From Clostridia bacterium (GTDB lineage: Bacteria; Bacillota; Clostridia; Oscillospirales; Acutalibacteraceae), in assembly GCA_017465825.1 (NCBI GenBank), contig JAFTVI010000029.1:62001-126000 (forward strand): a DNA stretch of 64,000 nucleotides, in the 5' to 3' direction. Of the stretch, positions 1-64,000 are shown piece by piece (the stretch's first letter is position 1; every line of letters begins with the position of its first letter). The translations under genes were made by a program, and so were the position numbers. A model generated the notes under the pieces. The model ran no database searches. It was given only the letters and a program-made list of their open reading frames with translations, and had not been told where the DNA came from.

Positions 1-225
1 TATGACAATGTAAATCCCGACAGCGGTTCTTACCCCGGTTATATCCTCAACATCTGGTATCTTGAGGGCGGTGCAAACGAAAACAGTGTTTATGCATATG
101 CCTATAATGAAGATGATTACAACGCATATTCAGCAAATCCGATTATTTCACCGACTGAAGCAACTTACCGCATTGCTATGGAATTTGCTTATTACAACGG
201 TATAATTCAGGTATTCGCTGAATAA
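1..225 (+). CDS. C-terminal fragment of unknown protein (5' end outside window)
   Basis: An open frame runs from base 1 to a TAA at 223-225, giving the last 74 residues of a protein whose start lies before the window. The residues are acidic and rich in Tyr, Asn and Ala (it ends IIQVFAE) with no Cys and no membrane segment, which would suit a secreted protein, but I recognise no family. A terminator follows directly, so this is the last gene of its transcript. It could belong with the dockerin-bearing secreted proteins nearby; that is only proximity. Confidence 0.75.
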   Translation, partial: YDNVNPDSGSYPGYILNIWYLEGGANENSVYAYAYNEDDYNAYSANPIISPTEATYRIAMEFAYYNGIIQVFAE

Positions 226-230
226 CAGCA

Positions 231-262
231 AAAGGCTTTCGGGAAACCGAGAGCCTTTATTA
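231..262 (+). terminator. Intrinsic terminator of the partial gene
   Basis: Stem AAAGGCT-t-TCGG pairs with CCGA-g-AGCCTTT around a GAAA loop. It starts six bases after the stop codon and is followed by an AT-rich tract. Confidence 0.7.
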
Positions 263-263
263 A

Positions 264-371
264 TTAGTAATGAGCAATTGAGGACGTCCTGCGGGCTTGA
301 ATTATATAAAACGGGTTAAAGGGCAACGCCATTTCCACCATTACTCACTACTCATTGCTAATTACTCATTT
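264..371. repeat. Palindromic repeat with GAGTAATGA-type arms and GGTTAAAGGGC core
   Basis: The left edge reads AATTAGTAATGAGCAATTG. The right edge (about 339-370) is an inverted string of the same words (ATTACTCACTACTCATTGC). Inside, 314-343 reads as a diverged copy of the core also found at 56523-56553 and 62976-63006 (GGTT-AAA-GGC...GCC-TTTCC). No ORF is present. This is a non-coding miniature repeat. Confidence 0.6.
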
Positions 372-401
372 TATCAGATTCCGCCGATATATTGATTAAT
401 C

Positions 402-437
402 AAAAAAAATATGCAGCCACATAAAAGCGACTGCATA
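402..437 (-). terminator. Intrinsic terminator of the dockerin gene
   Basis: On the minus strand, stem TATGCAG/CTGCATA (410-416 with 431-437) is followed by eight T (complement of 402-409), just after the stop codon at 446. Confidence 0.75.
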
Positions 438-445
438 AATTTTGA

Positions 446-1780
446 TTAATTATTGGGGTAATATATATTTGTATGATTGTCGGAATTTGAGTTATAGAAA
501 TAATACTCATCAACATCCTCTTCCACATTTGTAATGTATACATTACCTGCCGCATCAACAAGCGTTGACAGAAGAATCTTGATATATACATCCATATACA
601 TTTTAACTGTGTAATGAGTAGTTTTTCCGTATTTAATTGCAACAACATCTTTTGTTGAAGGGTTGAAATAAACGGTTATAGATGAATTATAATTGATAGA
701 ATCAAGCTTTGCGGTCATATCAAACTTAAACTCACCGCCGAACTTCTCAAATTCCTTGAATGCCTGTTCCATTTCTTCCATTTCAGTCTGTGATGCTGTC
801 AAGGATTCTGTAATATCAGCTTCACTTTCAACAAGAAATGCTTTGGAAGTGTGGGCAGCGGCAACATTATTATCAGTCTTGAGCTTTACGGTAATGGAAT
901 CAAGACCTGTTACAGTTTCTTTATAAATGACTTTTGAAGTATCAATAACTTTTATGTTTTTCTGAGTATCAAGTTTTTTATCGTTGCGGGTAAATTCGTA
1001 TGTCTGATTGGTTTTGTATTCAATGCTGTCTATATCATCAACGGTAAGATAACTGCTTGTTCTTTCGTCAACGCCCTGTGAATTAAGAATTTCGGGAAGA
1101 ATGTATTTTGAAGTATAGCCGTCTGCAATGTAATAATTATCTTTTGCTCTTACCTGTGAGTTACCCGAAGACGTATAAGTGCTTGTATTCGCATTAAGAC
1201 TTTTTGTGAGCGTATCCTCAAAATCTACTTCTTCGTCATCACTGGAGTAATCATTCAATCCATTATTCAGCTTAGTTATTACCTTGTTGGAGTCTTCTTT
1301 TACGGTAACATCACCAACATTTTTTATACTGTTTGCATAAGTGTGATAATAATTTGTTTTTGTATAGCCGGGCGCTGTTGATGCCGCAACTGCTCTGGGC
1401 AGATTTACAAGAGAATTGAAGCAGTCAAGCATATCTGCTTTTGATATATATTTTGTTGCACTGTCAAGCCCTGCGGAAATTCTTAATATGCTTCTTGCAT
1501 CAATGGCCGTAACCTCGCCGTCGCCGTCAACATCCATTTTTGAAACGTCAACACCGCTGTCTGCAAGACCTGCGGATTTGCGCAGAGTGCTTCTTGCATC
1601 TCCTGCATCAATCGCACCTGATGAGTTCACATCAAACTTTACAAGCTGAGCGTAAAAATCTTCGAGCTCTGCATCACGTGTTGCTTCTGCATTTTTCCAT
1701 GTCAATGTTTCCGCAAATGCAGGAACAGCACAGGACAAAACAAGTATAACCGCTAAAAATGCGGATAAAATCTTTTTCAT
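446..1780 (-). CDS. Secreted protein with N-terminal dockerin-type repeats
   Basis: 444 residues. Residues 1-23 form a signal peptide (MKK, a hydrophobic core, then VPAFA before the cut). Residues 49-105 are two dockerin-type Ca-binding repeats (DVNSSGAIDAGDARSTLRKSA and DVDGDGEVTAIDARSILRISA), where Asp/Asn at loop positions 1, 3, 5 and a DAR helix start are the family signature. The remaining roughly 330 residues are Ser/Thr/Asp-rich and unrecognised, with no glycosidase motif. A dockerin directly after the signal peptide is less usual than a C-terminal one. It should bind a cohesin on a scaffold or at the surface, with unknown cargo. Monocistronic, with its own promoter and terminator. Confidence 0.85.
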   Translation of the reverse strand: MKKILSAFLAVILVLSCAVPAFAETLTWKNAEATRDAELEDFYAQLVKFDVNSSGAIDAGDARSTLRKSAGLADSGVDVSKMDVDGDGEVTAIDARSILRISAGLDSATKYISKADMLDCFNSLVNLPRAVAASTAPGYTKTNYYHTYANSIKNVGDVTVKEDSNKVITKLNNGLNDYSSDDEEVDFEDTLTKSLNANTSTYTSSGNSQVRAKDNYYIADGYTSKYILPEILNSQGVDERTSSYLTVDDIDSIEYKTNQTYEFTRNDKKLDTQKNIKVIDTSKVIYKETVTGLDSITVKLKTDNNVAAAHTSKAFLVESEADITESLTASQTEMEEMEQAFKEFEKFGGEFKFDMTAKLDSINYNSSITVYFNPSTKDVVAIKYGKTTHYTVKMYMDVYIKILLSTLVDAAGNVYITNVEEDVDEYYFYNSNSDNHTNIYYPNN

Positions 1781-1816
1781 AGCGTATTCCCCTTATCATT
1801 ATGTTATTACTTATAC

Positions 1817-1845
1817 ATATTAACATAAATTTTCTGTTTTGTAAA
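1817..1845 (-). promoter_or_regulatory. Promoter of the dockerin gene
   Basis: On the minus strand TTTACA (1840-1845), a 17-base spacer and TAATAT (1817-1822) lie about 40 bases upstream of the start codon. Confidence 0.55.
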
Positions 1846-1868
1846 CACTGATATTTATAATTTTGCTA

Positions 1869-1897
1869 TTGATATTCTAAAAATTTTTTTGTATAAT
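1869..1897 (+). promoter_or_regulatory. Consensus promoter of the NifU-like/GGGtGRT operon
   Basis: TTGATA (1869-1874), a 17-base spacer, TATAAT (1892-1897), 49 bases before the ATG at 1947. The same hexamers with the same spacing recur at 4382-4410. Confidence 0.75.
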
Positions 1898-1946
1898 AAT
1901 TTGTGGTAAATTTTTTATCGGATAAAACCGAAAGGAGTTAATTAAA

Positions 1947-2639
1947 ATGACTTATTCACACGAAGTATTAGAAATGTGCAAAGTCAACAAAGGACCCAAT
2001 CACGGTCCCGCACCTATCCCCGAAGAGGGCAAATGGGTTAAGGCTTATGACGTAAAGGACATTTCAGGTTTCACACACGGTATCGGCTGGTGTGCTCCTC
2101 AGCAGGGCGCTTGCAAGCTTTCACTCAACGTTAAGGAAGGCATCATTGAAGAAGCTCTTGTTGAAACAATCGGCTGTTCAGGTATGACTCACTCCGCTGC
2201 AATGGCAAGTGAAATTCTCCCCGGCAAAACAATTCTCGAAGCTCTCAACACAGACCTTGTTTGTGACGCTATCAACACAGCTATGCGTGAGCTTTTCCTT
2301 CAGATTGTATACGGTCGTACACAGTCCGCTTTCTCAGAGGACGGTCTTACAGTAGGCGCAGGTCTTGAAGACCTCGGTAAGGGTCTGCGTTCACAGGTTG
2401 GTACAATGTACGGCACAAACGCTAAGGGCGTTCGTTACCTTGAAATGGCAGAAGGCTATGTTACAAGAATGGCTCTTGACGAAAACGATCAGGTTATCGG
2501 CTACGAGTTCGTTTCTCTCGGCAAAATGACAGACTTCATCAAAAAGGGCGATGATCCCACAACAGCTTACAACAAGGCTATGGGCACTTACGGCAGATTC
2601 GCTGATGCCGCTAAGTACATCGATCCCCGTAAAGAATAA
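1947..2639 (+). CDS. Iron-sulfur cluster assembly scaffold-like protein (NifU-like), partner of GGGtGRT protein
   Basis: 230 residues. The mid-region has conserved-looking Cys positions in WCAPQQGACKL and GCSGMTHSA, which fit the IscU/NifU-like scaffold proteins encoded beside GGGtGRT proteins in anaerobic Firmicutes. No signal peptide or membrane segment, so cytosolic. The start is an ATG with AAAGGAG about 11 bases upstream. The next gene begins 8 bases after the stop and both share one promoter. Codon use is strongly biased (GCT, GTT, CTT, AAG), unlike the dockerin genes, which suggests high expression. The Fe-S role is inferred from family recognition; the actual client is unknown. Confidence 0.75.
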   Translation: MTYSHEVLEMCKVNKGPNHGPAPIPEEGKWVKAYDVKDISGFTHGIGWCAPQQGACKLSLNVKEGIIEEALVETIGCSGMTHSAAMASEILPGKTILEALNTDLVCDAINTAMRELFLQIVYGRTQSAFSEDGLTVGAGLEDLGKGLRSQVGTMYGTNAKGVRYLEMAEGYVTRMALDENDQVIGYEFVSLGKMTDFIKKGDDPTTAYNKAMGTYGRFADAAKYIDPRKE

Positions 2640-2647
2640 GGAGGATA

Positions 2648-3652
2648 TTGGAAATGGCATTATTTGAAAACTATGAAAGAAGAGCCGACAAAATCCTCGG
2701 CGTTCTTAAAGAATACGGTATCAATTCAATCGAAGAGTGCAAGGAAATCACTCTTGCAAAGGGTATCGACTGCGATAAAATCGTAAGAGAAACTCAGCCT
2801 ATCTGCTTCGAAAACGCTGTTTGGGCATACACAGTAGGCTGCGCTATAGCTCTCAAGAAGGGCTGCACAAAGGCTGCTGACGCTGCTGCTGCTATCGGTG
2901 AAGGCCTTCAGGCTTTCTGTATCCCCGGTTCTGTTGCTGACAACCGTCAGGTTGGTCTCGGCCACGGTAACCTTGGCAAAATGCTCCTTTCAGAGGAAAC
3001 AGAGTGCTTCTGCTTCCTTGCAGGTCACGAATCCTTCGCTGCTGCTGAAGGCGCAATCAAAATCGCTCTTAACGCAAACAAGGTAAGAGTTAAGCCCCTT
3101 CGTGTTATCCTTAACGGTCTCGGCAAGGACGCTGCTATGATTATTTCAAGAATCAACGGCTTCACATACTGCAAGACTGAGTTCGATCCCTATGCAGAAA
3201 CAGTTAAGGTTGTTGAAGAAACAGCTTACTCAAACGGCGACAGAGCTAAGGTTCGTTGCTACGGTTCAGACAATGTACCCGAAGGCGTTGCTATTATGAG
3301 ACTTGAGAACGTTGGTGTTTCCATCACAGGTAACTCAACTAACCCCACACGTTTCCAGCACCCCGTTGCAGGCACATACAAGAAGTGGTGTAACGAGAAC
3401 GGCGTTAAGTACTTCTCAGTTGCATCAGGCGGCGGTACAGGCCGTACACTTCATCCTGATAATATGGCTGCAGGCCCCGCTTCCTACGGTATGACAGATA
3501 CAATGGGCCGTATGCACTCAGATGCTCAGTTTGCAGGTTCTTCTTCAGTTCCCGCTCACGTAGAGATGATGGGACTTATCGGTATGGGTAACAACCCCAT
3601 GGTTGGTGCTACAGTTGCTTGCGCAGTTGCAGTTGAAGAAAGCGCAAAGTAA
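2648..3652 (+). CDS. GGGtGRT protein
   Basis: 334 residues. The family's name motif appears as SGGGTGRTLHPDN at about residues 260-272. Other Gly-rich stretches (VADNRQVGLGHGNLG, MIGLIGMGNNPMVGA-like end) and Cys residues at CKEI, DCDK and PICF are visible. No transmembrane segment. The ORF opens GAGATGG-style at 2648 with AAGGAGGATATTGGAA just before it; an ATG at 2654 (MALFENY) is better spaced from AGGAGG and is the likelier real start. It is cotranscribed with the NifU-like gene, the usual context for this uncharacterised family, and shares its biased codon use. Biochemical function is not known to me. Confidence 0.85.
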   Translation: MEMALFENYERRADKILGVLKEYGINSIEECKEITLAKGIDCDKIVRETQPICFENAVWAYTVGCAIALKKGCTKAADAAAAIGEGLQAFCIPGSVADNRQVGLGHGNLGKMLLSEETECFCFLAGHESFAAAEGAIKIALNANKVRVKPLRVILNGLGKDAAMIISRINGFTYCKTEFDPYAETVKVVEETAYSNGDRAKVRCYGSDNVPEGVAIMRLENVGVSITGNSTNPTRFQHPVAGTYKKWCNENGVKYFSVASGGGTGRTLHPDNMAAGPASYGMTDTMGRMHSDAQFAGSSSVPAHVEMMGLIGMGNNPMVGATVACAVAVEESAK

Positions 3653-3667
3653 TTTAAGAAACAATTA

Positions 3668-3723
3668 AAAATGGCTATATATATAGCCATTTTCCCTGCT
3701 TCGCAAAAGGCAGGGAATTTTTA
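3668..3723 (+). terminator. Double-hairpin terminator after the GGGtGRT gene
   Basis: A perfect 26-base palindrome (3668-3693, AAATGGCTATATA and its complement) is followed by a second hairpin TTCCCTGC/GCAGGGAA (692-699 with 710-717 of the 3 kb block) and T5. Confidence 0.8.
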
Positions 3724-3735
3724 TTATTATCTATA

Positions 3736-3767
3736 TTAAAAAGAGCAAACCGTCAGGTCTGCTCTTT
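3736..3767 (-). terminator. Terminator of the cyclophilin gene
   Basis: On the minus strand, stem AAAGAGCA-ACC/GGT-TGCTCTTT is followed by T5, ten bases after the stop codon. Confidence 0.75.
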
Positions 3768-3776
3768 CTTCTTATA

Positions 3777-4247
3777 TTACACAAGAGTAACTTTTTTCAT
3801 TTTCTGCTCTTCGAGGGGTCTGTCCATACCGTCTGTTGCGGTGGTTGCGATTGCGTCGACAACATCCATACCGCTTATAACTTTACCGAATGCGGCGTAG
3901 CTGCCGTCAAGGTGGGGTGCATCCTCGTGCATAATGAAGAACTGTGATGATGCGGAGTTGGGCATCATTGAACGTGCCATTGAAATAACGCCTCTTGTGT
4001 GTGCAAGGTCGTTCTTAATACCGTTTGCGGCAAATTCGCCTGTAATGTTTTCATCCGCTCCGCCGCAGCCTGTACCTGTAGGGTCACCGCCCTGAATCAT
4101 AAAGCCCTCAATAACTCTGTGGAAAATAAGTCCGTCGTAAAAGCCCTGAGAAACAAGCTTTTCAAAATTCTTTACTGTAATGGGTGCGTGTTCGGGGTAA
4201 AGCTCGATTTCGATGATACCGCCGTTTTCCATTTCAATTTTAACCAT
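3777..4247 (-). CDS. Peptidyl-prolyl cis-trans isomerase, cyclophilin type
   Basis: 156 residues, the usual size of a single-domain bacterial cyclophilin. Family motifs in order: VKNFEKLVSQGFYDGLIFHRVIEGFMIQGGDP, with the active-site Arg and FMIQGGDPTGTG; then ISMARS and SASSQFFI; then LDGSYAAFGKVI. No signal peptide, so it acts on proline peptide bonds of cytosolic proteins. I place the start at 4247 (MVKIEMENGG) because GGGAG sits 8 bases upstream; the frame runs 28 codons further, but that extension looks nothing like a cyclophilin and has no ribosome site. Single gene between two plus-strand transcripts. Confidence 0.92.
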   Translation of the reverse strand: MVKIEMENGGIIEIELYPEHAPITVKNFEKLVSQGFYDGLIFHRVIEGFMIQGGDPTGTGCGGADENITGEFAANGIKNDLAHTRGVISMARSMMPNSASSQFFIMHEDAPHLDGSYAAFGKVISGMDVVDAIATTATDGMDRPLEEQKMKKVTLV

Positions 4248-4381
4248 TTTAAAAATCTCCCTGTAATTTTTTATATATTGTACCACATTCTGCATATAAA
4301 TTAAAAGACATTTGTTGAAAAAAGCATACAATTTTATGGTGATTTTTTATATTTTTTTTAGTCAAAAAGATAAAATAGTTA

Positions 4382-4410
4382 TTGATATTCTTATTTCAAT
4401 ATGTTATAAT
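4382..4410 (+). promoter_or_regulatory. Consensus promoter of the EF-G-like gene
   Basis: TTGATA (4382-4387), a 17-base spacer, TATAAT (4405-4410). It lies inside the longest open frame, so translation must start downstream, supporting the TTG at 4484. Confidence 0.75.
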
Positions 4411-4483
4411 GTCTATGTTATTAAAAAATTCTTGCTGTTTATTGTTGATTTTTCACAAAGACGGCATTTGGGAGGCAAATACA

Positions 4484-6532
4484 TTGAAAACTTACAGTGC
4501 AGACAAAATCAAAAATATTGTTATCGCAGGTCGTGGCGGCAGAGGTAAAACAACTCTTGCAGAAGCAATGCTTTATCTTGCAGGCGCAACCGACAGACTC
4601 GGCAGAGTTCTTGACGGTAACACAGTAATGGACTTTGATGCAGAAGAAAAAAGAAGAAAGTCATCCGTTCAGGCGGCAGTTGCTCCTCTTGAATGGCTCG
4701 ACGCTAAAATCAATCTTATTGACACTCCCGGTTCTTTTGACTTTGAGGGCGGCGTTGCCGAAGGTATGCGTGCGGCAGGTACTGCTCTTATCGTTCTCCA
4801 GTCCGGCGGCGGCGTTGACGTAGGCGCACAGAAGGCTTACAAAACAGCTATCAAGCACGGCAAGTCAATTATGTTCGCAGTTACAAAGTGCGACGATGAA
4901 AACGGCCACTTTTTCCAGACATTTGATTCACTTAAAGAAGTTTACGGCACACCCTGCTGTCCCGTAGTTATTCCTTACATAGTTGACGGCAAGGTTGACT
5001 GCTATATGGACTTTGCCGTAGGTAAGGCATACAAGTATGTTGACGGCAAGAAAACTGAAGTTCCCGTTCCCGCAGGCGAAAAGGTTGAGAGAATGAGAAC
5101 TGAGCTTCTTGAGGCCGTTGCAACAACAGACGACGACCTTATGGATAAGTTTTTCAACGGTGAAGAATTCACACAGGAAGAGATTTACAACGGACTTCGT
5201 GCAGGTATTACAGACGGTACTGTTTACCCAATTTTTGCTTGCTCAGGCTACACAACAGAAGCTGTTGACATTATCCTTGATTCAATAGCAAACTTTGCTC
5301 CTTCCGCCGCATCAAAAACAGGCGAAGGCGACTTCAAGTGCGATCCCGACGGTCACCTTGCAGCTATCTGCTTTAAATCAGTTGCTGACCCGTTCGTTGG
5401 TAAGATGTCTTACTTCAAGGTTGTTTCAGGTAAGATTACACCCGACCGTTCAGCTATGAATGCAAGAACAGGCGAAACAGTCAAAATCGGTAAACTGCTC
5501 ACAGTCAAGGGCGGCAAGCAGGAAGAAACAGACTGCATCACAGCAGGTGATATCGGCGTTGTTACAAAGCTTTCCGGCTTCCGCACAGGTGATACACTCT
5601 GCAGTGAAAAGGCTGTAGTTGAGCTCAAGGGCGTAAGCTTCCCCAAGCCCTGCCTTTCAATGGCTGTTAAGGTACGCAAAAAGGGTGAGGAAGAAAAGGT
5701 TGCATCCGGTCTTCGTAAGCTTATGACAGAGGATCCCACAATCACATTCGGAACAAACGAAGAAACAAAGGAAATGGTGCTTTCAGGTATCGGCGAACAG
5801 CATCTTGACATTATCGTATCAAAACTCAAGTCCAAATTCGGCGTTGAGGTTGACCTTGCTCCCGCAAAGGTTGCTTACAGAGAGACAATCAAGAAAAAGG
5901 TTGAGGTTCAGGGCAGACACAAGAAGCAGTCCGGCGGTCACGGTCAGTTCGGTGATGTTTGGATCCGTTTCGAGCCCTGTGAGGGTGATGACCTTATCTT
6001 TGCTGAGGAAGTATTCGGCGGCTCAGTTCCCAAGAACTTCTTCCCTGCTGTTGAAAAGGGACTTCGTGAAAGCGTAACAAGAGGTCTTGTTGCAGGCTAC
6101 CCCGTAGTAGGTGTCAAGGCTACTCTGTACGATGGATCATATCATCCCGTTGACTCTTCCGAAATGGCATTCAAGACAGCGGCTTCACTTGCATTCAAAA
6201 AGCTCAATCCCGATGCTAATCCCGTAATCCTTGAGCCTATCGGCACACTTCAGGCATATATGCCCGATGAATGTCTTGGTGACATCATGGGCGATATCAC
6301 AAAGCGTCGCGGCAGAGTTTTAGGTATGGGCCCCGCAGAGGACGAACCCAAGATGCAGAAGCTTGAGGCTGAAGTTCCTATGGCTGAAATGAGCGACTTC
6401 TCCACAGTTCTCCGTTCAGTAACAGTCGGCAGAGGCTACTTTGATTTTGATTTCTGCCGCTATGAAGAGGCTCCCGCCAACGTAGCACAGAAGGTTATCG
6501 AAGAGGCTAAAAAGGACGCAGAAGAAGAATAA
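4484..6532 (+). CDS. Elongation factor G-like translational GTPase (EF-G paralogue)
   Basis: 683 residues with the whole EF-G layout: GTP-binding domain, domain II (about 290-370), domains III-V (IGEQHLDIIVSKLKSKFGVEVD; GGHGQFGDV; the C-terminal FSTVLRSVTVGRGYFDF). The GTPase motifs are atypical: G1 reads AGRGGRGKTTL where ribosomal EF-G has AHIDAGKTT, switch I reads KRRKSSVQAA instead of RGITI, G3 is DTPGSFDF, and G4 is TKCD rather than NKMD. This fits the second, EF-G-like paralogue of Firmicutes rather than the housekeeping translocase. The start is a TTG preceded by GGGAGG, and the promoter position rules out upstream starts. Codon bias is strong, implying high expression. Whether it drives translocation, recycling or another ribosome task cannot be read here. 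Confidence 0.85.
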   Translation: MKTYSADKIKNIVIAGRGGRGKTTLAEAMLYLAGATDRLGRVLDGNTVMDFDAEEKRRKSSVQAAVAPLEWLDAKINLIDTPGSFDFEGGVAEGMRAAGTALIVLQSGGGVDVGAQKAYKTAIKHGKSIMFAVTKCDDENGHFFQTFDSLKEVYGTPCCPVVIPYIVDGKVDCYMDFAVGKAYKYVDGKKTEVPVPAGEKVERMRTELLEAVATTDDDLMDKFFNGEEFTQEEIYNGLRAGITDGTVYPIFACSGYTTEAVDIILDSIANFAPSAASKTGEGDFKCDPDGHLAAICFKSVADPFVGKMSYFKVVSGKITPDRSAMNARTGETVKIGKLLTVKGGKQEETDCITAGDIGVVTKLSGFRTGDTLCSEKAVVELKGVSFPKPCLSMAVKVRKKGEEEKVASGLRKLMTEDPTITFGTNEETKEMVLSGIGEQHLDIIVSKLKSKFGVEVDLAPAKVAYRETIKKKVEVQGRHKKQSGGHGQFGDVWIRFEPCEGDDLIFAEEVFGGSVPKNFFPAVEKGLRESVTRGLVAGYPVVGVKATLYDGSYHPVDSSEMAFKTAASLAFKKLNPDANPVILEPIGTLQAYMPDECLGDIMGDITKRRGRVLGMGPAEDEPKMQKLEAEVPMAEMSDFSTVLRSVTVGRGYFDFDFCRYEEAPANVAQKVIEEAKKDAEEE

Positions 6533-6543
6533 ATTAAATTTTT

Positions 6544-6574
6544 GCTCCCGAGGGTTCACTTCGGGAGCATTTTT
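6544..6574 (+). terminator. Terminator of the EF-G-like gene
   Basis: Perfect 8-bp stem GCTCCCGA/TCGGGAGC with a 9-base loop, followed by ATTTTT. Confidence 0.85.
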
Positions 6575-6592
6575 GGCTGTGAATTTGATGAC

Positions 6593-6655
6593 ATAAACAA
6601 TAATTTAATGTACAATGTACAATGTACATTGTTAATTAGGTAAATTATTGTTTAT
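6593..6655. repeat. Miniature inverted-repeat element with TGTACAA heptamers
   Basis: The 63-bp unit has perfect 15-bp terminal inverted repeats ATAAACAATAATTTA (6593-6607) and TAAATTATTGTTTAT (6641-6655). Between them the heptamer TGTACAA repeats about three times. No coding potential. The 13-base core AAACAATAATTTA is also the terminus of the element at 11050-11238. Confidence 0.75.
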
Positions 6656-6736
6656 CTCTTTAAATTAAAATTTTTAAATTTTTGTAACCGTTTTTATTGT
6701 TCAGATTGTTTTATATTATGAAGGAGGGAAAAAGCA

Positions 6737-7291
6737 ATGCTGATGCTTTATTTGTCCGCGTTAAACAATGAAACTGAAAAACGCACTTTTGAATATTACT
6801 ACATAACCTATCGCAGTCATATGTTTTATGCGGCGAATTCCGTTCTTCACAACGAAACCGATGCGGAGGATGCCGTACACGATGCATTTATGGGCATTGC
6901 AAAGCACATTGAAATTCTGCTCAACGCCGATGAGGACAAGGGTAAATACTACTGCATAAAGGCGGCAAGGAATGCGGCACTGAATATTGCACGCAAAAAC
7001 AGCCGCACGGAAACCGCAGACATTGAAAGCTTTTACTCCCTTGCCGACGAGAGTGCGTTTGAGGACATCATAAACGGTTGCGAATACGAGGAAATACTCT
7101 CCGTTTTAAAAAGTATGGATTCAATCTACCGCGATGTGCTGTATATGCATTATGTTATGGATATGCCCGTAAAGAAAATTGCTGACGTTCTGGGCAGAAC
7201 CGTGTCGGCAGTAAAGCAACAGCTTGTAAGAGGCAAAAAAATCCTTATTTCCGCATTACCAGAGGAGGTGACCGCATCATATGGCAACTGA
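6737..7291 (+). CDS. Sigma-70 family (ECF-type) RNA polymerase sigma factor
   Basis: 184 residues. The region 2 helix reads YITYRSHMFYAANSVLHNETDAEDAVHDAFMGIAKH (about 22-57), the ECF sigma2 pattern with DAEDAVHDAF. Region 4 (about 115-170) is YRDVLYMHYVMDMPVKKIADVLGRTVSAVKQQLVRGKK, a helix-turn-helix for the -35 element. Region 3 is absent, as in ECF factors. AAGGAGGG precedes the ATG. The next gene overlaps it by 11 bases, so the DUF4367 membrane protein is probably its regulator, and four dockerin genes follow in the same direction. A TGTAAC motif at 6683-6688 could be an autoregulated ECF -35 box; this is unproven. Confidence 0.88.
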   Translation: MLMLYLSALNNETEKRTFEYYYITYRSHMFYAANSVLHNETDAEDAVHDAFMGIAKHIEILLNADEDKGKYYCIKAARNAALNIARKNSRTETADIESFYSLADESAFEDIINGCEYEEILSVLKSMDSIYRDVLYMHYVMDMPVKKIADVLGRTVSAVKQQLVRGKKILISALPEEVTASYGN

Positions 7292-7946
7292 AACACTGAA
7301 AAAAGCTCTTATTGCATTTGCCGAAGAGGAGTTTATGCAGGCAGATGCTGAGTGCAGAACACAAATCTGGACACCGTCTGAGGAGTTCAGCAAAAAGACA
7401 GAGAGAATTGTAAAAGGCAGACACCGCACAATCAATGCAAAACGGATTCTGCTTATTGCCGCAGTTGTATTTCTGCTGTCTGCAACCGCTGTATTCTCTT
7501 TTGCTCAGCTGAGAGAAAATATTATCAACACTTTCAGGGAGTTTTATTACACTCATTTTGATGTGGAATACGGCAACAATGCGGCTGGCGACATAACGGG
7601 CGACGGAATAAAAACCGTCTACACGCTCACTTCTCTGCCCGACGGCTTTGAAATGACGGATTACAGCAAAAACGACCATTCCGTAACTACTGTCTGGGAG
7701 AATTCCGAGGGCGAAACGCTTATTCTCTCGCAGGGTGACGGCATTACAAAACGGAGTGTTGACAACGAAAGGCTTGCACACTCAACATCAACTGTTGACA
7801 ATGTTGAATATGACATTTACTCGGAAAACGGCTATATACTCATTATGTGGAATACCGCAGAGTATACTTTCTCGCTCGATTATTACGGCGATTGCACCAT
7901 TGATGTGCTCATAAATTCCATTCAGCTTACGGAGGCAGTTCAATGA
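7281..7946 (+). CDS. DUF4367-type membrane protein, likely anti-sigma factor
   Basis: 221 residues. Residues 1-50 are cytosolic and charged, 54-74 form one membrane helix (RILLIAAVVFLLSATAVFSF), and the rest lies outside. The extracytoplasmic part carries the DUF4367 pattern (VYTLTSLPDGFEMTDYS, TVWENSEGETLILSQ). The gene starts inside the sigma-factor gene (ATG within its last codons) with GAGGAGGTGA upstream, so the two are translationally coupled, the usual layout for an ECF sigma factor and its membrane inhibitor. No zinc-binding HxxxCxxC anti-sigma motif is visible in the N-terminal part, so its mode of sigma binding is unknown. Confidence 0.75.
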   Translation: MATETLKKALIAFAEEEFMQADAECRTQIWTPSEEFSKKTERIVKGRHRTINAKRILLIAAVVFLLSATAVFSFAQLRENIINTFREFYYTHFDVEYGNNAAGDITGDGIKTVYTLTSLPDGFEMTDYSKNDHSVTTVWENSEGETLILSQGDGITKRSVDNERLAHSTSTVDNVEYDIYSENGYILIMWNTAEYTFSLDYYGDCTIDVLINSIQLTEAVQ

Positions 7947-8545
7947 AAAAAATTATATCCTTTATACTTTGCATCACATTGATTTTTGCCGCATCTATGT
8001 GTGTATCAGCAAAATACGAAGAATTTTCATCCGATGACAAGGATGTCGCAATTCCTCAATGGCAGGTAATAAACACAATAAATATAACATTCTATATCAC
8101 CGACGGCAAAGCATATATTTCTTATCTTGTAACGGCAGACACTGATAATATAGAGGTATCGGTACAACTGCAGAGGCAGACGTTATTCTGGTTTGATGTG
8201 GGTGATGAAAAAACCGAAAAATCGGGCGACAAAAAATACATTTCAGGCTCATACACCGTACCCGTTGATTCTTCGGGTGAATACCGTGTCAGGCTGACCG
8301 TCAAAGCTCAGGACGAAACAAAAACAAAAACCGCAGAATTCTCATATGACGAAAATTTACTTATGGGTGATGCAAATTCCGACGGTTTTATAAAGGCGAA
8401 CGATGCAAGGCTCATACTCCGCTATGCCGCACAGCTGGAAATTTTCACGCAATCACAAAAAAACAAATGCGATATGAATATTGACGGTAGCATTACCGCC
8501 GCAGATGCAAGAACCGTGCTGAGAATGTCAGCACAGCTTATATAA
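7943..8545 (+). CDS. Secreted protein with C-terminal dockerin repeats (first of four)
   Basis: 200 residues. Signal peptide 1-23 (MKKIISFILCITLIFAASMCVSA). A beta-rich stretch at about 35-135 (WQVINTINITFYITDGKAYISYLVTAD) is shared with the next gene product (NASMTFYISDTGKAIISYSVALKAD), so the two are paralogues. Residues 143-200 hold two dockerin repeats (DANSDGFIKANDARLILRYAA; DMNIDGSITAADARTVLRMSA). The ATG overlaps the stop of the DUF4367 gene by 4 bases. No catalytic motif is visible; it could be a structural or adhesin-like cargo bound through a cohesin. Confidence 0.82.
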   Translation: MKKIISFILCITLIFAASMCVSAKYEEFSSDDKDVAIPQWQVINTINITFYITDGKAYISYLVTADTDNIEVSVQLQRQTLFWFDVGDEKTEKSGDKKYISGSYTVPVDSSGEYRVRLTVKAQDETKTKTAEFSYDENLLMGDANSDGFIKANDARLILRYAAQLEIFTQSQKNKCDMNIDGSITAADARTVLRMSAQLI

Positions 8546-8556
8546 GGAGCAAAAAA

Positions 8557-9219
8557 ATGAAAAAGCTTTTTTCACTATGTCTGACAGCGATTTTTGTTTT
8601 CACTTTTTCGCTTGTTTGCTATGCTGAGATAATCGTTGACGATGAGTGGTTTTATGATGAAATGAAAGATATTTTTTCGGACAATACTACAAGCGGCACA
8701 ACAAACAGTTCACCCAATTTTTCAAACACGACAAATGCATCGATGACGTTTTATATTTCCGACACGGGAAAAGCCATTATATCATATTCGGTTGCGCTCA
8801 AAGCAGATGCAAACGAATCTGCAACAGTTGAAATTTATCTCGACAGACACATTTTCGGACCTTTCTGGGAGAGAATCGACCCTGAATGGTCAATAAAATC
8901 CACAGAAAAATACCTGACCGATACAGTTACAACAACTGTTGATAAAAGCGCAAAATACAGAGTGACTATGAAGGTTTCCGTAGGAAAGGATAAATTCACA
9001 ATCAAGTCAGAGTATAACTACCCGAAAGATACGCTTACGGGAGATGTGAATGATGACGGAAAAATCACCGCCTCAGATGCAAGACTTGCTTTGCGCTTTT
9101 CCGCAGGTCTTGACACATATACATCCGCTCAGCAGGCAAAATGTGATATGAATTCTGACGGCGTTATCACTGCCGCGGACGCAAGACTGATTCTGAAATT
9201 GTCCGCATCACTTGAATAG
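8557..9219 (+). CDS. Secreted protein with C-terminal dockerin repeats (second of four)
   Basis: 220 residues. Signal peptide 1-23 (MKKLFSLCLTAIFVFTFSLVCYA), an Asn/Ser/Thr-rich spacer, then the same small beta domain as the preceding gene (MTFYISDTGKAIISYSV). C-terminal dockerin repeats occupy about 160-219 (DVNDDGKITASDARLALRFSA; DMNSDGVITAADARLILKLSA), among the best-formed in the window. Twelve bases separate it from the upstream stop, and AAGGAG precedes its ATG. The role of the conserved beta domain is not known to me. Confidence 0.82.
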   Translation: MKKLFSLCLTAIFVFTFSLVCYAEIIVDDEWFYDEMKDIFSDNTTSGTTNSSPNFSNTTNASMTFYISDTGKAIISYSVALKADANESATVEIYLDRHIFGPFWERIDPEWSIKSTEKYLTDTVTTTVDKSAKYRVTMKVSVGKDKFTIKSEYNYPKDTLTGDVNDDGKITASDARLALRFSAGLDTYTSAQQAKCDMNSDGVITAADARLILKLSASLE

Positions 9220-9229
9220 GAGGTTTTTT

Positions 9230-10405
9230 ATGAAAAGGAACATAGCTTTATTATTATCAATTGTACTGATTCTTAGCGTTTTTTCAGTTTGTGCGTATGC
9301 ACAGGAAGAAGATAAATATGCACCCGAAAAATTCTCGGATGAAGAATATGAAGCAGGTTTTTCATTCAAGTATGTTAATGTACTGCTTAAAAATGAGTAT
9401 TCATTTCAGGAATTTGCACCCGAAATGCTGAATGGTGAGCTTATAGGTGAAATCGAAGAGCCGTATACCTTCAATCCCGAGAACACTAATTACAGCAAAG
9501 ACACTTATCAGCATTTTTTGATTCTGCATCTTGCCGAACCTACAAAGGAAAATGTACTTGAATTGTACAAGCAAATGAAAAATTGTGAATATGTTGATGT
9601 GGCAGAAATCGGTCTGATTGATACATATATGCCTGTTTATCCTGATTCACCTGATGAAATAGGCTGTTATGAGGGTAATTACAGTCCTTGGATAGAGCCT
9701 GATAATGAGAATTACAGCGGAAATATGCTGTTTAATCCTTATTACAAGCTGTATTACAATGAACTTCTGGAGCAGAGCGTTGCAACATACAACCGCTTTG
9801 CAGAGTATATAACAGATGTTGATTACATTTCATATTTTGCCGAAAACTATATGAACAGTGATAAAAACTATGTAACGCTTATTTTCAATGAGGCTGAAAC
9901 TGATTCTATAAACACTCACAACAGAGCAATACTCAATAAATATTTTTCAGAGGAAGAGATTTTATATATAGGTGACACTGTTTTTGCGGCTGTTGTATGC
10001 ATCAATAAGGAGTATGCAAATAAAATTACACAGATAGACGAGCTTGCATTTATAGGTGATGCGTTTTTCGCGGATTCATCTTACCGTATGAGTTTGTGTG
10101 TAACAGGTCAATATGCCTTGGGTGATGTTATCGGTGAGAAAAGTGCTATGGATGCTGATACGGAGAATACCGTTACGGCGGCAGATGCAAGGTATATTCT
10201 CAGATATTCCGCAGGACTTGAAACCGTGGAAAGTGAACTGAAAAGATTTTATTACTGTGCGGATATGAATTTTGACGGCGAAATCGACGCATCTGATGCA
10301 AGACTTGCGCTTCGTACATCTGCACAGCTTGAACAGGAATATACAATAATATTCGGATATTCATATATGTGGAGCGACGGAATAGTATGGGAGGAATCAA
10401 AATGA
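9230..10405 (+). CDS. Secreted protein with C-terminal dockerin repeats (third of four)
   Basis: 391 residues from the ATG at 9230, chosen because AGGAGG lies 6 bases upstream; an in-frame ATG at 9212 would put RRFF before an otherwise normal signal peptide (MKRNIALLLSIVLILSVFSVCAYA). The central 270 residues are acidic, Tyr-rich and unrecognised. Within them two stretches look alike (EYSFQEFAPEML...FLILHLAEPT and YFSEEEILYIGD...), possibly a degenerate internal duplication. Dockerin repeats sit at about 305-370 (DADTENTVTAADARYILRYSA; DMNFDGEIDASDARLALRTSA), followed by a 20-residue tail. The stop overlaps the next start (ATGA). Confidence 0.8.
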   Translation: MKRNIALLLSIVLILSVFSVCAYAQEEDKYAPEKFSDEEYEAGFSFKYVNVLLKNEYSFQEFAPEMLNGELIGEIEEPYTFNPENTNYSKDTYQHFLILHLAEPTKENVLELYKQMKNCEYVDVAEIGLIDTYMPVYPDSPDEIGCYEGNYSPWIEPDNENYSGNMLFNPYYKLYYNELLEQSVATYNRFAEYITDVDYISYFAENYMNSDKNYVTLIFNEAETDSINTHNRAILNKYFSEEEILYIGDTVFAAVVCINKEYANKITQIDELAFIGDAFFADSSYRMSLCVTGQYALGDVIGEKSAMDADTENTVTAADARYILRYSAGLETVESELKRFYYCADMNFDGEIDASDARLALRTSAQLEQEYTIIFGYSYMWSDGIVWEESK

Positions 10406-11058
10406 AAAAGCTTGCAACTGTAAGTCTTGCTATAATTTTACTGATAGTTTTTCAGTCATTTGCGTACGCTGAAAACGCGGATAAAACATATCGGACAGGA
10501 CTGATATGGGACACATGGGATGATATTATTGAATACGCAACTGAACCTGATTCAGGACTTGACATTTACGAGATGTCAATACGCCGAAAATGCGATATAA
10601 ACGGTGACGGACAAATCACATCCGCAGATGCGAGAATGTGCCTGCGTACCTCAGCTGAGCTTGAAGAGTTAAGCTATCAGCAAACTGAGGCGGCAGATGT
10701 TAACGCTGATGAAAAAATCACAAGTGCAGATGCAAGAAAAATTCTCAGAATATCAGCAGGACTTGATGAGCAGATTGCAAACACAATTGAAATGACTACC
10801 GATTGGGGATTTATTTTCGGTTCGCTCAGACCTGCGGGCAGCGGAAGGTATATATGGACCTGTACTGCGGATGACGGTCTCACAGTAACAGAGAACTGGA
10901 GAAATGACAGAGTTGTTAACCCCGGTGACACAGCAGATCAGTTTTTCATATTCTCAGCAGAAGAAACAGGTACATATAATGTGCATTTTGAATTAAAAGC
11001 ATCGTGGGAAAATATGCCGATTGATGAATTTGATATAACGGTAGTGGTGAAACAATAA
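10402..11058 (+). CDS. Secreted dockerin protein with chagasin-like C-terminal domain (fourth of four)
   Basis: 218 residues from ATG 10402 (GGGAGG upstream; overlaps the previous stop by 4 bases). Signal peptide 1-23. Residues 62-122 are dockerin repeats (DINGDGQITSADARMCLRTSA; DVNADEKITSADARKILRISA). Residues 135-216 resemble the chagasin/inhibitor-I42 cysteine-protease inhibitor fold: GSGRYIWTCTADDGLTV corresponds to the family's NPTTGYxW loop, and FSAEETGTYNVHFELKASWE to the GTYxLxFxYRRPWE strand. The Gly-rich middle loop is not obvious, so activity is uncertain. The last codons (AAA CAA TAA) lie inside the inverted terminus of a repeat element, so the present C-terminus may have been set by that insertion. 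Confidence 0.75.
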   Translation: MKKLATVSLAIILLIVFQSFAYAENADKTYRTGLIWDTWDDIIEYATEPDSGLDIYEMSIRRKCDINGDGQITSADARMCLRTSAELEELSYQQTEAADVNADEKITSADARKILRISAGLDEQIANTIEMTTDWGFIFGSLRPAGSGRYIWTCTADDGLTVTENWRNDRVVNPGDTADQFFIFSAEETGTYNVHFELKASWENMPIDEFDITVVVKQ

Positions 11059-11238
11059 TTTATCGGAGAATTTGTTTGGTAATCGTAGGGAGCGACGCCC
11101 TCGTCGCTCCGAATAATCCAAATCTGCGATTTGGATTATTATATCGGGGTAAATCTAATATTGATAAAAATGGCACATTTTTATCAATCGGCGCGACGGG
11201 GGCGACGCGCCCTACGAAACAGCGATAAATTATTGTTT
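11050..11238. mobile_element. 189-bp MITE-like element with multiple perfect hairpins
   Basis: Perfect 16-bp terminal inverted repeats AAACAATAATTTATCG (11050-11065) and its complement (11223-11238). Nested inside: CGTAGGG (11084-11090) with CCCTACG (11210-11216); hairpin GGAGCGACG/CGTCGCTCC (11089-11110); a 13-bp hairpin 11112-11140 (AATAATCCAAATC arm); a 12-bp hairpin 11161-11187 (TTGATAAAAATG arm); and GGCGCG/CGCGCC (11190-11211). No ORF is present. The left terminus includes the stop codon of the upstream gene. It resembles non-autonomous miniature elements; no transposase is in the window. Confidence 0.8.
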
Positions 11239-11256
11239 TATTAATTCTATCAATCT

Positions 11257-11292
11257 AAAAAAAGTCGGGACAGCATTGCCGTCCCGATTTTT
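11257..11292 (-). terminator. Terminator of the CDP-sugar operon
   Basis: Stem TCGGGAC/GTCCCGA (11265-11271 with 11281-11287), flanked by A-run and T5 on opposite sides, so it works in both directions; it lies 10 bases past the glycosyltransferase stop. Confidence 0.8.
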
Positions 11293-11301
11293 CATATTCA
11301 G

Positions 11302-12300
11302 TTAAGTTATATCCGCTGTTTCTTTTGCTGATTCTGTTTTTTCAACAGGCTTACCGTCTTTGTCCGTGTCGAAATTGAGTCTTTCCTCTTCAACAACAAG
11401 GGGACGTTTCATAACACGCTTATTAATGCTGAGAATGTACTCACCGATAAGACCGATGAAGAAAATCTGTACTGCACCCATAAACAGCATACCCAAAAGA
11501 ATCGGTGCCGTGCCTGCGGGGAATCTGTCCCAATACATAAACTTAAGAACAAGATAAACTATTGCGAGAATGAACGCAACGATACCGATTGCCGCGCCTG
11601 CAAAGGTTGCAAGCCGAAGTCCGATTTTTGTATATGATGTTATACTGAGCATTGCCGCATCGTAAAGAGAGTAAAAGTTATTATGTGTCTTTCCTGCTCT
11701 TCTTTTGGGCTGATCATATGGAATTTCCTTACGCTTGAAGCCAAGCTCTGCCACAAGTCCGCGCATAAAGGGAGTCGGGTCATCAAGATCTCTGAGAACC
11801 TCGATAAACGCTCTGTCGTAAAGACCTGAGCCTGTAAAATGCTCGATCTGCTCAACATCGCTCATCTTTTTGATAAGCTTGTAATAGCAGGTACGCACAA
11901 AGCGCATTACAGGGTTTTCCTTACTGCTTGTCTTGATACCGATAACGATTTTGTAGCCGTTTTCCCATTCCTTTACGTACTGAGGGATAAGCTCAACAGG
12001 GTCCTGAAAATCACAGCACATCTGAATAACGCAGTCGCCTGTAACCTGCAGAACTCCGTAATAGGGAGAGTTGAACTGACCGAAGTTTTTGGCGTTAAAA
12101 ATAGCCTTTATCTTAGGATTTGCGGCACAGATTGTGCGCAGAGCATCTCTTGTGCCGTCAGTTGAATCGTTATCTATAAAAACAAGCTCATAGTCGTACT
12201 GCGGAAGATTTTTTGTCATCATTTCCACAATTGCCTGACTCATAGGTCCGACGTTTTCAAGCTCGTTATAGCACGGAATAAGAATACTGATTTTTTTCAT
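11302..12300 (-). CDS. Family 2 glycosyltransferase with two C-terminal membrane helices
   Basis: 332 residues. The N-terminal GT-A domain reads ISILIPCYNELENVGPM, then LVFIDNDSTDGTRDAL with the nucleotide/metal Asp, QMCCDFQDPVELI in the DxD position, and FTGSGLYDRAF. Two membrane helices follow (about 232-255 and 268-292), then a short cytosolic tail. This is the DPM1/GtrB/ArnC-like layout, enzymes that load a sugar onto undecaprenyl phosphate at the inner face of the membrane. As last gene of the operon, overlapping the epimerase gene by 4 bases, it is the natural candidate to pass the pathway's sugar to a lipid carrier; the donor is inferred only from context. Confidence 0.85.
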   Translation of the reverse strand: MKKISILIPCYNELENVGPMSQAIVEMMTKNLPQYDYELVFIDNDSTDGTRDALRTICAANPKIKAIFNAKNFGQFNSPYYGVLQVTGDCVIQMCCDFQDPVELIPQYVKEWENGYKIVIGIKTSSKENPVMRFVRTCYYKLIKKMSDVEQIEHFTGSGLYDRAFIEVLRDLDDPTPFMRGLVAELGFKRKEIPYDQPKRRAGKTHNNFYSLYDAAMLSITSYTKIGLRLATFAGAAIGIVAFILAIVYLVLKFMYWDRFPAGTAPILLGMLFMGAVQIFFIGLIGEYILSINKRVMKRPLVVEEERLNFDTDKDGKPVEKTESAKETADIT

Positions 12301-13217
12301 ATCTTATCACCTTTCATCCATTGGGCAGTACGCATAATGCCCTCTTCAAATGTAAGCTGAGGTACAAAACCTGTGTCCTCGGTAAGCTGTGATATATCTG
12401 CACAAAGGTACATAACCTGTCCCTCGTTATAGGGAAGGTCACCTATGCCGATTGGAAGGCTCGGGTCAATGCAGTCGCGCATAGCCTTTATATAGTCGGC
12501 AAGCATACGTGTTTCACCGCTACCGAGAGGATAAACAGCACCGTCCTTGCCCTTTTCACCGATAAGATAAAATGCAAGACCTGCATCATCGCAATGGATA
12601 AAATCCCACTGCTGTTCACCCTTCGTGAATGAAGTATACTCCCCTTTGAGCATTTTGTCAAGAGAGGACATAATAATAGAATTCGGATTGCCCTTCTGCC
12701 CGAAAACGCTTAAAATACGCACCCAACAATGTCGGATTCCCAACTGCTGAGCATACATACGGCTTAATTTACCTGCGGTATATTTTGCTATGCCGTAGCC
12801 GTTTTCGGGGTTTGCATAAGTTTCGGCTGTAAGCATTTCATTTGTTCTGCCGTACTCCGCCTGTGAGCCTGCGCTTACAAAGCATTCACAGCCTGTATCT
12901 GCAGCAAGCTTAACCGCATCGAGAGTGTATTTTATGTTGTCATTCTGCACATAGGTGTCATTTCTCGAATCGCCGAAGGTGCCGAGCCACGCAAAATGGT
13001 AAAGAACATCGCACTTTTTGTCGATTTTCGAAGCAAGTGAAACATATTCAGTAATATCAGCATCAACAGCAGTGACAAGAGGATTTGAGAAAAATTCGTC
13101 ATCCTTGCTGTCCTCAGGACGGCAAAGAGCGTAAACCTCAACACCTTTTTCAACCAATGTTCTGATAAGTGCAGATGCAATCATTCCTGTTGCGCCTGTA
13201 ACAATAGCTCTTTTCAT
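12297..13217 (-). CDS. NAD-dependent epimerase/dehydratase (SDR) in the CDP-sugar operon
   Basis: 306 residues. Extended SDR fold: dinucleotide motif GATGMIASALIRTL at the N-terminus, catalytic SAGSQAEYG...YGIAKYTAG with the Tyr-x3-Lys pair, and a substrate-domain segment QQWDFIHCDDAGLAFYL. The neighbours make a CDP-3,6-dideoxyhexose precursor, so it probably performs a late reduction or epimerisation. If the TPP enzyme next to it attaches a two-carbon branch, this could be the reductase that finishes a yersiniose-like sugar. GGAG lies upstream of the ATG; the last 4 bases overlap the GT2 start. Confidence 0.82.
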   Translation of the reverse strand: MKRAIVTGATGMIASALIRTLVEKGVEVYALCRPEDSKDDEFFSNPLVTAVDADITEYVSLASKIDKKCDVLYHFAWLGTFGDSRNDTYVQNDNIKYTLDAVKLAADTGCECFVSAGSQAEYGRTNEMLTAETYANPENGYGIAKYTAGKLSRMYAQQLGIRHCWVRILSVFGQKGNPNSIIMSSLDKMLKGEYTSFTKGEQQWDFIHCDDAGLAFYLIGEKGKDGAVYPLGSGETRMLADYIKAMRDCIDPSLPIGIGDLPYNEGQVMYLCADISQLTEDTGFVPQLTFEEGIMRTAQWMKGDKI

Positions 13218-13229
13218 AAAAAACTCCGA

Positions 13230-15041
13230 TTATTTTTCCAGAAGCGGAATAAACATTATTTTTTCAAGCTCTTCCTTAGGTAAGAAAGGAGCAAGATCCT
13301 CAAGAGGTGCAGAAACAAGTGAGCCGTCGGGCAATTTTTTTGTTGCAGACTTAGGCTCAAACTTCTGCTCGGCATCAACTATAACTTCACAGAACGCATA
13401 CCCCTTGATTGCAAGTGTTTCTTCGATTTTCGCACCTAAATCCTCGTTGCGCTCGCATCTTACATAAGGTATACCGTATGCAGGAATAAGCTTTGACATA
13501 TCGGGAAAGCTCAGATCGTTGCTCTGCTCACCGATACCCACAAGGGGTTCACCGAAGAAGTTCATCTGCGACTGTCTTATTGAATGATAGCCGCCGTTAT
13601 TTATCATAAAAATTTTGATTGGCAATTTATTCTGCACAATCGTCTGCAATTCCTGCAGATTCATCTGTATACTGCCGTCACCTGTCACATTGATTATATC
13701 CTGACTTGAGTCACAAACGCAAGCTCCAATTGCTGCCGGTAAATCGTAACCCATTGATGCAATGGCGGAATTTATAATAAAACGCTGACCTTTTTTTATA
13801 ACATAGCCGTGACTGCCCACAACGCAGGCTGAACCGTTGCCTACAACGGTAATCTGACCTTCGTTCAGCCTTGAGCTGAGCTCCTTGATAAATGCATAAA
13901 CATTGGCAGGCTCGCTCTGCTCATAATGCTTGGGGAGAACTACGGGATAATCTTTTTTCCAGTTCTGACAGCAATTTATCCAGCTGTCGTGTCCGCTTAA
14001 TTTTTCATCACCTAACAGCTCGTCCATACGCTTTAAGAATGCTTTAGCATCCGCGCAAACGGGCATATCGGGATTTACGGTAGGCTTTTTAAGTTCCTCG
14101 GGGTCAACATCAACAACGATTTTCTTAGCCGCCCTTGCCCAGGACTTGTAGTTATAGCCAACCTGACGGATACTCAGTCTGCTGCCCACGGAGAAGAACA
14201 CATCGCTGTTCTGCACCGCAAAGTTGCCGGGTCTGTCACCCATTATGCCGGCTCTGCCTGTATAGAGGGGATGCTCGTCCTCGATAAGGTCTATGCTGTC
14301 CCAGCCTGTGACAACAGGTATGTTCAGTTTTTCTGCAACACTTCTGAATTCGTCAAAAGCGTTTGCTATTCTGATGCCGTTACCCGCATTGAAAACGGGT
14401 CTTTCGGCATTTTTAATCATATCAATAATTTCAAAAAATACTTCATCAGCGGGCAATTCGGGCAAGACCTCGTCGCCCTCACCGTCATAAGGATAAAGGT
14501 CGTCAGTATCAACATAGCTTCCCTGTATATCAAGAGGAATATCAAGCCAGCAAGGACCGGGTCTGCCCTGCTGAGAAAGCTTGAGAGCCTTCTCAAGGCA
14601 GTAGCGTATCTTATTTTTATCAATAACCATTTCACTGTACTTTGTCATACAGTCAACGGCTTTTGTAATGTCAAACTCCTGATCGCCCATAGCACGGATG
14701 CCCAGACCAGACCAGCGCGCAGTTGTATCGTAACGCACCTGACCGGAGATAATGAGCATAGGTATGGAATCAAGCCAACCGCCAACAACACCTGTAATGG
14801 CGTTTGTGCCGCCGGGGCCTGTGGTAACGACACAAGCCGCAATTTTGTTATGGATTCGGGCATAGCTCTCCGCCGCAATTGCGCAAGCCTGCTCGTGGTG
14901 ATTATACACGCAGTGCATACCTTCCTGATGACCGAACGCATCGTTAAGATGCATAGCACCGCCACCCGTTACGGTGAAAGCGGTGTCAATGCCGTGGTCA
15001 ACGAGAAACTGTGAAATATAATTTGAAACTTTTACTCTCAT
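13230..15041 (-). CDS. Thiamine-diphosphate enzyme, acetolactate-synthase-like (YerE-like candidate)
   Basis: 603 residues with three domains. The N-terminal PYR domain carries the cofactor-activating Glu in YNHHEQACAIAAESYAR. The central domain is Rossmann-like. The C-terminal PP domain has GDGSIQMNLQELQTIVQNK...MINN, the ThDP-binding GDG-x24+-NN motif. The sequence looks like acetohydroxyacid synthase but there is no small subunit or isoleucine/valine gene nearby. Beside rfbF/G/H, the known precedent is YerE of Yersinia, a ThDP enzyme that adds an acetyl-derived branch to CDP-3,6-dideoxy-4-keto-glucose. I infer that role from the gene set. Its start overlaps the rfbH stop (ATGA), so it is coupled to the sugar pathway. 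Confidence 0.8.
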   Translation of the reverse strand: MRVKVSNYISQFLVDHGIDTAFTVTGGGAMHLNDAFGHQEGMHCVYNHHEQACAIAAESYARIHNKIAACVVTTGPGGTNAITGVVGGWLDSIPMLIISGQVRYDTTARWSGLGIRAMGDQEFDITKAVDCMTKYSEMVIDKNKIRYCLEKALKLSQQGRPGPCWLDIPLDIQGSYVDTDDLYPYDGEGDEVLPELPADEVFFEIIDMIKNAERPVFNAGNGIRIANAFDEFRSVAEKLNIPVVTGWDSIDLIEDEHPLYTGRAGIMGDRPGNFAVQNSDVFFSVGSRLSIRQVGYNYKSWARAAKKIVVDVDPEELKKPTVNPDMPVCADAKAFLKRMDELLGDEKLSGHDSWINCCQNWKKDYPVVLPKHYEQSEPANVYAFIKELSSRLNEGQITVVGNGSACVVGSHGYVIKKGQRFIINSAIASMGYDLPAAIGACVCDSSQDIINVTGDGSIQMNLQELQTIVQNKLPIKIFMINNGGYHSIRQSQMNFFGEPLVGIGEQSNDLSFPDMSKLIPAYGIPYVRCERNEDLGAKIEETLAIKGYAFCEVIVDAEQKFEPKSATKKLPDGSLVSAPLEDLAPFLPKEELEKIMFIPLLEK

Positions 15042-16372
15042 TCAGATTCAACTGCCTCAATTATTGTTTTTGCCATATAGTCAATCATTTCGTCGGTCAT
15101 ACCGGGGTAAACGCCTACCCAGAAGGTATCGTTCATAATTCTGTCTGTATTTGTAAGCTCACCGACGATTCTGTAGCCCTTGCCGCTTGCTCTCATTTCG
15201 TCAAAGCAGGGATGCTTTGTAAGGTTGCCGGCAAAGAGCATTCTTGTCTGCACGCCGTGCTCCTCAACATACTTTACAACCTTGAATCTGTTGACACCCT
15301 CTTTGCAGGTGATAAGGAAACCGAACCAGGAGGGGTCTGCATTCTCTGCCGCAACGGGAAGAATAACCTTATCTGCAACGGGAGCAAGAGCCGCTTTAAG
15401 ACGAGCGAAGTTTTCTTTTCTTCTCTCAACGAATGTGGGGAATTTTTCGAGCTGAGCGCAACCTATAGCCGCCTGCAGATCGGTTGCCTTGAGGTTGTAG
15501 CCGAAGTGTGAATATACGTATTTATGGTCGTAGCCGAAAGGAAGTTCACCGTACTGACCGTCGAAACGGTGATTGCAAAGGTTGTCCTGACCTGATGCAC
15601 AGGAGCAATCTCTGCCCCAGTCACGGATTGAACGGCTGATTTTGCTTAAAAGCGGATTATCTGTATAAACTGCGCCGCCCTCGCCCATTGTCATATGATG
15701 GGGAGGATAGAATGAGGATGTGCCGATATCACCCACGGTACCGGTGAATTTTGTTTCGCCGTCGATTGTATAACGTGAGCCCAATGCATCGCAGTTGTCC
15801 TCAATAAGCCAGAGATCGTGCTTAACGCAGAAATCCTTGACAGCCTTCAGATCAAAGGGATTGCCGAGAGTATGGGCAATCATAACAGCCTTTGTCTTAT
15901 CTGAATAAGCTTCTTCAAGCTTTGTAACGTCGATATTGTACTGAGGAATTGTAACGTCAACAAAAACAGGCACTGCCCCGTACTGAATAATAGGAGTTAC
16001 TGTTGTGGGAAAGCCTGCCGCAACGGTGATAACCTCGTCACCGGGGAAAACACGTCTGTCCTTGAGTAAGGGAGAAGTAAGTGTCATAAATGCAAGCAGG
16101 TTTGCGCTTGAGCCTGAGTTTACAAGTGCACAGTATCTTACACCCAAATATTTTGCGAGTTCGTGCTCGAACTTATCGGTGTATCTGCCCGATGTAAGCC
16201 AGAATTCAAGTGCGCTGTCAACAAGATTAACAGCCTCATTGCTGTCATAAACGCGAGATGCGTAAGGAATACGCTGTCCCTCGGTGAAATCTTTTTTTAC
16301 GTTGTGATATTTATCGAAGTAGTCGGCGACAGCTGAAAGTATCGCCTGCTTATCCTGTTCCTGATTACTCAA
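15038..16372 (-). CDS. rfbH: CDP-4-keto-6-deoxy-D-glucose 3-dehydrase (E1)
   Basis: 444 residues. It is a PLP-fold sugar enzyme in which the usual aldimine Lys is replaced by His: SFYPPHHMTMGEGGAV at about 220-234 (His225/226). It also has the [2Fe-2S] Cys set unique to this family: C194, then C256-x-C258-x7-C266 (RDCSCASGQDNLC). With PMP it removes the C3 hydroxyl of CDP-4-keto-6-deoxyglucose, needing a reductase (E3), which is not in the window. The start codon is TTG at 16372 with AAAGGAA upstream; no better ATG exists. It lies 20 bases after rfbG. Confidence 0.93.
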   Translation of the reverse strand: MSNQEQDKQAILSAVADYFDKYHNVKKDFTEGQRIPYASRVYDSNEAVNLVDSALEFWLTSGRYTDKFEHELAKYLGVRYCALVNSGSSANLLAFMTLTSPLLKDRRVFPGDEVITVAAGFPTTVTPIIQYGAVPVFVDVTIPQYNIDVTKLEEAYSDKTKAVMIAHTLGNPFDLKAVKDFCVKHDLWLIEDNCDALGSRYTIDGETKFTGTVGDIGTSSFYPPHHMTMGEGGAVYTDNPLLSKISRSIRDWGRDCSCASGQDNLCNHRFDGQYGELPFGYDHKYVYSHFGYNLKATDLQAAIGCAQLEKFPTFVERRKENFARLKAALAPVADKVILPVAAENADPSWFGFLITCKEGVNRFKVVKYVEEHGVQTRMLFAGNLTKHPCFDEMRASGKGYRIVGELTNTDRIMNDTFWVGVYPGMTDEMIDYMAKTIIEAVESE

Positions 16373-16392
16373 TTTGTTACATTCCTTTCAAC

Positions 16393-17442
16393 TTATATAT
16401 TGAAAAATTCTTTTATCTGTTTTTCTGTTATTTCGGGTACATTACCCTCTGATGCGTAGACCTTTGTCCACTCTACTGTTTTTTCAACTGCTTTTACCGC
16501 CGACCAGGTGGGTTTCCAGCCGAAGGTCTTTTTGAGAAGTGAGCAGTCGAGCTTTAAGAAGTTAGCCTCGTGAGGGCCGTCCTTTTTAAGGCACTGATAG
16601 GTCTGTCCCTCACCCCAGGAGTTGCAGAAAATCGTTGCAAGCTCTCCTGTTGTAAGGCAGTCCGCCTCGTCGGGACCAACATTGTAGTAACCCTGCAAAT
16701 TCTTATCCTCATACTGTGCCGCCGCAATCATAAGGTACGCGTTAAGAGGCTCTAAAACGTGCTGATAAGGTCTTGTGGAATTAGGATTTCTTACTGTGAT
16801 AGGTTCGTTTTTCATTGAAGCTCTTACACAGTCGGGAATAATGCGGTTATCTGCAAAATCACCGCCGCCGATAACATTGCCTGCCCTTGCGGTTGAAACT
16901 GCAATATCCGAATTATCAAAGAAAGATGCCTTGTAGCTGTGAGTTACAAGCTCCGAGCAGGATTTTGAATTTGAATAGGGGTCGTAGCCGTCAAGGGGTT
17001 CATTCTCACGGTATCCCCAGCACCATTCGTTATTTTTGTAAACCTTGTCCGTTGTAACGTTGAGGACTGATTTTACAGACGGCGTAAGACGCACACATTC
17101 GAGCAGATTTACAGTACCCATAACGTTTGTTTCGTAGGTGTACTTAGGCTGTTCATAGGATGTGATAACTATAGGCTGGGCCGCAAGGTGGAATACGATT
17201 TCAGGCTGAAATTCATCAAAAAGCGCCTTGAGTGAGTCGTAATCCCTGATATCAGCAATAACAGACTTCATTTTGCCTTCAAGACCTGCAATACTGAAAA
17301 GATTCGGCTCTGTGGGCGGCTCAAGTGAATAGCCTGCAACGTCCGCCCCCGCCATTACAAGGATTTTTGACATCCAGGAGCCTTTAAAGCCTGTATGACC
17401 TGTTATAAGAACTTTTTTACCTTTGTAAAAATCAAGATTCAT
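16393..17442 (-). CDS. rfbG: CDP-glucose 4,6-dehydratase
   Basis: 349 residues, the usual length. NAD-binding GHTGFKGSWMSKIL at the N-terminus, VFHLAAQPIV, the VTTDKVYKNNEW segment in place of the SxK loop, and YSNSKSCSELV with the Tyr/Lys pair at about 151-156. It oxidises CDP-glucose at C4 and eliminates water across C5-C6 to give CDP-4-keto-6-deoxyglucose for rfbH. AAAGGAC precedes the ATG. About 200 bases separate it from rfbF, all taken up by repeats, so the two genes probably stay on one transcript despite the gap. Confidence 0.93.
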   Translation of the reverse strand: MNLDFYKGKKVLITGHTGFKGSWMSKILVMAGADVAGYSLEPPTEPNLFSIAGLEGKMKSVIADIRDYDSLKALFDEFQPEIVFHLAAQPIVITSYEQPKYTYETNVMGTVNLLECVRLTPSVKSVLNVTTDKVYKNNEWCWGYRENEPLDGYDPYSNSKSCSELVTHSYKASFFDNSDIAVSTARAGNVIGGGDFADNRIIPDCVRASMKNEPITVRNPNSTRPYQHVLEPLNAYLMIAAAQYEDKNLQGYYNVGPDEADCLTTGELATIFCNSWGEGQTYQCLKKDGPHEANFLKLDCSLLKKTFGWKPTWSAVKAVEKTVEWTKVYASEGNVPEITEKQIKEFFNI

Positions 17443-17454
17443 AGTTTAGTCCTT

Positions 17455-17511
17455 TCAATGAACAATGTACAATGTACAATGTACAATTTACAATGTACAA
17501 TTTACAATTAA
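17455..17511. repeat. Tandem ACAATGT/ACAATTT heptamers
   Basis: From about 17455 the heptamer ACAATGT repeats in tandem, with ACAATTT variants, for seven to eight units between rfbF and rfbG. The same unit occurs at 6607-6632. No coding role. Confidence 0.8.
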
Positions 17512-17542
17512 TATGCGCTGTGTGTGAGATTCGCAAATCGAA

Positions 17543-17648
17543 TAATTTTGTGTAGATTGCGTACAGAGTGCATTTTCTTTGAACCGCCGCATACAAAGGT
17601 ATGCAAGGTGAGAAAAAATGTGCTCGGTGCGTAAGATACACAAAATTA
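17543..17648. repeat. 106-bp imperfect palindrome overlapping the rfbF stop codon
   Basis: The arms 17543-17584 and 17607-17648 are imperfect inverted copies: the first 12 bases, TAATTTTGTGTA, match exactly, and the rest pair with scattered mismatches. The apex is a perfect hairpin GCATAC-AAAG-GTATGC (17589-17604). The outermost bases on the rfbF side include its TAA. The transcript would fold into one long stem-loop between rfbF and rfbG. Confidence 0.75.
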
Positions 17649-18419
17649 CCAAACTTTCCAGGGTGCGGTGCCGTCTGCCCAAAGCTTTTCAAGATAGTTT
17701 TTATCTCTCAGAGTATCCATACACTGCCAGAAGCCGTCGTGAGGATATGCCATAAGCTCCCCTCTTCTTGCCGCCTCTTCAAGAGGATATTTCTCAAATA
17801 CTGTGGAATCGCCCTCAATAAGGTCGATAATTTCGGGATTCAATACCATAAAGCCGCCGTTGATAACGCCGCCGTCCTGCTGAGTTTTCTCTCTGAACTG
17901 CTGAATGCATCCCTGCTCATTTATATCAAGCACACCGAAACGTGCTGTGATCTTGATTGCTGTAAGGGTTGCCATTTTGCCGTGTGCCTTATGGAATTCG
18001 AGAAGCTTATTAATATCAACATCCGAAACGCCGTCGCCGTATGTAAGGAAGAAAGGCTCGTCACCGATGTAATCCCTGACTCTCCTGACTCTGCCGCCGG
18101 TCATAGTGTTAAGACCCGTATCAACGATAGTAACTTTCCATGGCTCGGAGAAATTTGTATGAACGGTCATTTCGCCGTTGTTTGAGAAATCAAAGGTAAT
18201 ATCACTTCTGTGAAGATAGTAGTCTGCGAAAAATTCCTTGATAACGTGCTGTTTATAGCCGCCGCAGATGATAAATTCGTTAAAGCCGTAGTGTGAATAC
18301 TGCTTCATAATGTGCCAGAGAATGGGCATATCACCAATCTGAATCATAGGTTTGGGAATAAGGTGGCTCTCCTCACTTATTCTTGTACCGAAACCGCCTG
18401 CAAGAATTACAACTTTCAT
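17646..18419 (-). CDS. rfbF: Glucose-1-phosphate cytidylyltransferase
   Basis: 257 residues. The nucleotidyltransferase signature is VILAGGFGTRISEESHLIPKPMIQIGDMPILWHIM at residues 3-37, followed by FFLTYGDGVSDVDI (metal Asp) and VINGGFMVLNPEI, which fit the CTP-specific RfbF branch. It makes CDP-glucose, the first step of the 3,6-dideoxyhexose route completed by rfbG and rfbH. AAGGAC precedes the ATG, and the gene follows yfhO by 29 bases. The stop codon lies in the arm of the palindrome at 17543-17648. Confidence 0.93.
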   Translation of the reverse strand: MKVVILAGGFGTRISEESHLIPKPMIQIGDMPILWHIMKQYSHYGFNEFIICGGYKQHVIKEFFADYYLHRSDITFDFSNNGEMTVHTNFSEPWKVTIVDTGLNTMTGGRVRRVRDYIGDEPFFLTYGDGVSDVDINKLLEFHKAHGKMATLTAIKITARFGVLDINEQGCIQQFREKTQQDGGVINGGFMVLNPEIIDLIEGDSTVFEKYPLEEAARRGELMAYPHDGFWQCMDTLRDKNYLEKLWADGTAPWKVW

Positions 18420-18448
18420 AGTGTACAGTCCTTTCTGTATCTGTTTGG

Positions 18449-21169
18449 TTATTTTATAATATTACTTACGATTGTTATACAAACGGGAATAGCATAAGCT
18501 ATTGCGCTTGCCGCCAGCATACCTGCAAAATAAATTTTTTCAAACACTTTTAAGAATGTATTTGAAGCATCGTTTGCAAAAGGCTTTTTCTTTTCAATTA
18601 TGTACATCGCTATAATGAACAGTGCCGCAATTATTGTGATTATTGCGCCTGCCTTCATACCGTATGGCAGATATCTGAATTCAACCACATTTTCGCCTTC
18701 GCTGAGTTTTACAGCCATAAACGAACTCATAGCAATCTCAATATCGGCTTCCTCACCGTTGACTTCACAGGTCCAGCCTCTGTCATACGTAACGGGAATG
18801 AATACATATGTATCATCTTTATCAACCTTTACCGTTGCGGTGAGGCTCTTCGGTCCTGTGGTAACATCGGCGTTATTGTTTTTGTTGATTTCACAAAGGT
18901 CGTTGAGCTTGGTGTAATCAAAGTATCCTACCGTAACCTTTATATCACTGCCCACATTTTTAAGAGCGTATATTGCAATTTCAATATCCTCGTCGGTCCT
19001 TACACCAAGGTCTATAAGCTCGTTGTGGAAATTATTGGGATAGTTATAATTCGTATCGTCACCAAGGTAAGTAAGGTCAACCTTTTTGCCGTTGATAAGC
19101 ACCATCGCGGCGCCTCTGTTGGCAACGGAGTTTTCAATGTCGATATGCAGATAAACGTGCTTTGTGCCCTCAACGCTGACTGTTGTTTCAAAATCCTTTG
19201 AACAGTCAAAGGAAAATTCCTCTGTTGTACAAAGCTTATCGTTTTTGCCCGTAAGCGCCTTGTAAAGCTGATTATTGGTTGCAAAAACATTGTTATTCTC
19301 TACAATGTCAATATCCATAAACTCCTGATTTACAAGCAGACCCACAGGAAGAGTCATATTATTGCTGTAAAGATGACTGTCACCGATATCATAAAGGTAT
19401 GTATATTCGTATCCGTCAAGCTCACGCTCACTGAAAGTATACTTGATATTGAGAAGTGCGTCAGAAAGAAGCGTACCTACGCTGTCGAGAACTCTTGTGT
19501 AAATCTGCGAATATCCCAACGACTCCATAGTTGCGGTCATATCCGAAGACACAAGATGCGTAAAGTTTGAAAGTGCGGGGTATTCAAAGAACAAAGGATA
19601 GTTGCTGTTAAGGCGTATATCCGCATCCTTTATACGTGAAAGATTGTCGTTTTCGAGCTGCAGATCCACTGCCATTTCCAACGAATCGGAAACAAAATTG
19701 AGGTTGTACATACTTGACCTTTCGGAGGTGTCCGAATTTGTGCCGAATGAAACGTTTGCAAGCAGACCAATCTCAGCAAGCAGTACGCCTGCAATCATAA
19801 CGTACGAGAGCTTCTTTGAGCCGATAAACATACACAGCACATAGAACACCGCAAGCAACACGAAGGCTATAAACATCCATTTGTCGCAGTCGTCAATAAC
19901 AAGCTTGCTGTATTTAAGACCCGATACGCTTGAAACCTGCTCGTACACTTTTGTAACGAGAAGATATATACCTCCTGCCGCACAGGCAACAGCGGGTATG
20001 ATAAGAGCAACAATATTTTTGCCCTTGATTGAGAAAAGGAAATCCTGCATATTCTGCAAAACGAAAGCCGCAACGCAGACGAGCATAAATATGAGCATAT
20101 ACAGGTATCTCAGGGGGAACTGCACATATGAGCCCAGATGCCATATGAGATTTATGTTTTCAAAAAACACCGGAAGCACAAGCATCAGCACGGAAAGGCT
20201 GAAGAATGCACAGGCTTTTTTATGCTTTTTGCCGTTCACCCACAGAATCACAAGGAACGCAAGGAAAATTGACGTTACAAGCAGAACAACCGTAAGCTTC
20301 TGTGTGGAATAGGTAGTGTCCGTAAGAAAAATCTTTAAAATTGAATCGAGAGTTGTTTCCTCACTTTTAATCTCGTACCTTGTGGACTGGAACATATAAA
20401 ACACGGTAGGTACGTTTATTACGGCAGACGCCACCAATGCCGATACCGATGTAACACCGAAACGAACTATTGCCATTTTTCTTGTATCCTTCGGCTGAAT
20501 GAACGCAAGGTACAGAAAGCCCACAAACAGCAGGAACATAAACACCATATAGGATATGTAAATGGACAAAAGCAGAGTGTATGTAAGCACAAGGGTGTAT
20601 GGCATCCACTTGCCCGTTCTGAACATATGCAACAGCGTCGCAATAAGGAACGGGAACATAAATGCGGCATCTATCCAACCCATATTGGTGTAGTAAACGA
20701 GTATGAATGCGCTGAATGCGTATGCGACACTTAAAACGATCTGCCAGTATGACGGAATTTTAAACTCTTTTCTTAGAAAGAATACCATTGAGAGAGCCGC
20801 CATTGTGATTTTGAAAATAATAAGGAACGGAATACCGTTTACAATGCCGTCACGGGGGCAAAGGAAGGTAAATATTATTTCCCAGGGCTTTAAGATATAA
20901 AATCCGGTGGTAAGCACCTGTGCGCCTGCGGCAGTTTCCCAGTTGAGCAGAAGTGACTTTTCAAAGCCTGAGTGGAGATAATCCCAGAAGTATGTATAGT
21001 TGGAAATTGTCTGCTGAACCATATCATCACAGACCACACTGCCTGTGCCGAAAGGATAAATTCCGTTTACGGCATATATTACAAGAATAACGGCAACGCT
21101 TATAAGTCCCGTTATTGCATAGGGCAAAATCTTGAACAGAGTTTCTCTTTTTTTCACTGCCAACTGCAT
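18449..21169 (-). CDS. YfhO-family polytopic membrane protein (GT-C type)
   Basis: 906 residues. About a dozen membrane helices in the first 480 residues, one more near 855-875 and one close to the C-terminus, with a roughly 380-residue extracytoplasmic beta-rich domain between. The N-terminal loop (PFGTGSVVCDDMVQQ with an acidic DD after helix 1) is typical of YfhO, which in Bacillus glycosylates lipoteichoic acid outside the cell. As first gene of the operon it likely acts on the same lipid-linked sugar that the downstream genes make. GGAG is 4-5 bases before the ATG. Confidence 0.85.
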   Translation of the reverse strand: MQLAVKKRETLFKILPYAITGLISVAVILVIYAVNGIYPFGTGSVVCDDMVQQTISNYTYFWDYLHSGFEKSLLLNWETAAGAQVLTTGFYILKPWEIIFTFLCPRDGIVNGIPFLIIFKITMAALSMVFFLRKEFKIPSYWQIVLSVAYAFSAFILVYYTNMGWIDAAFMFPFLIATLLHMFRTGKWMPYTLVLTYTLLLSIYISYMVFMFLLFVGFLYLAFIQPKDTRKMAIVRFGVTSVSALVASAVINVPTVFYMFQSTRYEIKSEETTLDSILKIFLTDTTYSTQKLTVVLLVTSIFLAFLVILWVNGKKHKKACAFFSLSVLMLVLPVFFENINLIWHLGSYVQFPLRYLYMLIFMLVCVAAFVLQNMQDFLFSIKGKNIVALIIPAVACAAGGIYLLVTKVYEQVSSVSGLKYSKLVIDDCDKWMFIAFVLLAVFYVLCMFIGSKKLSYVMIAGVLLAEIGLLANVSFGTNSDTSERSSMYNLNFVSDSLEMAVDLQLENDNLSRIKDADIRLNSNYPLFFEYPALSNFTHLVSSDMTATMESLGYSQIYTRVLDSVGTLLSDALLNIKYTFSERELDGYEYTYLYDIGDSHLYSNNMTLPVGLLVNQEFMDIDIVENNNVFATNNQLYKALTGKNDKLCTTEEFSFDCSKDFETTVSVEGTKHVYLHIDIENSVANRGAAMVLINGKKVDLTYLGDDTNYNYPNNFHNELIDLGVRTDEDIEIAIYALKNVGSDIKVTVGYFDYTKLNDLCEINKNNNADVTTGPKSLTATVKVDKDDTYVFIPVTYDRGWTCEVNGEEADIEIAMSSFMAVKLSEGENVVEFRYLPYGMKAGAIITIIAALFIIAMYIIEKKKPFANDASNTFLKVFEKIYFAGMLAASAIAYAIPVCITIVSNIIK

Positions 21170-21186
21170 TCATCTCCGAGTTCACA

Positions 21187-21208
21187 ATTCAGAAACATTT
21201 TTCTGAAT
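21187..21208 (-). promoter_or_regulatory. Leader hairpin upstream of yfhO
   Basis: Perfect 9-bp stem ATTCAGAAA/TTTCTGAAT with a 4-base loop in the 5' untranslated region, between the promoter and the ribosome site. It could affect translation or stability of the operon mRNA. Confidence 0.5.
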
Positions 21209-21224
21209 AAATCTATACAGATAA

Positions 21225-21253
21225 AGAATACCACAACATATTGTTTTAGTCAA
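21225..21253 (-). promoter_or_regulatory. Promoter of the yfhO/CDP-sugar operon
   Basis: On the minus strand TTGACT (21248-21253), a 17-base spacer and TATTCT (21225-21230). Confidence 0.6.
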
Positions 21254-21307
21254 GAATAAAAGCTTTATTATTACATTATATATTTCAGATTTAATTCCTT
21301 TCGCCTA

Positions 21308-21336
21308 TTGATTTTAATGTCTGTTTATGTTAAATT
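21308..21336 (+). promoter_or_regulatory. Promoter of the membrane-protein gene at 21374
   Basis: TTGATT (21308-21313), a 17-base spacer and TAAATT (21331-21336). It argues against any start codon before about 21345. Confidence 0.45.
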
Positions 21337-21373
21337 AAAGGTTGAAAATACGAACATCCCGAGGAGTACCCTT

Positions 21374-22861
21374 ATGAAAAAGAAGCTTTTATCTCTTACG
21401 GCAGTAATAATCGGTCTGTCCTTGTGCAGTGTGACCGCTTTTGCCGCTGATATAACCGCAACACCTGCAAAATCCTGGAGCAATTTTTTTGATTATCTTG
21501 CTCAGTGCCCCGTTGCAATAGCCGTTGCTGCTGCAAGTGCGGTTGTGGTACTTGCATTAATTATCTTCCGCAAGCCGTTGGCAAAAAAGCTTGACAATTC
21601 TTCATCCGCACAGATGATTAATGCTTTTATTGCGTTATTTGCAGTATGCGGCATAGGAACTTTTGCAATGGCTCTTGTGTCCGACGGCGTAACATTCGGT
21701 CATTTGCTTCATTCCGAAAACACAAGCACAGGCGCAACTTTTCATTTTTACGATTATCTTAACACTCTGCGTGATGCAGGCAGTAAAAATTTTGAGCAGG
21801 GCGGATACGACTACTCCCCTATGTCATTACTGATTTTCTATGTAATTGCACAGTTTATGCCCACCAAGTACATATTCTCAGCCGGATTCCCTGCACTTAT
21901 CCAGATGTCAAGAAACCAGACGTTTATTTACTGCTATCTTATCATTCTTATGCTTCTGATAGTGTTCACATACAAATTGAACAGAAATATGCTCCGCCAT
22001 AACGGTTGCAGATTCAGAAACGAGCTGTTTGCATTTCTTCTCGTTATTTCCTACCCTGCCCTTTACTGTATAAAGCTGGGAAATATCGTAGGATTGAGCT
22101 ATGCGTTCCTTATGTTTTTCATCGCGTTCCGTGACAGCGAAAAACGCAGTGTAAAGGAATTTGCACTTCTTTCTCTTGCGATGTCTGCGGCAATCACACC
22201 TTATACTATTATTTTCATTCTTTTATTTTTTACAAAGGACAAAAACTCCTTATACAACTGTTCAAAAGCACTGCTCTATTCGGTAGCACTGTTCATTGCT
22301 CCCGCTTTCTTCACAGGCTTCGGCAATATGGCACAGTACATTAAGAATCTCTTTATTATCCCCGAAAGTCTGTCCATAGAAAACATTGCAATTTCAAACA
22401 TTTTCAGATTTATCGGCATTGATAACAACGCCGTTATATATGTTCTCTCAGCTGTGTTTGAAATTATTGCTCTCGGTTGCATCTTCATTCTTCCCACCGC
22501 ATGGCAGAAATCAGCGGCGGCAGTCTATTTTATAATAAATCTTGTACCCTCAGAGCCAAATGCAATTCTTCTGCTTGTATTTATACCGCTTGTACTTATG
22601 CTTGCAGAAAAAGCTCACAAAGCAATTGACTGGCTGTATCTTGCGGCATTCGCATTACTGATACTGCCTGTTCCGGAATGGTTCTGGGCAGACAGGGCAG
22701 ATTTCAGCGCAATGTTTGAAAGCTTGGAATTTTTTGTAGTTCACAATGCAAACGAGCTTGTAGCTCCCTTTGCGGTTCAGTTGATTTTTGTGCTTATTGT
22801 CTGTCAGTCGATATCTGCGCTTATAAAAAACAAAAAGAAAAAATCTTTGCCGACAGAATAA
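21374..22861 (+). CDS. Polytopic membrane protein, possible GT87-like (GT-C) glycosyltransferase
   Basis: 495 residues from the ATG at 21374 (GAGGAG upstream; a frame extension of 22 codons overlaps the promoter). The N-terminus looks like a signal peptide (MKKKLLSLTAVIIGLSLCSVTAFAA) and about ten membrane helices follow. A periplasmic-side loop after helix 3 contains FYDYLNTLRDAG...GGYDYSPMSLLIFY, reminiscent of the D-x-YPP loop of DUF2029/GT87 polyprenol-dependent mannosyltransferases. It lies divergent from the yfhO operon, so a role in surface glycans is plausible. The family call is tentative; hypothetical membrane protein is the safe label. Confidence 0.6.
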   Translation: MKKKLLSLTAVIIGLSLCSVTAFAADITATPAKSWSNFFDYLAQCPVAIAVAAASAVVVLALIIFRKPLAKKLDNSSSAQMINAFIALFAVCGIGTFAMALVSDGVTFGHLLHSENTSTGATFHFYDYLNTLRDAGSKNFEQGGYDYSPMSLLIFYVIAQFMPTKYIFSAGFPALIQMSRNQTFIYCYLIILMLLIVFTYKLNRNMLRHNGCRFRNELFAFLLVISYPALYCIKLGNIVGLSYAFLMFFIAFRDSEKRSVKEFALLSLAMSAAITPYTIIFILLFFTKDKNSLYNCSKALLYSVALFIAPAFFTGFGNMAQYIKNLFIIPESLSIENIAISNIFRFIGIDNNAVIYVLSAVFEIIALGCIFILPTAWQKSAAAVYFIINLVPSEPNAILLLVFIPLVLMLAEKAHKAIDWLYLAAFALLILPVPEWFWADRADFSAMFESLEFFVVHNANELVAPFAVQLIFVLIVCQSISALIKNKKKKSLPTE

Positions 22862-22868
22862 CAGCTTT

Positions 22869-22897
22869 GCCGACGGAATTTACCGCCGGCTTTTTTT
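22869..22897 (+). terminator. Terminator after the membrane-protein gene
   Basis: Stem GCCGaCGG/CCGcCGGC with a 6-base loop followed by seven T. Confidence 0.8.
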
Positions 22898-23159
22898 AAT
22901 GCTTGTATTTTCCGCCCGATTCCTTACCGTTCTGCTCTCTCCAGCGTTTACGCTCGTCATCAACGGATTCAGCAACCTTTTTGGAAAGTCCCTGCGCGAT
23001 TTCGGGATAGGAATTATCCGTATTTGCTGTTGCCTGCACGTTGCATCTGCCGAAACGGTTAACTGTCTGATAGCAGTTTTCGGGAGTGGTCTCATCTGTT
23101 TCAAGGCTGGGATTCAATACGTATCCCATATTATTCTTTTTCATTTTATTTTTATTCAT
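22896..23159 (-). CDS. Small hypothetical protein
   Basis: 87 residues from ATG 23159 (GGGTG about 8 bases upstream; the frame extends 12 codons more without a ribosome site). Hydrophilic and Asn/Glu/Lys-rich, with conserved-looking TPENCYQTVNRFGRCNVQATANTDNSYPEIAQGLSKKV: two Cys 11 residues apart, no membrane segment, basic C-terminus (KYKH). I do not recognise the family; the length and composition recall small sporulation or stress proteins, but no known SASP motif is present. Convergent with the membrane-protein gene. Confidence 0.6.
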   Translation of the reverse strand: MNKNKMKKNNMGYVLNPSLETDETTPENCYQTVNRFGRCNVQATANTDNSYPEIAQGLSKKVAESVDDERKRWREQNGKESGGKYKH

Positions 23160-23263
23160 TTCTTTCACCCGATTATATTTTTCCGCAAGAATCAAAGGAT
23201 ATACAATGGGAATAATTCAACATTAGGTGAGAAAACAAAACTTCATACTAAAAATGCAAAAAA

Positions 23264-23292
23264 TTTACTAAACCTTAACAATTGAGTATTAT
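23264..23292 (+). promoter_or_regulatory. Promoter of the acyl-CoA ligase gene
   Basis: TTTACT (23264-23269), a 17-base spacer, TATTAT (23287-23292), 30 bases before the ATG. Confidence 0.45.
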
Positions 23293-23322
23293 GATTACTT
23301 TAACCAAAAACGGAGGAATATT

Positions 23323-25005
23323 ATGGAGCATACAAATTCTGCAATAGGCAGACCTTATCCGGAAACCACAATGTACGGAGCTATCCTCGCCGCGGCGAAG
23401 CTTAAGCCCAAGTCTGTTGCATACGATTTTCAGGGAAAAGAAACAAATTACACGCAGTTTATAGAAAAAATAAATGAAGCGGCGGCGGCATTCATCAGTG
23501 CAGGTATACGCAAAAACGATGTTGTTACCATCTGTATGCCGAACACTCCTCAGGCGGTGGTATGCCTTTATGCACTCAACAGAATCGGTGCAATCGCAAG
23601 TATGATTCATCCGCTTTCATCACAGAAGAATATCACCTACTACCTTAATTATTCGGACAGCAAAATGATTCTCACCCTTGACCTTTTTTACGAAAAGGTT
23701 CTTGCCGCTGTCAACGAGGCAGACAAACCTGTAAAAATCATAACCGCAAGAATTCAGGAAGAAATAGGTCTTGTCAAAAAGATTGCATATATCGCATTAA
23801 AAGGCAAGGACTACACAAAATTCCCCACAAGAGCGGGCGACCTTGTATGGTCAAAATTCGTTAAGACGGGCGACAAGTCAAAGCTTCCACCCATTGAATA
23901 CGAAAAGGACAAAACGGCAGTTATCCTTTACAGCGGCGGAACAAGCGGCACTCCTAAGGGAATAAGGCTTTCGGATTTCAGCTTCAATGCGCTCGGATTT
24001 CAGGTTGCAGACATCACGGGCTGTACTCTTGACGATAAGGTTTCATTCCTTTCCGTAATGCCCATTTTCCACGGCTTCGGTCTGGGTATCGGCATTCACG
24101 CGGTGCTTGAAAACAGCGCAAAATGTATACTCATTCCTCAATTTACAAAGGAAAGCTATGCAAAGGATGTTGTAAAGAAAAAGCCTAACTTTATTGCAGG
24201 CGTTCCCACCCTTTACGAAGGACTTTTAGAGGTGGACGTATTCAAAAATGCAGATCTGTCCTTCCTTTACGGCGTTTTTGCAGGCGGAGATTCATTGAGT
24301 CCCGAGCTCAAAAAGCGTTTTGATAAATTCCTCAAAGAGCACAATGCAAACATTCAGATACGTGAGGGCTACGGGCTTACCGAATGTGTAACGGCAAGCT
24401 GTGTTACTCCCATAGATTGGGCAAAGGAAGGAAGTATCGGCATACCTCTGCGTGATATGGTTTACAGAATCGTTGAGCCCGGCACCTTCAACGAGAAGCC
24501 TCTCGGTGAAGAGGGTGAAATCATCCTTACAGGCCCTACCCTTATGCTCGGCTATCTCGGTCACGAGGAAGAAAACGCATCGACTCTGCGCAAAGATGAA
24601 AACGGCACGACCTGGCTTTTTACAGCGGATATCGGCAGTATGGACGCCGACGGCTTTGTATACTTCAAACAGCGTATGAAGCGTATGATTATATCAAGTG
24701 GCTACAACGTATATCCCTCACAGGTCGAAAAGGTGCTTGACAAGCATCCCGATATTGCATACTCCTGCGCAATCGGCGTGCACGACCCTTACAAAATGCA
24801 GAAGGTCCGCGCATATATTGTGCTCAATGAGAATGCAGAGGAATCCGAAGAAGAAAAAACAAAAATTATAAAATACTGCAAGGAATACCTTGATTTCTAT
24901 TCAGTACCCAAAGAAATCATATTCAAAAAAGAGCTTCCCCGTACACTGGTGGGAAAAGTTGCATACCACCAGCTCGAGGAAGAAGCCGCTCTTGAAGAAC
25001 AATAA
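23323..25005 (+). CDS. AMP-dependent acyl-CoA synthetase/ligase
   Basis: 560 residues of the ANL superfamily. The phosphate loop AVILYSGGTSGTPKGIRL lies at about 194-211, the GYGLTE motif follows at about 350-355, DIGSMDADGFVYFKQRMKRMIISSGYNVYPSQVE covers the hinge at about 436-469, and the C-terminal catalytic Lys is in PRTLVGKVAYHQL. It adenylates a carboxylate and transfers it to CoA; long or medium chain acids or an aromatic acid are all possible, and the context names none. Good ribosome site (CGGAGG). Monocistronic between its own promoter and a strong terminator. Confidence 0.85.
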   Translation: MEHTNSAIGRPYPETTMYGAILAAAKLKPKSVAYDFQGKETNYTQFIEKINEAAAAFISAGIRKNDVVTICMPNTPQAVVCLYALNRIGAIASMIHPLSSQKNITYYLNYSDSKMILTLDLFYEKVLAAVNEADKPVKIITARIQEEIGLVKKIAYIALKGKDYTKFPTRAGDLVWSKFVKTGDKSKLPPIEYEKDKTAVILYSGGTSGTPKGIRLSDFSFNALGFQVADITGCTLDDKVSFLSVMPIFHGFGLGIGIHAVLENSAKCILIPQFTKESYAKDVVKKKPNFIAGVPTLYEGLLEVDVFKNADLSFLYGVFAGGDSLSPELKKRFDKFLKEHNANIQIREGYGLTECVTASCVTPIDWAKEGSIGIPLRDMVYRIVEPGTFNEKPLGEEGEIILTGPTLMLGYLGHEEENASTLRKDENGTTWLFTADIGSMDADGFVYFKQRMKRMIISSGYNVYPSQVEKVLDKHPDIAYSCAIGVHDPYKMQKVRAYIVLNENAEESEEEKTKIIKYCKEYLDFYSVPKEIIFKKELPRTLVGKVAYHQLEEEAALEEQ

Positions 25006-25080
25006 GAAAACATCTTACGATTTATCAACCGCCGCCTCAATCCCGCGGTATCAGGAAACCAAGAAAATTAAATATCGGCA

Positions 25081-25127
25081 AAAAGACTACAAGTCTATCA
25101 AAAAGGTAGGCTTGTAGTCTTTTTTTA
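25081..25127 (+). terminator. Strong bidirectional terminator
   Basis: A 13-bp stem AAAAGACTACAAG (25081-25093) with CTTGTAGTCTTTT (25111-25123), then T-rich. The A-run on the left lets it also stop the convergent uxaA transcript. Confidence 0.88.
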
Positions 25128-25194
25128 TGGTAAAATTCAGTTGATGAAAAAAATTAACGCACAGGTATATTTTACTTTATTACAGATTAATACA

Positions 25195-26556
25195 TTACAA
25201 TGTTACACCGTCTTTGAAAATTGCGATTTCACGGTACGAAGAAATTTCATTTTTTGTGAGTTTTCCGTTTGCCGTCTGAACAACAAGTTCAAAAAGCCCG
25301 TTTTCGGTGCCGGTCTGTGCATCGAAATCAATCCAATGATTTTTCCTGTTTTTCAACGCAGTATTTGTTGAAATTTTTACTGTAGGCACGGGTGCGCCCA
25401 AGGGTGTTCCTCTGCCTGTTGTGAACAGAATCAGGTGACAGCCTGCCGCCGTGAGATTGGTTACAGCCACAATATCGTTGCCCGGTCCGTCAAGCAGATT
25501 AAGACCGTTTTCCTTAACTGTGTCCCCGTATGTAAGAACGGCAGTTACAGGCGCTGTACCGCCCTTTTGTACACAGCCCAAAGACTTTTCTTCAAGGGTA
25601 GTTATACCGCCCTCTTTGTTTCCGGGAGAAGGATTTTCCGATACAGGCTGACCGTAGGAAATAAAATATTCCTTATAATCATTGATAAGCTTCACTGTAT
25701 CTTCAAAAACATTTTTGTTTACACAGCGGTTCATAAGTATCTGCTCGGCTCCGAACATTTCGGGAACTTCTGTTAAAACGGCAGAACCGCCCATAGCGCA
25801 GATTCTGTCGGTAATTTTGCCGCAGAGTGGGTTTGCCGTAATTCCCGAAAGTCCGTCACTTCCTCCGCATTTCATACCGATTACGAGTCTGTTTACGGAA
25901 ACCTCAGTCCGTACATCCTTTTCAGCAAGCTCTTTCAGCTCATTTATAATCGCCGTACCCTCAGCAAATTCATCCTCACATTCCTGAACGGCAAGAAAAC
26001 GTATTCTTTCTTCGTCATAATCACCTAAAACTTTTTTGAGCTCAGGAATATTGTTATTTTCACAGCCGAGACCGAGAACAAGCACGCCCCCTGCATTAGG
26101 GTGCTTTATAAGTCCGCAAAGTATTTTCTGTGTCCTTTCATAATCGCCGCCAAGCTGACTGCAACCGTAAGGATGAGTAAATGCAAAGGCACCTGTCAGA
26201 AACGCCAACCTTTCGGCAGTTTTGTTTACGCAGCCGACTGTCGGGATTATCCATATATCGTTTCTTATGCCGATACTGCCGTTTTTTCTTTCATACGCGT
26301 TTATCATTATCGGCTTTTCCCGTGGCAAATCCTTTATTTCGGGAGCATAGGTGTATTCCTTTGCGCCTGTAAGGGCGGTTTTAAGGTTGTGAGAATGTAT
26401 ATGCTCGCCTGCTCTGATATCTGTTACGGCAACACCGATGGGAAAGCCGTATTTAATTACATCCTCGCCCTTAAGTATATCTTTAAGAGCATACTTATGC
26501 CCATTTTCAAGATTAACTTTTACATTGTCATCAGAATGAATTACGACATAGCCCAT
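25195..26556 (-). CDS. uxaA: Altronate dehydratase
   Basis: 453 residues. An N-terminal SAF-type domain at about 1-75 (FPIGVAVTDIRAGEHIHSHNLKTAL) is joined to the large UxaA domain with NDIWIIPTVGCVNKTAERL, HPYGCSQLGGDYERT, LGLGCENNN, and GMKCGGSDGLSGITANP; the Cys residues in these motifs suit its iron-dependent mechanism. It dehydrates D-altronate to 2-keto-3-deoxygluconate in galacturonate breakdown. It overlaps uxaB by 16 bases and has its own GGGAGG site, so the two are coupled. It is somewhat shorter than the 495-residue E. coli enzyme. No KDG kinase or aldolase gene is nearby. Confidence 0.88.
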   Translation of the reverse strand: MGYVVIHSDDNVKVNLENGHKYALKDILKGEDVIKYGFPIGVAVTDIRAGEHIHSHNLKTALTGAKEYTYAPEIKDLPREKPIMINAYERKNGSIGIRNDIWIIPTVGCVNKTAERLAFLTGAFAFTHPYGCSQLGGDYERTQKILCGLIKHPNAGGVLVLGLGCENNNIPELKKVLGDYDEERIRFLAVQECEDEFAEGTAIINELKELAEKDVRTEVSVNRLVIGMKCGGSDGLSGITANPLCGKITDRICAMGGSAVLTEVPEMFGAEQILMNRCVNKNVFEDTVKLINDYKEYFISYGQPVSENPSPGNKEGGITTLEEKSLGCVQKGGTAPVTAVLTYGDTVKENGLNLLDGPGNDIVAVTNLTAAGCHLILFTTGRGTPLGAPVPTVKISTNTALKNRKNHWIDFDAQTGTENGLFELVVQTANGKLTKNEISSYREIAIFKDGVTL

Positions 26557-27866
26557 TTAAGTGCCTCCCTGATTCCGAGTGTGCGTATTTTTTCAAGACA
26601 TTCAGAAACAAGCTCCGTCATACAGCTCAGGTCTTTGCTCCAGAGCGAAGTGTTTGCAAGAATGGCTTCTGCAGTATTTCCCTTAATAAAATCGGTCACA
26701 TATTTACTGTCGCTGACATCATTGTTTTTGTAATACTCAATAAGGCAGGCGAGAGAGAAAACCAAGGGCTTGGGAAGCTTTCCGTTTGCATTTATATAAT
26801 CGAGGACAGTAGGCAATACTCTTGCGGTATATTTGCTTACGGAATTAAGAGAAATGGATTGCCACCTGTGCTTTATATACGGATTGCGAAAGCGTTCAAG
26901 CACGGCAGCAGCAAAAGCCTTGTTTTCCGCTGTTTCGCCGAGCACAGGCAAAATGTATCCGTAAATACAGATGTTAAGAAATTCCTTTAAAAGTTCATCA
27001 TCAAGGCTTTCTTTTACAGTTTCAATTCCGCAAAGAAGTGACGGAAACACAAGTGAAGTATGCGCACCGTTCAGAATACGCACTTTCATTTTTTTATAAG
27101 GCTTTACATCATTCGTCCATATAACATTTACCCCTGCCTTAGTCAAGGGGAATTCATTTTCAAAGTCGCCTTCAATTACCCAGAGATGAAAGACCTCAGC
27201 GGTATCGAGAAGCTTATCTTCATATCCGATTTGTTTGAAAAGTTCATCCGCCTCTGCTGTCGGATAGCCTGTGACGATCCTGTCAACAAGGGTGTTGCAG
27301 AAGCTGTTTTCTGTTTCAATCCAATTGATAAACTCATCACCCAGCTCCCATAACCTTGCATATTTGAGAACACATTTTTTCAGTTCATCCGCGTTGTTAT
27401 CAATAAGCTCACAGGGAAGAATTACAAAGCCGTTCAGATTCATTTCAAACCTGTGATAGAGAAGCTGTGTCAGCTTGCCCGGAAAAGAAAGGGCTGGGGT
27501 ATCTGCAAACAGACAGCTTTCATCAAAGACAATACCTGCTTCGGTGGTATTGGAAATGATAAAGCGCATATCGGGATTTTCCGCAAGACGGAGATATTCT
27601 TCATAATTTGAATACGGGTCAACGCCTCTGCTGACAGATTCTATAAGAATATGCTCGCATACTTCTTTGTCGTTCTCGATGCCGCGCAGAAAAAGATTAT
27701 ACCTGCCGTTCTGAGAATTGAGAAGCTCTGTTTTTCCGCCTCTCGTAGGCTGTACGATAACAATTTTACCGTCATACAGGTCCTGCTCATTCATTCTGTG
27801 AATAAAATCATCTGCAAAGCCTCTGAGAAAATTGCCCGTTCCAAACTGGATTACTGTTTCTTTCAT
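26541..27866 (-). CDS. uxaB: Tagaturonate reductase (altronate oxidoreductase)
   Basis: 441 residues of the polyol/mannitol dehydrogenase family. The NAD-binding start is VIQFGTGNFLRGFADDF (5-21); later come ISNTTEAGI, the substrate motif FVILPCELIDNNADELK, and KMKVRILNGAHTSLVF with the catalytic Lys and the Asn-Gly-x-His set. It reduces tagaturonate to altronate with NADH, feeding uxaA. GAGG lies upstream of the ATG. First gene of a two-gene operon whose promoter overlaps an inverted repeat at 27918-27944, a plausible operator. Confidence 0.9.
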   Translation of the reverse strand: MKETVIQFGTGNFLRGFADDFIHRMNEQDLYDGKIVIVQPTRGGKTELLNSQNGRYNLFLRGIENDKEVCEHILIESVSRGVDPYSNYEEYLRLAENPDMRFIISNTTEAGIVFDESCLFADTPALSFPGKLTQLLYHRFEMNLNGFVILPCELIDNNADELKKCVLKYARLWELGDEFINWIETENSFCNTLVDRIVTGYPTAEADELFKQIGYEDKLLDTAEVFHLWVIEGDFENEFPLTKAGVNVIWTNDVKPYKKMKVRILNGAHTSLVFPSLLCGIETVKESLDDELLKEFLNICIYGYILPVLGETAENKAFAAAVLERFRNPYIKHRWQSISLNSVSKYTARVLPTVLDYINANGKLPKPLVFSLACLIEYYKNNDVSDSKYVTDFIKGNTAEAILANTSLWSKDLSCMTELVSECLEKIRTLGIREALKWAMS

Positions 27867-27893
27867 TTTTATATACCTCGGAATATTTTGTTT

Positions 27894-27922
27894 ATTGTAC
27901 CATATCGGGCAATAAAAGTAAA
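27894..27922 (-). promoter_or_regulatory. Promoter of uxaB-uxaA
   Basis: On the minus strand TTTACT (27917-27922), a 17-base spacer and TACAAT (27894-27899). Confidence 0.55.
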
Positions 27923-27944
27923 CAGTTCAGATTACATTGTTTAC
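27918..27944. promoter_or_regulatory. Candidate operator of uxaB-uxaA
   Basis: Inverted repeat GTAAACA (27918-27924) and TGTTTAC (27938-27944), 13 bases apart and overlapping the -35 box, as expected for a repressor site (LacI or GntR type). No regulator gene is adjacent. Confidence 0.45.
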
Positions 27945-27951
27945 AATATCG

Positions 27952-27989
27952 CAAAAATCAGCCTCCTGTTCGGGTTGAACAAAAGGCTG
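27952..27989 (-). terminator. Terminator of the ABC importer operon
   Basis: On the minus strand the hairpin CAGCCT...TGTTC/GAACA...AGGCTG (27959-27989) is followed by ATTTTTG, 15 bases past the ATPase stop. Confidence 0.75.
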
Positions 27990-28003
27990 AAAATTTTTAT
28001 TGA

Positions 28004-28798
28004 TTATGAAAGCATCATTCTGTCGTTTGCGAATTCTTTTCCGCTGGCTTTTGCAAAAAGGCTGATGAGATCCTCAACTGTAAGTTTTTTCTTCTCTTCG
28101 CCTTCAACATCAACGATAATTCTTCCCTCGTGCATCATAACAAGGCGGTTGCCGTGTGTGAGTGCATCCTTCATATTATGAGTAATCATAACTGTGGTAA
28201 GATTGTTTTCGTTGACGATTCTGTCAGTCAGTTCAAGAACCTTCGCGGCAGTTTTCGGGTCAAGAGCCGCAGTATGCTCGTCAAGCAACAGAAGCTTAGG
28301 TCTGTTGAGCGTAGCCATAAGCAGAGTAACCGCCTGACGCTGACCGCCCGAAAGCAGGCCCACTTTTGAAGTCAGTCTTGTTTCGAGTCCCAATTCAAGC
28401 GTTGCAAGCAACTCTTTAAACTGCTCACGCTCTGCCTTCTTTACGCCCCATACAAGCTTACGCTTTTTGCCGCGTCTTGCCGCAATAGCAAGGTTTTCGG
28501 CAATTTCCATATCGGGAGCGGTACCCTTCATCGGGTCCTGAAAAACTCTGCCGAGGAACTGTGCTCTTTTATGCTCGGGCATATTGGTAACGTTAACGCC
28601 GTCAATTTCAATTGTGCCGCTGTCAGGCTTCCACACGCCTGCTATAGCATTGAGCATAGTGGACTTGCCTGCGCCGTTGCCGCCGATAACAGTTACAAAA
28701 TCACCGTCATTAAGAGTGAGATTAAGTCCGTTAAGCGCCGTTTTAGCGTTTACGGTACCGGGGTTGAAAGTTTTATAAAGATTAGTGATTTTAAGCAT
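28004..28798 (-). CDS. ABC transporter ATP-binding protein
   Basis: 264 residues. Walker A GGNGAGKST at about 39-47, Q-loop FQDPMKGTAPD, signature LLSGGQRQAVTLL, Walker B LLLLDEHTAALDP, and switch MITHNMKDAL. It starts 8 bases inside the end of the permease gene with AGGAGG upstream. With the permease and lipoprotein it makes the three-part importer of the TrpXYZ/COG1101-like class, which takes up small amino-acid or nucleoside-like ligands; the ligand cannot be told here. Confidence 0.9.
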   Translation of the reverse strand: MLKITNLYKTFNPGTVNAKTALNGLNLTLNDGDFVTVIGGNGAGKSTMLNAIAGVWKPDSGTIEIDGVNVTNMPEHKRAQFLGRVFQDPMKGTAPDMEIAENLAIAARRGKKRKLVWGVKKAEREQFKELLATLELGLETRLTSKVGLLSGGQRQAVTLLMATLNRPKLLLLDEHTAALDPKTAAKVLELTDRIVNENNLTTVMITHNMKDALTHGNRLVMMHEGRIIVDVEGEEKKKLTVEDLISLFAKASGKEFANDRMMLS

Positions 28799-29717
28799 TT
28801 ACCGCACCTCCTGCATTCGCATCAGAAGCAGCTGCAACAGGCTTATGCTTTTTGAAGTATTCATTCTTCAGATAAGGCACTGCAAGGAAAATTGCAACTA
28901 TAATTGCCGAGAGCATTTTAAGGTAATCGGTTTTAAGTCCCATAAGAATAACCAGATTGTAAATGACGTAATATACGATACCGCCGCCGATAACGCCGAT
29001 AAGGCTTACTACAAAATTAGGTTTGATCTTTGTAGAAACTGAAAGTCCGATAAATATAGCCGCAAGACCTATAACGATAGCGCCGCGTCCGTCATTGATG
29101 TTGGCGGAACCCTTATACTGTGCAAGGAGAGAACCTGCAAGTGCAACGATACCGTTTGATATTGCAAGGCCGAGAACCTTGTTGAACTTGACGTTAACCC
29201 CCTGAGCACGGCTCATATCAGGATTATCACCCGTTGATTTGAGCGTAAGACCTACTTCTGTGTAGAAGAACAGCCAGAGAACGACGATAACTGCAACGAT
29301 AATAATACCTGCCGCAATAATTGCCTTGGGGTTATCACTCATATTGAGCACAAGATTATTCGTGCGTGCATCAACGGTAGTAAGTGATTTGCCGCCGAGA
29401 ATGGAAAGGTTAACAGAATAAAGAATAAGCTGTGTAAGAATACCTGCAAGAATAGAGGGTATGCCTAAAGCGGTGTTGAAAAGACCTGTGACAATACCTG
29501 TAAGCGCACCTGCTAAAAATGCAATGATCATACTCAGCCAGGCAGGAACACCGTTTGTTATAAGCACGGCGCAAACGCACGCTCCGGTGCATATAGAGCC
29601 GTCAACCGTCAGGTCGGCAATATCAAGAATTTTATATGATATGTATACACCTATTGCCATTAATCCCCAGATAAGACCTTGGGCAACAGCACCGGGTAAT
29701 GCGTTCAGAAAAGCCAT
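28791..29717 (-). CDS. ABC transporter permease
   Basis: 308 residues with about nine membrane helices. The opening (LPGAVAQGLIWGLMAIGVYISYKILDIADLTVDGSICTGACV) is typical of the COG4120/BPD_transp_2 permease family that pairs with TrpX-like binding proteins; DLTVDGS is the conserved substrate-path loop. It lies 8 bases after the binding-protein gene and overlaps the ATPase gene. The C-terminus is Ala/Gly-rich (AAASDANAGGAVNA). Confidence 0.88.
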   Translation of the reverse strand: MAFLNALPGAVAQGLIWGLMAIGVYISYKILDIADLTVDGSICTGACVCAVLITNGVPAWLSMIIAFLAGALTGIVTGLFNTALGIPSILAGILTQLILYSVNLSILGGKSLTTVDARTNNLVLNMSDNPKAIIAAGIIIVAVIVVLWLFFYTEVGLTLKSTGDNPDMSRAQGVNVKFNKVLGLAISNGIVALAGSLLAQYKGSANINDGRGAIVIGLAAIFIGLSVSTKIKPNFVVSLIGVIGGGIVYYVIYNLVILMGLKTDYLKMLSAIIVAIFLAVPYLKNEYFKKHKPVAAASDANAGGAVNA

Positions 29718-29725
29718 TATTCACC

Positions 29726-30712
29726 TCAAGCAGCAGTATCCTCTTCGGGAACTGTGATACCAAGCTTTGAGCAAAGCTCTGCGTTATACTCAACTGAAGG
29801 AGTAAGAGTTTTGATTTCGATGTCAGCAGGTGTCTTTTTGCCGAGAAGGATTTCTGCAGCCATTTTACCTGTTTCAACGCCGAGCTCATAGTAGTCGATT
29901 GCAAGGCTTGCGTAGCAAGCGTCACCACCGTAGCTTGTGTATACGGGAACCTTCTTGTCTGTGCAGATTGATGCAACGATTGAGTCGTTCTGTGCAACTG
30001 TGTTGTCAGAAGGAACATAGATAGCCTTGCACTCGCTTGCAGCAGTTGTAACAAGAGACTGAAGCTCTGTTGTTTCGGAGAATGTGTAAGGTGTTACAAC
30101 AACACCCTTATCCTCGAAAAGCTCCTTAACTGCTTCGTACTGAACAAGAGAGTTGGATTCGTTTGAGCAGTAGATAACACCAACCTTGTCGCCTGCAACA
30201 AGACCGAGTGTATCAATCATCATTTCAGCCTGTTCTGCAAAGGGAACTCCGTCTGATGTACCGCTTACGTTAGCGGGAATGTTGTTCTTGAATGTGTCGT
30301 TGTAATCTGTTACGGATGTACCGAGAACGGGAATTGTGCTTGTGCCGTTGGCAGCAGCAACAAGAGCGTCTGTTGCATTAGCCATAATAAGGTCAACTTC
30401 TTTTGCAACAAGAGTGTTTATAACTGTGGGACAAAGGTCTGCACTGCCTGCAACCTGCTTGTCATACTCAACAGTTTTGCCTTCTTTAGCAAGTTCTTCA
30501 GTAAGAGCATCAATAAAGCCCTGTGTTGCCTTATCAAGTGAGTCGTGAACCATAAGCTGGCAGATACCTACTGTGAAATCCGCAGCAGTTGCTGCAGTGT
30601 CTGAAGTATCAGTGCCGTCTTCATTGCCTGTGTTTGTGTCACAGGATGTAAAAGCTACACACATACCTGCGCAAAGAATAAGAGATAAAACGATTGCCAA
30701 GATTTTTTTCAT
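29726..30712 (-). CDS. ABC transporter substrate-binding lipoprotein
   Basis: 328 residues. Signal peptide and lipobox-like end (MKKILAIVLSLILCAGMCVAFTSC, Cys24), a Thr/Asp-rich tether, then a type I periplasmic-binding fold of the COG2984 family (VGICQLMVHDSLDKATQGFIDAL, ANATDALVAAANGTSTIPVLGTSVTDY, VGVIYCSNESNSLVQYEAVKE, YVPSDNTVAQN). Homologues bind tryptophan or other aromatic or branched amino acids; the ligand here is unknown. First gene of a three-gene operon behind a perfect consensus promoter. Confidence 0.88.
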   Translation of the reverse strand: MKKILAIVLSLILCAGMCVAFTSCDTNTGNEDGTDTSDTAATAADFTVGICQLMVHDSLDKATQGFIDALTEELAKEGKTVEYDKQVAGSADLCPTVINTLVAKEVDLIMANATDALVAAANGTSTIPVLGTSVTDYNDTFKNNIPANVSGTSDGVPFAEQAEMMIDTLGLVAGDKVGVIYCSNESNSLVQYEAVKELFEDKGVVVTPYTFSETTELQSLVTTAASECKAIYVPSDNTVAQNDSIVASICTDKKVPVYTSYGGDACYASLAIDYYELGVETGKMAAEILLGKKTPADIEIKTLTPSVEYNAELCSKLGITVPEEDTAA

Positions 30713-30741
30713 AGTAAAAATCTCCTTTTAATAATTTTGCC

Positions 30742-30762
30742 TGTGCGATTCAGTGGCGCACA
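30742..30762 (-). promoter_or_regulatory. Small leader hairpin of the ABC operon
   Basis: TGTGCG/CGCACA, 6-bp stem with a 9-base loop, between promoter and ribosome site. Too small for a known riboswitch. Confidence 0.3.
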
Positions 30763-30774
30763 AACATTTATTTT

Positions 30775-30803
30775 ATTATATAAAATACCTATTATTTTGT
30801 CAA
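30775..30803 (-). promoter_or_regulatory. Perfect consensus promoter of the ABC operon
   Basis: On the minus strand TTGACA (30798-30803), 17-base spacer, TATAAT (30775-30780). Confidence 0.8.
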
Positions 30804-30873
30804 GGATAATGTATAAATATGTGCTTTTTTGTTTTCAATTTGCGGATGCGGAATTATCAAAAAAACATTGTTA

Positions 30874-30903
30874 TTGAAAAATGAAATGAAGATGTGCTAC
30901 AAT
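30874..30903 (+). promoter_or_regulatory. Promoter of the DUF1893 gene
   Basis: TTGAAA (30874-30879), 18-base spacer, TACAAT (30898-30903), 24 bases before the ATG at 30928. Confidence 0.55.
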
Positions 30904-30927
30904 ATACAAAAAACAGTCGGAGGCATT

Positions 30928-31356
30928 ATGACCGATAAACTGAAAAAAGCAAAAACTATTCTGCAAAACGGCGGACATACCTGTGTTTTGTATAACGGCA
31001 GTGAAATATTACATTCCGACACAAGAGGCGTTGCACCCTTGCTCGGCTGGCTCGAATCGGACAGAGATTTCAGCAGTTTTTCAGCCGCAGACAAGGTTAT
31101 AGGCAAGGCGGCGGCTATGCTGTATGTACTCATTGGCATAAAAGAGGTCTACGCAGATGTAATCAGCAAATACGCAACGGATGTTTTTGAAAAACACGGT
31201 ATTGAATATTATTACACACAGCGTGTTGATGCAATACGGAACCGAACCGATACGGGATTTTGCCCTATGGAAGAAGCAACGCTTGATATCGACGAGCCGA
31301 CAGATGCGCTGACTGCGATAAAATCAAAACTCGAACAACTGAAAAAGAGGGATTAA
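30928..31356 (+). CDS. DUF1893 domain protein
   Basis: 142 residues from ATG 30928 with CGGAGG upstream; the frame extends 33 codons but that part overlaps the promoter. The motif set LKKAKTILQNGGHTCVLYNG, SDTRGVAPLLGWLES and ADKVIGKAAAMLYVLIGIKEVYADVISKYA fits DUF1893, a small cytosolic domain of unknown chemistry that resembles parts of cytidine-deaminase-like proteins. The next gene begins one base after the stop, so the two are cotranscribed. Function unknown. Confidence 0.75.
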   Translation: MTDKLKKAKTILQNGGHTCVLYNGSEILHSDTRGVAPLLGWLESDRDFSSFSAADKVIGKAAAMLYVLIGIKEVYADVISKYATDVFEKHGIEYYYTQRVDAIRNRTDTGFCPMEEATLDIDEPTDALTAIKSKLEQLKKRD

Positions 31357-31357
31357 T

Positions 31358-32464
31358 ATGATTTACAATTCATTCAAGGATATAAAGCTTTCCGCTCTGG
31401 GTATGGGAAATATGCGTCTGCCCGTAAAAAAGGATGTTGACGGCAATCCCATTGACAGAGCCGAGGCGCAGAAAATCATTGATGATGCTATGTCAGGCGG
31501 AATAAATTATTACGACACCGCTTACGTCTATCACAGCGGAGAATCTGAGGATTTTGTGGGAGAGGCAATATCCAAATATCCCCGTGAAAGCTATCATCTT
31601 GCAACGAAATTCAGCATTTTTGCAAAAGAAGATTACAAAGGAATGTTTGAGGAACAGCTCAGAAATCTCAGAACAGATTACATTGACTTTTATCTTATAC
31701 ATTGCCTTACAGATGAAAATATCGACAAATATCTTGATTGCGGATGCATTGAGTATTTTCTTGAGCAGAAACGGTTGGGAAGAATAAAATATCTCGGTTT
31801 TTCATCCCACGCAAGTGTTGAATCACTTGAAAGATTCGCATCGCATCACGATTGGGACTTCGCACAGCTGCAGATTAACTGGTTCGACTGGAATTACGGC
31901 ACATCAAAGGCTGAATATGAGGTGCTTGAAAAGAAAAACATCCCCGTCATCGTTATGGAGCCTGTACGCGGCGGAAAGCTGGCATCACTTTCCGAGGATG
32001 CGGAAAAAATCCTTAAAACAGCACATCCCGATTGGAGTATTCCTGCCTGGGCGTTCAGGTTTGTAAAGAGCCTGCCTATGGTCAAAGTAGTTCTGAGCGG
32101 AATGTCAAACCTTGAACAGCTGAATGATAACCTTTCCACATTTTCCGATGAAAACGGACTTAATGACAAGGATATGCAGACGCTGATGACCGCTTGCGAG
32201 GTATTCAAAAAGAATCTTTGCGTGCCCTGCACAGCCTGCCGTTACTGCTGTGACGACTGCCCTGCTCAGATAGATATTCCCGCAGTCCTTTCCGTGTACA
32301 ACGACTACAAGGTTGACGGCGGACGAGGTGTTCTTCGCAGAATCAATGACCTTGAATCAACAGGTAAGCCTGCCGATTGCGTTGAATGCGGTCTTTGCAA
32401 AAACCATTGTCCGCAGAATATTGATATAACGACAATTATGCAGGAAATAAAAGAAAAAATTTAA
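31358..32464 (+). CDS. Aldo/keto reductase with C-terminal 4Fe-4S ferredoxin domain
   Basis: 368 residues. Residues 1-270 form an aldo/keto reductase barrel (LGMGNMRLP; YDTAYVYHSGESEDFVG with catalytic Asp/Tyr; HLATK with Lys; IDFYLIHCL with His). Residues 288-345 carry two Cys clusters, CVPCTACRYCCDDCP and CVECGLCKNHCP, able to hold 4Fe-4S centres. This fusion is common in anaerobes and presumably lets the barrel exchange electrons with ferredoxin; the substrate is unknown. Follows the DUF1893 gene by one base. Confidence 0.88.
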   Translation: MIYNSFKDIKLSALGMGNMRLPVKKDVDGNPIDRAEAQKIIDDAMSGGINYYDTAYVYHSGESEDFVGEAISKYPRESYHLATKFSIFAKEDYKGMFEEQLRNLRTDYIDFYLIHCLTDENIDKYLDCGCIEYFLEQKRLGRIKYLGFSSHASVESLERFASHHDWDFAQLQINWFDWNYGTSKAEYEVLEKKNIPVIVMEPVRGGKLASLSEDAEKILKTAHPDWSIPAWAFRFVKSLPMVKVVLSGMSNLEQLNDNLSTFSDENGLNDKDMQTLMTACEVFKKNLCVPCTACRYCCDDCPAQIDIPAVLSVYNDYKVDGGRGVLRRINDLESTGKPADCVECGLCKNHCPQNIDITTIMQEIKEKI

Positions 32465-32483
32465 TAGATAAGAATCATTTAGC

Positions 32484-32555
32484 AGTGAATTTGTTTTGCA
32501 ATCGTAGGGGGCGACGCGCCCTACGGTACGCAAAATTATTATTTATGTATCAACA
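32484..32555. repeat. Short relative of the 11050-11238 element
   Basis: GAATTTGTTTTGCAATCGTAGGG (about 32487-32509) matches 11068-11090 at all but two or three bases, and the hairpin CGTAGGG...GCG/CGC...CCCTACG (32503-32525) matches the GC-rich pair there. The internal arms of the larger element are missing, so this is a shortened or decayed copy. No ORF. Confidence 0.65.
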
Positions 32556-32574
32556 CATCATTGACATTACTCAT

Positions 32575-32604
32575 TAAAAATGGCTACCCATTACGGATAG
32601 CCAT
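32575..32604 (-). terminator. Terminator of the feo operon
   Basis: On the minus strand ATGGCTA.../...TAGCCAT (32580-32586 with 32598-32604) followed by TTTTT. Confidence 0.75.
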
Positions 32605-32611
32605 TAAATTT

Positions 32612-32779
32612 TTATTTTGTTTTATGGCAGGATTCGCCCATCGGGCAAGCTCCGCAGGAACCGCCGCAGGAACAGGAGCTTTTACCCTTTTTCTTATTTC
32701 TGATATTCACAACAACTATTGCAATCAGAATCGCTGCAACAATTGCCGCAACAATGATTGTAGGTAAATTCAGTTCCAT
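32612..32779 (-). CDS. FeoB-associated Cys-rich membrane protein
   Basis: 55 residues, below the size usually tabulated: a single membrane helix at about 6-25 (PTIIVAAIVAAILIAIVVV) and a Cys-rich tail with C36, C38, C42, C45 and C51 (SCSCGGSCGACPMGESC). The ribosome site is AAGGTGAT and the gene begins 9 bases after feoB. This is the classical small partner found next to feoB in Firmicutes, thought to help or gate iron transport. The five Cys in 16 residues suggest iron or metal binding at the cytosolic face. Confidence 0.88.
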   Translation of the reverse strand: MELNLPTIIVAAIVAAILIAIVVVNIRNKKKGKSSCSCGGSCGACPMGESCHKTK

Positions 32780-32788
32780 AATATCACC

Positions 32789-34960
32789 TTAAATCTTTTT
32801 TGTGAGTTTGTTATCGCTGTAAGGATTCTTGCGAACGAGCATATAAACGATGAATGCAAGAAGTGCAACAGCAACAACAGTGCCAATGATATTTCCGCCG
32901 CCCACAAACCAGGAGCCGAGCTGGAATACGATAAGTGACATCGCATATGCAAATACGCACATATAGCCGATTGCGAAAGCTGTCCACTTCCAGTTGTTCA
33001 TTTCTCTCTTGATTGCGCCCATTGCCGCGAAACAGGGAGCACAGAGGAGATTGAACATCATAAATGAGAAACCTGCAAGTGCACTGCCGCCGAAGAATTC
33101 CTGACCGAAGAGTGCAAGCTTTGCGGAATCCATAGAGTCAACAAGCTCGAATGCAAGGTCTGCATCTGCCATTGAGGAAAGTGTACCGAATACGCCGACA
33201 ACCTCTTCCTTTGCAACAAGACCGAGGATTGTAGCAACTGCCGCCTGCCAGGAGCCGAAGCCGAGAGGCTTGAAGATAACTGCAATTGCACTGCCGATAA
33301 CTTCAAGGATTGATGCACCGCCGAGTTCGTCTGTGATGTAGTGGAAGCCGCCTTCAAAAGAAAGTGACTGAAGAACCCATACGAGAACGCTTGCGGCAAG
33401 AATAACCGTACCTGCACGCTTGATGAATGACCAGCCGCGCTCCCAGGTAGCTCTTAAGATATTGCCGGGCACAGGTGCGTGGTATGCAGGAAGCTCCATA
33501 ACGAAGGGAGCAGGGTCACCTGCGAAAGGCTTTGTTTTCTTAAGCATAATACCTGAAATAATAACTGCACCGATACCGATAAAATAAGCTGAGGTTGCAA
33601 CCCAGGCATTTCCGCCGAAGAGTGCACCTGCAATCATTGAAATAATGGGAAGCTTTGCGCCGCAGGGCATAAAGCAGGTTGTCATAATAGTCATTTTGCG
33701 GTCACGGTCCTGCTCAATAGTTCTTGATGCCATAACACCGGGAACGCCGCAACCTGTTGCAACAAGCATAGGAATGAAGCTCTTTCCCGAAAGACCGAAC
33801 TTACGGAAGATTCTGTCCATTATGAATGCAACACGGGACATATATCCGCAATCCTCAAGGATAGCAAGAAGAAGGAAAAGAATAAGCATCTGGGGAACAA
33901 AGCCGAGAACTGCGCCCACACCGCCTACGATACCGTCTGCAACAAGGCTTACAAGCCAGGCGGCACAGCCTGCATTCTCAAGCAGTGTTGTAACACCGGG
34001 AACGATCCATTCGCCGAAGAGTGTGTCGTTCATAAAGCCGACTGTCCAGTCACCGATTGAACCGATTGATATGTAATATACAAGCCACATTATTACTGCA
34101 AAAATGGGAAGTGCAAGTATACGGTTTGTAACGATTCTGTCAATTTTATCGGAAACAGTCATTTTGTGAGAACTTTTTTTCTTGTAGCAGTTCTGCATAA
34201 GCTGAGCAATGTAGACATAACGCTCGTTTGTGATAATGCTTTCAGCATCGTCATCCATTTCGTTTTCAACTGCCGCAATATCAGCCTCAATATGGTCAAG
34301 CACAGCTTTATCGAGATTGAGCTGTTCGAGCACCTTGTCATCACGCTCAAAAATCTTGACTGCATACCATCTCTGCTGTTCTTCGGGCATACCGTGAACC
34401 GCTGCTTCCTCAATGTGAGCAATAGCGTGCTCAACTGAGCCTGAGAATGTGTGCTGAGGTACGGCTTTGCCTGCTTTTGCCGCCGCAATTGCTGCATCTG
34501 CGGCTTCCTGAGTGCCCGTACCCTTAAGAGCTGAGATCTCTACTATCTTACAGCCAAGCTGTTTGCTCAGTAACTCTGTGTTTATTTTATCGCCGTTCTT
34601 TCTGACAATATCCATCATATTGATGGCAATAACTACGGGAATACCCAACTCTGTAAGCTGTGTTGTAAGATAAAGGTTTCTCTCAAGGTTTGTGCCGTCT
34701 ACGATATTGAGAATCGCATCGGGACGTTCGTTGATAAGATAATTTCTTGCAACAACTTCCTCAAGAGTGTAAGGAGAAAGTGAATAAATACCGGGGAGGT
34801 CAGTAACAACCACGTCACTGTTCTTCTTTAATTTACCCTCTTTTTTCTCTACCGTAACACCGGGCCAGTTGCCCACATACTGGTTTGAACCGGTCAGTGC
34901 ATTAAACAGAGTTGTTTTACCGCTGTTGGGGTTACCCGCGAGCGCAATTTTAATACTCAT
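32789..34960 (-). CDS. feoB: Ferrous iron transport protein B
   Basis: 723 residues. An N-terminal G-protein domain (G1 AGNPNSGKTTL, G3 DLPGIYSL, G4 NMMD) is followed by a helical GDI-like spacer and by about ten membrane helices. The first gate motif is VPQMLILFLLLAILEDCGYMSRVAF and the second CGVPGVMASRTI, with a Cys-Gly pair in the pore region. It moves Fe(II) into the cell in GTP-dependent fashion. The final residues (TKKI) are basic. An 18-bp operator sits directly upstream at 34986-35003, in the gap after feoA. Confidence 0.95.
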   Translation of the reverse strand: MSIKIALAGNPNSGKTTLFNALTGSNQYVGNWPGVTVEKKEGKLKKNSDVVVTDLPGIYSLSPYTLEEVVARNYLINERPDAILNIVDGTNLERNLYLTTQLTELGIPVVIAINMMDIVRKNGDKINTELLSKQLGCKIVEISALKGTGTQEAADAAIAAAKAGKAVPQHTFSGSVEHAIAHIEEAAVHGMPEEQQRWYAVKIFERDDKVLEQLNLDKAVLDHIEADIAAVENEMDDDAESIITNERYVYIAQLMQNCYKKKSSHKMTVSDKIDRIVTNRILALPIFAVIMWLVYYISIGSIGDWTVGFMNDTLFGEWIVPGVTTLLENAGCAAWLVSLVADGIVGGVGAVLGFVPQMLILFLLLAILEDCGYMSRVAFIMDRIFRKFGLSGKSFIPMLVATGCGVPGVMASRTIEQDRDRKMTIMTTCFMPCGAKLPIISMIAGALFGGNAWVATSAYFIGIGAVIISGIMLKKTKPFAGDPAPFVMELPAYHAPVPGNILRATWERGWSFIKRAGTVILAASVLVWVLQSLSFEGGFHYITDELGGASILEVIGSAIAVIFKPLGFGSWQAAVATILGLVAKEEVVGVFGTLSSMADADLAFELVDSMDSAKLALFGQEFFGGSALAGFSFMMFNLLCAPCFAAMGAIKREMNNWKWTAFAIGYMCVFAYAMSLIVFQLGSWFVGGGNIIGTVVAVALLAFIVYMLVRKNPYSDNKLTKKI

Positions 34961-34985
34961 AATACAGTTCCTCTCTTTCTTATTC

Positions 34986-35003
34986 GGTTAGCAAACACTA
35001 ACC
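34986..35003. promoter_or_regulatory. Iron-regulator operator, site 1
   Basis: GGTTAGCAAACACTAACC, a 6-bp inverted repeat with a 6-base spacer, lies in the feoA-feoB gap. It is 17/18 identical to the reverse complement of site 2 at 35550-35567. A DtxR-family gene is next to the operon. Confidence 0.7.
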
Positions 35004-35024
35004 CAAAAGCAAAAAAATATTTGA

Positions 35025-35246
35025 TTACTCAATTTCTACCATTTCAGCGTCTGCCTTACGAAGTGAAAGCTCATATCCGCGGACCGTAACTTCGATAGGA
35101 TCGCCCAAAGGAGCAACCTTGCGGATATAGATCTCTACGCTTTTTGTAATGCCCATATCCATAATTCTGCGCTTGACTGCGCCCTCGCCGTGAAGCTTAA
35201 CAACCTTTACGGTCTGACCTACCTTTGCCTCTTTAAGAGTTTTCAT
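35025..35246 (-). CDS. feoA: FeoA-domain protein (proximal to feoB)
   Basis: 73 residues, a single SH3-like FeoA domain: MKTLKEAKVGQTVKVVKLHGEGAVKRRIMDMGITKSVEIYIRKVAPLGDPIEVTVRGYELSLRKADAEMVEI. RRIMDMGI and GDPIEVxVRGYELSLR are the family signature. It is a cytosolic partner of FeoB. AAGGAGG precedes the ATG. Second of two feoA genes in tandem. Confidence 0.93.
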   Translation of the reverse strand: MKTLKEAKVGQTVKVVKLHGEGAVKRRIMDMGITKSVEIYIRKVAPLGDPIEVTVRGYELSLRKADAEMVEIE

Positions 35247-35285
35247 ACCTTTTCCTCCTTACACAAAAATTAAAAACAAGCAGAA

Positions 35286-35498
35286 TCAAATCATTATCTT
35301 CTGCGCCATTTCCTTACTGATTGCAATACGTGCACCCTTGACATTAACTATAAGGTTACCGCCCATTTCATTTATGATTGTGACGGTGCCTCCTGCCACA
35401 AACCCGAGATTTTCAAGGTGAGCCTTAACCTCAGGCTTGCCGCCGACTTTTTTAATTATGTGTTCATCGCCCATATTTGCGAATGACAGCGGCATCAT
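35286..35498 (-). CDS. feoA: FeoA-domain protein (operon-leading copy)
   Basis: 70 residues: MPLSFANMGDEHIIKKVGGKPEVKAHLENLGFVAGGTVTIINEMGGNLIVNVKGARIAISKEMAQKIMI, the FeoA fold with HLENLGF and the final GARIAISKEMAQKI. It differs clearly from the second FeoA, so the two probably have different roles. GAGGG is upstream of ATGATG. First gene of the feo operon. Confidence 0.92.
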   Translation of the reverse strand: MMPLSFANMGDEHIIKKVGGKPEVKAHLENLGFVAGGTVTIINEMGGNLIVNVKGARIAISKEMAQKIMI

Positions 35499-35549
35499 AT
35501 GTACACCCTCTTTATATATACGAACAAGTTATAGAATTTAGTACAAATC

Positions 35550-35567
35550 GGTTAGTCTTTGCTAACC
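35550..35567. promoter_or_regulatory. Iron-regulator operator, site 2
   Basis: GGTTAGTCTTTGCTAACC lies just downstream of the feo -10 box, over the expected transcription start, where a repressor would block initiation. Same arms and spacing as site 1. Confidence 0.75.
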
Positions 35568-35574
35568 ATATAAC

Positions 35575-35602
35575 ATTATACCATTATTTTATGTTTTGTC
35601 AA
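35575..35602 (-). promoter_or_regulatory. Promoter of the feo operon
   Basis: On the minus strand TTGACA (35597-35602), 16-base spacer, TATAAT (35575-35580). Confidence 0.75.
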
Positions 35603-35670
35603 CACTTTTTTCACGATTTTTAAATATTCTTCCGGTTTTGTCATATTCTGCAAAAATGCAATGTTGAAAC

Positions 35671-35699
35671 TTGATTTTTTTATTGAATTATGTTATCCT
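35671..35699 (+). promoter_or_regulatory. Possible promoter of the DtxR-family gene
   Basis: TTGATT (35671-35676), 17-base spacer, TATCCT (35694-35699). The weak -10 makes this tentative. Confidence 0.35.
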
Positions 35700-35729
35700 G
35701 TTAAAAATGAGATCAAGGAGGTATCCGGT

Positions 35730-36104
35730 GTGAATATTCACGAATCAGGTGAAATGTATCTGGAAACCATATATATATTATCAAAAAAAAGCAACGCTGT
35801 GCGCTCCATTGATGTGTGCGAGTATATGGGCTATTCGAAGCCCAGCGTCAGCAGAGCTATGAGCATACTCAAGCAGGGCGGCTATGTTTCCGTTGACAAC
35901 GACGGTCATTTATCCCTTACGGATATAGGTCTTGAAATTGCCGAAAAAATTTATGAACGCCATAACATCCTTACAAAAATACTGACTGCATTGGGTGTTG
36001 ACGAAGCAACTGCCGCTGATGACGCCTGCCGTATTGAACACGTTATCAGCGAGGAATCCTTCAATGCTATGAAAAAACATCTTCTGGATAAGACATCTCA
36101 ATAA
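35730..36104 (+). CDS. DtxR/MntR-family metal-dependent repressor
   Basis: 124 residues from the GTG at 35730, with AAGGAGG 8 bases upstream; the frame extends 23 codons further but that piece contains the promoter. N-terminal winged helix with recognition helix (SKKSNAVRSIDVCEYMGYSKPSVSRAMSILKQGGYVSVDNDGHLSLTDIG, about 20-69). Metal-site residues are visible as ERHNILTKILTALGVDEATAADDACRIEHVISEESF. No C-terminal SH3 domain, as in MntR. It is divergent from the feo operon and probably binds the twin operators there; Fe(II) rather than Mn(II) is inferred from context. Confidence 0.88.
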   Translation: MNIHESGEMYLETIYILSKKSNAVRSIDVCEYMGYSKPSVSRAMSILKQGGYVSVDNDGHLSLTDIGLEIAEKIYERHNILTKILTALGVDEATAADDACRIEHVISEESFNAMKKHLLDKTSQ

Positions 36105-36156
36105 CAGAGGTGTCTTTTTATTCATAAACACATTAATATAAAAAAGGAGCAGTTAT

Positions 36157-38019
36157 ATGTCCTTTCTACCCATATCAAAAGACGAAATGCTTGAACGCGG
36201 CTGGTACTACGCGGATTTTGTGCTTGTTACCGGTGATGCATATGTGGACCATCCGTCTTTCGGCACGGCGATTATCTCCCGTGTGCTTGAAAACGCAGGT
36301 TACAGGGTATGTATTCTACCTCAGCCGAAAACCGATGCGGATTACACCCGATTCGGCAAGCCGAGGTACGGTTTTCTTGTGAACGGCGGCAACATTGACT
36401 CTATGGTTGCCCATTACACAGCCGCCAAGAAACCGCGAAGTGACGATGCATATACTGCAGGCGGCAAATCGGGTGCAAGACCTGACAGAGCAGTTATTGT
36501 ATATTGCAAAAATATAAGAAAGCACTACGGTGACGTACCCATAGCAATAGGCGGACTTGAGGCATCATTACGACGTTTTGCTCATTACGATTATTGGGAT
36601 GATAAGGTTCGTCCTTCAATTCTCATTGACTCCACAGCCGATCTGCTTATGTACGGAATGGGCGAAAAGCATATCGTTGAAATTGCAGACAGACTCAAAA
36701 GCGGTGAAGATATACATTCGCTTACAGATATAAAAGGCACCTGCTACTGCGTAAAAACAAAGGATTACAAGCCGATGCCCGTCAAGGAATGTCCGAGCTT
36801 TGAGGCTGTTTCAGCCAACACGGAGGAGGGCAAAAAGCAGTATGCAAAATCCTGCCGGATTCAGCAGGACGAGCACGACGCCGTAAGAGGAAAAACTGTC
36901 ATTCAGCGTCACGGTGACACTATAGTCGTTCAGAATCCGCCTATGCCTCCCCTTTCAACCGAAGAAATGGATGAGGTCTATTCCCTCCCCTTTATGCGCA
37001 CCTATCACCCCTCATACGAAGCTCTCGGCGGTGTACCCGGAATTGAAGAAGTCAAGTTTTCAATCATTCACAACAGAGGATGTTACGGTGCCTGTAATTT
37101 CTGCTCCCTTGCATATCATCAGGGCAGACAGATAAGCTGCAGAAGTCACGATTCCGTTATTGAAGAAGCTAAAAAAATCACCGAAATGGAGGATTTCAAA
37201 GGCTATATTCACGATGTTGGCGGTCCTACGGCAAATTTCAGAGCACCCTCCTGCGATGCACAGCTGAAAAGAGGACTTTGCCCCGATAAAAAATGTCTTG
37301 CGCCGTCAGTATGTCCTGCCGTTAAGGTTGACCACAGCGATTATTTAAGTCTGCTGCGAAAACTGCGTGCATTACCCAAAATCAAAAAGGTATTTATACG
37401 TTCAGGCATCCGTTTTGACTACCTTATTGCAGATAAAGACGAAACATTCTTCAAAGAGCTTGTGGAGCATCACATCAGCGGTCAGTTAAAGGTTGCACCT
37501 GAGCATTGCTCAGCAAATGTTCTCAGAAGAATGGGCAAGCCGCCTATTGAGGTCTACAACCGATTCAAAAAGCGTTATTACGAGCTGAACAAAATAGCTA
37601 ACAAAAATCAGTATCTTGTGCCCTATCTTATGTCATCCCATCCGGGAAGCACCGTTGAGGATGCAATAGAGCTTGCACGATTCCTTAAAAAAGAGGGTCT
37701 TCATCCTGAACAGGTACAGGATTTCTACCCCACTCCCGGTACGGTTTCAACCTGTATGTTCTACACGGGACTTGACCCTTACACAATGGAAAAGGTCTAT
37801 GTACCGAGAACTCCGCAGGAAAAGGCAGAGCAGAGGGCATTGCTACAGTATTTCAGACCCGAGAACAAAAAGCTTGTTATCTCTGCACTTAAAAAAGCAG
37901 GCAGATACGATCTTATAGGCACAGGTCCGAACTGTCTTGTAGCGCCCGAAAAGCCGGCAAAACAAAACAATTTCAAAAAAGATTTTATTAAAAAGAATCC
38001 AAAAAGAAGAAGAAAGTGA
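36157..38019 (+). CDS. YgiQ-family radical SAM protein
   Basis: 620 residues, the usual YgiQ size. N-terminal DUF3362/YgiQ domain ([34 protein letters not shown]), then the radical-SAM loop [21 protein letters not shown] with CxxxCxx[14 protein letters not shown]-like segments, a Cys pair in [16 protein letters not shown], and a strongly basic tail (KKNPKRRRK). It binds a 4Fe-4S cluster and S-adenosylmethionine; its true substrate is not established. GGAG lies before the ATG. Its terminator follows at once. Confidence 0.92.
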
Positions 38020-38050
38020 CAGAGAACAATCTCTGCCACTTTTGTTTTTA
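38013..38050 (+). terminator. Terminator after ygiQ
   Basis: Stem AAAGTG-a-CAGAGA/TCTCTG-c-CACTTT, followed by TGTTTTT. It lies between convergent genes and overlaps both ends. Confidence 0.75.
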
Positions 38051-41000
38051 TTCAGTTTGTTCTTCAAGCTGTTCAGGTGTGATTTTTATATTACCGACAA
38101 CATACTGCAAGCGATCACCGTCGGGCGTTGCTACATACAGCATTACATAATAATTGCCCGCGGAGGTAAACTGATAATTTATTGCAGAATTATTTGGGGT
38201 ACTTTGCCATTTGACACGCTGTCCGTCCTTGTAAAAATACCAATCAATAGAATAATCCCAGAAATAATCAACTGTTGCAGAAATCTGAGCACAGTCGTCT
38301 GACGTAAATTTAATTGCCACATTGGAAATTTTTACTTCCTGACAATTGTCCGTACCGTCAACGATCTCAAACAGCTTTGATTCCTGATTGAACCGGAATG
38401 AACAGATAACGCCTTTTATTCTGTAGCCGTCGGGAGTTTTAACCTGCATAACTACTACGGAATCACTGTAAAAAGGAATATAAACCTGCATCGGCGCCGG
38501 TGTTACAATTTCCTGCTCCAGAAGAACATTACGCCACTTTTTATCCAGACAGGATATTTTGATTTCAGTTGAGTCAGGTAAAGAAGCTTTTGATTCAACG
38601 ATAAGATTTTTTCCCTTAAAATTCACACTGAAATCAGACATTGAAATTCTTGCTCTGTGGGTGAGCTTTATTTCGCTGTCACCAATCATTAAGGTATCGT
38701 TATCCGTTTGCTTTGCGTCAACGTAATCAAGCTGATTTTTCTCAAGAGTGATAACAGTGACAAAATCTGTGCTTTTTGCCTTTTTTGAATACAGCAAAGA
38801 ACTGCAGGGAACGGTTTCGGATACTACTCTTGAACGATAACCGAATTCTGAAGAACCGTCCTGAGAGCCGATTATACGGCAGTTACAGGCGGAGAGCTGC
38901 CTTATACGCACAATGTAGGGTGAATCATCTATTTTTGCAAGCAGTTCGTTCTCAGCCTGCGCAATAATGGCGAGCTTTTCCGAAATATGGAACTGCTGTG
39001 TATAGAGATGCTCTTTATCGGATTCAATATTGTCGTGAACAATAAATATATTATCCTTAAAGAAAATCTCTCTGTCGATTTTTACCCCCTCATAGCTGTC
39101 GTTATAACCTGCCGCGCAGTTGAATTCACCCTGAGCTTCCCTCTTTAAAAGACCCGTTTTGTAGCCTCTTTCAGCGGTTATGGGGTAGGTTTCGGAATCA
39201 ACAGTAACAGTGTTATGACCGAATACGGAGTGAAGCGTTTCCGTTGTAAAATCGCCGATCTGATAACCGTATTTGCCTCGGTCAATGAAGATTTCACTTC
39301 CGTGAGCATTGAGCATAAAATGCAGATCGTCGGCGTGTTTGTTTTTTGCAGAAGCATATCCGGATTTAAACATAAACCAGACGGCATCCTCCATCTGCTC
39401 CTTTTTCCATGAGCTGCGGTACGCATAATAACCGCCGTCAGGGAATACAGCTGTGTTGCCTTCGGGCTTTTTGCCTGCACGCCCCTGTGACATAGCCCAA
39501 TCTATTTCGGGACAGTTAAGATAACGGTAACCTTTGTATGCGTTAGCATTATAAGCATCAGTCGCTCTGCCGTTTGTGTTACCGATTTCAGCCAACGCGC
39601 CGTCGGGCTTTATCATATAGGATAAAAACTTTGCGGCAAGTGCGAGCTTCTTTCTGTAAAAATTGAACTCCGGATCGTTTGCATATGCAAAGATTTTCTC
39701 AATTTCCCTGAACAAGCCAATAACTGACAGCTGATATTCGGGGGAATTTTCCATATGAACCATATCAGGAAGGAACGCGTGCTCAAATTGCAGCTTCAAT
39801 CTCTTTTTCGCAAGTGATATCCATTTTTTCGACTGCTCATTCTGAAGAAAATATGAAATATACAAAAGTGCGCAATCCTGATAGATACCGTATGTGTGGT
39901 TCCGGATATATCTCTCCTCATTGCAGAGATGTTCAGCTGTTTTCTGGAAAATCTCATCAATAAGAGCTGTTTTTCTGCAGTCGAGAAGACCGTGCATCTC
40001 ACAGATGATGGCAAGATAAATCAAATGGTTTATCCTTGCAGACATTGTATGGCTGTGCCAACACATCGTATTTTGCTTTGATTTGTCGCTCTTTTCATAC
40101 TCATTCCAGCTGTAAACAAACCGCCACGCATAATCAATATATTTACGGTTTTGCGTAAGCTCAAATGCATAAGTCAGATACATAACCGACCTTAAATTCT
40201 GCAATTGCATCTGATATGCCTCTGCAGCTTCAGCCGCCGTAATATTCCAATCAATATTCCATATGCAGTAAGGCTCAGCCTTGAGCGTATTGCGCACAAT
40301 CAGTTGCCCGTGAAGAAGCTGTTCTGCGATTTCAACAGCAGAATTTTTATCGGGTTTCTGCAGAGATGCAGGGAATTTTTTAATCCCGAAGCCGTATTTC
40401 TTCTCTTCGGCAACAGGATACTGTATCTCATCACATACCCAGGTCTGTCTGTCACCGTCAGCAGTCTGAATTGAATACACAAGAGTATATTTGCCTTCCG
40501 AATCAGGTTCAAGAATATACTCATTTATGTTTTTTGTATATTTGTAGCTGTACACACCGCCGTTGCGATAAAACAGCCAATGAACGGTATATTCTTCTTC
40601 GGAAAAGCAATTTAAACTGAATTTGATTTTGTTGCCGTCAACAATTTCCCATTGAGGTGCATCACGGCGAATCTTTACGGGAATAAGCTCTCTGTCAAGC
40701 TTTTTCAGCTTTGCTTTGATTCTGCCGGATATTCTGCCTGTATTGGGATTAAAACCGAGAGGCTTCAGCGGCTTATCTTCTTTTTCTATGGTTATTTCCG
40801 TTACAAAACGGCAGTTCTGCGTATTGTCTCTTGTAAAAATAAGAGTATTTATGCCGTGAATCTCGCCCATTTTACAGGATGCAATACCTGTATGCACTCC
40901 AACCTCATTACCGTTCTGAATATCGCAAAAAGTACCGCCCTCAAGCTGAGTTATGCGTACAACGTATCCGCTGTCGGCAATTCTTCCTATAAATTCGGTA

Positions 41001-42418
41001 TCGGTTGCACTTATGATTTCAATGTGTTCACTTAAATGGAAATGCTGAGAATAATTATGCTCTGCGTCGGAGATTATATCGTCGTGAAGCAGTAAAGTGT
41101 CGCCCTTGCGGTAAACGGCTCTGTCAATACTGACACCGTCATAGCCGTCATTTCTGCCTCGGATATACGTGCAGTCACCTGAAAAATCCTTTTCGATGAT
41201 TTTGCTTCTGTTTACACGCTGAGCGCAGATGCTGTAAGTTTTTCCGTCAACAACAACTGTATTGTGTGCCGGAGCACCCGTTACGTAAGAACGGATTTTG
41301 TCGCCGTAAACATAGTTATAGCGTCCACAGTCAATAAAAACGGGATAGCCTTTACTGCTGAGAAGAATTGATAAATCATCTGCGTGCTTGTGAACATTCG
41401 TCACTGCACCTGCTTTGAACATAAACCAAGTGTCTTTTATTGTTTCATCAATAAAATTACGGGCAAAGAAATACCCTGCATTCTCATAGAATGCATAATT
41501 TTGCTCCGGCTTTATGCCTTCCGTACCGCAGGAGAGGAAATATTTGCACAAATTGCCGTGTTCATCAATATTGTAAGCACTTGCATCAAGATTATCGTTG
41601 TCGCTGTCGCCGACCAGAGCAAACTGACCGTTGGGTTGAATAAACCATGCAAGAAAATCATCACTTTTTTCACAGCATTGATGAAGAAATTCCATTCCGT
41701 CAAGAGAATCTGTCTGTGAAAGAAAAACATACAGTGCCTGCAATGCAGTCCAGACATAATACTGATAGGACGGTGAATTTTCGGAATGTGCACCGTCGGG
41801 CAGATATGCGAATTCACACTGTTTTTTCAAACGGGTTATTGCAATTTCCTTTTCTTCACCGTGCTCACCGAGCAATATGCAGGCGCACAGCACGGCGCGG
41901 TCCATAAAAATTCCCTGATTTGCATTGGGGATATAATTTTTTTCATCTGCAAGAAATGAAATATGTCTGTTTAAAATTTCCCTTGCACCGTCAGATATTT
42001 CATCCTTTCCGCAGAAGAAATAGTATAACAGAGAAATAAGGCGCATAGCAGTAGTATGAGAATTCCATACAAGAGTATTTCCGTTTACCTTGTCACTGCT
42101 GATGTATGCCATCCACGATTCAAAATATCCGTCAGCAAGATTGATATACTCTGTATTACCCGTAATATTGTATGCACAAACAAGCATAGACAGGTGAACC
42201 TGAGCATGCAAAGACATCTGAAAGGTGTTGCCTGTGTTGCCTGTATTGATATTCCAATCAAAGTTTTCAATTCCCTCGCAGTCAAGAATGGGAACGGTAG
42301 GTGAAACATACAGATGATTATTTGCAATTCCGTCTGCCAACGATATAACATCATCATTTTTTTCAGGTATGTTTTCAAGGAGAGGGCGCAGCAAAACTTC
42401 GATTTTTTTTCGATTCAT
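38048..42418 (-). CDS. Tandem double heparinase II/III-like protein with Ig-like domains
   Basis: 1456 residues with no signal peptide or membrane helix, so probably cytosolic or exported by another route. It is built of two full heparinase II/III-like units, at about 1-590 and 680-1330. Unit 1 has the family motifs H211-x-E213-NSPxYQ, HKHADD (343-348) and AHNTVVVDG (384-392). Unit 2 repeats them 677 residues later (H888-x-E890-NSPxYQ, NKHADD, GHNTVTVDS), but with Asn in place of the first His of HxHxD. Each unit ends in an Ig-like domain (WLFYRNG...GDRQTWV and WYFYKDG...GDRLQYV). The start is ATG 42418, overlapping the GT2 stop as TAATG. Heparinase-fold proteins cleave uronate-containing glycans; whether this one degrades or modifies the operon's product is unknown. 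Confidence 0.85.
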   Translation of the reverse strand: MNRKKIEVLLRPLLENIPEKNDDVISLADGIANNHLYVSPTVPILDCEGIENFDWNINTGNTGNTFQMSLHAQVHLSMLVCAYNITGNTEYINLADGYFESWMAYISSDKVNGNTLVWNSHTTAMRLISLLYYFFCGKDEISDGAREILNRHISFLADEKNYIPNANQGIFMDRAVLCACILLGEHGEEKEIAITRLKKQCEFAYLPDGAHSENSPSYQYYVWTALQALYVFLSQTDSLDGMEFLHQCCEKSDDFLAWFIQPNGQFALVGDSDNDNLDASAYNIDEHGNLCKYFLSCGTEGIKPEQNYAFYENAGYFFARNFIDETIKDTWFMFKAGAVTNVHKHADDLSILLSSKGYPVFIDCGRYNYVYGDKIRSYVTGAPAHNTVVVDGKTYSICAQRVNRSKIIEKDFSGDCTYIRGRNDGYDGVSIDRAVYRKGDTLLLHDDIISDAEHNYSQHFHLSEHIEIISATDTEFIGRIADSGYVVRITQLEGGTFCDIQNGNEVGVHTGIASCKMGEIHGINTLIFTRDNTQNCRFVTEITIEKEDKPLKPLGFNPNTGRISGRIKAKLKKLDRELIPVKIRRDAPQWEIVDGNKIKFSLNCFSEEEYTVHWLFYRNGGVYSYKYTKNINEYILEPDSEGKYTLVYSIQTADGDRQTWVCDEIQYPVAEEKKYGFGIKKFPASLQKPDKNSAVEIAEQLLHGQLIVRNTLKAEPYCIWNIDWNITAAEAAEAYQMQLQNLRSVMYLTYAFELTQNRKYIDYAWRFVYSWNEYEKSDKSKQNTMCWHSHTMSARINHLIYLAIICEMHGLLDCRKTALIDEIFQKTAEHLCNEERYIRNHTYGIYQDCALLYISYFLQNEQSKKWISLAKKRLKLQFEHAFLPDMVHMENSPEYQLSVIGLFREIEKIFAYANDPEFNFYRKKLALAAKFLSYMIKPDGALAEIGNTNGRATDAYNANAYKGYRYLNCPEIDWAMSQGRAGKKPEGNTAVFPDGGYYAYRSSWKKEQMEDAVWFMFKSGYASAKNKHADDLHFMLNAHGSEIFIDRGKYGYQIGDFTTETLHSVFGHNTVTVDSETYPITAERGYKTGLLKREAQGEFNCAAGYNDSYEGVKIDREIFFKDNIFIVHDNIESDKEHLYTQQFHISEKLAIIAQAENELLAKIDDSPYIVRIRQLSACNCRIIGSQDGSSEFGYRSRVVSETVPCSSLLYSKKAKSTDFVTVITLEKNQLDYVDAKQTDNDTLMIGDSEIKLTHRARISMSDFSVNFKGKNLIVESKASLPDSTEIKISCLDKKWRNVLLEQEIVTPAPMQVYIPFYSDSVVVMQVKTPDGYRIKGVICSFRFNQESKLFEIVDGTDNCQEVKISNVAIKFTSDDCAQISATVDYFWDYSIDWYFYKDGQRVKWQSTPNNSAINYQFTSAGNYYVMLYVATPDGDRLQYVVGNIKITPEQLEEQTE

Positions 42419-43359
42419 TATGCTTCCCACCCTAAGCTTCTGATTTTTTCCTCACATCTGTCAAGATGTTCTTTATACCACTCCTGAACCCAATCTTTAA
42501 TATCTGCATCAGCCATAGGCACGATATTTTTTGTTGTGTTCATAAGTCTGTTTATTAAAACTCTGCATTCGACTGCAGATACGATTTTTTCCTGCTGTTT
42601 TTTGGAAAGATACTCACAGAAAATATCAAATATCTGATCACGGTCAACATATTTTTTCTTTCCGTAAGACTGCGTAGTTGAAGGATTGGATTCGTCGTCG
42701 CGCTCTGTTCTGAAATAAACGTAAGCGTCAAGTACAGAAATGTTTTCCGCCTCAATCCATGATTTAAGCGTGAATACCATATCCTCCCAGAAACATCCTT
42801 CCGCAAAATCAATATCACAGTTCAGCATCCATTTTGCATCATAAATTTTTGCACAGGGTCCGCCAAGCATATACTTATGAGGCTCGATATATCTTAATTT
42901 GCCCGTTTCTGTAAGATAACCGTTCACCAAGGCATCAATATATTCAACGGCAAAACACTTGTGCTCCTTATTCCAGAGCATTCTGCCTATTGATATTTCT
43001 GACTTTGTTTCTAAGATTCTGCCCAACAGCAATTCTACTGCATCAAGAGGCAGTGTGTCATCTGCGTCAAGAAATACGATGTAGTCACCGGTTGTAATCT
43101 CCAGCGCTCTGTTGCGTCCTGCACCCTGTCCCATATTCTGAGGCTGATAAATAATTTTTATTCTGCTGTCTTTTTCTGCATGCTCCTCAACAATTTTTAT
43201 TGAATTATCTTTACCGCAGTCATCAATAACAATTATTTCAAGATTCTTATGAGTCTGATTTTCTGCAGATGAAAGACAGGCATCAATATACTTTTCAACA
43301 TTGTAAACAGGAATAATAATTGTTACAAGATAGTCTTTTTGCATTTTATTCACTCTCAT
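42418..43359 (-). CDS. Family 2 glycosyltransferase
   Basis: 313 residues from ATG 43359 (MRVNKMQKDYL, with GAGG upstream; alternatives are 43368 and 43344). GT-A fold: VTIIIPVYNVEKYIDACLSSAENQTHKNLEIIVIDDCGKDNSIKI, then IVFLDADDTLP carrying the DxD metal motif and FWEDMVFTLKSW for the acceptor-side acid. No membrane helix. It transfers an unknown sugar. Its stop overlaps the heparinase-like start, and its start lies in the end of the CgeB-like gene, so the four-gene operon is fully coupled. Confidence 0.88.
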   Translation of the reverse strand: MRVNKMQKDYLVTIIIPVYNVEKYIDACLSSAENQTHKNLEIIVIDDCGKDNSIKIVEEHAEKDSRIKIIYQPQNMGQGAGRNRALEITTGDYIVFLDADDTLPLDAVELLLGRILETKSEISIGRMLWNKEHKCFAVEYIDALVNGYLTETGKLRYIEPHKYMLGGPCAKIYDAKWMLNCDIDFAEGCFWEDMVFTLKSWIEAENISVLDAYVYFRTERDDESNPSTTQSYGKKKYVDRDQIFDIFCEYLSKKQQEKIVSAVECRVLINRLMNTTKNIVPMADADIKDWVQEWYKEHLDRCEEKIRSLGWEA

Positions 43360-43360
43360 T

Positions 43361-45394
43361 TTATTCATCCTCACTGTTGTTATCGGGAATTTGTATGAGC
43401 TCATCGGGAAATGCATTAAGTATAAGCTCCTTGATTACAAAAGCAGAACGGTTTGTTATAACTGCAAACAATGAGAACTTCTTTATGTTGTCCGCCATTG
43501 GGCAGCGAAGATACTGACCGGGAAGAATAACCGTTGAACGGACAACTTTATTATCATCATCTTTGAACTGGATTATAAATTTTGTGTTATAGCTGTAGCC
43601 GCCCAGATGAATTCGTATCCAACCGTCTATATTGTAATCCTCAACAGCGTAATCGTCTGTTAATTTAACATATATATTTTTGTATTCGGTAAGCAGAGAG
43701 TATAAACCTACGGCACCGTTATTGAGCTCCATCGTGTTGTAAACTGCAGGATTTTTGGAAAATTCAGCTGAAAGCTCAACACCTGACTTTCTGTGGGGCA
43801 TTTTATAATTAATATCAGCAGGCAGATTGAGCGCGTAATCCCACAAATAATCCATATCTACACCGCAGTCAATGTCAATATCCTCAACATCTTCGCAGAA
43901 ATCACCCTTGAAGCCTTCACAGAAATGGAACATATCCGTAGACATTGTTACAAAGCCTTCAATCAGCTTGTTCTCCGTAAACGTATTCATTGGCAGAACA
44001 GTAGCCGCACTGCGGGTAAAAATACATCTGTCAGCAAGCACACGGTCTGTAACAATATATGCTTTTGATTTATCAACAGCCGTGAAATTACCGTCTGTCC
44101 ATTTGTAATATGCACCCTTGCCGAAAACGGCGGCGGAGGAATATCTGCGTGTGAGAAGGAAGTCGGAAATATACTGCGTGCCGTAATAGTTTTCAGGACT
44201 TAAATAGCAATAATAGTCTGCATCAGCAAGCTCGCTGACGCTGTTTACCTTTATATTTCTTACAAATGTGATGTTGTCATCACTTGCACATATATGAGGT
44301 GAATCAATAACGAGAGTCTTGTTTTTATATGCGAATCTTCTGAATGATGCAATTACTCGCTCTGTATCCTCCAACGTTTTCGCTGTTGAGAAACAGCACA
44401 CTCTCATTTCGGGCTCAGAATAATCTTTGCCCATAGCATCTCTGCAGATTGATACCATTCTGTGATAATAAGTATGCTGACTGAGCACCTTTCTCAGGCC
44501 GAGAAGGCGGACTCTGTCGCTGTACATAACGTCTGTTGCGCGACGGTTGAACTCCTCAACATCATCAAGGTCCTGAAGAACGATATCGCCAAGAAGTGTT
44601 TTTATGCCCGAACAGGGGTTTGAAACGGAAAGAGTGTTACAGGCAAGCAATTCAAAAATTCGTCTTGCTTCCATTGTTGATGAACGCTTTACAATGTTCA
44701 TTGTAAGGCTCCAATCGTAGCCCTTATATGCAACATCAATCTTATTCATAGGAAGAGATCCGACGATCATATGCTGATACTGTTCGGGGAAAGTATAGTC
44801 GGGGTTGCCCGGATATACGTTTCTGTCGTAGATAGCAAAGGGCATTTTGCTCTTGAACAAATCTACAATCTGAATAAAGTCCTGACAGCGTTCAGCCTGC
44901 TTTGCATAGTAGCTTCCTGCAAAACAGCAACCGGGCTTACGCTCATATTTTTCAATGGGCGTAAACATTTTTGTTTCAACAGCAAAAGGAAGAACACCTA
45001 CGTTGTTGTGATGAAGCATTCTTTTGTAAAGAGGGACACAGTCCATATCGGTGGTATATACCCAGTCAAAGTATGCCGCCGCACCTAAAAACGTGTCAAA
45101 GTGAACAGGGTCTTCCTTGTTCCAGAAAACGGTGGGAATACCGTTTGCTCTGCACCAGTTCATCATACCTATAAATGCGGGATCAAGGTTATAAACACGC
45201 CTGTACCATTTGTTGTTTACACCGTGCCAGGCAGATTCGACAAAAAGCAATTGCGGACGGAAATCTTCAAGTTCCTTTTCCCAATTTTCATAAGTGAGAT
45301 TTAAGTATTTACAGTCAAAAGGAAAACAAAAACAGCTGAGCTCATCAAGTATTCCCGCAACCCGTAATTCTTGTAAGGAATTTTTTTCGCTCAT
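43361..45394 (-). CDS. CgeB-like glycosyltransferase
   Basis: 677 residues. The first about 330 resemble the CgeB/glycosyltransferase family 1 pair: SAWHGVNNKWYRRV, PTVFWNKEDPVHFDTFL, then the C-terminal Rossmann part with FAGSYYAKQAERCQD and ARRIFELLACNTLSVSNPC, the donor-site signature of Glyco_trans_1_2. The second half (350-560) looks like a short GT2-type or hydrolase-like domain (LVIDSPHICASDDNITFVRNI, DADYYCYLSPENYYGTQYISD), and the last about 120 residues are beta-rich, perhaps carbohydrate-binding. No membrane segment. In B. subtilis CgeB works on spore-surface glycans. The first four bases overlap the coiled-coil gene. Confidence 0.75.
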   Translation of the reverse strand: MSEKNSLQELRVAGILDELSCFCFPFDCKYLNLTYENWEKELEDFRPQLLFVESAWHGVNNKWYRRVYNLDPAFIGMMNWCRANGIPTVFWNKEDPVHFDTFLGAAAYFDWVYTTDMDCVPLYKRMLHHNNVGVLPFAVETKMFTPIEKYERKPGCCFAGSYYAKQAERCQDFIQIVDLFKSKMPFAIYDRNVYPGNPDYTFPEQYQHMIVGSLPMNKIDVAYKGYDWSLTMNIVKRSSTMEARRIFELLACNTLSVSNPCSGIKTLLGDIVLQDLDDVEEFNRRATDVMYSDRVRLLGLRKVLSQHTYYHRMVSICRDAMGKDYSEPEMRVCCFSTAKTLEDTERVIASFRRFAYKNKTLVIDSPHICASDDNITFVRNIKVNSVSELADADYYCYLSPENYYGTQYISDFLLTRRYSSAAVFGKGAYYKWTDGNFTAVDKSKAYIVTDRVLADRCIFTRSAATVLPMNTFTENKLIEGFVTMSTDMFHFCEGFKGDFCEDVEDIDIDCGVDMDYLWDYALNLPADINYKMPHRKSGVELSAEFSKNPAVYNTMELNNGAVGLYSLLTEYKNIYVKLTDDYAVEDYNIDGWIRIHLGGYSYNTKFIIQFKDDDNKVVRSTVILPGQYLRCPMADNIKKFSLFAVITNRSAFVIKELILNAFPDELIQIPDNNSEDE

Positions 45395-45948
45395 TTGCTT
45401 TCACCAGCTTTTTTTCTGTTTTTTATTTTTGCAATAATACCCTTGTTAAGTTCATTCTCAAGCGTTGCAACCTTTACTTTGTAAGTGTCAATATGAGATG
45501 TTGCCATACGGTATTTTGCGTTTGCAGCTGTAAGATTTTGTTTTATATTATCACATTCAGCAACCTTGTTCTCATATTCTTTTTCAAGAGCATCGTATTC
45601 TTTCTGTAAGGCAACAAATTCTTCATTTAATTCAGCAAGCTTTGCTCTGTCTGCATTCAGAGATTGTGTTACATTACGGTATTTCAGCTGTGCTTCTTTA
45701 AATCGGGGCTGCATATCCTGATACTGAGCTTGTACATTCTCATATTTTGTTTTCAATTCCTGATACTGTGTCTGTATATTCTGATATTTTGTCTGAACAT
45801 CACGGTATTTCAACTGTGCATCCTGAAGTTGATTTTTAATATTTGCATTATCTGCTGCTTCCTTTAAAAGAATTTCATTCTCAGCTGTAAGTGCAAGCAA
45901 TCTTAATGTCAATAATTCGATTTCTCTTTTCTGTTCAATGTTCGACAT
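45391..45948 (-). CDS. Coiled-coil protein with Tyr heptads
   Basis: 185 residues from ATG 45948 (GAGGTGG upstream). Nearly all is coiled coil. Residues 47-95 are seven near-identical heptads of the form KYQxxQT, with Tyr or Phe at 48, 55, 62, 69, 76, 83 and 90, encoded by roughly 21-bp DNA repeats (45664-45810). The C-terminus is basic (IAKIKNRKKAGESK), so it could bind membrane phospholipids or partner proteins. No enzyme motif. As first gene of the operon it could scaffold the glycosyltransferases, but this is inference. Promoter is a perfect consensus. Confidence 0.78.
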   Translation of the reverse strand: MSNIEQKREIELLTLRLLALTAENEILLKEAADNANIKNQLQDAQLKYRDVQTKYQNIQTQYQELKTKYENVQAQYQDMQPRFKEAQLKYRNVTQSLNADRAKLAELNEEFVALQKEYDALEKEYENKVAECDNIKQNLTAANAKYRMATSHIDTYKVKVATLENELNKGIIAKIKNRKKAGESK

Positions 45949-46008
45949 AATGTCCACCTCAAAAAGATTTGATTTTCTTGAGAATAAATTACATATACTC
46001 ATTTTGTA

Positions 46009-46037
46009 ATTATATCATTGTATATAATTTTTGTCAA
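46009..46037 (-). promoter_or_regulatory. Perfect consensus promoter of the coiled-coil/GT/heparinase operon
   Basis: On the minus strand TTGACA (46032-46037), 17-base spacer, TATAAT (46009-46014). Confidence 0.8.
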
Positions 46038-46066
46038 TAATCGAGATATGTATATAAATTATTTAA

Positions 46067-46095
46067 TTGCAAAAAAGCAAAATATATGTTAGAAT
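46067..46095 (+). promoter_or_regulatory. Promoter of the glycosidase-like gene
   Basis: TTGCAA (46067-46072), 17-base spacer, TAGAAT (46090-46095). Confidence 0.5.
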
Positions 46096-46126
46096 TTCAT
46101 TACAAACCGATTACGGAGTGATAATA

Positions 46127-48313
46127 ATGTTTGACTTTACACGATTTTACATAGTTTCAGATAACGCAAAAGCGGAAGAGATACTTGCTGACGAGCTTAA
46201 AAAAAGAGGATTTTCTGCCTGTGCCGATGGCAAAAAGCTTGAATTAATAACCGATAGCGGTATTGACAGAGATTCATACAAAATTGAGCTTAATGCTGAC
46301 GGCTTATGCTTTTTTGCAAGCGGAATAAGAGGTTTCGTTTACGCAATAGGCAGATTTTTAAGAAAAACCGAGTACAGAAACGGCAGTATTACACTTACTG
46401 ATGATATCAGCGGTGAATATTCCCCCTATATGCAGATAAGAGGTCATCAGCTCGGTTACCGTGACAACGCAAACACTTACGAAGCCTGGGATATTGTTAA
46501 GTATTACGATTACATAAAAGAGCTTATGTACTTCGGATGCAATGTTTTTGAGCACACGGTTTTTCACGAAAAAGACCTTAAAAAGCCGCATATGAAATAC
46601 TCACAGCTTGATTTTGTTACACTTTGCAACGAAAAGGCAAAGACCCTTGATATTGATATCTCCTATTGGTGTCCGAACGATAAGGAAAAATCCTATGACA
46701 GTCTGCGCGAAAGAGCTGATTTCTTTGCAAATCAGAAATATGCGGATATATATTTTCCGCCCAGCAGTGACCCCGGAGATTTTACGGTAGACGAAGCATT
46801 TGATATGATAATTCCGATGGCGAGAGAGCTCAAAAAGAGCCATCCGGAAATTAAGATTTACCCCTCAGCTCAGTCCCCCGACGGTTTCGGCAAATGGGGT
46901 GATGATTTCATTGAAAAAATGAGCGATTTGCCCGAAGAAATCGACGGTATAATCACAGGTCCGAACTGCGCTATGCCCTTGCACGAGCTGAGAAAACGCC
47001 TGCCGAAAAAATATCCGATCCGCCTTTATCCCGATATCACTCATAACGTGCGGTGTGAATATCCCGTGCATTTTGACAGGGATGATTGGCATTATGCGTT
47101 GGCGTCAACATTAAGCCGTGAAGCAATCAATCCCAGACCCTGCGAATACAGAACGATTCACCGCCTTACAAGGCAGTATATCATCGGCAGTGTTTCATAC
47201 TCCGAAGGCATCAACGACGATATCAACAAATTTGTATGGAGCGATATGGATTTCGACCCGAATGTTTCCCTCGAGGAATCTCTTGCCGACTACGCAAGAC
47301 TGTTCTTCTTCGGCGCAGATACGCAGAAGCTCGTAAACGGTATTTTCGGTCTTGAAAAGAATTGGGAGGGTGACCCTGCGGAAAATCCTCATATTGAAAC
47401 AACGTTGAAATTTTTTGAGGATGCACTTACAGAGAATCCCGGGCTGTACGGCAACGTGCGTTTTCTTATGTGCCTTTTCAGAGCGAAATGCGATATGCTT
47501 GTAAAGATGCGCAGATGCACGGAGCTTGAGCTTATAAAAAAGGCAAAATATCATCTTGCAAAAAATGAAATTGATATTGCCGAAAAAATACTCAACACGC
47601 CCTTTACCGACGAGTATAATTCCCTGCGTGACGGCATTTCTGAAATCGGTAAGCTCCTGTTTGAAAAGGCGGGAATGCAGCTTGATGTGGAGCATTATTT
47701 TGCATCGGGCGTGGAGAGAGGTGCAACCCTGGACACCATTGATATGCCCGTAACGGACAGAAAATGGCTTCTTGACAGAATTGAATATTCCAAAACTCTC
47801 GTCGGAAATGAGAAAGCGGAGTTTATAAATGCCGTACTTGACAGAAACAAAATCCGCAAGGGTGAATATTATTTTTCATTTGCGGAAAACAGCTTTACAG
47901 AGCTGGGAATACCTCAGGAGCCTTATTTCTATATGAATTTTCAGGGCGACAGAGTTGAAGTCAACAATGGCACAATACCTATGTCAATGCTCAAGGTGTT
48001 TGACCATTATTCATTCCGTATGAAAACAGGCGGTCTTGATGAGGGCGATTACAACCTCATTCTCAATATCAAGCCACGGTACGACGATTCCGTTAACGAA
48101 TTTACAATAAAAATCAACGGCAAGGTGCTTTATTCAGGTGCACAGTACGGCGGTGAAAGAGATGAAAAGGCTGAAAAGTGGCTCTCTGCACCGGGATTTG
48201 AAGTGAGAAAATATAAGATTCCTGCTTCATACATCGAAAACGGCTGTATCGAGCTTGAAATCACCGAGCCGAAAATCGGTATAATGCTCAGTGAAATTTT
48301 TATCAGAAAATAA
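46127..48313 (+). CDS. Glycoside-hydrolase-like protein (GH20b-type N-terminal domain)
   Basis: 728 residues from ATG 46127 (CGGAG upstream, just past the promoter). Residues 1-100 show the small alpha/beta domain that precedes GH20/GH67 barrels (DSYKIELNADGLCFFASGIRGFVYAIGRFLR). The middle 110-420 looks like a TIM barrel (YMQIRGHQLGYRDNANTYEAWDIVKYYDYIKELMYFGCN; YFPPSSDPGDFTVDEAF; ITGPNCAMPLHELRKRLPKKYPIRLYPDITHN). The C-terminal about 120 residues are a beta domain, probably sugar-binding. It is likely an intracellular exo-glycosidase acting on hexosamine or uronate ends; no signal peptide. The exact family is uncertain. Confidence 0.6.
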   Translation: MFDFTRFYIVSDNAKAEEILADELKKRGFSACADGKKLELITDSGIDRDSYKIELNADGLCFFASGIRGFVYAIGRFLRKTEYRNGSITLTDDISGEYSPYMQIRGHQLGYRDNANTYEAWDIVKYYDYIKELMYFGCNVFEHTVFHEKDLKKPHMKYSQLDFVTLCNEKAKTLDIDISYWCPNDKEKSYDSLRERADFFANQKYADIYFPPSSDPGDFTVDEAFDMIIPMARELKKSHPEIKIYPSAQSPDGFGKWGDDFIEKMSDLPEEIDGIITGPNCAMPLHELRKRLPKKYPIRLYPDITHNVRCEYPVHFDRDDWHYALASTLSREAINPRPCEYRTIHRLTRQYIIGSVSYSEGINDDINKFVWSDMDFDPNVSLEESLADYARLFFFGADTQKLVNGIFGLEKNWEGDPAENPHIETTLKFFEDALTENPGLYGNVRFLMCLFRAKCDMLVKMRRCTELELIKKAKYHLAKNEIDIAEKILNTPFTDEYNSLRDGISEIGKLLFEKAGMQLDVEHYFASGVERGATLDTIDMPVTDRKWLLDRIEYSKTLVGNEKAEFINAVLDRNKIRKGEYYFSFAENSFTELGIPQEPYFYMNFQGDRVEVNNGTIPMSMLKVFDHYSFRMKTGGLDEGDYNLILNIKPRYDDSVNEFTIKINGKVLYSGAQYGGERDEKAEKWLSAPGFEVRKYKIPASYIENGCIELEITEPKIGIMLSEIFIRK

Positions 48314-48318
48314 ATCAG

Positions 48319-48359
48319 AGGGGCTGTCTCACCAAAGTGAGGCAACCCCTGAATTTTTT
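48319..48359 (+). terminator. Terminator after the glycosidase-like gene
   Basis: Stem AGGGG-c-TGtCTCAC/GTGAGgCA-a-CCCCT, 4-base loop, then six T. Confidence 0.82.
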
Positions 48360-48367
48360 AATTATTT

Positions 48368-49012
48368 TTACAGTTTTGAATAACCGTAGCTGTTGATAAG
48401 CGCATCCAGCTTCTGTTTCTGCTTACACAGAGGACACTCGTGTGCAGGTACGGAGAAATAGTCGGACAGGTCGTTGGGATTGAAAACCGAATCAATGGAA
48501 TAACCGCCGATCTCCTCCTGAGTTGCGAAGATTGATGCAATACCTACGACCTCGCCGCCGTAATACTTGACAGCCTCAATAGCCGCATTTGCGGTATTGC
48601 CCGATGCTACGGATACAGCAAGAACAAGCACGTGCTTGCCGTGAATCATAGGCACAATATTATCCCTGAACAACAGCTGTGAGCTGCCTGTAACCTCAGG
48701 AGTTACGACATAGATCGTCTGATGAGCGTTTATATTCATAAAATTGTTTTTTGTAAGCTCATCTGCAAGGCAAGTGCCCAGCACCTCTGTACCGTCAAGG
48801 CAAAGAATGGTATCAACAATTCGTGTATTATAATTATAATTGCTGCAAAGCTCCTGTGCTACTGCCTTAGCCTCTGAAAGACGGGACTTCTGCGCCGCAA
48901 CGTCAATATAATAGTTGCTGTGTGAATGGCTTGATGCAAAATGACCCTTTTCGGCTCTGAGGAACAAATCCCTGCGCTTTGTTGCAATTTTAATAACATT
49001 GTTTAACGGCAT
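48368..49012 (-). CDS. Phosphoribosyltransferase-like protein (PyrE-related)
   Basis: 214 residues from ATG 49012 with GGGAGG 8 bases upstream. The core matches the type I phosphoribosyltransferase fold: ELCSNYNYNTRIVDTILCLDGTEVLG, then HVLVLAVSVASGNTANAAIEAVKYYGG, where a PRPP loop should read V(D/E)(D/E)xxxTGxT. Here the two acids are Ala-Val, although the SGNT end is kept. It ends with a CPLCKQK Cys pair. It could be a regulatory or altered PRT rather than a working orotate enzyme. Monocistronic. Confidence 0.78.
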   Translation of the reverse strand: MPLNNVIKIATKRRDLFLRAEKGHFASSHSHSNYYIDVAAQKSRLSEAKAVAQELCSNYNYNTRIVDTILCLDGTEVLGTCLADELTKNNFMNINAHQTIYVVTPEVTGSSQLLFRDNIVPMIHGKHVLVLAVSVASGNTANAAIEAVKYYGGEVVGIASIFATQEEIGGYSIDSVFNPNDLSDYFSVPAHECPLCKQKQKLDALINSYGYSKL

Positions 49013-49045
49013 ATAAAATACCTCCCTGATATATTGTGTGTACTT

Positions 49046-49074
49046 ATTGTACAATAAACCATTAAAAATTGCAA
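49046..49074 (-). promoter_or_regulatory. Promoter of the PRT-like gene
   Basis: On the minus strand TTGCAA (49069-49074), 17-base spacer, TACAAT (49046-49051). Confidence 0.6.
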
Positions 49075-49153
49075 GCGTTTTTGAGCAATTTTATTATTTT
49101 TATTAAAAATTACAATATTCTGCACAATGTTTCAAATATTGCACACGAAACGA

Positions 49154-49176
49154 AGCCACCGGTCAGACCGATGGCT
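49154..49176 (-). terminator. Possible terminator of the LRR/transporter operon
   Basis: Stem AGCCA-CGG/CCG-TGGCT (with bulges) just after the stop codon at 49183; the T-run on the minus side is weak (TTCGTTTCG). Confidence 0.4.
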
Positions 49177-49182
49177 TGTTTA

Positions 49183-50412
49183 TTATGCGATTGACTGTCT
49201 TTCAGCAGAGTAAACTATATCAACACTCTTTTTAAACAGCAGATAGTCATACTTGGGGCGCCAGTCATCACCTGTTTCAACATCGCTGAAAGCATCCTCG
49301 CTTGCGGCAACATTTATCTGAGTTACGCCGCAGAGATTGCCGTCGCTTTTGTAAACGGTATCCCAGAATGCGTGATGCCCGATATGTGTTACGCTCTCGG
49401 GGATGTAAACATAAGTCATTGCCTGATTATAGCTGAATGCGTCCGAGCCGATATATTCAAGACCTTCGGGAAGTGAAAGATATACTTCGCCGAGAGCTTC
49501 GGCAGACGTAAAATGCGTGTCCGTCACGTTATCTGCTTTGTACGAATAGATTTCTGCAAGCTTGGGAATTTCAAAGAATCCCAGTGTTTCAATTGATTTA
49601 AGACCTTCGGGAAGATAAACTGTGGTCATATTTGCATAATTGAAGCACAGCTCGCCTACCGTTTCAACAGTAGAGGGGATAACATATGTAAGAACATCAT
49701 TTTTGTACTGCTCGTAGTTCTCACTTGACGCATCGGGCTCAATTCTGTTGCCGCTTTCATCGTACTCTGCCCAGCCGTATTTCTCAGCCAGATATGTATC
49801 GTGATCGCAGGGATAGCAGATAACCTCTGTTTTATCCTTGTTATAAAGAACACCGTCAACATCGCAATAGTTGGGATTGTTTTCGTCAACCTCTATGCGC
49901 TGTAACGCCCAACAGGAGTAAAATGCCTTGGAATCAACGTATATAACATCCGCACCGATATAGACAACCTGCAGTTTTTCATCACAGTTGAATGCATATT
50001 CACGGATTTCTTTTACTGTTTTTGTTTTATCCTTTACAATAGTGAAATTGGATGTAACATCGGGATTTTCGCTGTCGTACTCAACGGATGAAACGAAATC
50101 AATTTCAAGCTCTTTTATATAACCCGTGTTGCTGAATTTTGAAAGCTGATAGGTTTCACTGCCTGTATTTTCATATTCAAAGGTATCCTTCTGAACCGTA
50201 CGAACACTGAAATAACAGGAAAGAGAAACGGCAATAATTATAACAACGGCAAAGATAAACTTTTTAAGGTTGTAATGCTTATAAGGCTTATTGATATGGG
50301 GTGCGGCAAGACCTTCAATCTGATACGTCCATATTTCATCCTCGGGGATGTCAAGCTTTATCTCTTCTTGAAGTGCAACATTATCAATTTTCTTTTTTTC
50401 TTTTTTACTCAT
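49183..50412 (-). CDS. Single-pass membrane protein with BspA-type LRR repeats
   Basis: 409 residues. Charged cytosolic start (SKKEKKKIDNVALQEEIKLDIPEDE), one membrane helix at about 49-68 (KFIFAVVIIIAVSLSCYFSV), then an outer region with LRR_5/BspA repeats: VKEIREYAFNCDEKLQVVYIGADVIYVDSKAFYSCWALQRIEV, VPSTVETVGELCFNYANMTTVYLPEGLKSIETLGFF, LPEGLEYIGSDAFSYNQAMTYVYIPESVTHIGHHAF. Such repeats often mediate protein or glycan contacts at the surface. It follows the MFS gene by 10 bases (GAGGTG upstream of its ATG), so the two are an operon. Confidence 0.83.
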   Translation of the reverse strand: MSKKEKKKIDNVALQEEIKLDIPEDEIWTYQIEGLAAPHINKPYKHYNLKKFIFAVVIIIAVSLSCYFSVRTVQKDTFEYENTGSETYQLSKFSNTGYIKELEIDFVSSVEYDSENPDVTSNFTIVKDKTKTVKEIREYAFNCDEKLQVVYIGADVIYVDSKAFYSCWALQRIEVDENNPNYCDVDGVLYNKDKTEVICYPCDHDTYLAEKYGWAEYDESGNRIEPDASSENYEQYKNDVLTYVIPSTVETVGELCFNYANMTTVYLPEGLKSIETLGFFEIPKLAEIYSYKADNVTDTHFTSAEALGEVYLSLPEGLEYIGSDAFSYNQAMTYVYIPESVTHIGHHAFWDTVYKSDGNLCGVTQINVAASEDAFSDVETGDDWRPKYDYLLFKKSVDIVYSAERQSIA

Positions 50413-50422
50413 AATTCACACC

Positions 50423-52189
50423 TCATCCCTTATAAACGCCTTCTACGGAAACGCCTTCTTCCATTGCCTTTTTCTCCGTAACCTCGGCACGGCGTTTGAG
50501 AACCTCCATAACCATATTCTGCTTTTTACTGTCGTAATCCCAGAACAGGTACGGAATAGTCATAAGGAAGAAACCTACAACGTCAACAATAAGGGGAATT
50601 GCAATAATGCTTCTTCGTGATGCATCAACAAAAAGCACGTCCCAGTTGCTGTTAAAGCCGTATTTAAGGAGAAGAATAGGAATAATAAGACCTACGAATG
50701 ATGTAATAGGTCCTGTAAACCAACCAAATACGCCTGCAAAGCTTTCAAGACGTTCACCTGAGAGGTACATCTGATAGTCACCTATACGCACATTCATATC
50801 GTGACCTGCCGTTGTGGGAACAGTTTTTGTCATTTCCATAAAGAACATTACAACAATACATATTATGCCGCAAAGAGTAAGATTCTCACCGCAGAACCAG
50901 ATCGCCGCCGCAATAATACCGTAGCCTATGGCTCGGCTGAGCTGATAGAAAATCATTATCTGCTTGTATGAAAATCTCTTTAAGAAATAGGGTGAAAGCA
51001 GATCGGGCGGAGTTCCCGCAAAGGAAATCAGCGCAACGATAAGGCTGTAAGGCAGACCGCTCAGACGGAACGTATAGAAATACAGAATCGTAACGAAGGG
51101 CAGCATACCGTTACCCAGCGAATCTATAAGTCCGACTATGGTATTTATGAGCAGGTATTTGTTTTTAAGCACACCGAACATACCGTCCCAGAATTTAATC
51201 TGTACTTTCTTTTCGATGGGCGGCTGAGGTATACGCTCTTTTATTCTGCCTGCAAATACCATTGTAAGGGCGGCAAAGGTAATGAATGTAATGGGGATAA
51301 CGAATCTGTAAACATTGATGTCTGCCCACTCATAACGGAGCATACCGATGATGACGGGAAGAATAATTGCCATAATTGAATTGAAAATATGGGAAATCTT
51401 GATAGGATAGCTTCTTACAAGGATTCTTTCCTGAAGATTGGGACTGATATTTTTTGCGCAGGTTTCAAGGTTATTGGCAAAGCCGAACACATTGTATGTA
51501 GCAAACAGCAGATTAGCAACCCATACACGTGTTGCAACATCGGGAATCTCGTAAACGGGAAGCCAACCGATAAGGATAACCATTACGCACTTGGGTACGA
51601 CGTCACAGTAAAGTGAATACTTGTATCTGCCGTATTTGGGAAGAAGCTTTTTACGCCAGAAAATATTTCGCGCGCCGACCCAGCCGGTATACAGGAAATG
51701 CGTACCGAAGGTTTTAAAGCACGCCGTTGCACTCATACCCTCAAGTCCGTTCAGATAGGTTATAAACGCACTTGATTGGTTGAACAGAAGCGAATAATCG
51801 AAAATAATCGTAGATATGCCGAAAAGCATCATTCCTATGTAAACACCGTAGAACTTCTTTTCGGTCTTTTTAGGCAGAAAGCCTAAGTTATCGCACACAA
51901 ACCACCACATCAGCGCAGAAATATAGCCAAGCGGCATATTTAAGATACCGATAACGGAAAACGTGAGATAGGGCAGCTTGTAATGATGCATTATAAGGTA
52001 ACACGAGGACCAGAAACCTATGTATTCAAGGATTTTTGAGCCTGCGTAGTTACTGCCGACTGCAACAACCACATCTTTATACTCTTTATAGGGAACATAC
52101 TTACCCTGAGCAGGAGTATTCCAATGAGTTTTGATTTCAGTAGCGAATGATCTGACAGTATCAAGGACTTTGCCTTTTTTGTCACTCAT
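50423..52189 (-). CDS. Major facilitator/GPH-type transporter
   Basis: 588 residues from ATG 52189 (AGGAGGTCGG upstream). About 12 membrane helices with a long N-terminal cytosolic segment (about 60 residues) and an inter-domain loop (GRIKERIPQPPIEKKVQIKFWDGMFG). The layout suits glycoside-pentoside-hexuronide:cation symporters, and the context (GH-type genes, LRR surface protein) fits oligosaccharide uptake. No specific substrate motif can be named. First gene of a two-gene operon. Confidence 0.72.
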   Translation of the reverse strand: MSDKKGKVLDTVRSFATEIKTHWNTPAQGKYVPYKEYKDVVVAVGSNYAGSKILEYIGFWSSCYLIMHHYKLPYLTFSVIGILNMPLGYISALMWWFVCDNLGFLPKKTEKKFYGVYIGMMLFGISTIIFDYSLLFNQSSAFITYLNGLEGMSATACFKTFGTHFLYTGWVGARNIFWRKKLLPKYGRYKYSLYCDVVPKCVMVILIGWLPVYEIPDVATRVWVANLLFATYNVFGFANNLETCAKNISPNLQERILVRSYPIKISHIFNSIMAIILPVIIGMLRYEWADINVYRFVIPITFITFAALTMVFAGRIKERIPQPPIEKKVQIKFWDGMFGVLKNKYLLINTIVGLIDSLGNGMLPFVTILYFYTFRLSGLPYSLIVALISFAGTPPDLLSPYFLKRFSYKQIMIFYQLSRAIGYGIIAAAIWFCGENLTLCGIICIVVMFFMEMTKTVPTTAGHDMNVRIGDYQMYLSGERLESFAGVFGWFTGPITSFVGLIIPILLLKYGFNSNWDVLFVDASRRSIIAIPLIVDVVGFFLMTIPYLFWDYDSKKQNMVMEVLKRRAEVTEKKAMEEGVSVEGVYKG

Positions 52190-52220
52190 TATTACCGACC
52201 TCCTTTTAATATTAAATATT

Positions 52221-52249
52221 ATTGTATCATAACAATAAAAAAATAGCAA
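52221..52249 (-). promoter_or_regulatory. Promoter of the transporter operon
   Basis: On the minus strand TTGCTA (52244-52249), 17-base spacer, TACAAT (52221-52226). Confidence 0.5.
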
Positions 52250-52279
52250 TCGGAAATTAAAATTTATTTAATTTTATAC

Positions 52280-52320
52280 AAAAAAATCAGCAGTCACCGC
52301 CAAAGAAGCAAGTGACTGCT
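52280..52320 (-). terminator. Terminator of the hyd operon
   Basis: On the minus strand stem AGCAGTCAC/GTGACTGCT (52289-52297 with 52312-52320), then seven T. Confidence 0.82.
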
Positions 52321-52354
52321 TTAATTATGCATTATGCATTATGCATTATGAATT
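52321..52354. repeat. Tandem ATGCATT heptamers at the hydF stop
   Basis: ATGCATT repeats three times in tandem at about 52327-52347, flanked by TTAATT/AATTAA. The hydF stop codon (complement of 52346-52348) is inside it. Confidence 0.7.
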
Positions 52355-53542
52355 AAATATTTCGTGAAACGGTTCAAGGCTACGCTTTAAAATGCCGTTC
52401 ATATGAGCTATTGCGGTGCCGTAATTTGTAATGGGAATACCGTTATCGAGTGTCTGCTTTACGCGGTATTTCATTTCACGCTCGTTAAGCATACATCCGC
52501 CGCAATGAATTACAAGTGCATAGCCCTCAAGCTCCTCGGGGAAATGCGTACCCGACGTGAACTCAAACTCTATGTTTTTGCCTGTATGCTTTCTGATGAG
52601 AGCGGGCAATTTCTGCGTGCCTATATCTCCGCACTGTCTGTGGTGAGTGCATCCCTCGGAAATCAGCACCTTATCGCCGTCCTTCAGTTTATCGAGCATT
52701 GCCGCACCCTTTACGGCGGAAACAAGGTCACCCTTATATCTTGCAAAAAGAATGGAGAATGAAGTGAGCATTATATCCTCGGGAGTGTCCTTTGCAACAC
52801 GGGCAAAGGCTTGGGAATCGGTAATAACCATTTTAGGCTTTTTACCCAAAGCTGCAAGAGTGTTCTTTAATTCTGAATCTCTCGTAACAACCGAAACCGC
52901 GCCCGAATCGAGAATATCACGGATAGTCTGTTGCTGCGGCAGAATAAGTCTGCCTTTCGGTGCGGCTTTGTCAATGGGGACAACAAGCACAACAACATCA
53001 TTAGGTTCAATAAGGTCACCCACTACCCTTTTGCCGTTTTCCTCCTGCTTTACAAGCCTTGCAATCATTTCCTTAAGCTCGTGAATACCTTTGTGTTCCT
53101 TTGCGCTGACGAAAATTGTGTTTTCCGTTTTTTCGGGAATATCTTTACGCAAATCGGACTTGTTGTACGCAATAATATAGGGAATATTCTTATCCTTAAA
53201 GAGTGAAATCAGCTCATTTTCAGCAGGAGTGAGTTCATTTGCCGCCTCGGTTACAAGAACGGCAATATCCGTTAAATTAAGCACCTGACGAGCCTTTTTC
53301 ACACGCATTTCGCCAAGCTCGCCCACATCGTCAATACCCGGTGTGTCGATAATGACAACAGGGCCGAGAGGGTGAAGCTCCATAGCCTTTTTAACAGGGT
53401 CGGTGGTAGTGCCCTTAACATCGGAAACAAGTGACAGCTCCTGACCTGTTACTGCATTTACAACGCTTGATTTGCCTGCGTTGCGCAAGCCGAAAAAGCC
53501 TATATGCACACGCTCGGCTGAAACCGTATCGTTAAATCCCAT
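52346..53542 (-). CDS. hydF: [FeFe]-hydrogenase H-cluster maturation GTPase HydF
   Basis: 398 residues. GTPase domain with G1 GLRNAGKSS, G3 DTPGIDD and NKSD-type G4 (AYNKSDL) over 1-175; dimerisation domain; C-terminal cluster site with CTHHRQCGDIG and VIHCGGCM, the HydF Cys/His ligands. It is the scaffold on which HydE/HydG build the 2Fe precursor before delivery to the hydrogenase. GGGGTGG precedes the ATG; 11 bases after hydG. The last codon region lies in a heptamer repeat. Confidence 0.95.
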   Translation of the reverse strand: MGFNDTVSAERVHIGFFGLRNAGKSSVVNAVTGQELSLVSDVKGTTTDPVKKAMELHPLGPVVIIDTPGIDDVGELGEMRVKKARQVLNLTDIAVLVTEAANELTPAENELISLFKDKNIPYIIAYNKSDLRKDIPEKTENTIFVSAKEHKGIHELKEMIARLVKQEENGKRVVGDLIEPNDVVVLVVPIDKAAPKGRLILPQQQTIRDILDSGAVSVVTRDSELKNTLAALGKKPKMVITDSQAFARVAKDTPEDIMLTSFSILFARYKGDLVSAVKGAAMLDKLKDGDKVLISEGCTHHRQCGDIGTQKLPALIRKHTGKNIEFEFTSGTHFPEELEGYALVIHCGGCMLNEREMKYRVKQTLDNGIPITNYGTAIAHMNGILKRSLEPFHEIFNS

Positions 53543-53553
53543 AAATCCACCCC

Positions 53554-55002
53554 TTAAAAACGGAAATCTCTCCTGTTGGAATTTTTGATGTTTTCAATAT
53601 TTTCTTTTGCAATCTTTTTAACCTTTTCGGTAGGAATCTTTTCAAGCTCTTTTTCAATAAGCTCAAAGCCTATCTTCTGTGTTTCTTCACTTGCGTAGTC
53701 CACAAGATACTCGGTAAGCGTCATAAGCGCATTGGGATGACAGCAGTTGAGAATCTGTCCGTTTTTGCAAAGCGCCATAAATCTGTCACCCGTTCTGCCC
53801 TCGCGGTAGCAGGCTGTGCAGAATGAGGGAATATGACCGTTTTCCATAAGCCATTTTACAACCTCGTCAAGTGTACGCTGGTCGGAAACGTCAAACTGCT
53901 CGGAGTCGTGAGGTCTTTCCTCCTCGGTGTAACCGCCGACGGATGTTCTTGATGCACCGCTTATCTGGGAAATGCCCATATTGAGAACCTTACCTCTTAC
54001 CTCCTCGGATTCTCTTGTGGAGATGATCATACCCGTATAAGGTACTGCAAGACGGATGCAGGCGATAATCTTTTCAAACATTTCGTCGGAAATGGAATTA
54101 TCGAACACATCGGGATCGATATCGTCAGCGTGCTTTACTCTGGGAACGCTGATTGTATGAGGACCGACACCGTGTACCGCCTCAAGATGCTCTGCGTGCA
54201 TAAGCAGACCTGCAAATTCATATCTGTAAAGCTCCAGACCGAAGAGAACGCCTAAGCCTACGTCATCAATTCCGCCTTCCATAGCTCTGTCCATAGCCTC
54301 GGTGTGATAATCGTAATCGTGCTTGGGGCCTGTGGGATGAAGCTGTAAATAGCTCTCCTTGTGGTAGGTTTCCTGAAAGAGAATGTACGTGCCGATGCCT
54401 GCGTCCTTGAGCTTGCGGTAATTTTCAATGGTTGTGGCGGCGATGTTTACGTTAACTCGTCTGATTGCGCCGTTTTTGTGGTTGATTGAGTAAATCGTTT
54501 TGATACATTCGAGGATATACTCAATGGGGTTGTTTACAGGGTCTTCACCTGCCTCAATGGCAAGACGCTTGTGTCCCATATCCTGCAATGCGATAACCTC
54601 TGCACGGACTTCCTCCTGTGTGAGCTTTTTACGTGCGATATGCTTATTTTTAAGGTGATAGGGGCAGTAAAGACAGCCGTTGACACAGTAGTTTGAAAGA
54701 TAGAGCGGTGCAAACATAACGATACGGTTGCCGTAGAACGCAAGCTTTATCTCCTCTGCAATTTTGTAGATTTCTTCTATCTTTTCGGGGATATCACAGG
54801 CAAGAAGAACGGATGCCTCTCTGTGAGTAAGTCCGTTGCAGACACAGCCTGTTGCAGTCTTCTGAGGGCGGGCTTTTTCGAGAATAGCATCAATCAGTTC
54901 AACATTGTTTTTGTTTGCATCTGCATATTCAAGAGTTGCTCTTATTTCTTCGTCGTTGATAAATTCTTCTGCTTTGAGTGATTTGGGATTGTAAACAGCC
55001 AT
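53554..55002 (-). CDS. hydG: [FeFe]-hydrogenase maturation radical SAM enzyme HydG
   Basis: 482 residues. Radical-SAM loop YCVNGCLYCPYHLKNKH (CxxxCxxC) and the HydG-specific C-terminal set FCTACYREGRTGDRFMALCKNGQILNCC holding the extra dangler-iron cluster, which distinguishes it from ThiH. It turns tyrosine into CO and cyanide for the H-cluster. The start is ATG 55002 (MAVYNPKS), which overlaps the hydE stop by a few bases; an upstream TTG exists but adds only two residues. Confidence 0.95.
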   Translation of the reverse strand: MAVYNPKSLKAEEFINDEEIRATLEYADANKNNVELIDAILEKARPQKTATGCVCNGLTHREASVLLACDIPEKIEEIYKIAEEIKLAFYGNRIVMFAPLYLSNYCVNGCLYCPYHLKNKHIARKKLTQEEVRAEVIALQDMGHKRLAIEAGEDPVNNPIEYILECIKTIYSINHKNGAIRRVNVNIAATTIENYRKLKDAGIGTYILFQETYHKESYLQLHPTGPKHDYDYHTEAMDRAMEGGIDDVGLGVLFGLELYRYEFAGLLMHAEHLEAVHGVGPHTISVPRVKHADDIDPDVFDNSISDEMFEKIIACIRLAVPYTGMIISTRESEEVRGKVLNMGISQISGASRTSVGGYTEEERPHDSEQFDVSDQRTLDEVVKWLMENGHIPSFCTACYREGRTGDRFMALCKNGQILNCCHPNALMTLTEYLVDYASEETQKIGFELIEKELEKIPTEKVKKIAKENIENIKNSNRRDFRF

Positions 55003-55004
55003 AA

Positions 55005-56063
55005 TCAATTTCCTTCTTTCTTTATATCACCTCGGTCTGTCACAATGAAGTAACCTACCGATTCTATTTTTTTTGCAAGGGCTTTTACCGCTTCGGCGGC
55101 TTCTGCCCCCGTGTTAAGCTTATTATTATACAGCTCGTACTTCTTGCGTTGCTCTACCGGTGAAAGGTTGGGCATTACAACGTTTGCACCTGACAGAAGT
55201 CCTTTTTCTCTGCCGTCCTGAAGTGCTGTTCCCAACGCAGTTGTTGCGGGCAGAAGTATACGAGGCTGAATGAGCCTGATTATTGACAGGATATAGCAGG
55301 TAAGCTCTGCACTTCCTGCAGGATAATCCTTAAAAGGTGTTGCCTTATGGGGAATAAAGGGTCCCACGCCGCACATCTGCGGCTTGAATTCTTCAACAAA
55401 TTTAAGATCCTTTGAAAGATTTGCGTAGGTCTGATAAGGTGAGCCGACCATAAAGCCGCAACCTGTCTGATAGCCTATCTCCTTAAGATTTTTTAAACAT
55501 TCCATCCTGTTTTCATAAGACATTGATTCGGGATGCAATTTTTCGTAATGCTCCTTATCCGCTGTTTCGTGGCGGAGAAGATATCTGTCTGCGCCTGCAT
55601 CAAACAGCCGTTTGTAGCTCTCATAGCTTTTTTCACCGAGAGAAAGTGTCACCGCGCAGTCGGGATATTTCGATTTGATTTTACTGATAACGCCACACAT
55701 AAAATCATCGTTGAAATAAGCATCCTCACCGCCCTGCATTACAAAGGTGCGGAAGCCTAATTTATAGCCGTTATCACAGCAAGATAAAATGTCATTTTCA
55801 GTGAGCCTGTACCTTTCGCAGTCCTTATTACTGCCCCTTATTCCGCAGTAAAGGCAATCATTTTTACAGATATTGCCAACCTCGATAAGTCCTCGGATGT
55901 ATACCGCTTTACCGTAAACCGCCTCTCTCGCCTGTCGGGCTTTTTGCGCGAGAATACCGGCGATTTCATCAGTTCTGTTTTCAAGCAGATATTCATACTC
56001 CGCAAGGGTAAGACTTCTCTGCTTTTCGAGCTTTTCTACGAGCTCAAACATAACCTTATCCAT
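55005..56063 (-). CDS. hydE: [FeFe]-hydrogenase maturation radical SAM enzyme HydE
   Basis: 352 residues. Radical-SAM loop ICKNDCLYCGIRGSNKDCERYRL at about 67-89, followed by LGFRTFVMQGGEDAYFND and the HydE substrate-pocket pieces GCGFMVGSPYQT and PHKATPFKDYPAGS. With HydG it supplies the bridging ligand of the 2Fe subcluster. It overlaps the upstream regulator gene by 8 bases and hydG by about 1 base. Confidence 0.93.
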   Translation of the reverse strand: MDKVMFELVEKLEKQRSLTLAEYEYLLENRTDEIAGILAQKARQAREAVYGKAVYIRGLIEVGNICKNDCLYCGIRGSNKDCERYRLTENDILSCCDNGYKLGFRTFVMQGGEDAYFNDDFMCGVISKIKSKYPDCAVTLSLGEKSYESYKRLFDAGADRYLLRHETADKEHYEKLHPESMSYENRMECLKNLKEIGYQTGCGFMVGSPYQTYANLSKDLKFVEEFKPQMCGVGPFIPHKATPFKDYPAGSAELTCYILSIIRLIQPRILLPATTALGTALQDGREKGLLSGANVVMPNLSPVEQRKKYELYNNKLNTGAEAAEAVKALAKKIESVGYFIVTDRGDIKKEGN

Positions 56064-56322
56064 TGGTTATCACGTTTGAATAAGCGGTTTTAACGCTTAC
56101 TCCCTTTAATTTTCCGATTTTGCCCGACATAGAGGAAATAGTGTCCTGCGGAGCATCAAGAGCGATGCTTACTACATTTATATTCTTTTCGCGGTACGGA
56201 ACACCCATTCTGCCAATGATAAAGCTTCCGTAGTCGTGAAGAATTGCGTTCAGTTCTTCGGTTGAATCAATATCTTCCACGATAATGCCCATTACGGCAA
56301 CTCTTGTTTCTTTTTCAGCCAT
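56056..56322 (-). CDS. TM1266-family iron-only hydrogenase system regulator
   Basis: 88 residues from ATG 56322 (AGAGGTG upstream). ACT-like fold: TRVAVMGIIVEDIDSTEELNAILHDYGSFIIGRMGVPYREKNINVVSIALDAPQDTISSMSGKIGKLKGVSVKTAYS. This small NikR-C/ACT-type protein heads hyd maturation operons and is proposed to regulate them. First gene of the operon regulator-hydE-hydG-hydF; no hydrogenase structural gene is in the window. Confidence 0.9.
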   Translation of the reverse strand: MAEKETRVAVMGIIVEDIDSTEELNAILHDYGSFIIGRMGVPYREKNINVVSIALDAPQDTISSMSGKIGKLKGVSVKTAYSNVITNG

Positions 56323-56450
56323 AAAATCACCTCTGTCATCAAAGAAAAAACCGCACATTTCCGCAAAAAGACGCAGAAAGGCACGGCAATATAATAAACA
56401 TAATATTATCTGTCGCCTTTCAGTCAGAAAATCTTTCTGTCAGGAGTACA
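56323..56450 (-). promoter_or_regulatory. About 128-base structured leader of the hyd operon
   Basis: The RNA from the promoter to the first start codon contains an early stem around ACAGAAA/TTTCTG (about 56420-56445), and a GTGCGG followed by six T near 56342-56357. No known riboswitch core was recognised. It may host regulation by the small ACT-like protein or by attenuation. Confidence 0.35.
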
Positions 56451-56455
56451 GGTAT

Positions 56456-56484
56456 ATTCTAATACTTTGTTAAAAAAAAGTCAA
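56456..56484 (-). promoter_or_regulatory. Promoter of the hyd operon
   Basis: On the minus strand TTGACT (56479-56484), 17-base spacer, TAGAAT (56456-56461). Confidence 0.65.
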
Positions 56485-56496
56485 TATACAAAATCA

Positions 56497-56553
56497 GTTA
56501 ATAATGAGCAGTGAGTGGTGAGCAATTGCGGAAAAGGCTTCGCCTTTTGAACC
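56497..56553 (-). repeat. GGTTnAAAAGGC repeat, minus orientation
   Basis: Complement of 56523-56553 reads GGTTCAAAAGGCGAAGCC, then TTTTCCGCAATTG, nearly the same as 62976-63006; it is followed by GAGTGAGTA-type words (56497-56522). It abuts the stop codon of the preceding gene and its hairpin could also act as a terminator. Confidence 0.7.
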
Positions 56554-56557
56554 TTTT

Positions 56558-57445
56558 TTAAAAATTATTCTCATCTGCATCAAAGCTTGTGCAATTTTTG
56601 ACACTTTCCTTTTCAATTGCAACCGTATAGAGAAATCCTGACATAACGGTAACGCCGCCGACTCCCTCAAGTGTAGTTTTAGCAACGTGTATACACAGAT
56701 TTTCTCCGTCGTTGTAAACACTGTGAACATCCACATCCGTAGCACCGCTACCTGTAATCACATACATCACAAACACGGTATACTCATCAAAATATTCGTC
56801 ACCCATTGCTTTGATTTTATCCTTAAAATCATCAATATCACCGTGCGCACCGTCGGACAGATATTCATCCTCAAAAAAAGCTATAAAATCTTCCGCGTCC
56901 TGCATAGTTTCAAACTTAAACACGGGAATGTTAAAAATACTGTCTGTATCCATTTTATCAAAATTGAGAGATTTTTCATACAAGGCGGTCTGATCGTTGA
57001 TAAAAGTTACTTTCGAACCTGTAACCTCAAACGCTCCGCCTGCATAGAGATTATTGTCCAATTTGTAAACTTCCGCTGACAGCCATCCCATTTCGGTAAG
57101 CTGACTCAACACAGATTTTGAAATATCGCTGACGGCGCCGTCATCAAGCTTGAATACTGCATACGCGCCTGTTTTACCGGGATAAGTATCATTTATCCCG
57201 TCGTGCAGTACAAGAATTTTATCCCCGTTACCGATATTATCAAACAGTCCTTCCTTATCATTCACATTTGACATACAAACCGGTGAATCATCAAGCACCA
57301 TAATGTACTCTCCGTTATTTGCAACAAGACTTTGCCCTACGGAAAAACTCAATGAATTTGCCCTCATATATCCCATTGCGCCGACAACAACAAGAATAAC
57401 AACAGCAACAATACCAACGGGAATAAGCCACATTTTCTTTTTCAT
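56558..57445 (-). CDS. Membrane-anchored hypothetical protein, possible PrcB-like C-terminal domain
   Basis: 295 residues. One N-terminal membrane helix (MWLIPVGIVAVVILVVVGAMGYM, 5-27) with the rest outside. The first domain (about 35-150) is unrecognised. The segment 205-285 (YFDEYTVFVMYVITGSGATDVDVHSVYNDGENLCIHVAKTTLEGVGGV) recalls the PrcB C-terminal domain thought to stabilise or inhibit a protease. AGGAGG precedes the ATG, and it follows the GH84 gene by 18 bases, so it belongs to the GlcNAc operon. Family call is tentative. Confidence 0.6.
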   Translation of the reverse strand: MKKKMWLIPVGIVAVVILVVVGAMGYMRANSLSFSVGQSLVANNGEYIMVLDDSPVCMSNVNDKEGLFDNIGNGDKILVLHDGINDTYPGKTGAYAVFKLDDGAVSDISKSVLSQLTEMGWLSAEVYKLDNNLYAGGAFEVTGSKVTFINDQTALYEKSLNFDKMDTDSIFNIPVFKFETMQDAEDFIAFFEDEYLSDGAHGDIDDFKDKIKAMGDEYFDEYTVFVMYVITGSGATDVDVHSVYNDGENLCIHVAKTTLEGVGGVTVMSGFLYTVAIEKESVKNCTSFDADENNF

Positions 57446-57463
57446 TTTACATACCTCCTAATT

Positions 57464-59071
57464 TTAATCCAAGGCTTTTTCTGCTGCTTCTCTCAGGCAA
57501 AAGCCCGTAAGAATTACAGCATCGGAATTGTATGCATCCATAAGCTCCCTGAGCGTTTGTTTGTTATATAGTGAAGGCTCTTCCCACACAGCACATATTG
57601 CATCAAGCACATCACAGCACATTGCAAACTTTTTTGTCCATTTGCCTATTTCCGCAAAAAGCGGCACGGATGTGTCCTGTATCATTGCAAGACATTCACG
57701 CATTTTTGCATTGTATTCTTTAAATCCGACAACTGCCTGCTCCTTTTGTCCCGTAGCCATAAGGAAACTCAGGTGAGAAAGCTTATCACTCATAAGCTGT
57801 GAGCCGTAGCGTGATACACAGGAAACACAAAGGTGGTCCGCGATATATTTAAAAAGCTCTGACTTTTCACCGAGAATCGCAGTCTGTGCATTCTCAAGAG
57901 ATTTTTCGCTGTCGTACGCCTCGGGATTCCACAGGTAATCGGCAATCGTTATAAGTGGGATTTTTGAACACTCTGCATACTCCATAACATTGGCAATAAG
58001 ACCTTCGCTGTGGCGGTACAAGTCAGCATCCCTGTTTCTGAGTGCGCCGAGATGCATTTCCTGAAACATCTCCGCATCGTTTACGGGATAGTTGTCCCAA
58101 TAGAGCGGTCTGTGGGATGTGGCAAGTGCAAAATCATCCGCCTCACGGGTTGTAAGAAAGCCTGAGCAGATTTCTCTGCCTGTCCAGAAAATATTGACAG
58201 CCGAAGGGATGCCCTGTCCGAACCGAGTTATGTAATGCTCATTGCCTTTGCCGAAATACTGAGTCGGGCAAACTGTAAGCTCAATTGATGAATCAAAGGC
58301 TTTGAGTGTATTGTAAGTGTTGTTTATAAGTGCGATATGGGCAGACACAATATCATCGTATTCCGCTGCATCCTCCTCATACTGAAAATTGTTGGGAATA
58401 TCATCAAGAAGCAAGCCGAAATTGCGCACACCCAATGAATACACGCTTTTGATTTTATTAATCAAGGTATCAAAATCGGCTGAGCTTGTGTATTTATACG
58501 TAAGTCCGGGGCCGATACACCAACAGAAATCAAGCTCGTTTTCCGTTGCCGCATCAAAGAGCATTTTAAGCTCGTTCATCTCTTTTTCGGGGTAAAGCTC
58601 ACGCCATTTTGCTCTGTGAAATTCGTCATCCTTGGGAGCATAGTAAAAGCTGTTCATACCGTACCGCGCCATAAGCTTCATTACGGACAGGCGGTTTTCG
58701 GTTTTCCAGGTATGACCGTAAAAGCCTTCGATATAACCTCTGCGTGCAAACAGCGGATAATCTTCAAGAGTGCCCGTTTTCAGTTCACCCCTTGTAATCA
58801 GCTTTGCAAGAGTGTTTACTGCCCTGAAAACTCCTCTGCGGCAGAAAGCCTCGACAGTTGCACCCTGTTCCGTTACGGTAATAAAATATTTTTCGTCATC
58901 AGACTGAGCATCTGCAAGCTTTATTTCAACGTTAAAGCCACCGTGGATGTTGATTCCGCAGTCGGACAGTATTTTTTCAGCTAAATCTTTATATTCACCA
59001 TTAACGGTTACCGCATTTACAGCTACAGCCGAGCCGTTAAGGTTGTTTTTCCGGGGTACAGGATAAATCAA
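57464..59071 (-). CDS. GH84 beta-N-acetylglucosaminidase (O-GlcNAcase-like)
   Basis: 535 residues with no signal peptide. Short N-terminal alpha/beta domain (1-105), then the GH84 barrel: ARRGYIEGFYGHTWKTENRL (109-128), FYYAPKDDEFHRAKWRELYP (142-161) and the catalytic Asp pair LLLDDIPNNF (D223, D224), as used in substrate-assisted cleavage of GlcNAc. It should release GlcNAc from glycoproteins or hyaluronan-like chains inside the cell. The start is a TTG whose codon overlaps the SIS gene stop; AGGAG lies about 12 bases upstream, a long spacing. Third gene of the operon of GlcNAc salvage. Confidence 0.87.
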   Translation of the reverse strand: MIYPVPRKNNLNGSAVAVNAVTVNGEYKDLAEKILSDCGINIHGGFNVEIKLADAQSDDEKYFITVTEQGATVEAFCRRGVFRAVNTLAKLITRGELKTGTLEDYPLFARRGYIEGFYGHTWKTENRLSVMKLMARYGMNSFYYAPKDDEFHRAKWRELYPEKEMNELKMLFDAATENELDFCWCIGPGLTYKYTSSADFDTLINKIKSVYSLGVRNFGLLLDDIPNNFQYEEDAAEYDDIVSAHIALINNTYNTLKAFDSSIELTVCPTQYFGKGNEHYITRFGQGIPSAVNIFWTGREICSGFLTTREADDFALATSHRPLYWDNYPVNDAEMFQEMHLGALRNRDADLYRHSEGLIANVMEYAECSKIPLITIADYLWNPEAYDSEKSLENAQTAILGEKSELFKYIADHLCVSCVSRYGSQLMSDKLSHLSFLMATGQKEQAVVGFKEYNAKMRECLAMIQDTSVPLFAEIGKWTKKFAMCCDVLDAICAVWEEPSLYNKQTLRELMDAYNSDAVILTGFCLREAAEKALD

Positions 59072-59796
59072 AGGTGCTTTATCTCCTTTTTATATTTTTC
59101 AACAAGCAGGTTGTTTATTTCGTCACCGCCGTCGATATTGGAAGATGCAAAATGGTCAGGCTTAAAGCCCTGTTTTGCACAGATATCAACAGCTTGGGCA
59201 ACAACGGCATTAAGAATCAGCGCGCCGCAGACGGTGGACGTGGGACATATTTTACCCTCAATTCCGTCAACATCAATACAGGCATCACCCACACAGCCGC
59301 CGTTATCAAGCACGATATGAGCAATTTCACAAAGGCGTTTTCCGCTTTTGTGCCGTGATGCGCCCGACAGTGAATGTGAGAGATTTGTAAGAGCGATAAC
59401 ATTAAGGCCCTTTTCACGGCAGAGCATAGCCATATCAACAATAACGCCGTTTCTGCCCGAATTTGAAATGATTATAACAGTATCATCCGCACTCATTGAG
59501 TAGTCGTTGAAAATTTTTTCAGCCATACCCTCTTTACGCTCGGCAAGAGTGCTTGCGGATGCAGAAATATGGAGCATAAGCTCATCAATAAGTATAGGCT
59601 GAATGTTTACAAGACCGCCTGCACGGTAAAAAAGCTCCTCGGCAAGCATATGTGAATGTCCCGTGCCGAAAAGATATATTCTTTTGCCTTTTATCAGCGT
59701 CTGCGCCGTAATTTCAGCCGCTTTTTCTATGTTTTTGCCGTCAATTTTTTCAATAATCGATTTAACGTTTTCTATGTATTCTATGTATTTTTTCAT
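59068..59796 (-). CDS. SIS-domain protein (UPF0309-like)
   Basis: 242 residues. A phosphosugar-binding SIS fold: KGKRIYLFGTGHSHMLAEELFYRAGGL at 35-61, DDTVIIISNSGRNGVIVDMAMLCREKGL, then IALTN. The His-containing GTGHSHMLAEE and PDHFASSNIDGGDE ends match UPF0309 proteins that accompany sugar kinases; a MurQ-like etherase or amino-sugar isomerase role is possible. It overlaps the kinase gene by one base (TAATG) and the GH84 start by four. Confidence 0.82.
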   Translation of the reverse strand: MKKYIEYIENVKSIIEKIDGKNIEKAAEITAQTLIKGKRIYLFGTGHSHMLAEELFYRAGGLVNIQPILIDELMLHISASASTLAERKEGMAEKIFNDYSMSADDTVIIISNSGRNGVIVDMAMLCREKGLNVIALTNLSHSLSGASRHKSGKRLCEIAHIVLDNGGCVGDACIDVDGIEGKICPTSTVCGALILNAVVAQAVDICAKQGFKPDHFASSNIDGGDEINNLLVEKYKKEIKHL

Positions 59797-60683
59797 TACA
59801 GTTTCCTCGCAAGAATCAATGCGCCCTCTTCGGCAGGTGTATCAAGAAGCTTTATGCAAACGGTGGGATATTTTTCTTTGATTTCAGCCGAAAAAACACT
59901 CGTAAACAATTCATTATGACGGAACACTCCGCCGTAAAGACCGAGCACATCACAGCCGTCGAGCAAATCAAGCACAGTACGGGAAAATGCCTTCGCCTCA
60001 GTACGGATAATTTCTAAAGCATCAGCGTCACCATCTTCAGCAAGCTCGCCTACATTTTTTGCAAAACCCGCTAAAATATCCTTTGTGGTCTGAGAGGAAT
60101 AAATAATATCTGTCGCATCCCTGAAATTCTCCACACCGAAAAATCTGTTTGCACTGCTGAGCAGGGGTGTTTCCTCTCCTCTGTCGCACATACGGCAACA
60201 GCACTTCAATGCATTAACGGCGATTGAATAGGCTGAGCCTTCATCGCCAACAATGTGACCCCAACCGCCTGAAATACGGATATTGCCCTGTTTATCCTCA
60301 GCAACAGCCATTGAGCCTGTGCCGCAGACCGCCACACAGGGACATTCTGCCTCACCCACAGATTTAAGAGCGATATAAACGTCGCTGTTCATTCTGATTT
60401 TTTTTGCTTTTACAATGCCGCCGCACAGCTTTCCGACAAGTTCTTCGTCGGCTTCACCGTCCAATGCGGAACAGCCGATAAAAGCGCTCTCAAACTCCTT
60501 AATACCTGATACTGCATCTATTTCAACCAGTACATTTTCAAGGTTGAACCTCGCAGCATCCATACCTACGGAATAAAAATTGATGCTTTTGCCTGCCTGC
60601 TTCAGCAGGATATTTCCGTTTTCATCCGACACGGCTGCGACTGTTGTTGTGCCGCCGCCGTCTATACCAAGATAATATTTCAT
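59796..60683 (-). CDS. BadF/BadG-type ATPase, N-acetylglucosamine kinase
   Basis: 295 residues of the ASKHA fold: phosphate-1 motif YLGIDGGGTTTVAAVSDENGNIL (3-25), AVCGTGSMAV phosphate-2, SGGWGHIVGDEGSAYSIA adenosine region, and LYGGVF. It likely phosphorylates the GlcNAc freed by the GH84 enzyme at C6. It begins one base after the ceramidase-like gene. No nagA/nagB gene is in the window. Confidence 0.88.
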   Translation of the reverse strand: MKYYLGIDGGGTTTVAAVSDENGNILLKQAGKSINFYSVGMDAARFNLENVLVEIDAVSGIKEFESAFIGCSALDGEADEELVGKLCGGIVKAKKIRMNSDVYIALKSVGEAECPCVAVCGTGSMAVAEDKQGNIRISGGWGHIVGDEGSAYSIAVNALKCCCRMCDRGEETPLLSSANRFFGVENFRDATDIIYSSQTTKDILAGFAKNVGELAEDGDADALEIIRTEAKAFSRTVLDLLDGCDVLGLYGGVFRHNELFTSVFSAEIKEKYPTVCIKLLDTPAEEGALILARKL

Positions 60684-60684
60684 T

Positions 60685-62163
60685 TCAGCTATCCCCTTTT
60701 GCCGACGAAATCAATCTGTCCGTTGCATCAAGAATCGTCCGAGCCGTTTCCGGACCTGTGGAATTTGTTTCCTCATAATGATTCCTGTCAAATCTGTCAT
60801 TACCCGAATTTATGTAAGGCATTCGGGGATTGAGATAAAAATCATTTTCGGGAATAATATAACCAAGCTCGTCATTGCAAAGTCCTACAACAAAAGTATG
60901 CTTTGCATTACTCTGCTCTCTGAGTATTTTGTATTGCGCTTTCATTCCCGTTGCAGATGCTTCCTCCGATAAAAATTCACCGTTATAAAGCTCGGGGAAC
61001 AGTTCTCCGGGGATAAGGAACATACCGATTTCTTCATTTCCCAGCTCAAGATAGCCTGCTTCTGTGAATATGTAGGCCTGTGTTCTGTTGCTGCTACGGA
61101 ATATGTCGTTATTCAGCACCTTCAGAAATCTTGCAAGAATAAGAACAAAGTTTGCTGCGACTATTTTTACGGGGACGGATTTCACGTTGATTAACGGCGC
61201 AAGCTCCTTTTCATCTGTCAGTGAATTCACAATTTCACCCAGCATTTTACCGAACTGTTTTGTATACGCTTCGCAGTCTATCGCATTTCTGTAAACCTGT
61301 CTTATTTCCTTGGCAGAAATCATACCTCCTATGGCACCGTTAAAAAATACGGCGTTACAGTCAGGATTATTTTCTTCAATTTCTTTAATCATATAAGCAG
61401 GAAAATCAGCACTGATGCTCTTTGTTTTACTGCCCATAAGCTCCGCATGGGATGCAAAATTTACGATACATATATTTTCTGAACCGTCAAAAGCTTCAAA
61501 ACGGATTTTCGTAAGATTAGGGTCAAAAGTGTCAGGCGTGCGGCAGTCATACTGCATATCCTCCGTCTTTTTGACTGAATAAAAAAGTCTGCCGTCTGCC
61601 CTGTTCTCATAAGCGGCTATAACAGCCTGAGCCGTTTTCTGACGCAGAAATTCCATAAATTCTTCATTCCTGCCGCATTTATAAATTTTTTCGCCCCACA
61701 ACCCTTGTGTATCAATTGAGGAATGTGAATGTGTGGCACATATATTTATTGATTTAAGACCGGGAATTCTGCCGCTTTCAATCACAGCTTTTCTGATAAG
61801 ATTTATGTCTTTACGGCTGATACCTACTGCATCGACGGCACACATTACAACACCGCCCCTGCCCGTATTATCATCAACATACACAGCTCTTGCGTAAATA
61901 TCATCAAGCACACCGCAAGCAGGATTGGCAGAATCATAGCCTGCAATAAAATATTTTCCGCTTGACGCATCAGCAGGTGTGAGCACCGCTTTACCGAAGC
62001 CGCAGGTGAAATATTTTCCTTTTTCTGATGAAAATCTTTTATCACCGCTAAGCATATATTTATCTGCTTTTTCAGCAGTTGTAAAATTCTTTTCCGGTAT
62101 GGAAAAAATGATGGTTTTTGCAAGCAATCCTATTGCACTGCGTAATATTTTATCGGTATTCAT
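60685..62163 (-). CDS. Neutral-ceramidase-fold protein, paralogue 1
   Basis: 492 residues from ATG 62163 (AGGAGG upstream; a TTG/ATA-rich extension of 13 codons lacks a site). The first half matches the neutral/alkaline ceramidase N-terminal domain: GFGKAVLTPADASSGKYFIAGY, YARAVYVDD, CAVDAVGISRKDINLIR, ATHSHSSIDTQGLWG with two likely zinc His, and IVNFASHAELMG with a third. The nucleophile loop that in ceramidases reads NxGDVSPN is here NGAIGGMIS, so ceramidase activity is doubtful. No signal peptide. First gene of the GlcNAc operon. Closely related to the gene at 63046. Confidence 0.7.
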   Translation of the reverse strand: MNTDKILRSAIGLLAKTIIFSIPEKNFTTAEKADKYMLSGDKRFSSEKGKYFTCGFGKAVLTPADASSGKYFIAGYDSANPACGVLDDIYARAVYVDDNTGRGGVVMCAVDAVGISRKDINLIRKAVIESGRIPGLKSINICATHSHSSIDTQGLWGEKIYKCGRNEEFMEFLRQKTAQAVIAAYENRADGRLFYSVKKTEDMQYDCRTPDTFDPNLTKIRFEAFDGSENICIVNFASHAELMGSKTKSISADFPAYMIKEIEENNPDCNAVFFNGAIGGMISAKEIRQVYRNAIDCEAYTKQFGKMLGEIVNSLTDEKELAPLINVKSVPVKIVAANFVLILARFLKVLNNDIFRSSNRTQAYIFTEAGYLELGNEEIGMFLIPGELFPELYNGEFLSEEASATGMKAQYKILREQSNAKHTFVVGLCNDELGYIIPENDFYLNPRMPYINSGNDRFDRNHYEETNSTGPETARTILDATDRLISSAKGDS

Positions 62164-62185
62164 AATTAAACCTCCTGCTGAAGTG

Positions 62186-62214
62186 TTGATTTTTCGTATC
62201 AATCTCTGTATAAT
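62186..62214 (+). promoter_or_regulatory. Promoter of the GNAT gene
   Basis: TTGATT (62186-62191), 17-base spacer, TATAAT (62209-62214). The transcript would start about 11 bases before the ATG. Confidence 0.65.
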
Positions 62215-62232
62215 GATTTACGGGTGATGATA

Positions 62233-62790
62233 ATGCTGCACATAAGAAAATATGAAGAAAAAGATTTTGACAACGTAAGATATGTCTGCCTTAACAGTGA
62301 CGGCGGAGGAATGGAAGAAAAGCTGTGCAAATGTATCCTGCACACCTTCTGCGATTATTACATTGAGAAAGAGCCTGAAAACTGCTTTGTTCTCGATGAC
62401 GACGGCAAAGCGGTAGGCTACATAATATGCACGCAGAATTATGACAGCTACAAAGAAGTTTTTGACCGTGAATACCTGCCTCTCAACAAACACCTCGGTG
62501 ATGTGCTTTACAATTGGGCAAAGGACTCCACAATTCTGCAGAATAAATACAAGGCTGATTATCCAGCACATCTGCACATAGACTTACTTCCTGCCTATCA
62601 ACGTCAGGGGTGGGGCGGTAAATTGATCAGCGCACTGTCCGAGCATCTGCGTTCCAAGGGCATAAAGGGTGTTATGCTCACAGCCGGAACGGAAAACGTG
62701 AACGCAGGCAATTTCTATAAAAAATACGGCTTTGAACAGCTTGAAATCCTCAATACCGACGTTGCTTTCGGTATGAAGCTTATAAAATAA
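62233..62790 (+). CDS. GNAT N-acetyltransferase, O-GlcNAcase-HAT-like
   Basis: 185 residues from ATG 62233, with GGTGATG 5 bases upstream; GTG 62224 and ATG 62227 are alternatives. GNAT fold with HIRKYEEKDFDNVRYVCL, ENCFVLDDDGKAVGYI, and the acetyl-CoA loop YPAHLHIDLLPAYQRQGWGGKLISAL (Q/R-x-x-G-x-G/A). The YPxHLHIDLLPxxQRQG stretch recalls the GNAT-like C-terminal domain of animal O-GlcNAcases. It lies divergent from the operon that holds a GH84 enzyme. The substrate is unknown. Confidence 0.82.
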   Translation: MLHIRKYEEKDFDNVRYVCLNSDGGGMEEKLCKCILHTFCDYYIEKEPENCFVLDDDGKAVGYIICTQNYDSYKEVFDREYLPLNKHLGDVLYNWAKDSTILQNKYKADYPAHLHIDLLPAYQRQGWGGKLISALSEHLRSKGIKGVMLTAGTENVNAGNFYKKYGFEQLEILNTDVAFGMKLIK

Positions 62791-62797
62791 TTATAAA

Positions 62798-62828
62798 GGG
62801 TTGTATCGGAAAATACAACCCATTTTTT
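62798..62828 (+). terminator. Terminator of the GNAT gene
   Basis: Perfect 9-bp stem GGGTTGTAT/ATACAACCC with a 6-base loop, then ATTTTTT. Confidence 0.85.
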
Positions 62829-62829
62829 A

Positions 62830-63054
62830 GCAGTAATTTATCGGCAAGCCGATAAATTGAATTCATAATGTATAATGTATAATGCATAATTCATAATTGA
62901 GGAAGGGCAAAGCCCCATACCCCATTTATAATAATACTATCGTTCTCGAACGCTTAGCGTGAGAGGTTCTTATATGGTTTAAAAGGCGGAGCCTTTTCCG
63001 CAATTATGCATTATGAATTGTGAATTATGAATTATTTAAGATAAATTATTGTTC
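62830..63054. repeat. Composite palindromic repeat ending at the next gene's stop codon
   Basis: Left: an 11-bp palindrome AATTTATCGGC/GCCGATAAATT (62835-62858), then ATAATGTATAATGCATAATTC words. Centre: a hairpin around GCTTAGCGT and the core GGTTTAAAAGGC (62976-63006). Right: the inverted words, then GATAAATTATTGTTC (63040-63054), the complement of GAACAATAATTTATC. This right end includes the stop codon of the gene at 63046. No ORF. Confidence 0.75.
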
Positions 63055-64000
63055 AGCTGATTCAATAAGCATTTCCATCGTCTCAAGCAGAGTTCTTGCT
63101 GTTTCAGGTCCTGTGGAGTTTGTTTCCTCGTAATGCTTTCTGTCCGCATCATCGTAACCGATATTGAAATAAGGCAGCCACTCGTGAAGCATAAAGTCGT
63201 TGTCTGGTATAATATAACCCAATTCGTCGTTGCAAAGACCGAGAACAAAATTATGCCCGCAATCCGACATCTCGGAAAGTACGGTATAATCGGCATCTGT
63301 GCCGTTTGCCGCATCCTGAGCCGAAAGGAAATTACCGCTTTCAAGCTCGGGATAAAGCTCGCCGGGAATCATATAAACGCCTATCTGCTTATCACCCAGC
63401 TGCATATAGGAAACTTCGCTGATAATGTACACCTTGCCGTTATCGTCAAGAAGCACGTCATTGTTGAGCACGCCGATAAAACGGGCAAGAATAAGTGCAG
63501 TATTATCGCAGGCTACGCTGACAGTCTGCGATTTTACATTGATAACGGGAGCAAGCTCTGTTTCGTTTGTTATGCCAAGTACAATATCTGCAAGCTTTTC
63601 GCCGTATTCAATGGTGTAAGCAAGGCAATCGAAATCAATGGTCTTGTCAAGAATCTCATTGATTTTATCACCAGTGATAAGACCGCCCACTGCACCCTGA
63701 ACGAAAACAACATTTGCTCCGCCTGTCTGCTCGTTGATTTTCTTTGACATATAAGCAGGAAAATCCGCGCTGATAACGGTGGTTTTTGCACCGAGCATCT
63801 CTGCGTGTGAGGCAAAATTTACGATGTATGTATCGTTGCCGCCGTCCGAAGGCTCAAATCTGATGCTTGTAACGGTGGAATCATAATCAATGGGAGTTCT
63901 TGTGTCAGCCTGCATACCCTCCGCCTCGGCAGTACCGAAGTAAAGCTTACCGTTTTCTCTCGCTTCGTAAGCATTGATAATTGCCTCGGCTGTTTTCTCC
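63046..64000 (-). CDS. Neutral-ceramidase-fold protein, paralogue 2 (5' end outside window)
   Basis: At least 317 residues; the frame stays open to base 64000, so the start lies beyond the window. It aligns throughout with the gene at 60685: EKTAEAIINAYEAREN vs QKTAQAVIAAYENRAD, VNFASHAEMLGAKTTVISADFPAYM vs VNFASHAELMGSKTKSISADFPAYM, VQGAVGGLITGD vs FNGAIGGMISAK, YSELGVETGDK-like ELYPELESGNFLSAQDAANGTDADY, LGLCNDELGYIIPDNDFML, NSTGPETARTLL. Like its paralogue it lacks the SPN nucleophile loop. Its last codons, GAA CAA TAA, lie in a repeat terminus. Confidence 0.72.
   Translation of the reverse strand, partial: EKTAEAIINAYEARENGKLYFGTAEAEGMQADTRTPIDYDSTVTSIRFEPSDGGNDTYIVNFASHAEMLGAKTTVISADFPAYMSKKINEQTGGANVVFVQGAVGGLITGDKINEILDKTIDFDCLAYTIEYGEKLADIVLGITNETELAPVINVKSQTVSVACDNTALILARFIGVLNNDVLLDDNGKVYIISEVSYMQLGDKQIGVYMIPGELYPELESGNFLSAQDAANGTDADYTVLSEMSDCGHNFVLGLCNDELGYIIPDNDFMLHEWLPYFNIGYDDADRKHYEETNSTGPETARTLLETMEMLIESAEQ

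Follow-up and report, generated by a model that had tools for sequence, protein, structure and literature searches.

In the window, by which we mean the whole stretch of 64,000 nucleotides that was analyzed, four minus-strand genes encoding a coiled-coil protein, a CgeB-like glycosyltransferase (GT), a GT2 and a double heparinase-fold protein are served by a single promoter. The features, in the direction of transcription, are the following:

46009..46037, minus strand: sigma-70-type promoter, TTGACA-17-TATAAT, 12/12 matches, TG before the -10 (extended)
45391..45948, minus strand: coiled-coil gene, ATG at 45948, stop at 45391, 185 aa
43361..45394, minus strand: CgeB-like GT gene, ATG at 45394, end at 43361, 677 aa
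42418..43359, minus strand: GT2 gene, ATG at 43359, end at 42418, 313 aa, PF00535
38048..42418, minus strand: tandem heparinase II/III-fold gene, ATG at 42418, end at 38048, 1456 aa
40349..42418, minus strand: heparinase half 1 (aa 1-690), with Asn167, Tyr218, His343, His345, Asp363 and His385 present and Gln168 next to Asn167
40379..40684, minus strand: Ig/Y_Y_Y-like module, tail of half 1
38051..40348, minus strand: heparinase half 2 (aa 691-1456), with the conserved Asn and first His replaced by Thr842 and Asn1026, respectively, and with Tyr895, His1028, Asp1046 and His1068 retained
38051..38368, minus strand: Ig/Y_Y_Y-like module, tail of half 2
38013..38042, minus strand: terminator-like hairpin, 13 pairs and then a T-rich tail, 3' of the last stop

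The coiled-coil and CgeB-like genes share a 4-base ATGA overlap, the GT2 ATG starts 1 base past the CgeB-like TAA, and the GT2 and heparinase genes overlap in TAATG. The one-promoter, four-gene operon with overlapping or touching junctions that the preliminary description had proposed is thus borne out by the open reading frames and by the perfect -35/-10 promoter. The exact promoter pattern has 2 copies in the window, compared with a mean of 0.02 in shuffles; the second copy lies at 30775-30803. The hairpin was found by a consensus scan that returned 18 such sites in the region versus 6.2 in shuffles. Other in-frame ATG codons are present for the coiled-coil gene (a further one at 46002) and for the GT2 gene (43344). 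The G+C content is 0.41 for the CgeB-like and heparinase genes, 0.38 for the GT2 gene and 0.34 for the coiled-coil gene, against 0.43 for the window, and gives no clear support to the operon being foreign DNA. As had been stated earlier, none of the four proteins presents a typical signal peptide, nor a transmembrane hydrophobic stretch (highest 19-residue Kyte-Doolittle mean of 1.31, a crude test). The operon contains neither an ABC-2 permease nor a Wzt/TagH-like ATPase. Its flanking genes encode a radical-SAM protein and a protein of 729 aa that matches no Pfam family. A 587-aa membrane protein, likewise with no Pfam family and transporter-like by eye, is encoded at 50423-52186, some 4.4 kb past the promoter.

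In the 185-aa protein, 11/12 of the Tyr and Phe residues fall in one heptad register, as do 9/10 of the Tyr residues, the latter being matched by 0/20000 shuffles; the Tyr-heptad coiled coil initially described is therefore real. Tyr is the commonest residue at one position of the heptad core and Leu, Ala or Val at the other, and, judged from this pattern, the Tyr residues are probably buried. No enzyme family was found among the best 25 of 61 family matches, which are weak or coiled-coil-type, with the GAS model just above its cut-off, and no terminator enzyme was found at the far end of the protein. When used as a search query, the protein found no convincing relative; matches were obtained in 3/30 genomes, its own included, and the weak ones in G096 and G011 were dropped as coiled-coil cross-matches.

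The CgeB-like protein matches PF13524 with 26.6 bits (cut-off of 25), with DUF3880 under its cut-off, and the GT2 matches PF00535 with 128.6 bits. In its own genome (G000), the 677-aa CgeB-like protein has a 1073-aa paralogue at the locus C28, with which it shares 34% identity and from which it differs by the absence of the C-terminal GT4 domain. The PF13524 score of this paralogue is 44. The window protein is thus like known CgeB-like/PF13524 glycosyltransferases in matching the family above its cut-off, whereas the C28 paralogue has an exporter, a dehydrogenase and a coiled coil as its partners, and not a spore-surface operon. The GT2 search gave matches at E <= 1e-30 in 2/15 genomes, its own included; at the locus of the G006 match, the other operon genes are missing. 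Searches of genome contigs gave no match for the heparinase and, for CgeB, four weak matches in Desulfarculales/Desulfarculus records, which were considered uninformative and set aside.

The C28 operon consists of an ABC-2 permease, a TagH/Wzt-like ATPase whose best matches are teichoic-acid export ATPases, a small coiled coil, the long CgeB/GT4 protein, a UDP-ManNAc/UDP-sugar dehydrogenase and WecB. The permease, ATPase, coiled coil, long CgeB and dehydrogenase genes are found in this order in 10/11 genus genomes read, its own included, with WecB next after the dehydrogenase in 7 of them. The first four also stand together, in the same order, in two genomes from other families, G243 (coiled coil of 202 aa) and G314 (163 aa), where a dehydrogenase and WecB are nearby. 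At C28, WecB scores 531 bits for the wecB model (cut-off of 210). The dehydrogenase is above the general TIGR03026 cut-off and has a UDP-ManNAc dehydrogenase model as its best specific match, although its 369 bits for PRK11064 are under the cut-off of 459. From these family matches, we predict ManNAcA in the chain; the wecB and dehydrogenase genes are in the C28 operon and not in the window. The coiled coil and CgeB-like pair of the window repeats the C28 arrangement of a coiled coil followed by CgeB. The window coiled coil is without the conserved GRLLLKIYR-like tail of the coiled coils in these core operons and gives a poor alignment with them; the correspondence between them is one of gene position and not of sequence.

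PF16889 and PF07940 each match the product of the last gene in two places, with scores (169.7 and 62.7 bits) above the curated cut-offs, in line with the double heparinase fold seen at first. Half 1 retains the Asn, the Tyr, both His residues of HxH and the third His. Half 2 is the sole domain without the first His among the 34 compared, and its Asn is also gone; in this comparison, a domain retrieved under two loci entered the count a single time, with n being 34 or 35 by column. As the conserved catalytic residues are thus kept in half 1 only, the trimming role once assigned to this enzyme is not supported. The HepC model (NF045572) yields 62.3 bits versus a curated cut-off of 600, and the best single PDB match is 4fnv, heparinase III. 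The profile matched 14 PDB sequences, among which an endoglucanase was hit through the tail module only; the remaining 13 comprise heparinase III, alginate lyases and a single 'heparinase II/III-like' protein. The window protein shares with heparinase III (PDB 4fnv, 4mmh, 5jmd) the PF16889/PF07940 pair and the Asn/Tyr/His set of half 1, but is a tandem protein with no signal peptide seen, with additional Ig/Y_Y_Y modules and with a degenerate half 2.

The four-gene order, for which related genomes were checked, is not conserved. It is absent from G089, G120 and G096, the three further loci at which a heparinase of this subfamily occurs, and no heparinase match was found in the 10 other genus genomes, some of which are only 70-87% complete, which rules out the whole operon as a conserved unit. 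The genes nonetheless recur together in other forms, with close heparinase relatives lying in or beside CgeB loci of two other genera. The tree was built from 32 rows, which include pieces of G470 retrieved twice. The heparinase adjoins CgeB in G089, and lies inside WecB/WecC/ABC-exporter clusters in G120 and G096, which belong to one genus. G120 encodes a fusion of a coiled-coil-type N-terminus, CgeB and GT2, and also a FkbM-methyltransferase-coiled-coil gene that overlaps a long CgeB gene. G096 encodes a CgeB-GT2 fusion, with a coiled-coil-type N-terminus by eye only, as the heptad test is weak (259/5000 shuffles were as good). The G089 heparinase has an N-terminal hydrophobic segment and, judged by eye, three relatives further removed have heparinases that seem to be exported; a cytosolic location is therefore not universal among the relatives.

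In single-protein queries, the heparinase was found at E <= 1e-40 in 4/148 genomes, all of which are within the 14/148 with a CgeB match. The probability of this by chance is about 5e-5, a value that assumes independent genomes, although G120 and G096 are of the same genus and the E cut-off was picked after the matches were seen. An earlier profile-based count (3/3 among 5/394, about 1e-6) is partly circular, as profile A1 holds the G000, G120 and G096 heparinases and A2 holds G000 and G120 sequences. In the profile search for CgeB, 7 genomes were matched, of which 5 cover the N-terminal part, while G099 and G169 match the common GT4 part only. Five further loci of the order that encode a heparinase were read, and no CgeB was found there in any frame; the gene content of the loci concerned was read in all frames, where longer opposite frames can hide genes. 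No heparinase relative is encoded on six pattern-matching stretches of viral contigs.

Taken together, we consider it slightly more probable than not that the operon serves as an accessory, or satellite, to a pathway for an acidic surface glycan that depends on an ABC transporter, acting like the WbdD/WbdA coiled-coil systems. Several elements of the initial glycan reading are supported by gene neighbors in other genomes. Glycan assembly is supported by the ABC-exporter/WecB/dehydrogenase clusters in other genomes, the uronate-type chain by the UDP-ManNAc/UDP-sugar dehydrogenase of those operons, and the tie of the heparinase to glycan clusters by the same-subfamily members found there. Likewise, a coiled coil is upheld as partner of a CgeB-like GT, as one lies directly before the long CgeB in ABC-exporter operons and as CgeB-GT2 carries a fused coiled-coil-type N-terminus in G120 and, by eye only, in G096. 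The CgeB-like protein and the GT2 would transfer sugars, on the cytosolic side, onto a lipid-linked chain, and the coiled coil would act at the membrane as a spacer or scaffold for these GTs, in the manner of WbdD/WbdA. In the cytosol and before export, the same chain may be acted on by the heparinase-fold protein. Catalysis, by beta-elimination, would fall to half 1, which would edit, cap or salvage uronate chains; half 2 would be a chain-binding pseudo-enzyme, and the Ig/Y_Y_Y modules could help chain binding. Lacking an exporter of its own, the operon would depend on that of C28 for export of the chain. The operon would work like, or be a satellite of, a coiled-coil-ruler assembly and is not a full member alone, because exporter genes are absent from it and present at C28 and in the G120 and G096 clusters.

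The literature on ABC-dependent O-antigen assembly describes an extended coiled-coil protein as the ruler of chain length and as a characteristic marker of such systems (PMC11231755; PMC3482155). The paralogous and related clusters share with WbdD/WbdA (E. coli O9a, K. pneumoniae O4/O7) a Wzm/Wzt-like ABC exporter, GTs and a coiled-coil protein, as well as the extra ATPase domain in G096 and G120 and the fusion of a coiled coil to a GT or a methyltransferase in G120. They differ in that CgeB-family proteins replace the known polymerases. The window coiled coil, moreover, has no terminator domain and no adjoining exporter, a double heparinase-fold protein is added, and the host genome is probably a clostridial MAG. 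The teichuronic-acid type wall glycopolymer of Micrococcus luteus is a ManNAcA-Glc polymer (PMC3005890). ManNAcA is also predicted here from WecB and the UDP-ManNAc-type dehydrogenase, whereas the GTs differ and ABC export is predicted. Overall, the findings suggest that the strategy of a coiled coil with an ABC exporter, known from Gram-negative O-antigens, is also present, as a conserved operon, in this bacterial order. They further raise the question of what role a uronate-lyase-fold protein lacking a signal peptide has inside the cell, on a chain that is still being built. If true, cleavage or epimerization of a chain in the cytosol on its way to export would add a new step to wall-glycan assembly; no such step was described among the papers listed from an open-access library that holds only part of the literature. 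In a bolder version, to which we give little credence, a cytosolic tandem lyase rather than a methyl or phosphate cap would set chain length, with half 2 and the Ig/Y_Y_Y modules holding the uronate chain, half 1 cutting it by beta-elimination at a spacing that the coiled coil dictates, and the unsaturated uronate end serving as the export signal.

Other explanations should be weighed against the satellite module. Both heparinase halves might be pseudo-enzymes, the protein then being a glycan-binding clamp or length sensor, as could be argued from the loss of the Asn and first His in half 2 and from Gln168 of half 1, where the closest relatives have His. However, His follows the conserved Asn in only 9/34 domains, as opposed to Trp in 21/34, and we do not conclude that both halves are dead because half 1 retains its catalytic set; we regard this reading as unlikely. 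It is distinctly improbable that the protein is a polymer-level uronate C5-epimerase, rather than a lyase, acting on the lipid-linked chain before export. Dermatan sulfate epimerase, which changes uronate stereochemistry in animals, has the same fold, work on a nascent chain by an enzyme without a signal peptide would suit an epimerase, and half 1 has a weak match to Pfam C5-epim_C (E of 0.0011; 18.9 bits, under the cut-off of 23.3). The profile matches in the PDB listed above, with 4fnv as the best, nevertheless include no epimerase.

Protein glycosylation, in which the CgeB-like protein and the GT2 would modify either the coiled coil itself or some protein of the spore or cell surface, is suggested by the link of B. 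subtilis CgeB to spore-surface glycosylation and by the coiled coil being the first gene of the operon. We find it very unlikely, as the Tyr residues sit in the helix core, which disfavors them as glycan acceptors, and as the long CgeB paralogue lies with exporter, WecB and dehydrogenase genes. It is equally unlikely that the double heparinase degrades imported host or plant uronate oligosaccharides in the cytosol with the GTs as unrelated passengers: although heparinase II/III enzymes are usually catabolic, five heparinase loci of the order are without CgeB and a transporter-like protein is encoded nearby, the flanking genes offer no unsaturated-uronate pathway and the closest heparinase relatives are in or beside biosynthetic clusters.

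Also in favor of the satellite module, several proteins of the ABC-exporter clusters carry the module found at the tails of the heparinase, namely two ATPases and a permease of exporters, one long CgeB and two Asp2-like proteins. Against it, apparently secreted proteins elsewhere in the same genome carry the Y_Y_Y-like module too.

The four genes of the minus-strand operon, in a source genome of 2.2 Mb (37 contigs, 87% complete), are arranged as follows.

45948-45391, minus strand: coiled-coil protein of 185 aa, the first gene of the operon
45394-43361, minus strand: CgeB-like glycosyltransferase of 677 aa
43359-42418, minus strand: GT2 glycosyltransferase of 313 aa
42418-38048, minus strand: protein of 1456 aa with two heparinase II/III folds

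The touching or overlapping junctions claimed in the preliminary description were confirmed (ATGA, a one-base gap and TAATG), as was the perfect consensus promoter (TTGACA-17-TATAAT, with TG preceding the -10), and downstream of the last stop comes a terminator-like hairpin of 13 pairs. The same perfect promoter pattern, TTGACA-17-TATAAT, occurs a second time in the window, at 30775-30803 (minus strand), where the downstream genes have, by eye, the appearance of an ABC substrate-binding protein, permease and ATPase. The 729-aa protein encoded divergently from the operon (46124-48313, plus strand) matched no Pfam family at E <= 1.

The CgeB-like protein had matches in 14 of the 148 genomes searched, including all 11 of the genus, and the heparinase in 12, its own included. 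The four-gene order proved not to be conserved: none of the 10 other genus members among the 148 genomes gave a heparinase match, and the CgeB match in the genus is another gene, of about 1070-1110 aa, with 34-40% identity to the window protein. The long CgeB copy of the window's own genome bears a C-terminal GT4 domain, which is missing from the window protein. Stretches of 9-20 kb around the long CgeB were fetched for all 11 genus genomes. In 10 of these the order was ABC-2 permease, ABC ATPase, small coiled coil, long CgeB and nucleotide-sugar dehydrogenase, with WecB coming next in 7 of the 10; in the eleventh (G010), a check of all frames found none of the operon partners near the long CgeB. 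In the window's genome the operon is found at G000:C28 (locus L056) and is followed by an Asp2-like and a DUF6270 gene. The C28 WecB scores over its curated cut-off, the dehydrogenase exceeds the general cut-off, its best specific model being UDP-ManNAc dehydrogenase, whose own cut-off it does not reach, and the ATPase is nearest to teichoic-acid export ATPases, yet under their cut-offs. Two genomes from other families of the order (G243 and G314) present permease, ATPase, coiled coil (202 or 163 aa) and long CgeB consecutively, flanked on one side by dehydrogenase, short CgeB and GT2 and on the other by WecB, Asp2-like and asparagine-synthase-like sequences. As the order recurs in the genus genomes and in G243 and G314, a coiled coil followed by CgeB is a conserved pair within an ABC-export glycan operon. 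The operon in the window has a second, diverged version of this arrangement.

The window coiled coil should be considered the counterpart of the conserved ones, and their putative homologue, by position in the gene arrangement only; in sequence comparison, the conserved tail of the others was absent from it. Since 11 of its 12 aromatic residues share one heptad register, with Leu, Ala and Val most frequent at the other core position, its Tyr side chains are probably buried.

Besides its own genome, close relatives of the double heparinase were found, among the genomes searched, only in G089, G120 and G096 (single-protein E values of 9e-58, 1e-42 and 2e-41; next best 2e-17). The G089 heparinase (840 aa, on a 10-kb contig) has an N-terminal hydrophobic segment and immediately precedes a long CgeB. 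An ABC-2 permease with a fused N-terminal Y_Y_Y-like module is encoded on the same genome (G089:C339, L089:1644-2789). The heparinases of G120 (single) and G096 (double) are without such a segment. Each belongs to a cluster that also includes WecB, a dehydrogenase, GT2, permease and ATPase, three or four genes of CgeB type, a long fusion of CgeB and GT2, Y_Y_Y-type proteins and proteins that resemble serine hydrolases by eye, without a Pfam family. When the fusion N-termini were tested against shuffles for a heptad pattern, 2 of 5000 shuffles did as well as that of G120, which passes, while that of G096 is weak as a coiled coil (259 of 5000). All four genomes of the 148 with a heparinase at E <= 1e-40 fall among the 14 with CgeB, a co-occurrence of about 5e-5 by chance if genomes were independent, although this cut-off was chosen after the hits were known and two of the four belong to one genus. 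CgeB was absent in any frame from five more distant heparinase loci (G335, G218, G390, G470 and G012). Across the 391 genomes of the class sample, a heparinase at E <= 1e-40 occurred in four, again including the window's own. By eye, the N-termini of the other three resemble export signals; the G655 heparinase lies behind WecB- and WecC-like genes, which is not the case for those of G590 and G726.

Two further loci were noted in these genomes. At G120:C31 (L061:1393-6905, minus strand), a long CgeB overlaps a gene in which an FkbM methyltransferase is joined to a long, repeated coiled coil; this was the nearest to the WbdD architecture met in this analysis. The second double heparinase (L054:7565-11395, in G096) keeps the conserved residues in both halves; it adjoins an asparagine-synthase-like gene, a homologue of which is found in the window's genome, about 11 kb away from the C28 core operon.

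In the domain tree, half 2 of the window protein (aa 691-1456) clusters with the G089 and G120 domains (95/87), with half 1 (aa 1-690) just outside (99/93), whereas the two G096 halves are sisters (100/100). The doubling therefore probably arose at least twice, and that of the window protein probably predates the G089/G120 split. Counted column by column over distinct domains, Asn was found in 32 of 34, Tyr in 35 of 35, the first and second His of HxH in 33 and 34 of 34, and the third His in 34 of 34. Half 1 has the full set (Asn167, Tyr218, His343, His345 and His385). In half 2, Thr842 replaces Asn, which is otherwise missing only from the possibly misaligned L074, and Asn1026 replaces the first His, making it the sole domain of 34 without this residue. 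Of the proteins with solved structures, heparinase III and alginate lyases come nearest in sequence. By alignment and hand count, Thr842, Asn1026 and Tyr895 lie opposite Asn260, His464 and Tyr314 of heparinase III 4fnv, which we take to be its catalytic residues. Among the possible readings of the protein (lyase, epimerase or binder), we favour a half 1 that would be catalytic and a half 2 that would bind.

A tail-module profile, built solely from the tails of both window halves and the G089 heparinase, gave 12 matches at E <= 0.01 among 354 ORFs of 25 sources, two being the profile's sources themselves. Others were two small Y_Y_Y-type proteins, a long CgeB, two Asp2-like proteins, an exporter permease, the exporter ATPases of G096 and G120 and a deacetylase; one further match, to a protein of secreted appearance next to the CgeB of G010, is biased and doubtful. 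The presence of the module on apparently secreted, dockerin-like proteins elsewhere in the window's genome speaks against an exclusive role.

In the well-studied cases of ABC-dependent O-antigen assembly, an extended coiled coil holds the terminating and polymerising enzymes apart and sets chain length, and the coiled-coil protein is termed a characteristic marker of this strategy (PMC11231755, PMC3482155). Judged by their neighbourhoods, the window genes are most likely a satellite of an ABC-dependent coiled-coil glycan system. The glycosyltransferases and coiled coil would work on a lipid-linked chain, probably with ManNAcA among its sugars, which the heparinase-fold protein would meet in the cytosol; the coiled coil may serve as a ruler, and the chain may leave through the C28 exporter.

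Two other clusters of the window, both on the minus strand, concern sugars. That at 11302-21169 encodes glucose-1-phosphate cytidylyltransferase, CDP-glucose 4,6-dehydratase and RfbH, all over curated cut-offs, with an acetolactate-synthase-like enzyme (presumably YerE-like), an NAD-epimerase-family gene, a YfhO membrane protein and a PgfS-like GT2 under cut-off; it looks like a cluster for a CDP-3,6-dideoxy branched-chain sugar, attached outside the membrane. The genes at 57464-63915 look like host-glycan use and comprise a beta-N-acetylglucosaminidase (PF07555, which we take to be GH84), a SIS-domain protein, a BadF-type sugar-kinase-like gene and a gene with a sub-cut-off ceramidase match, followed by a similar partial gene.
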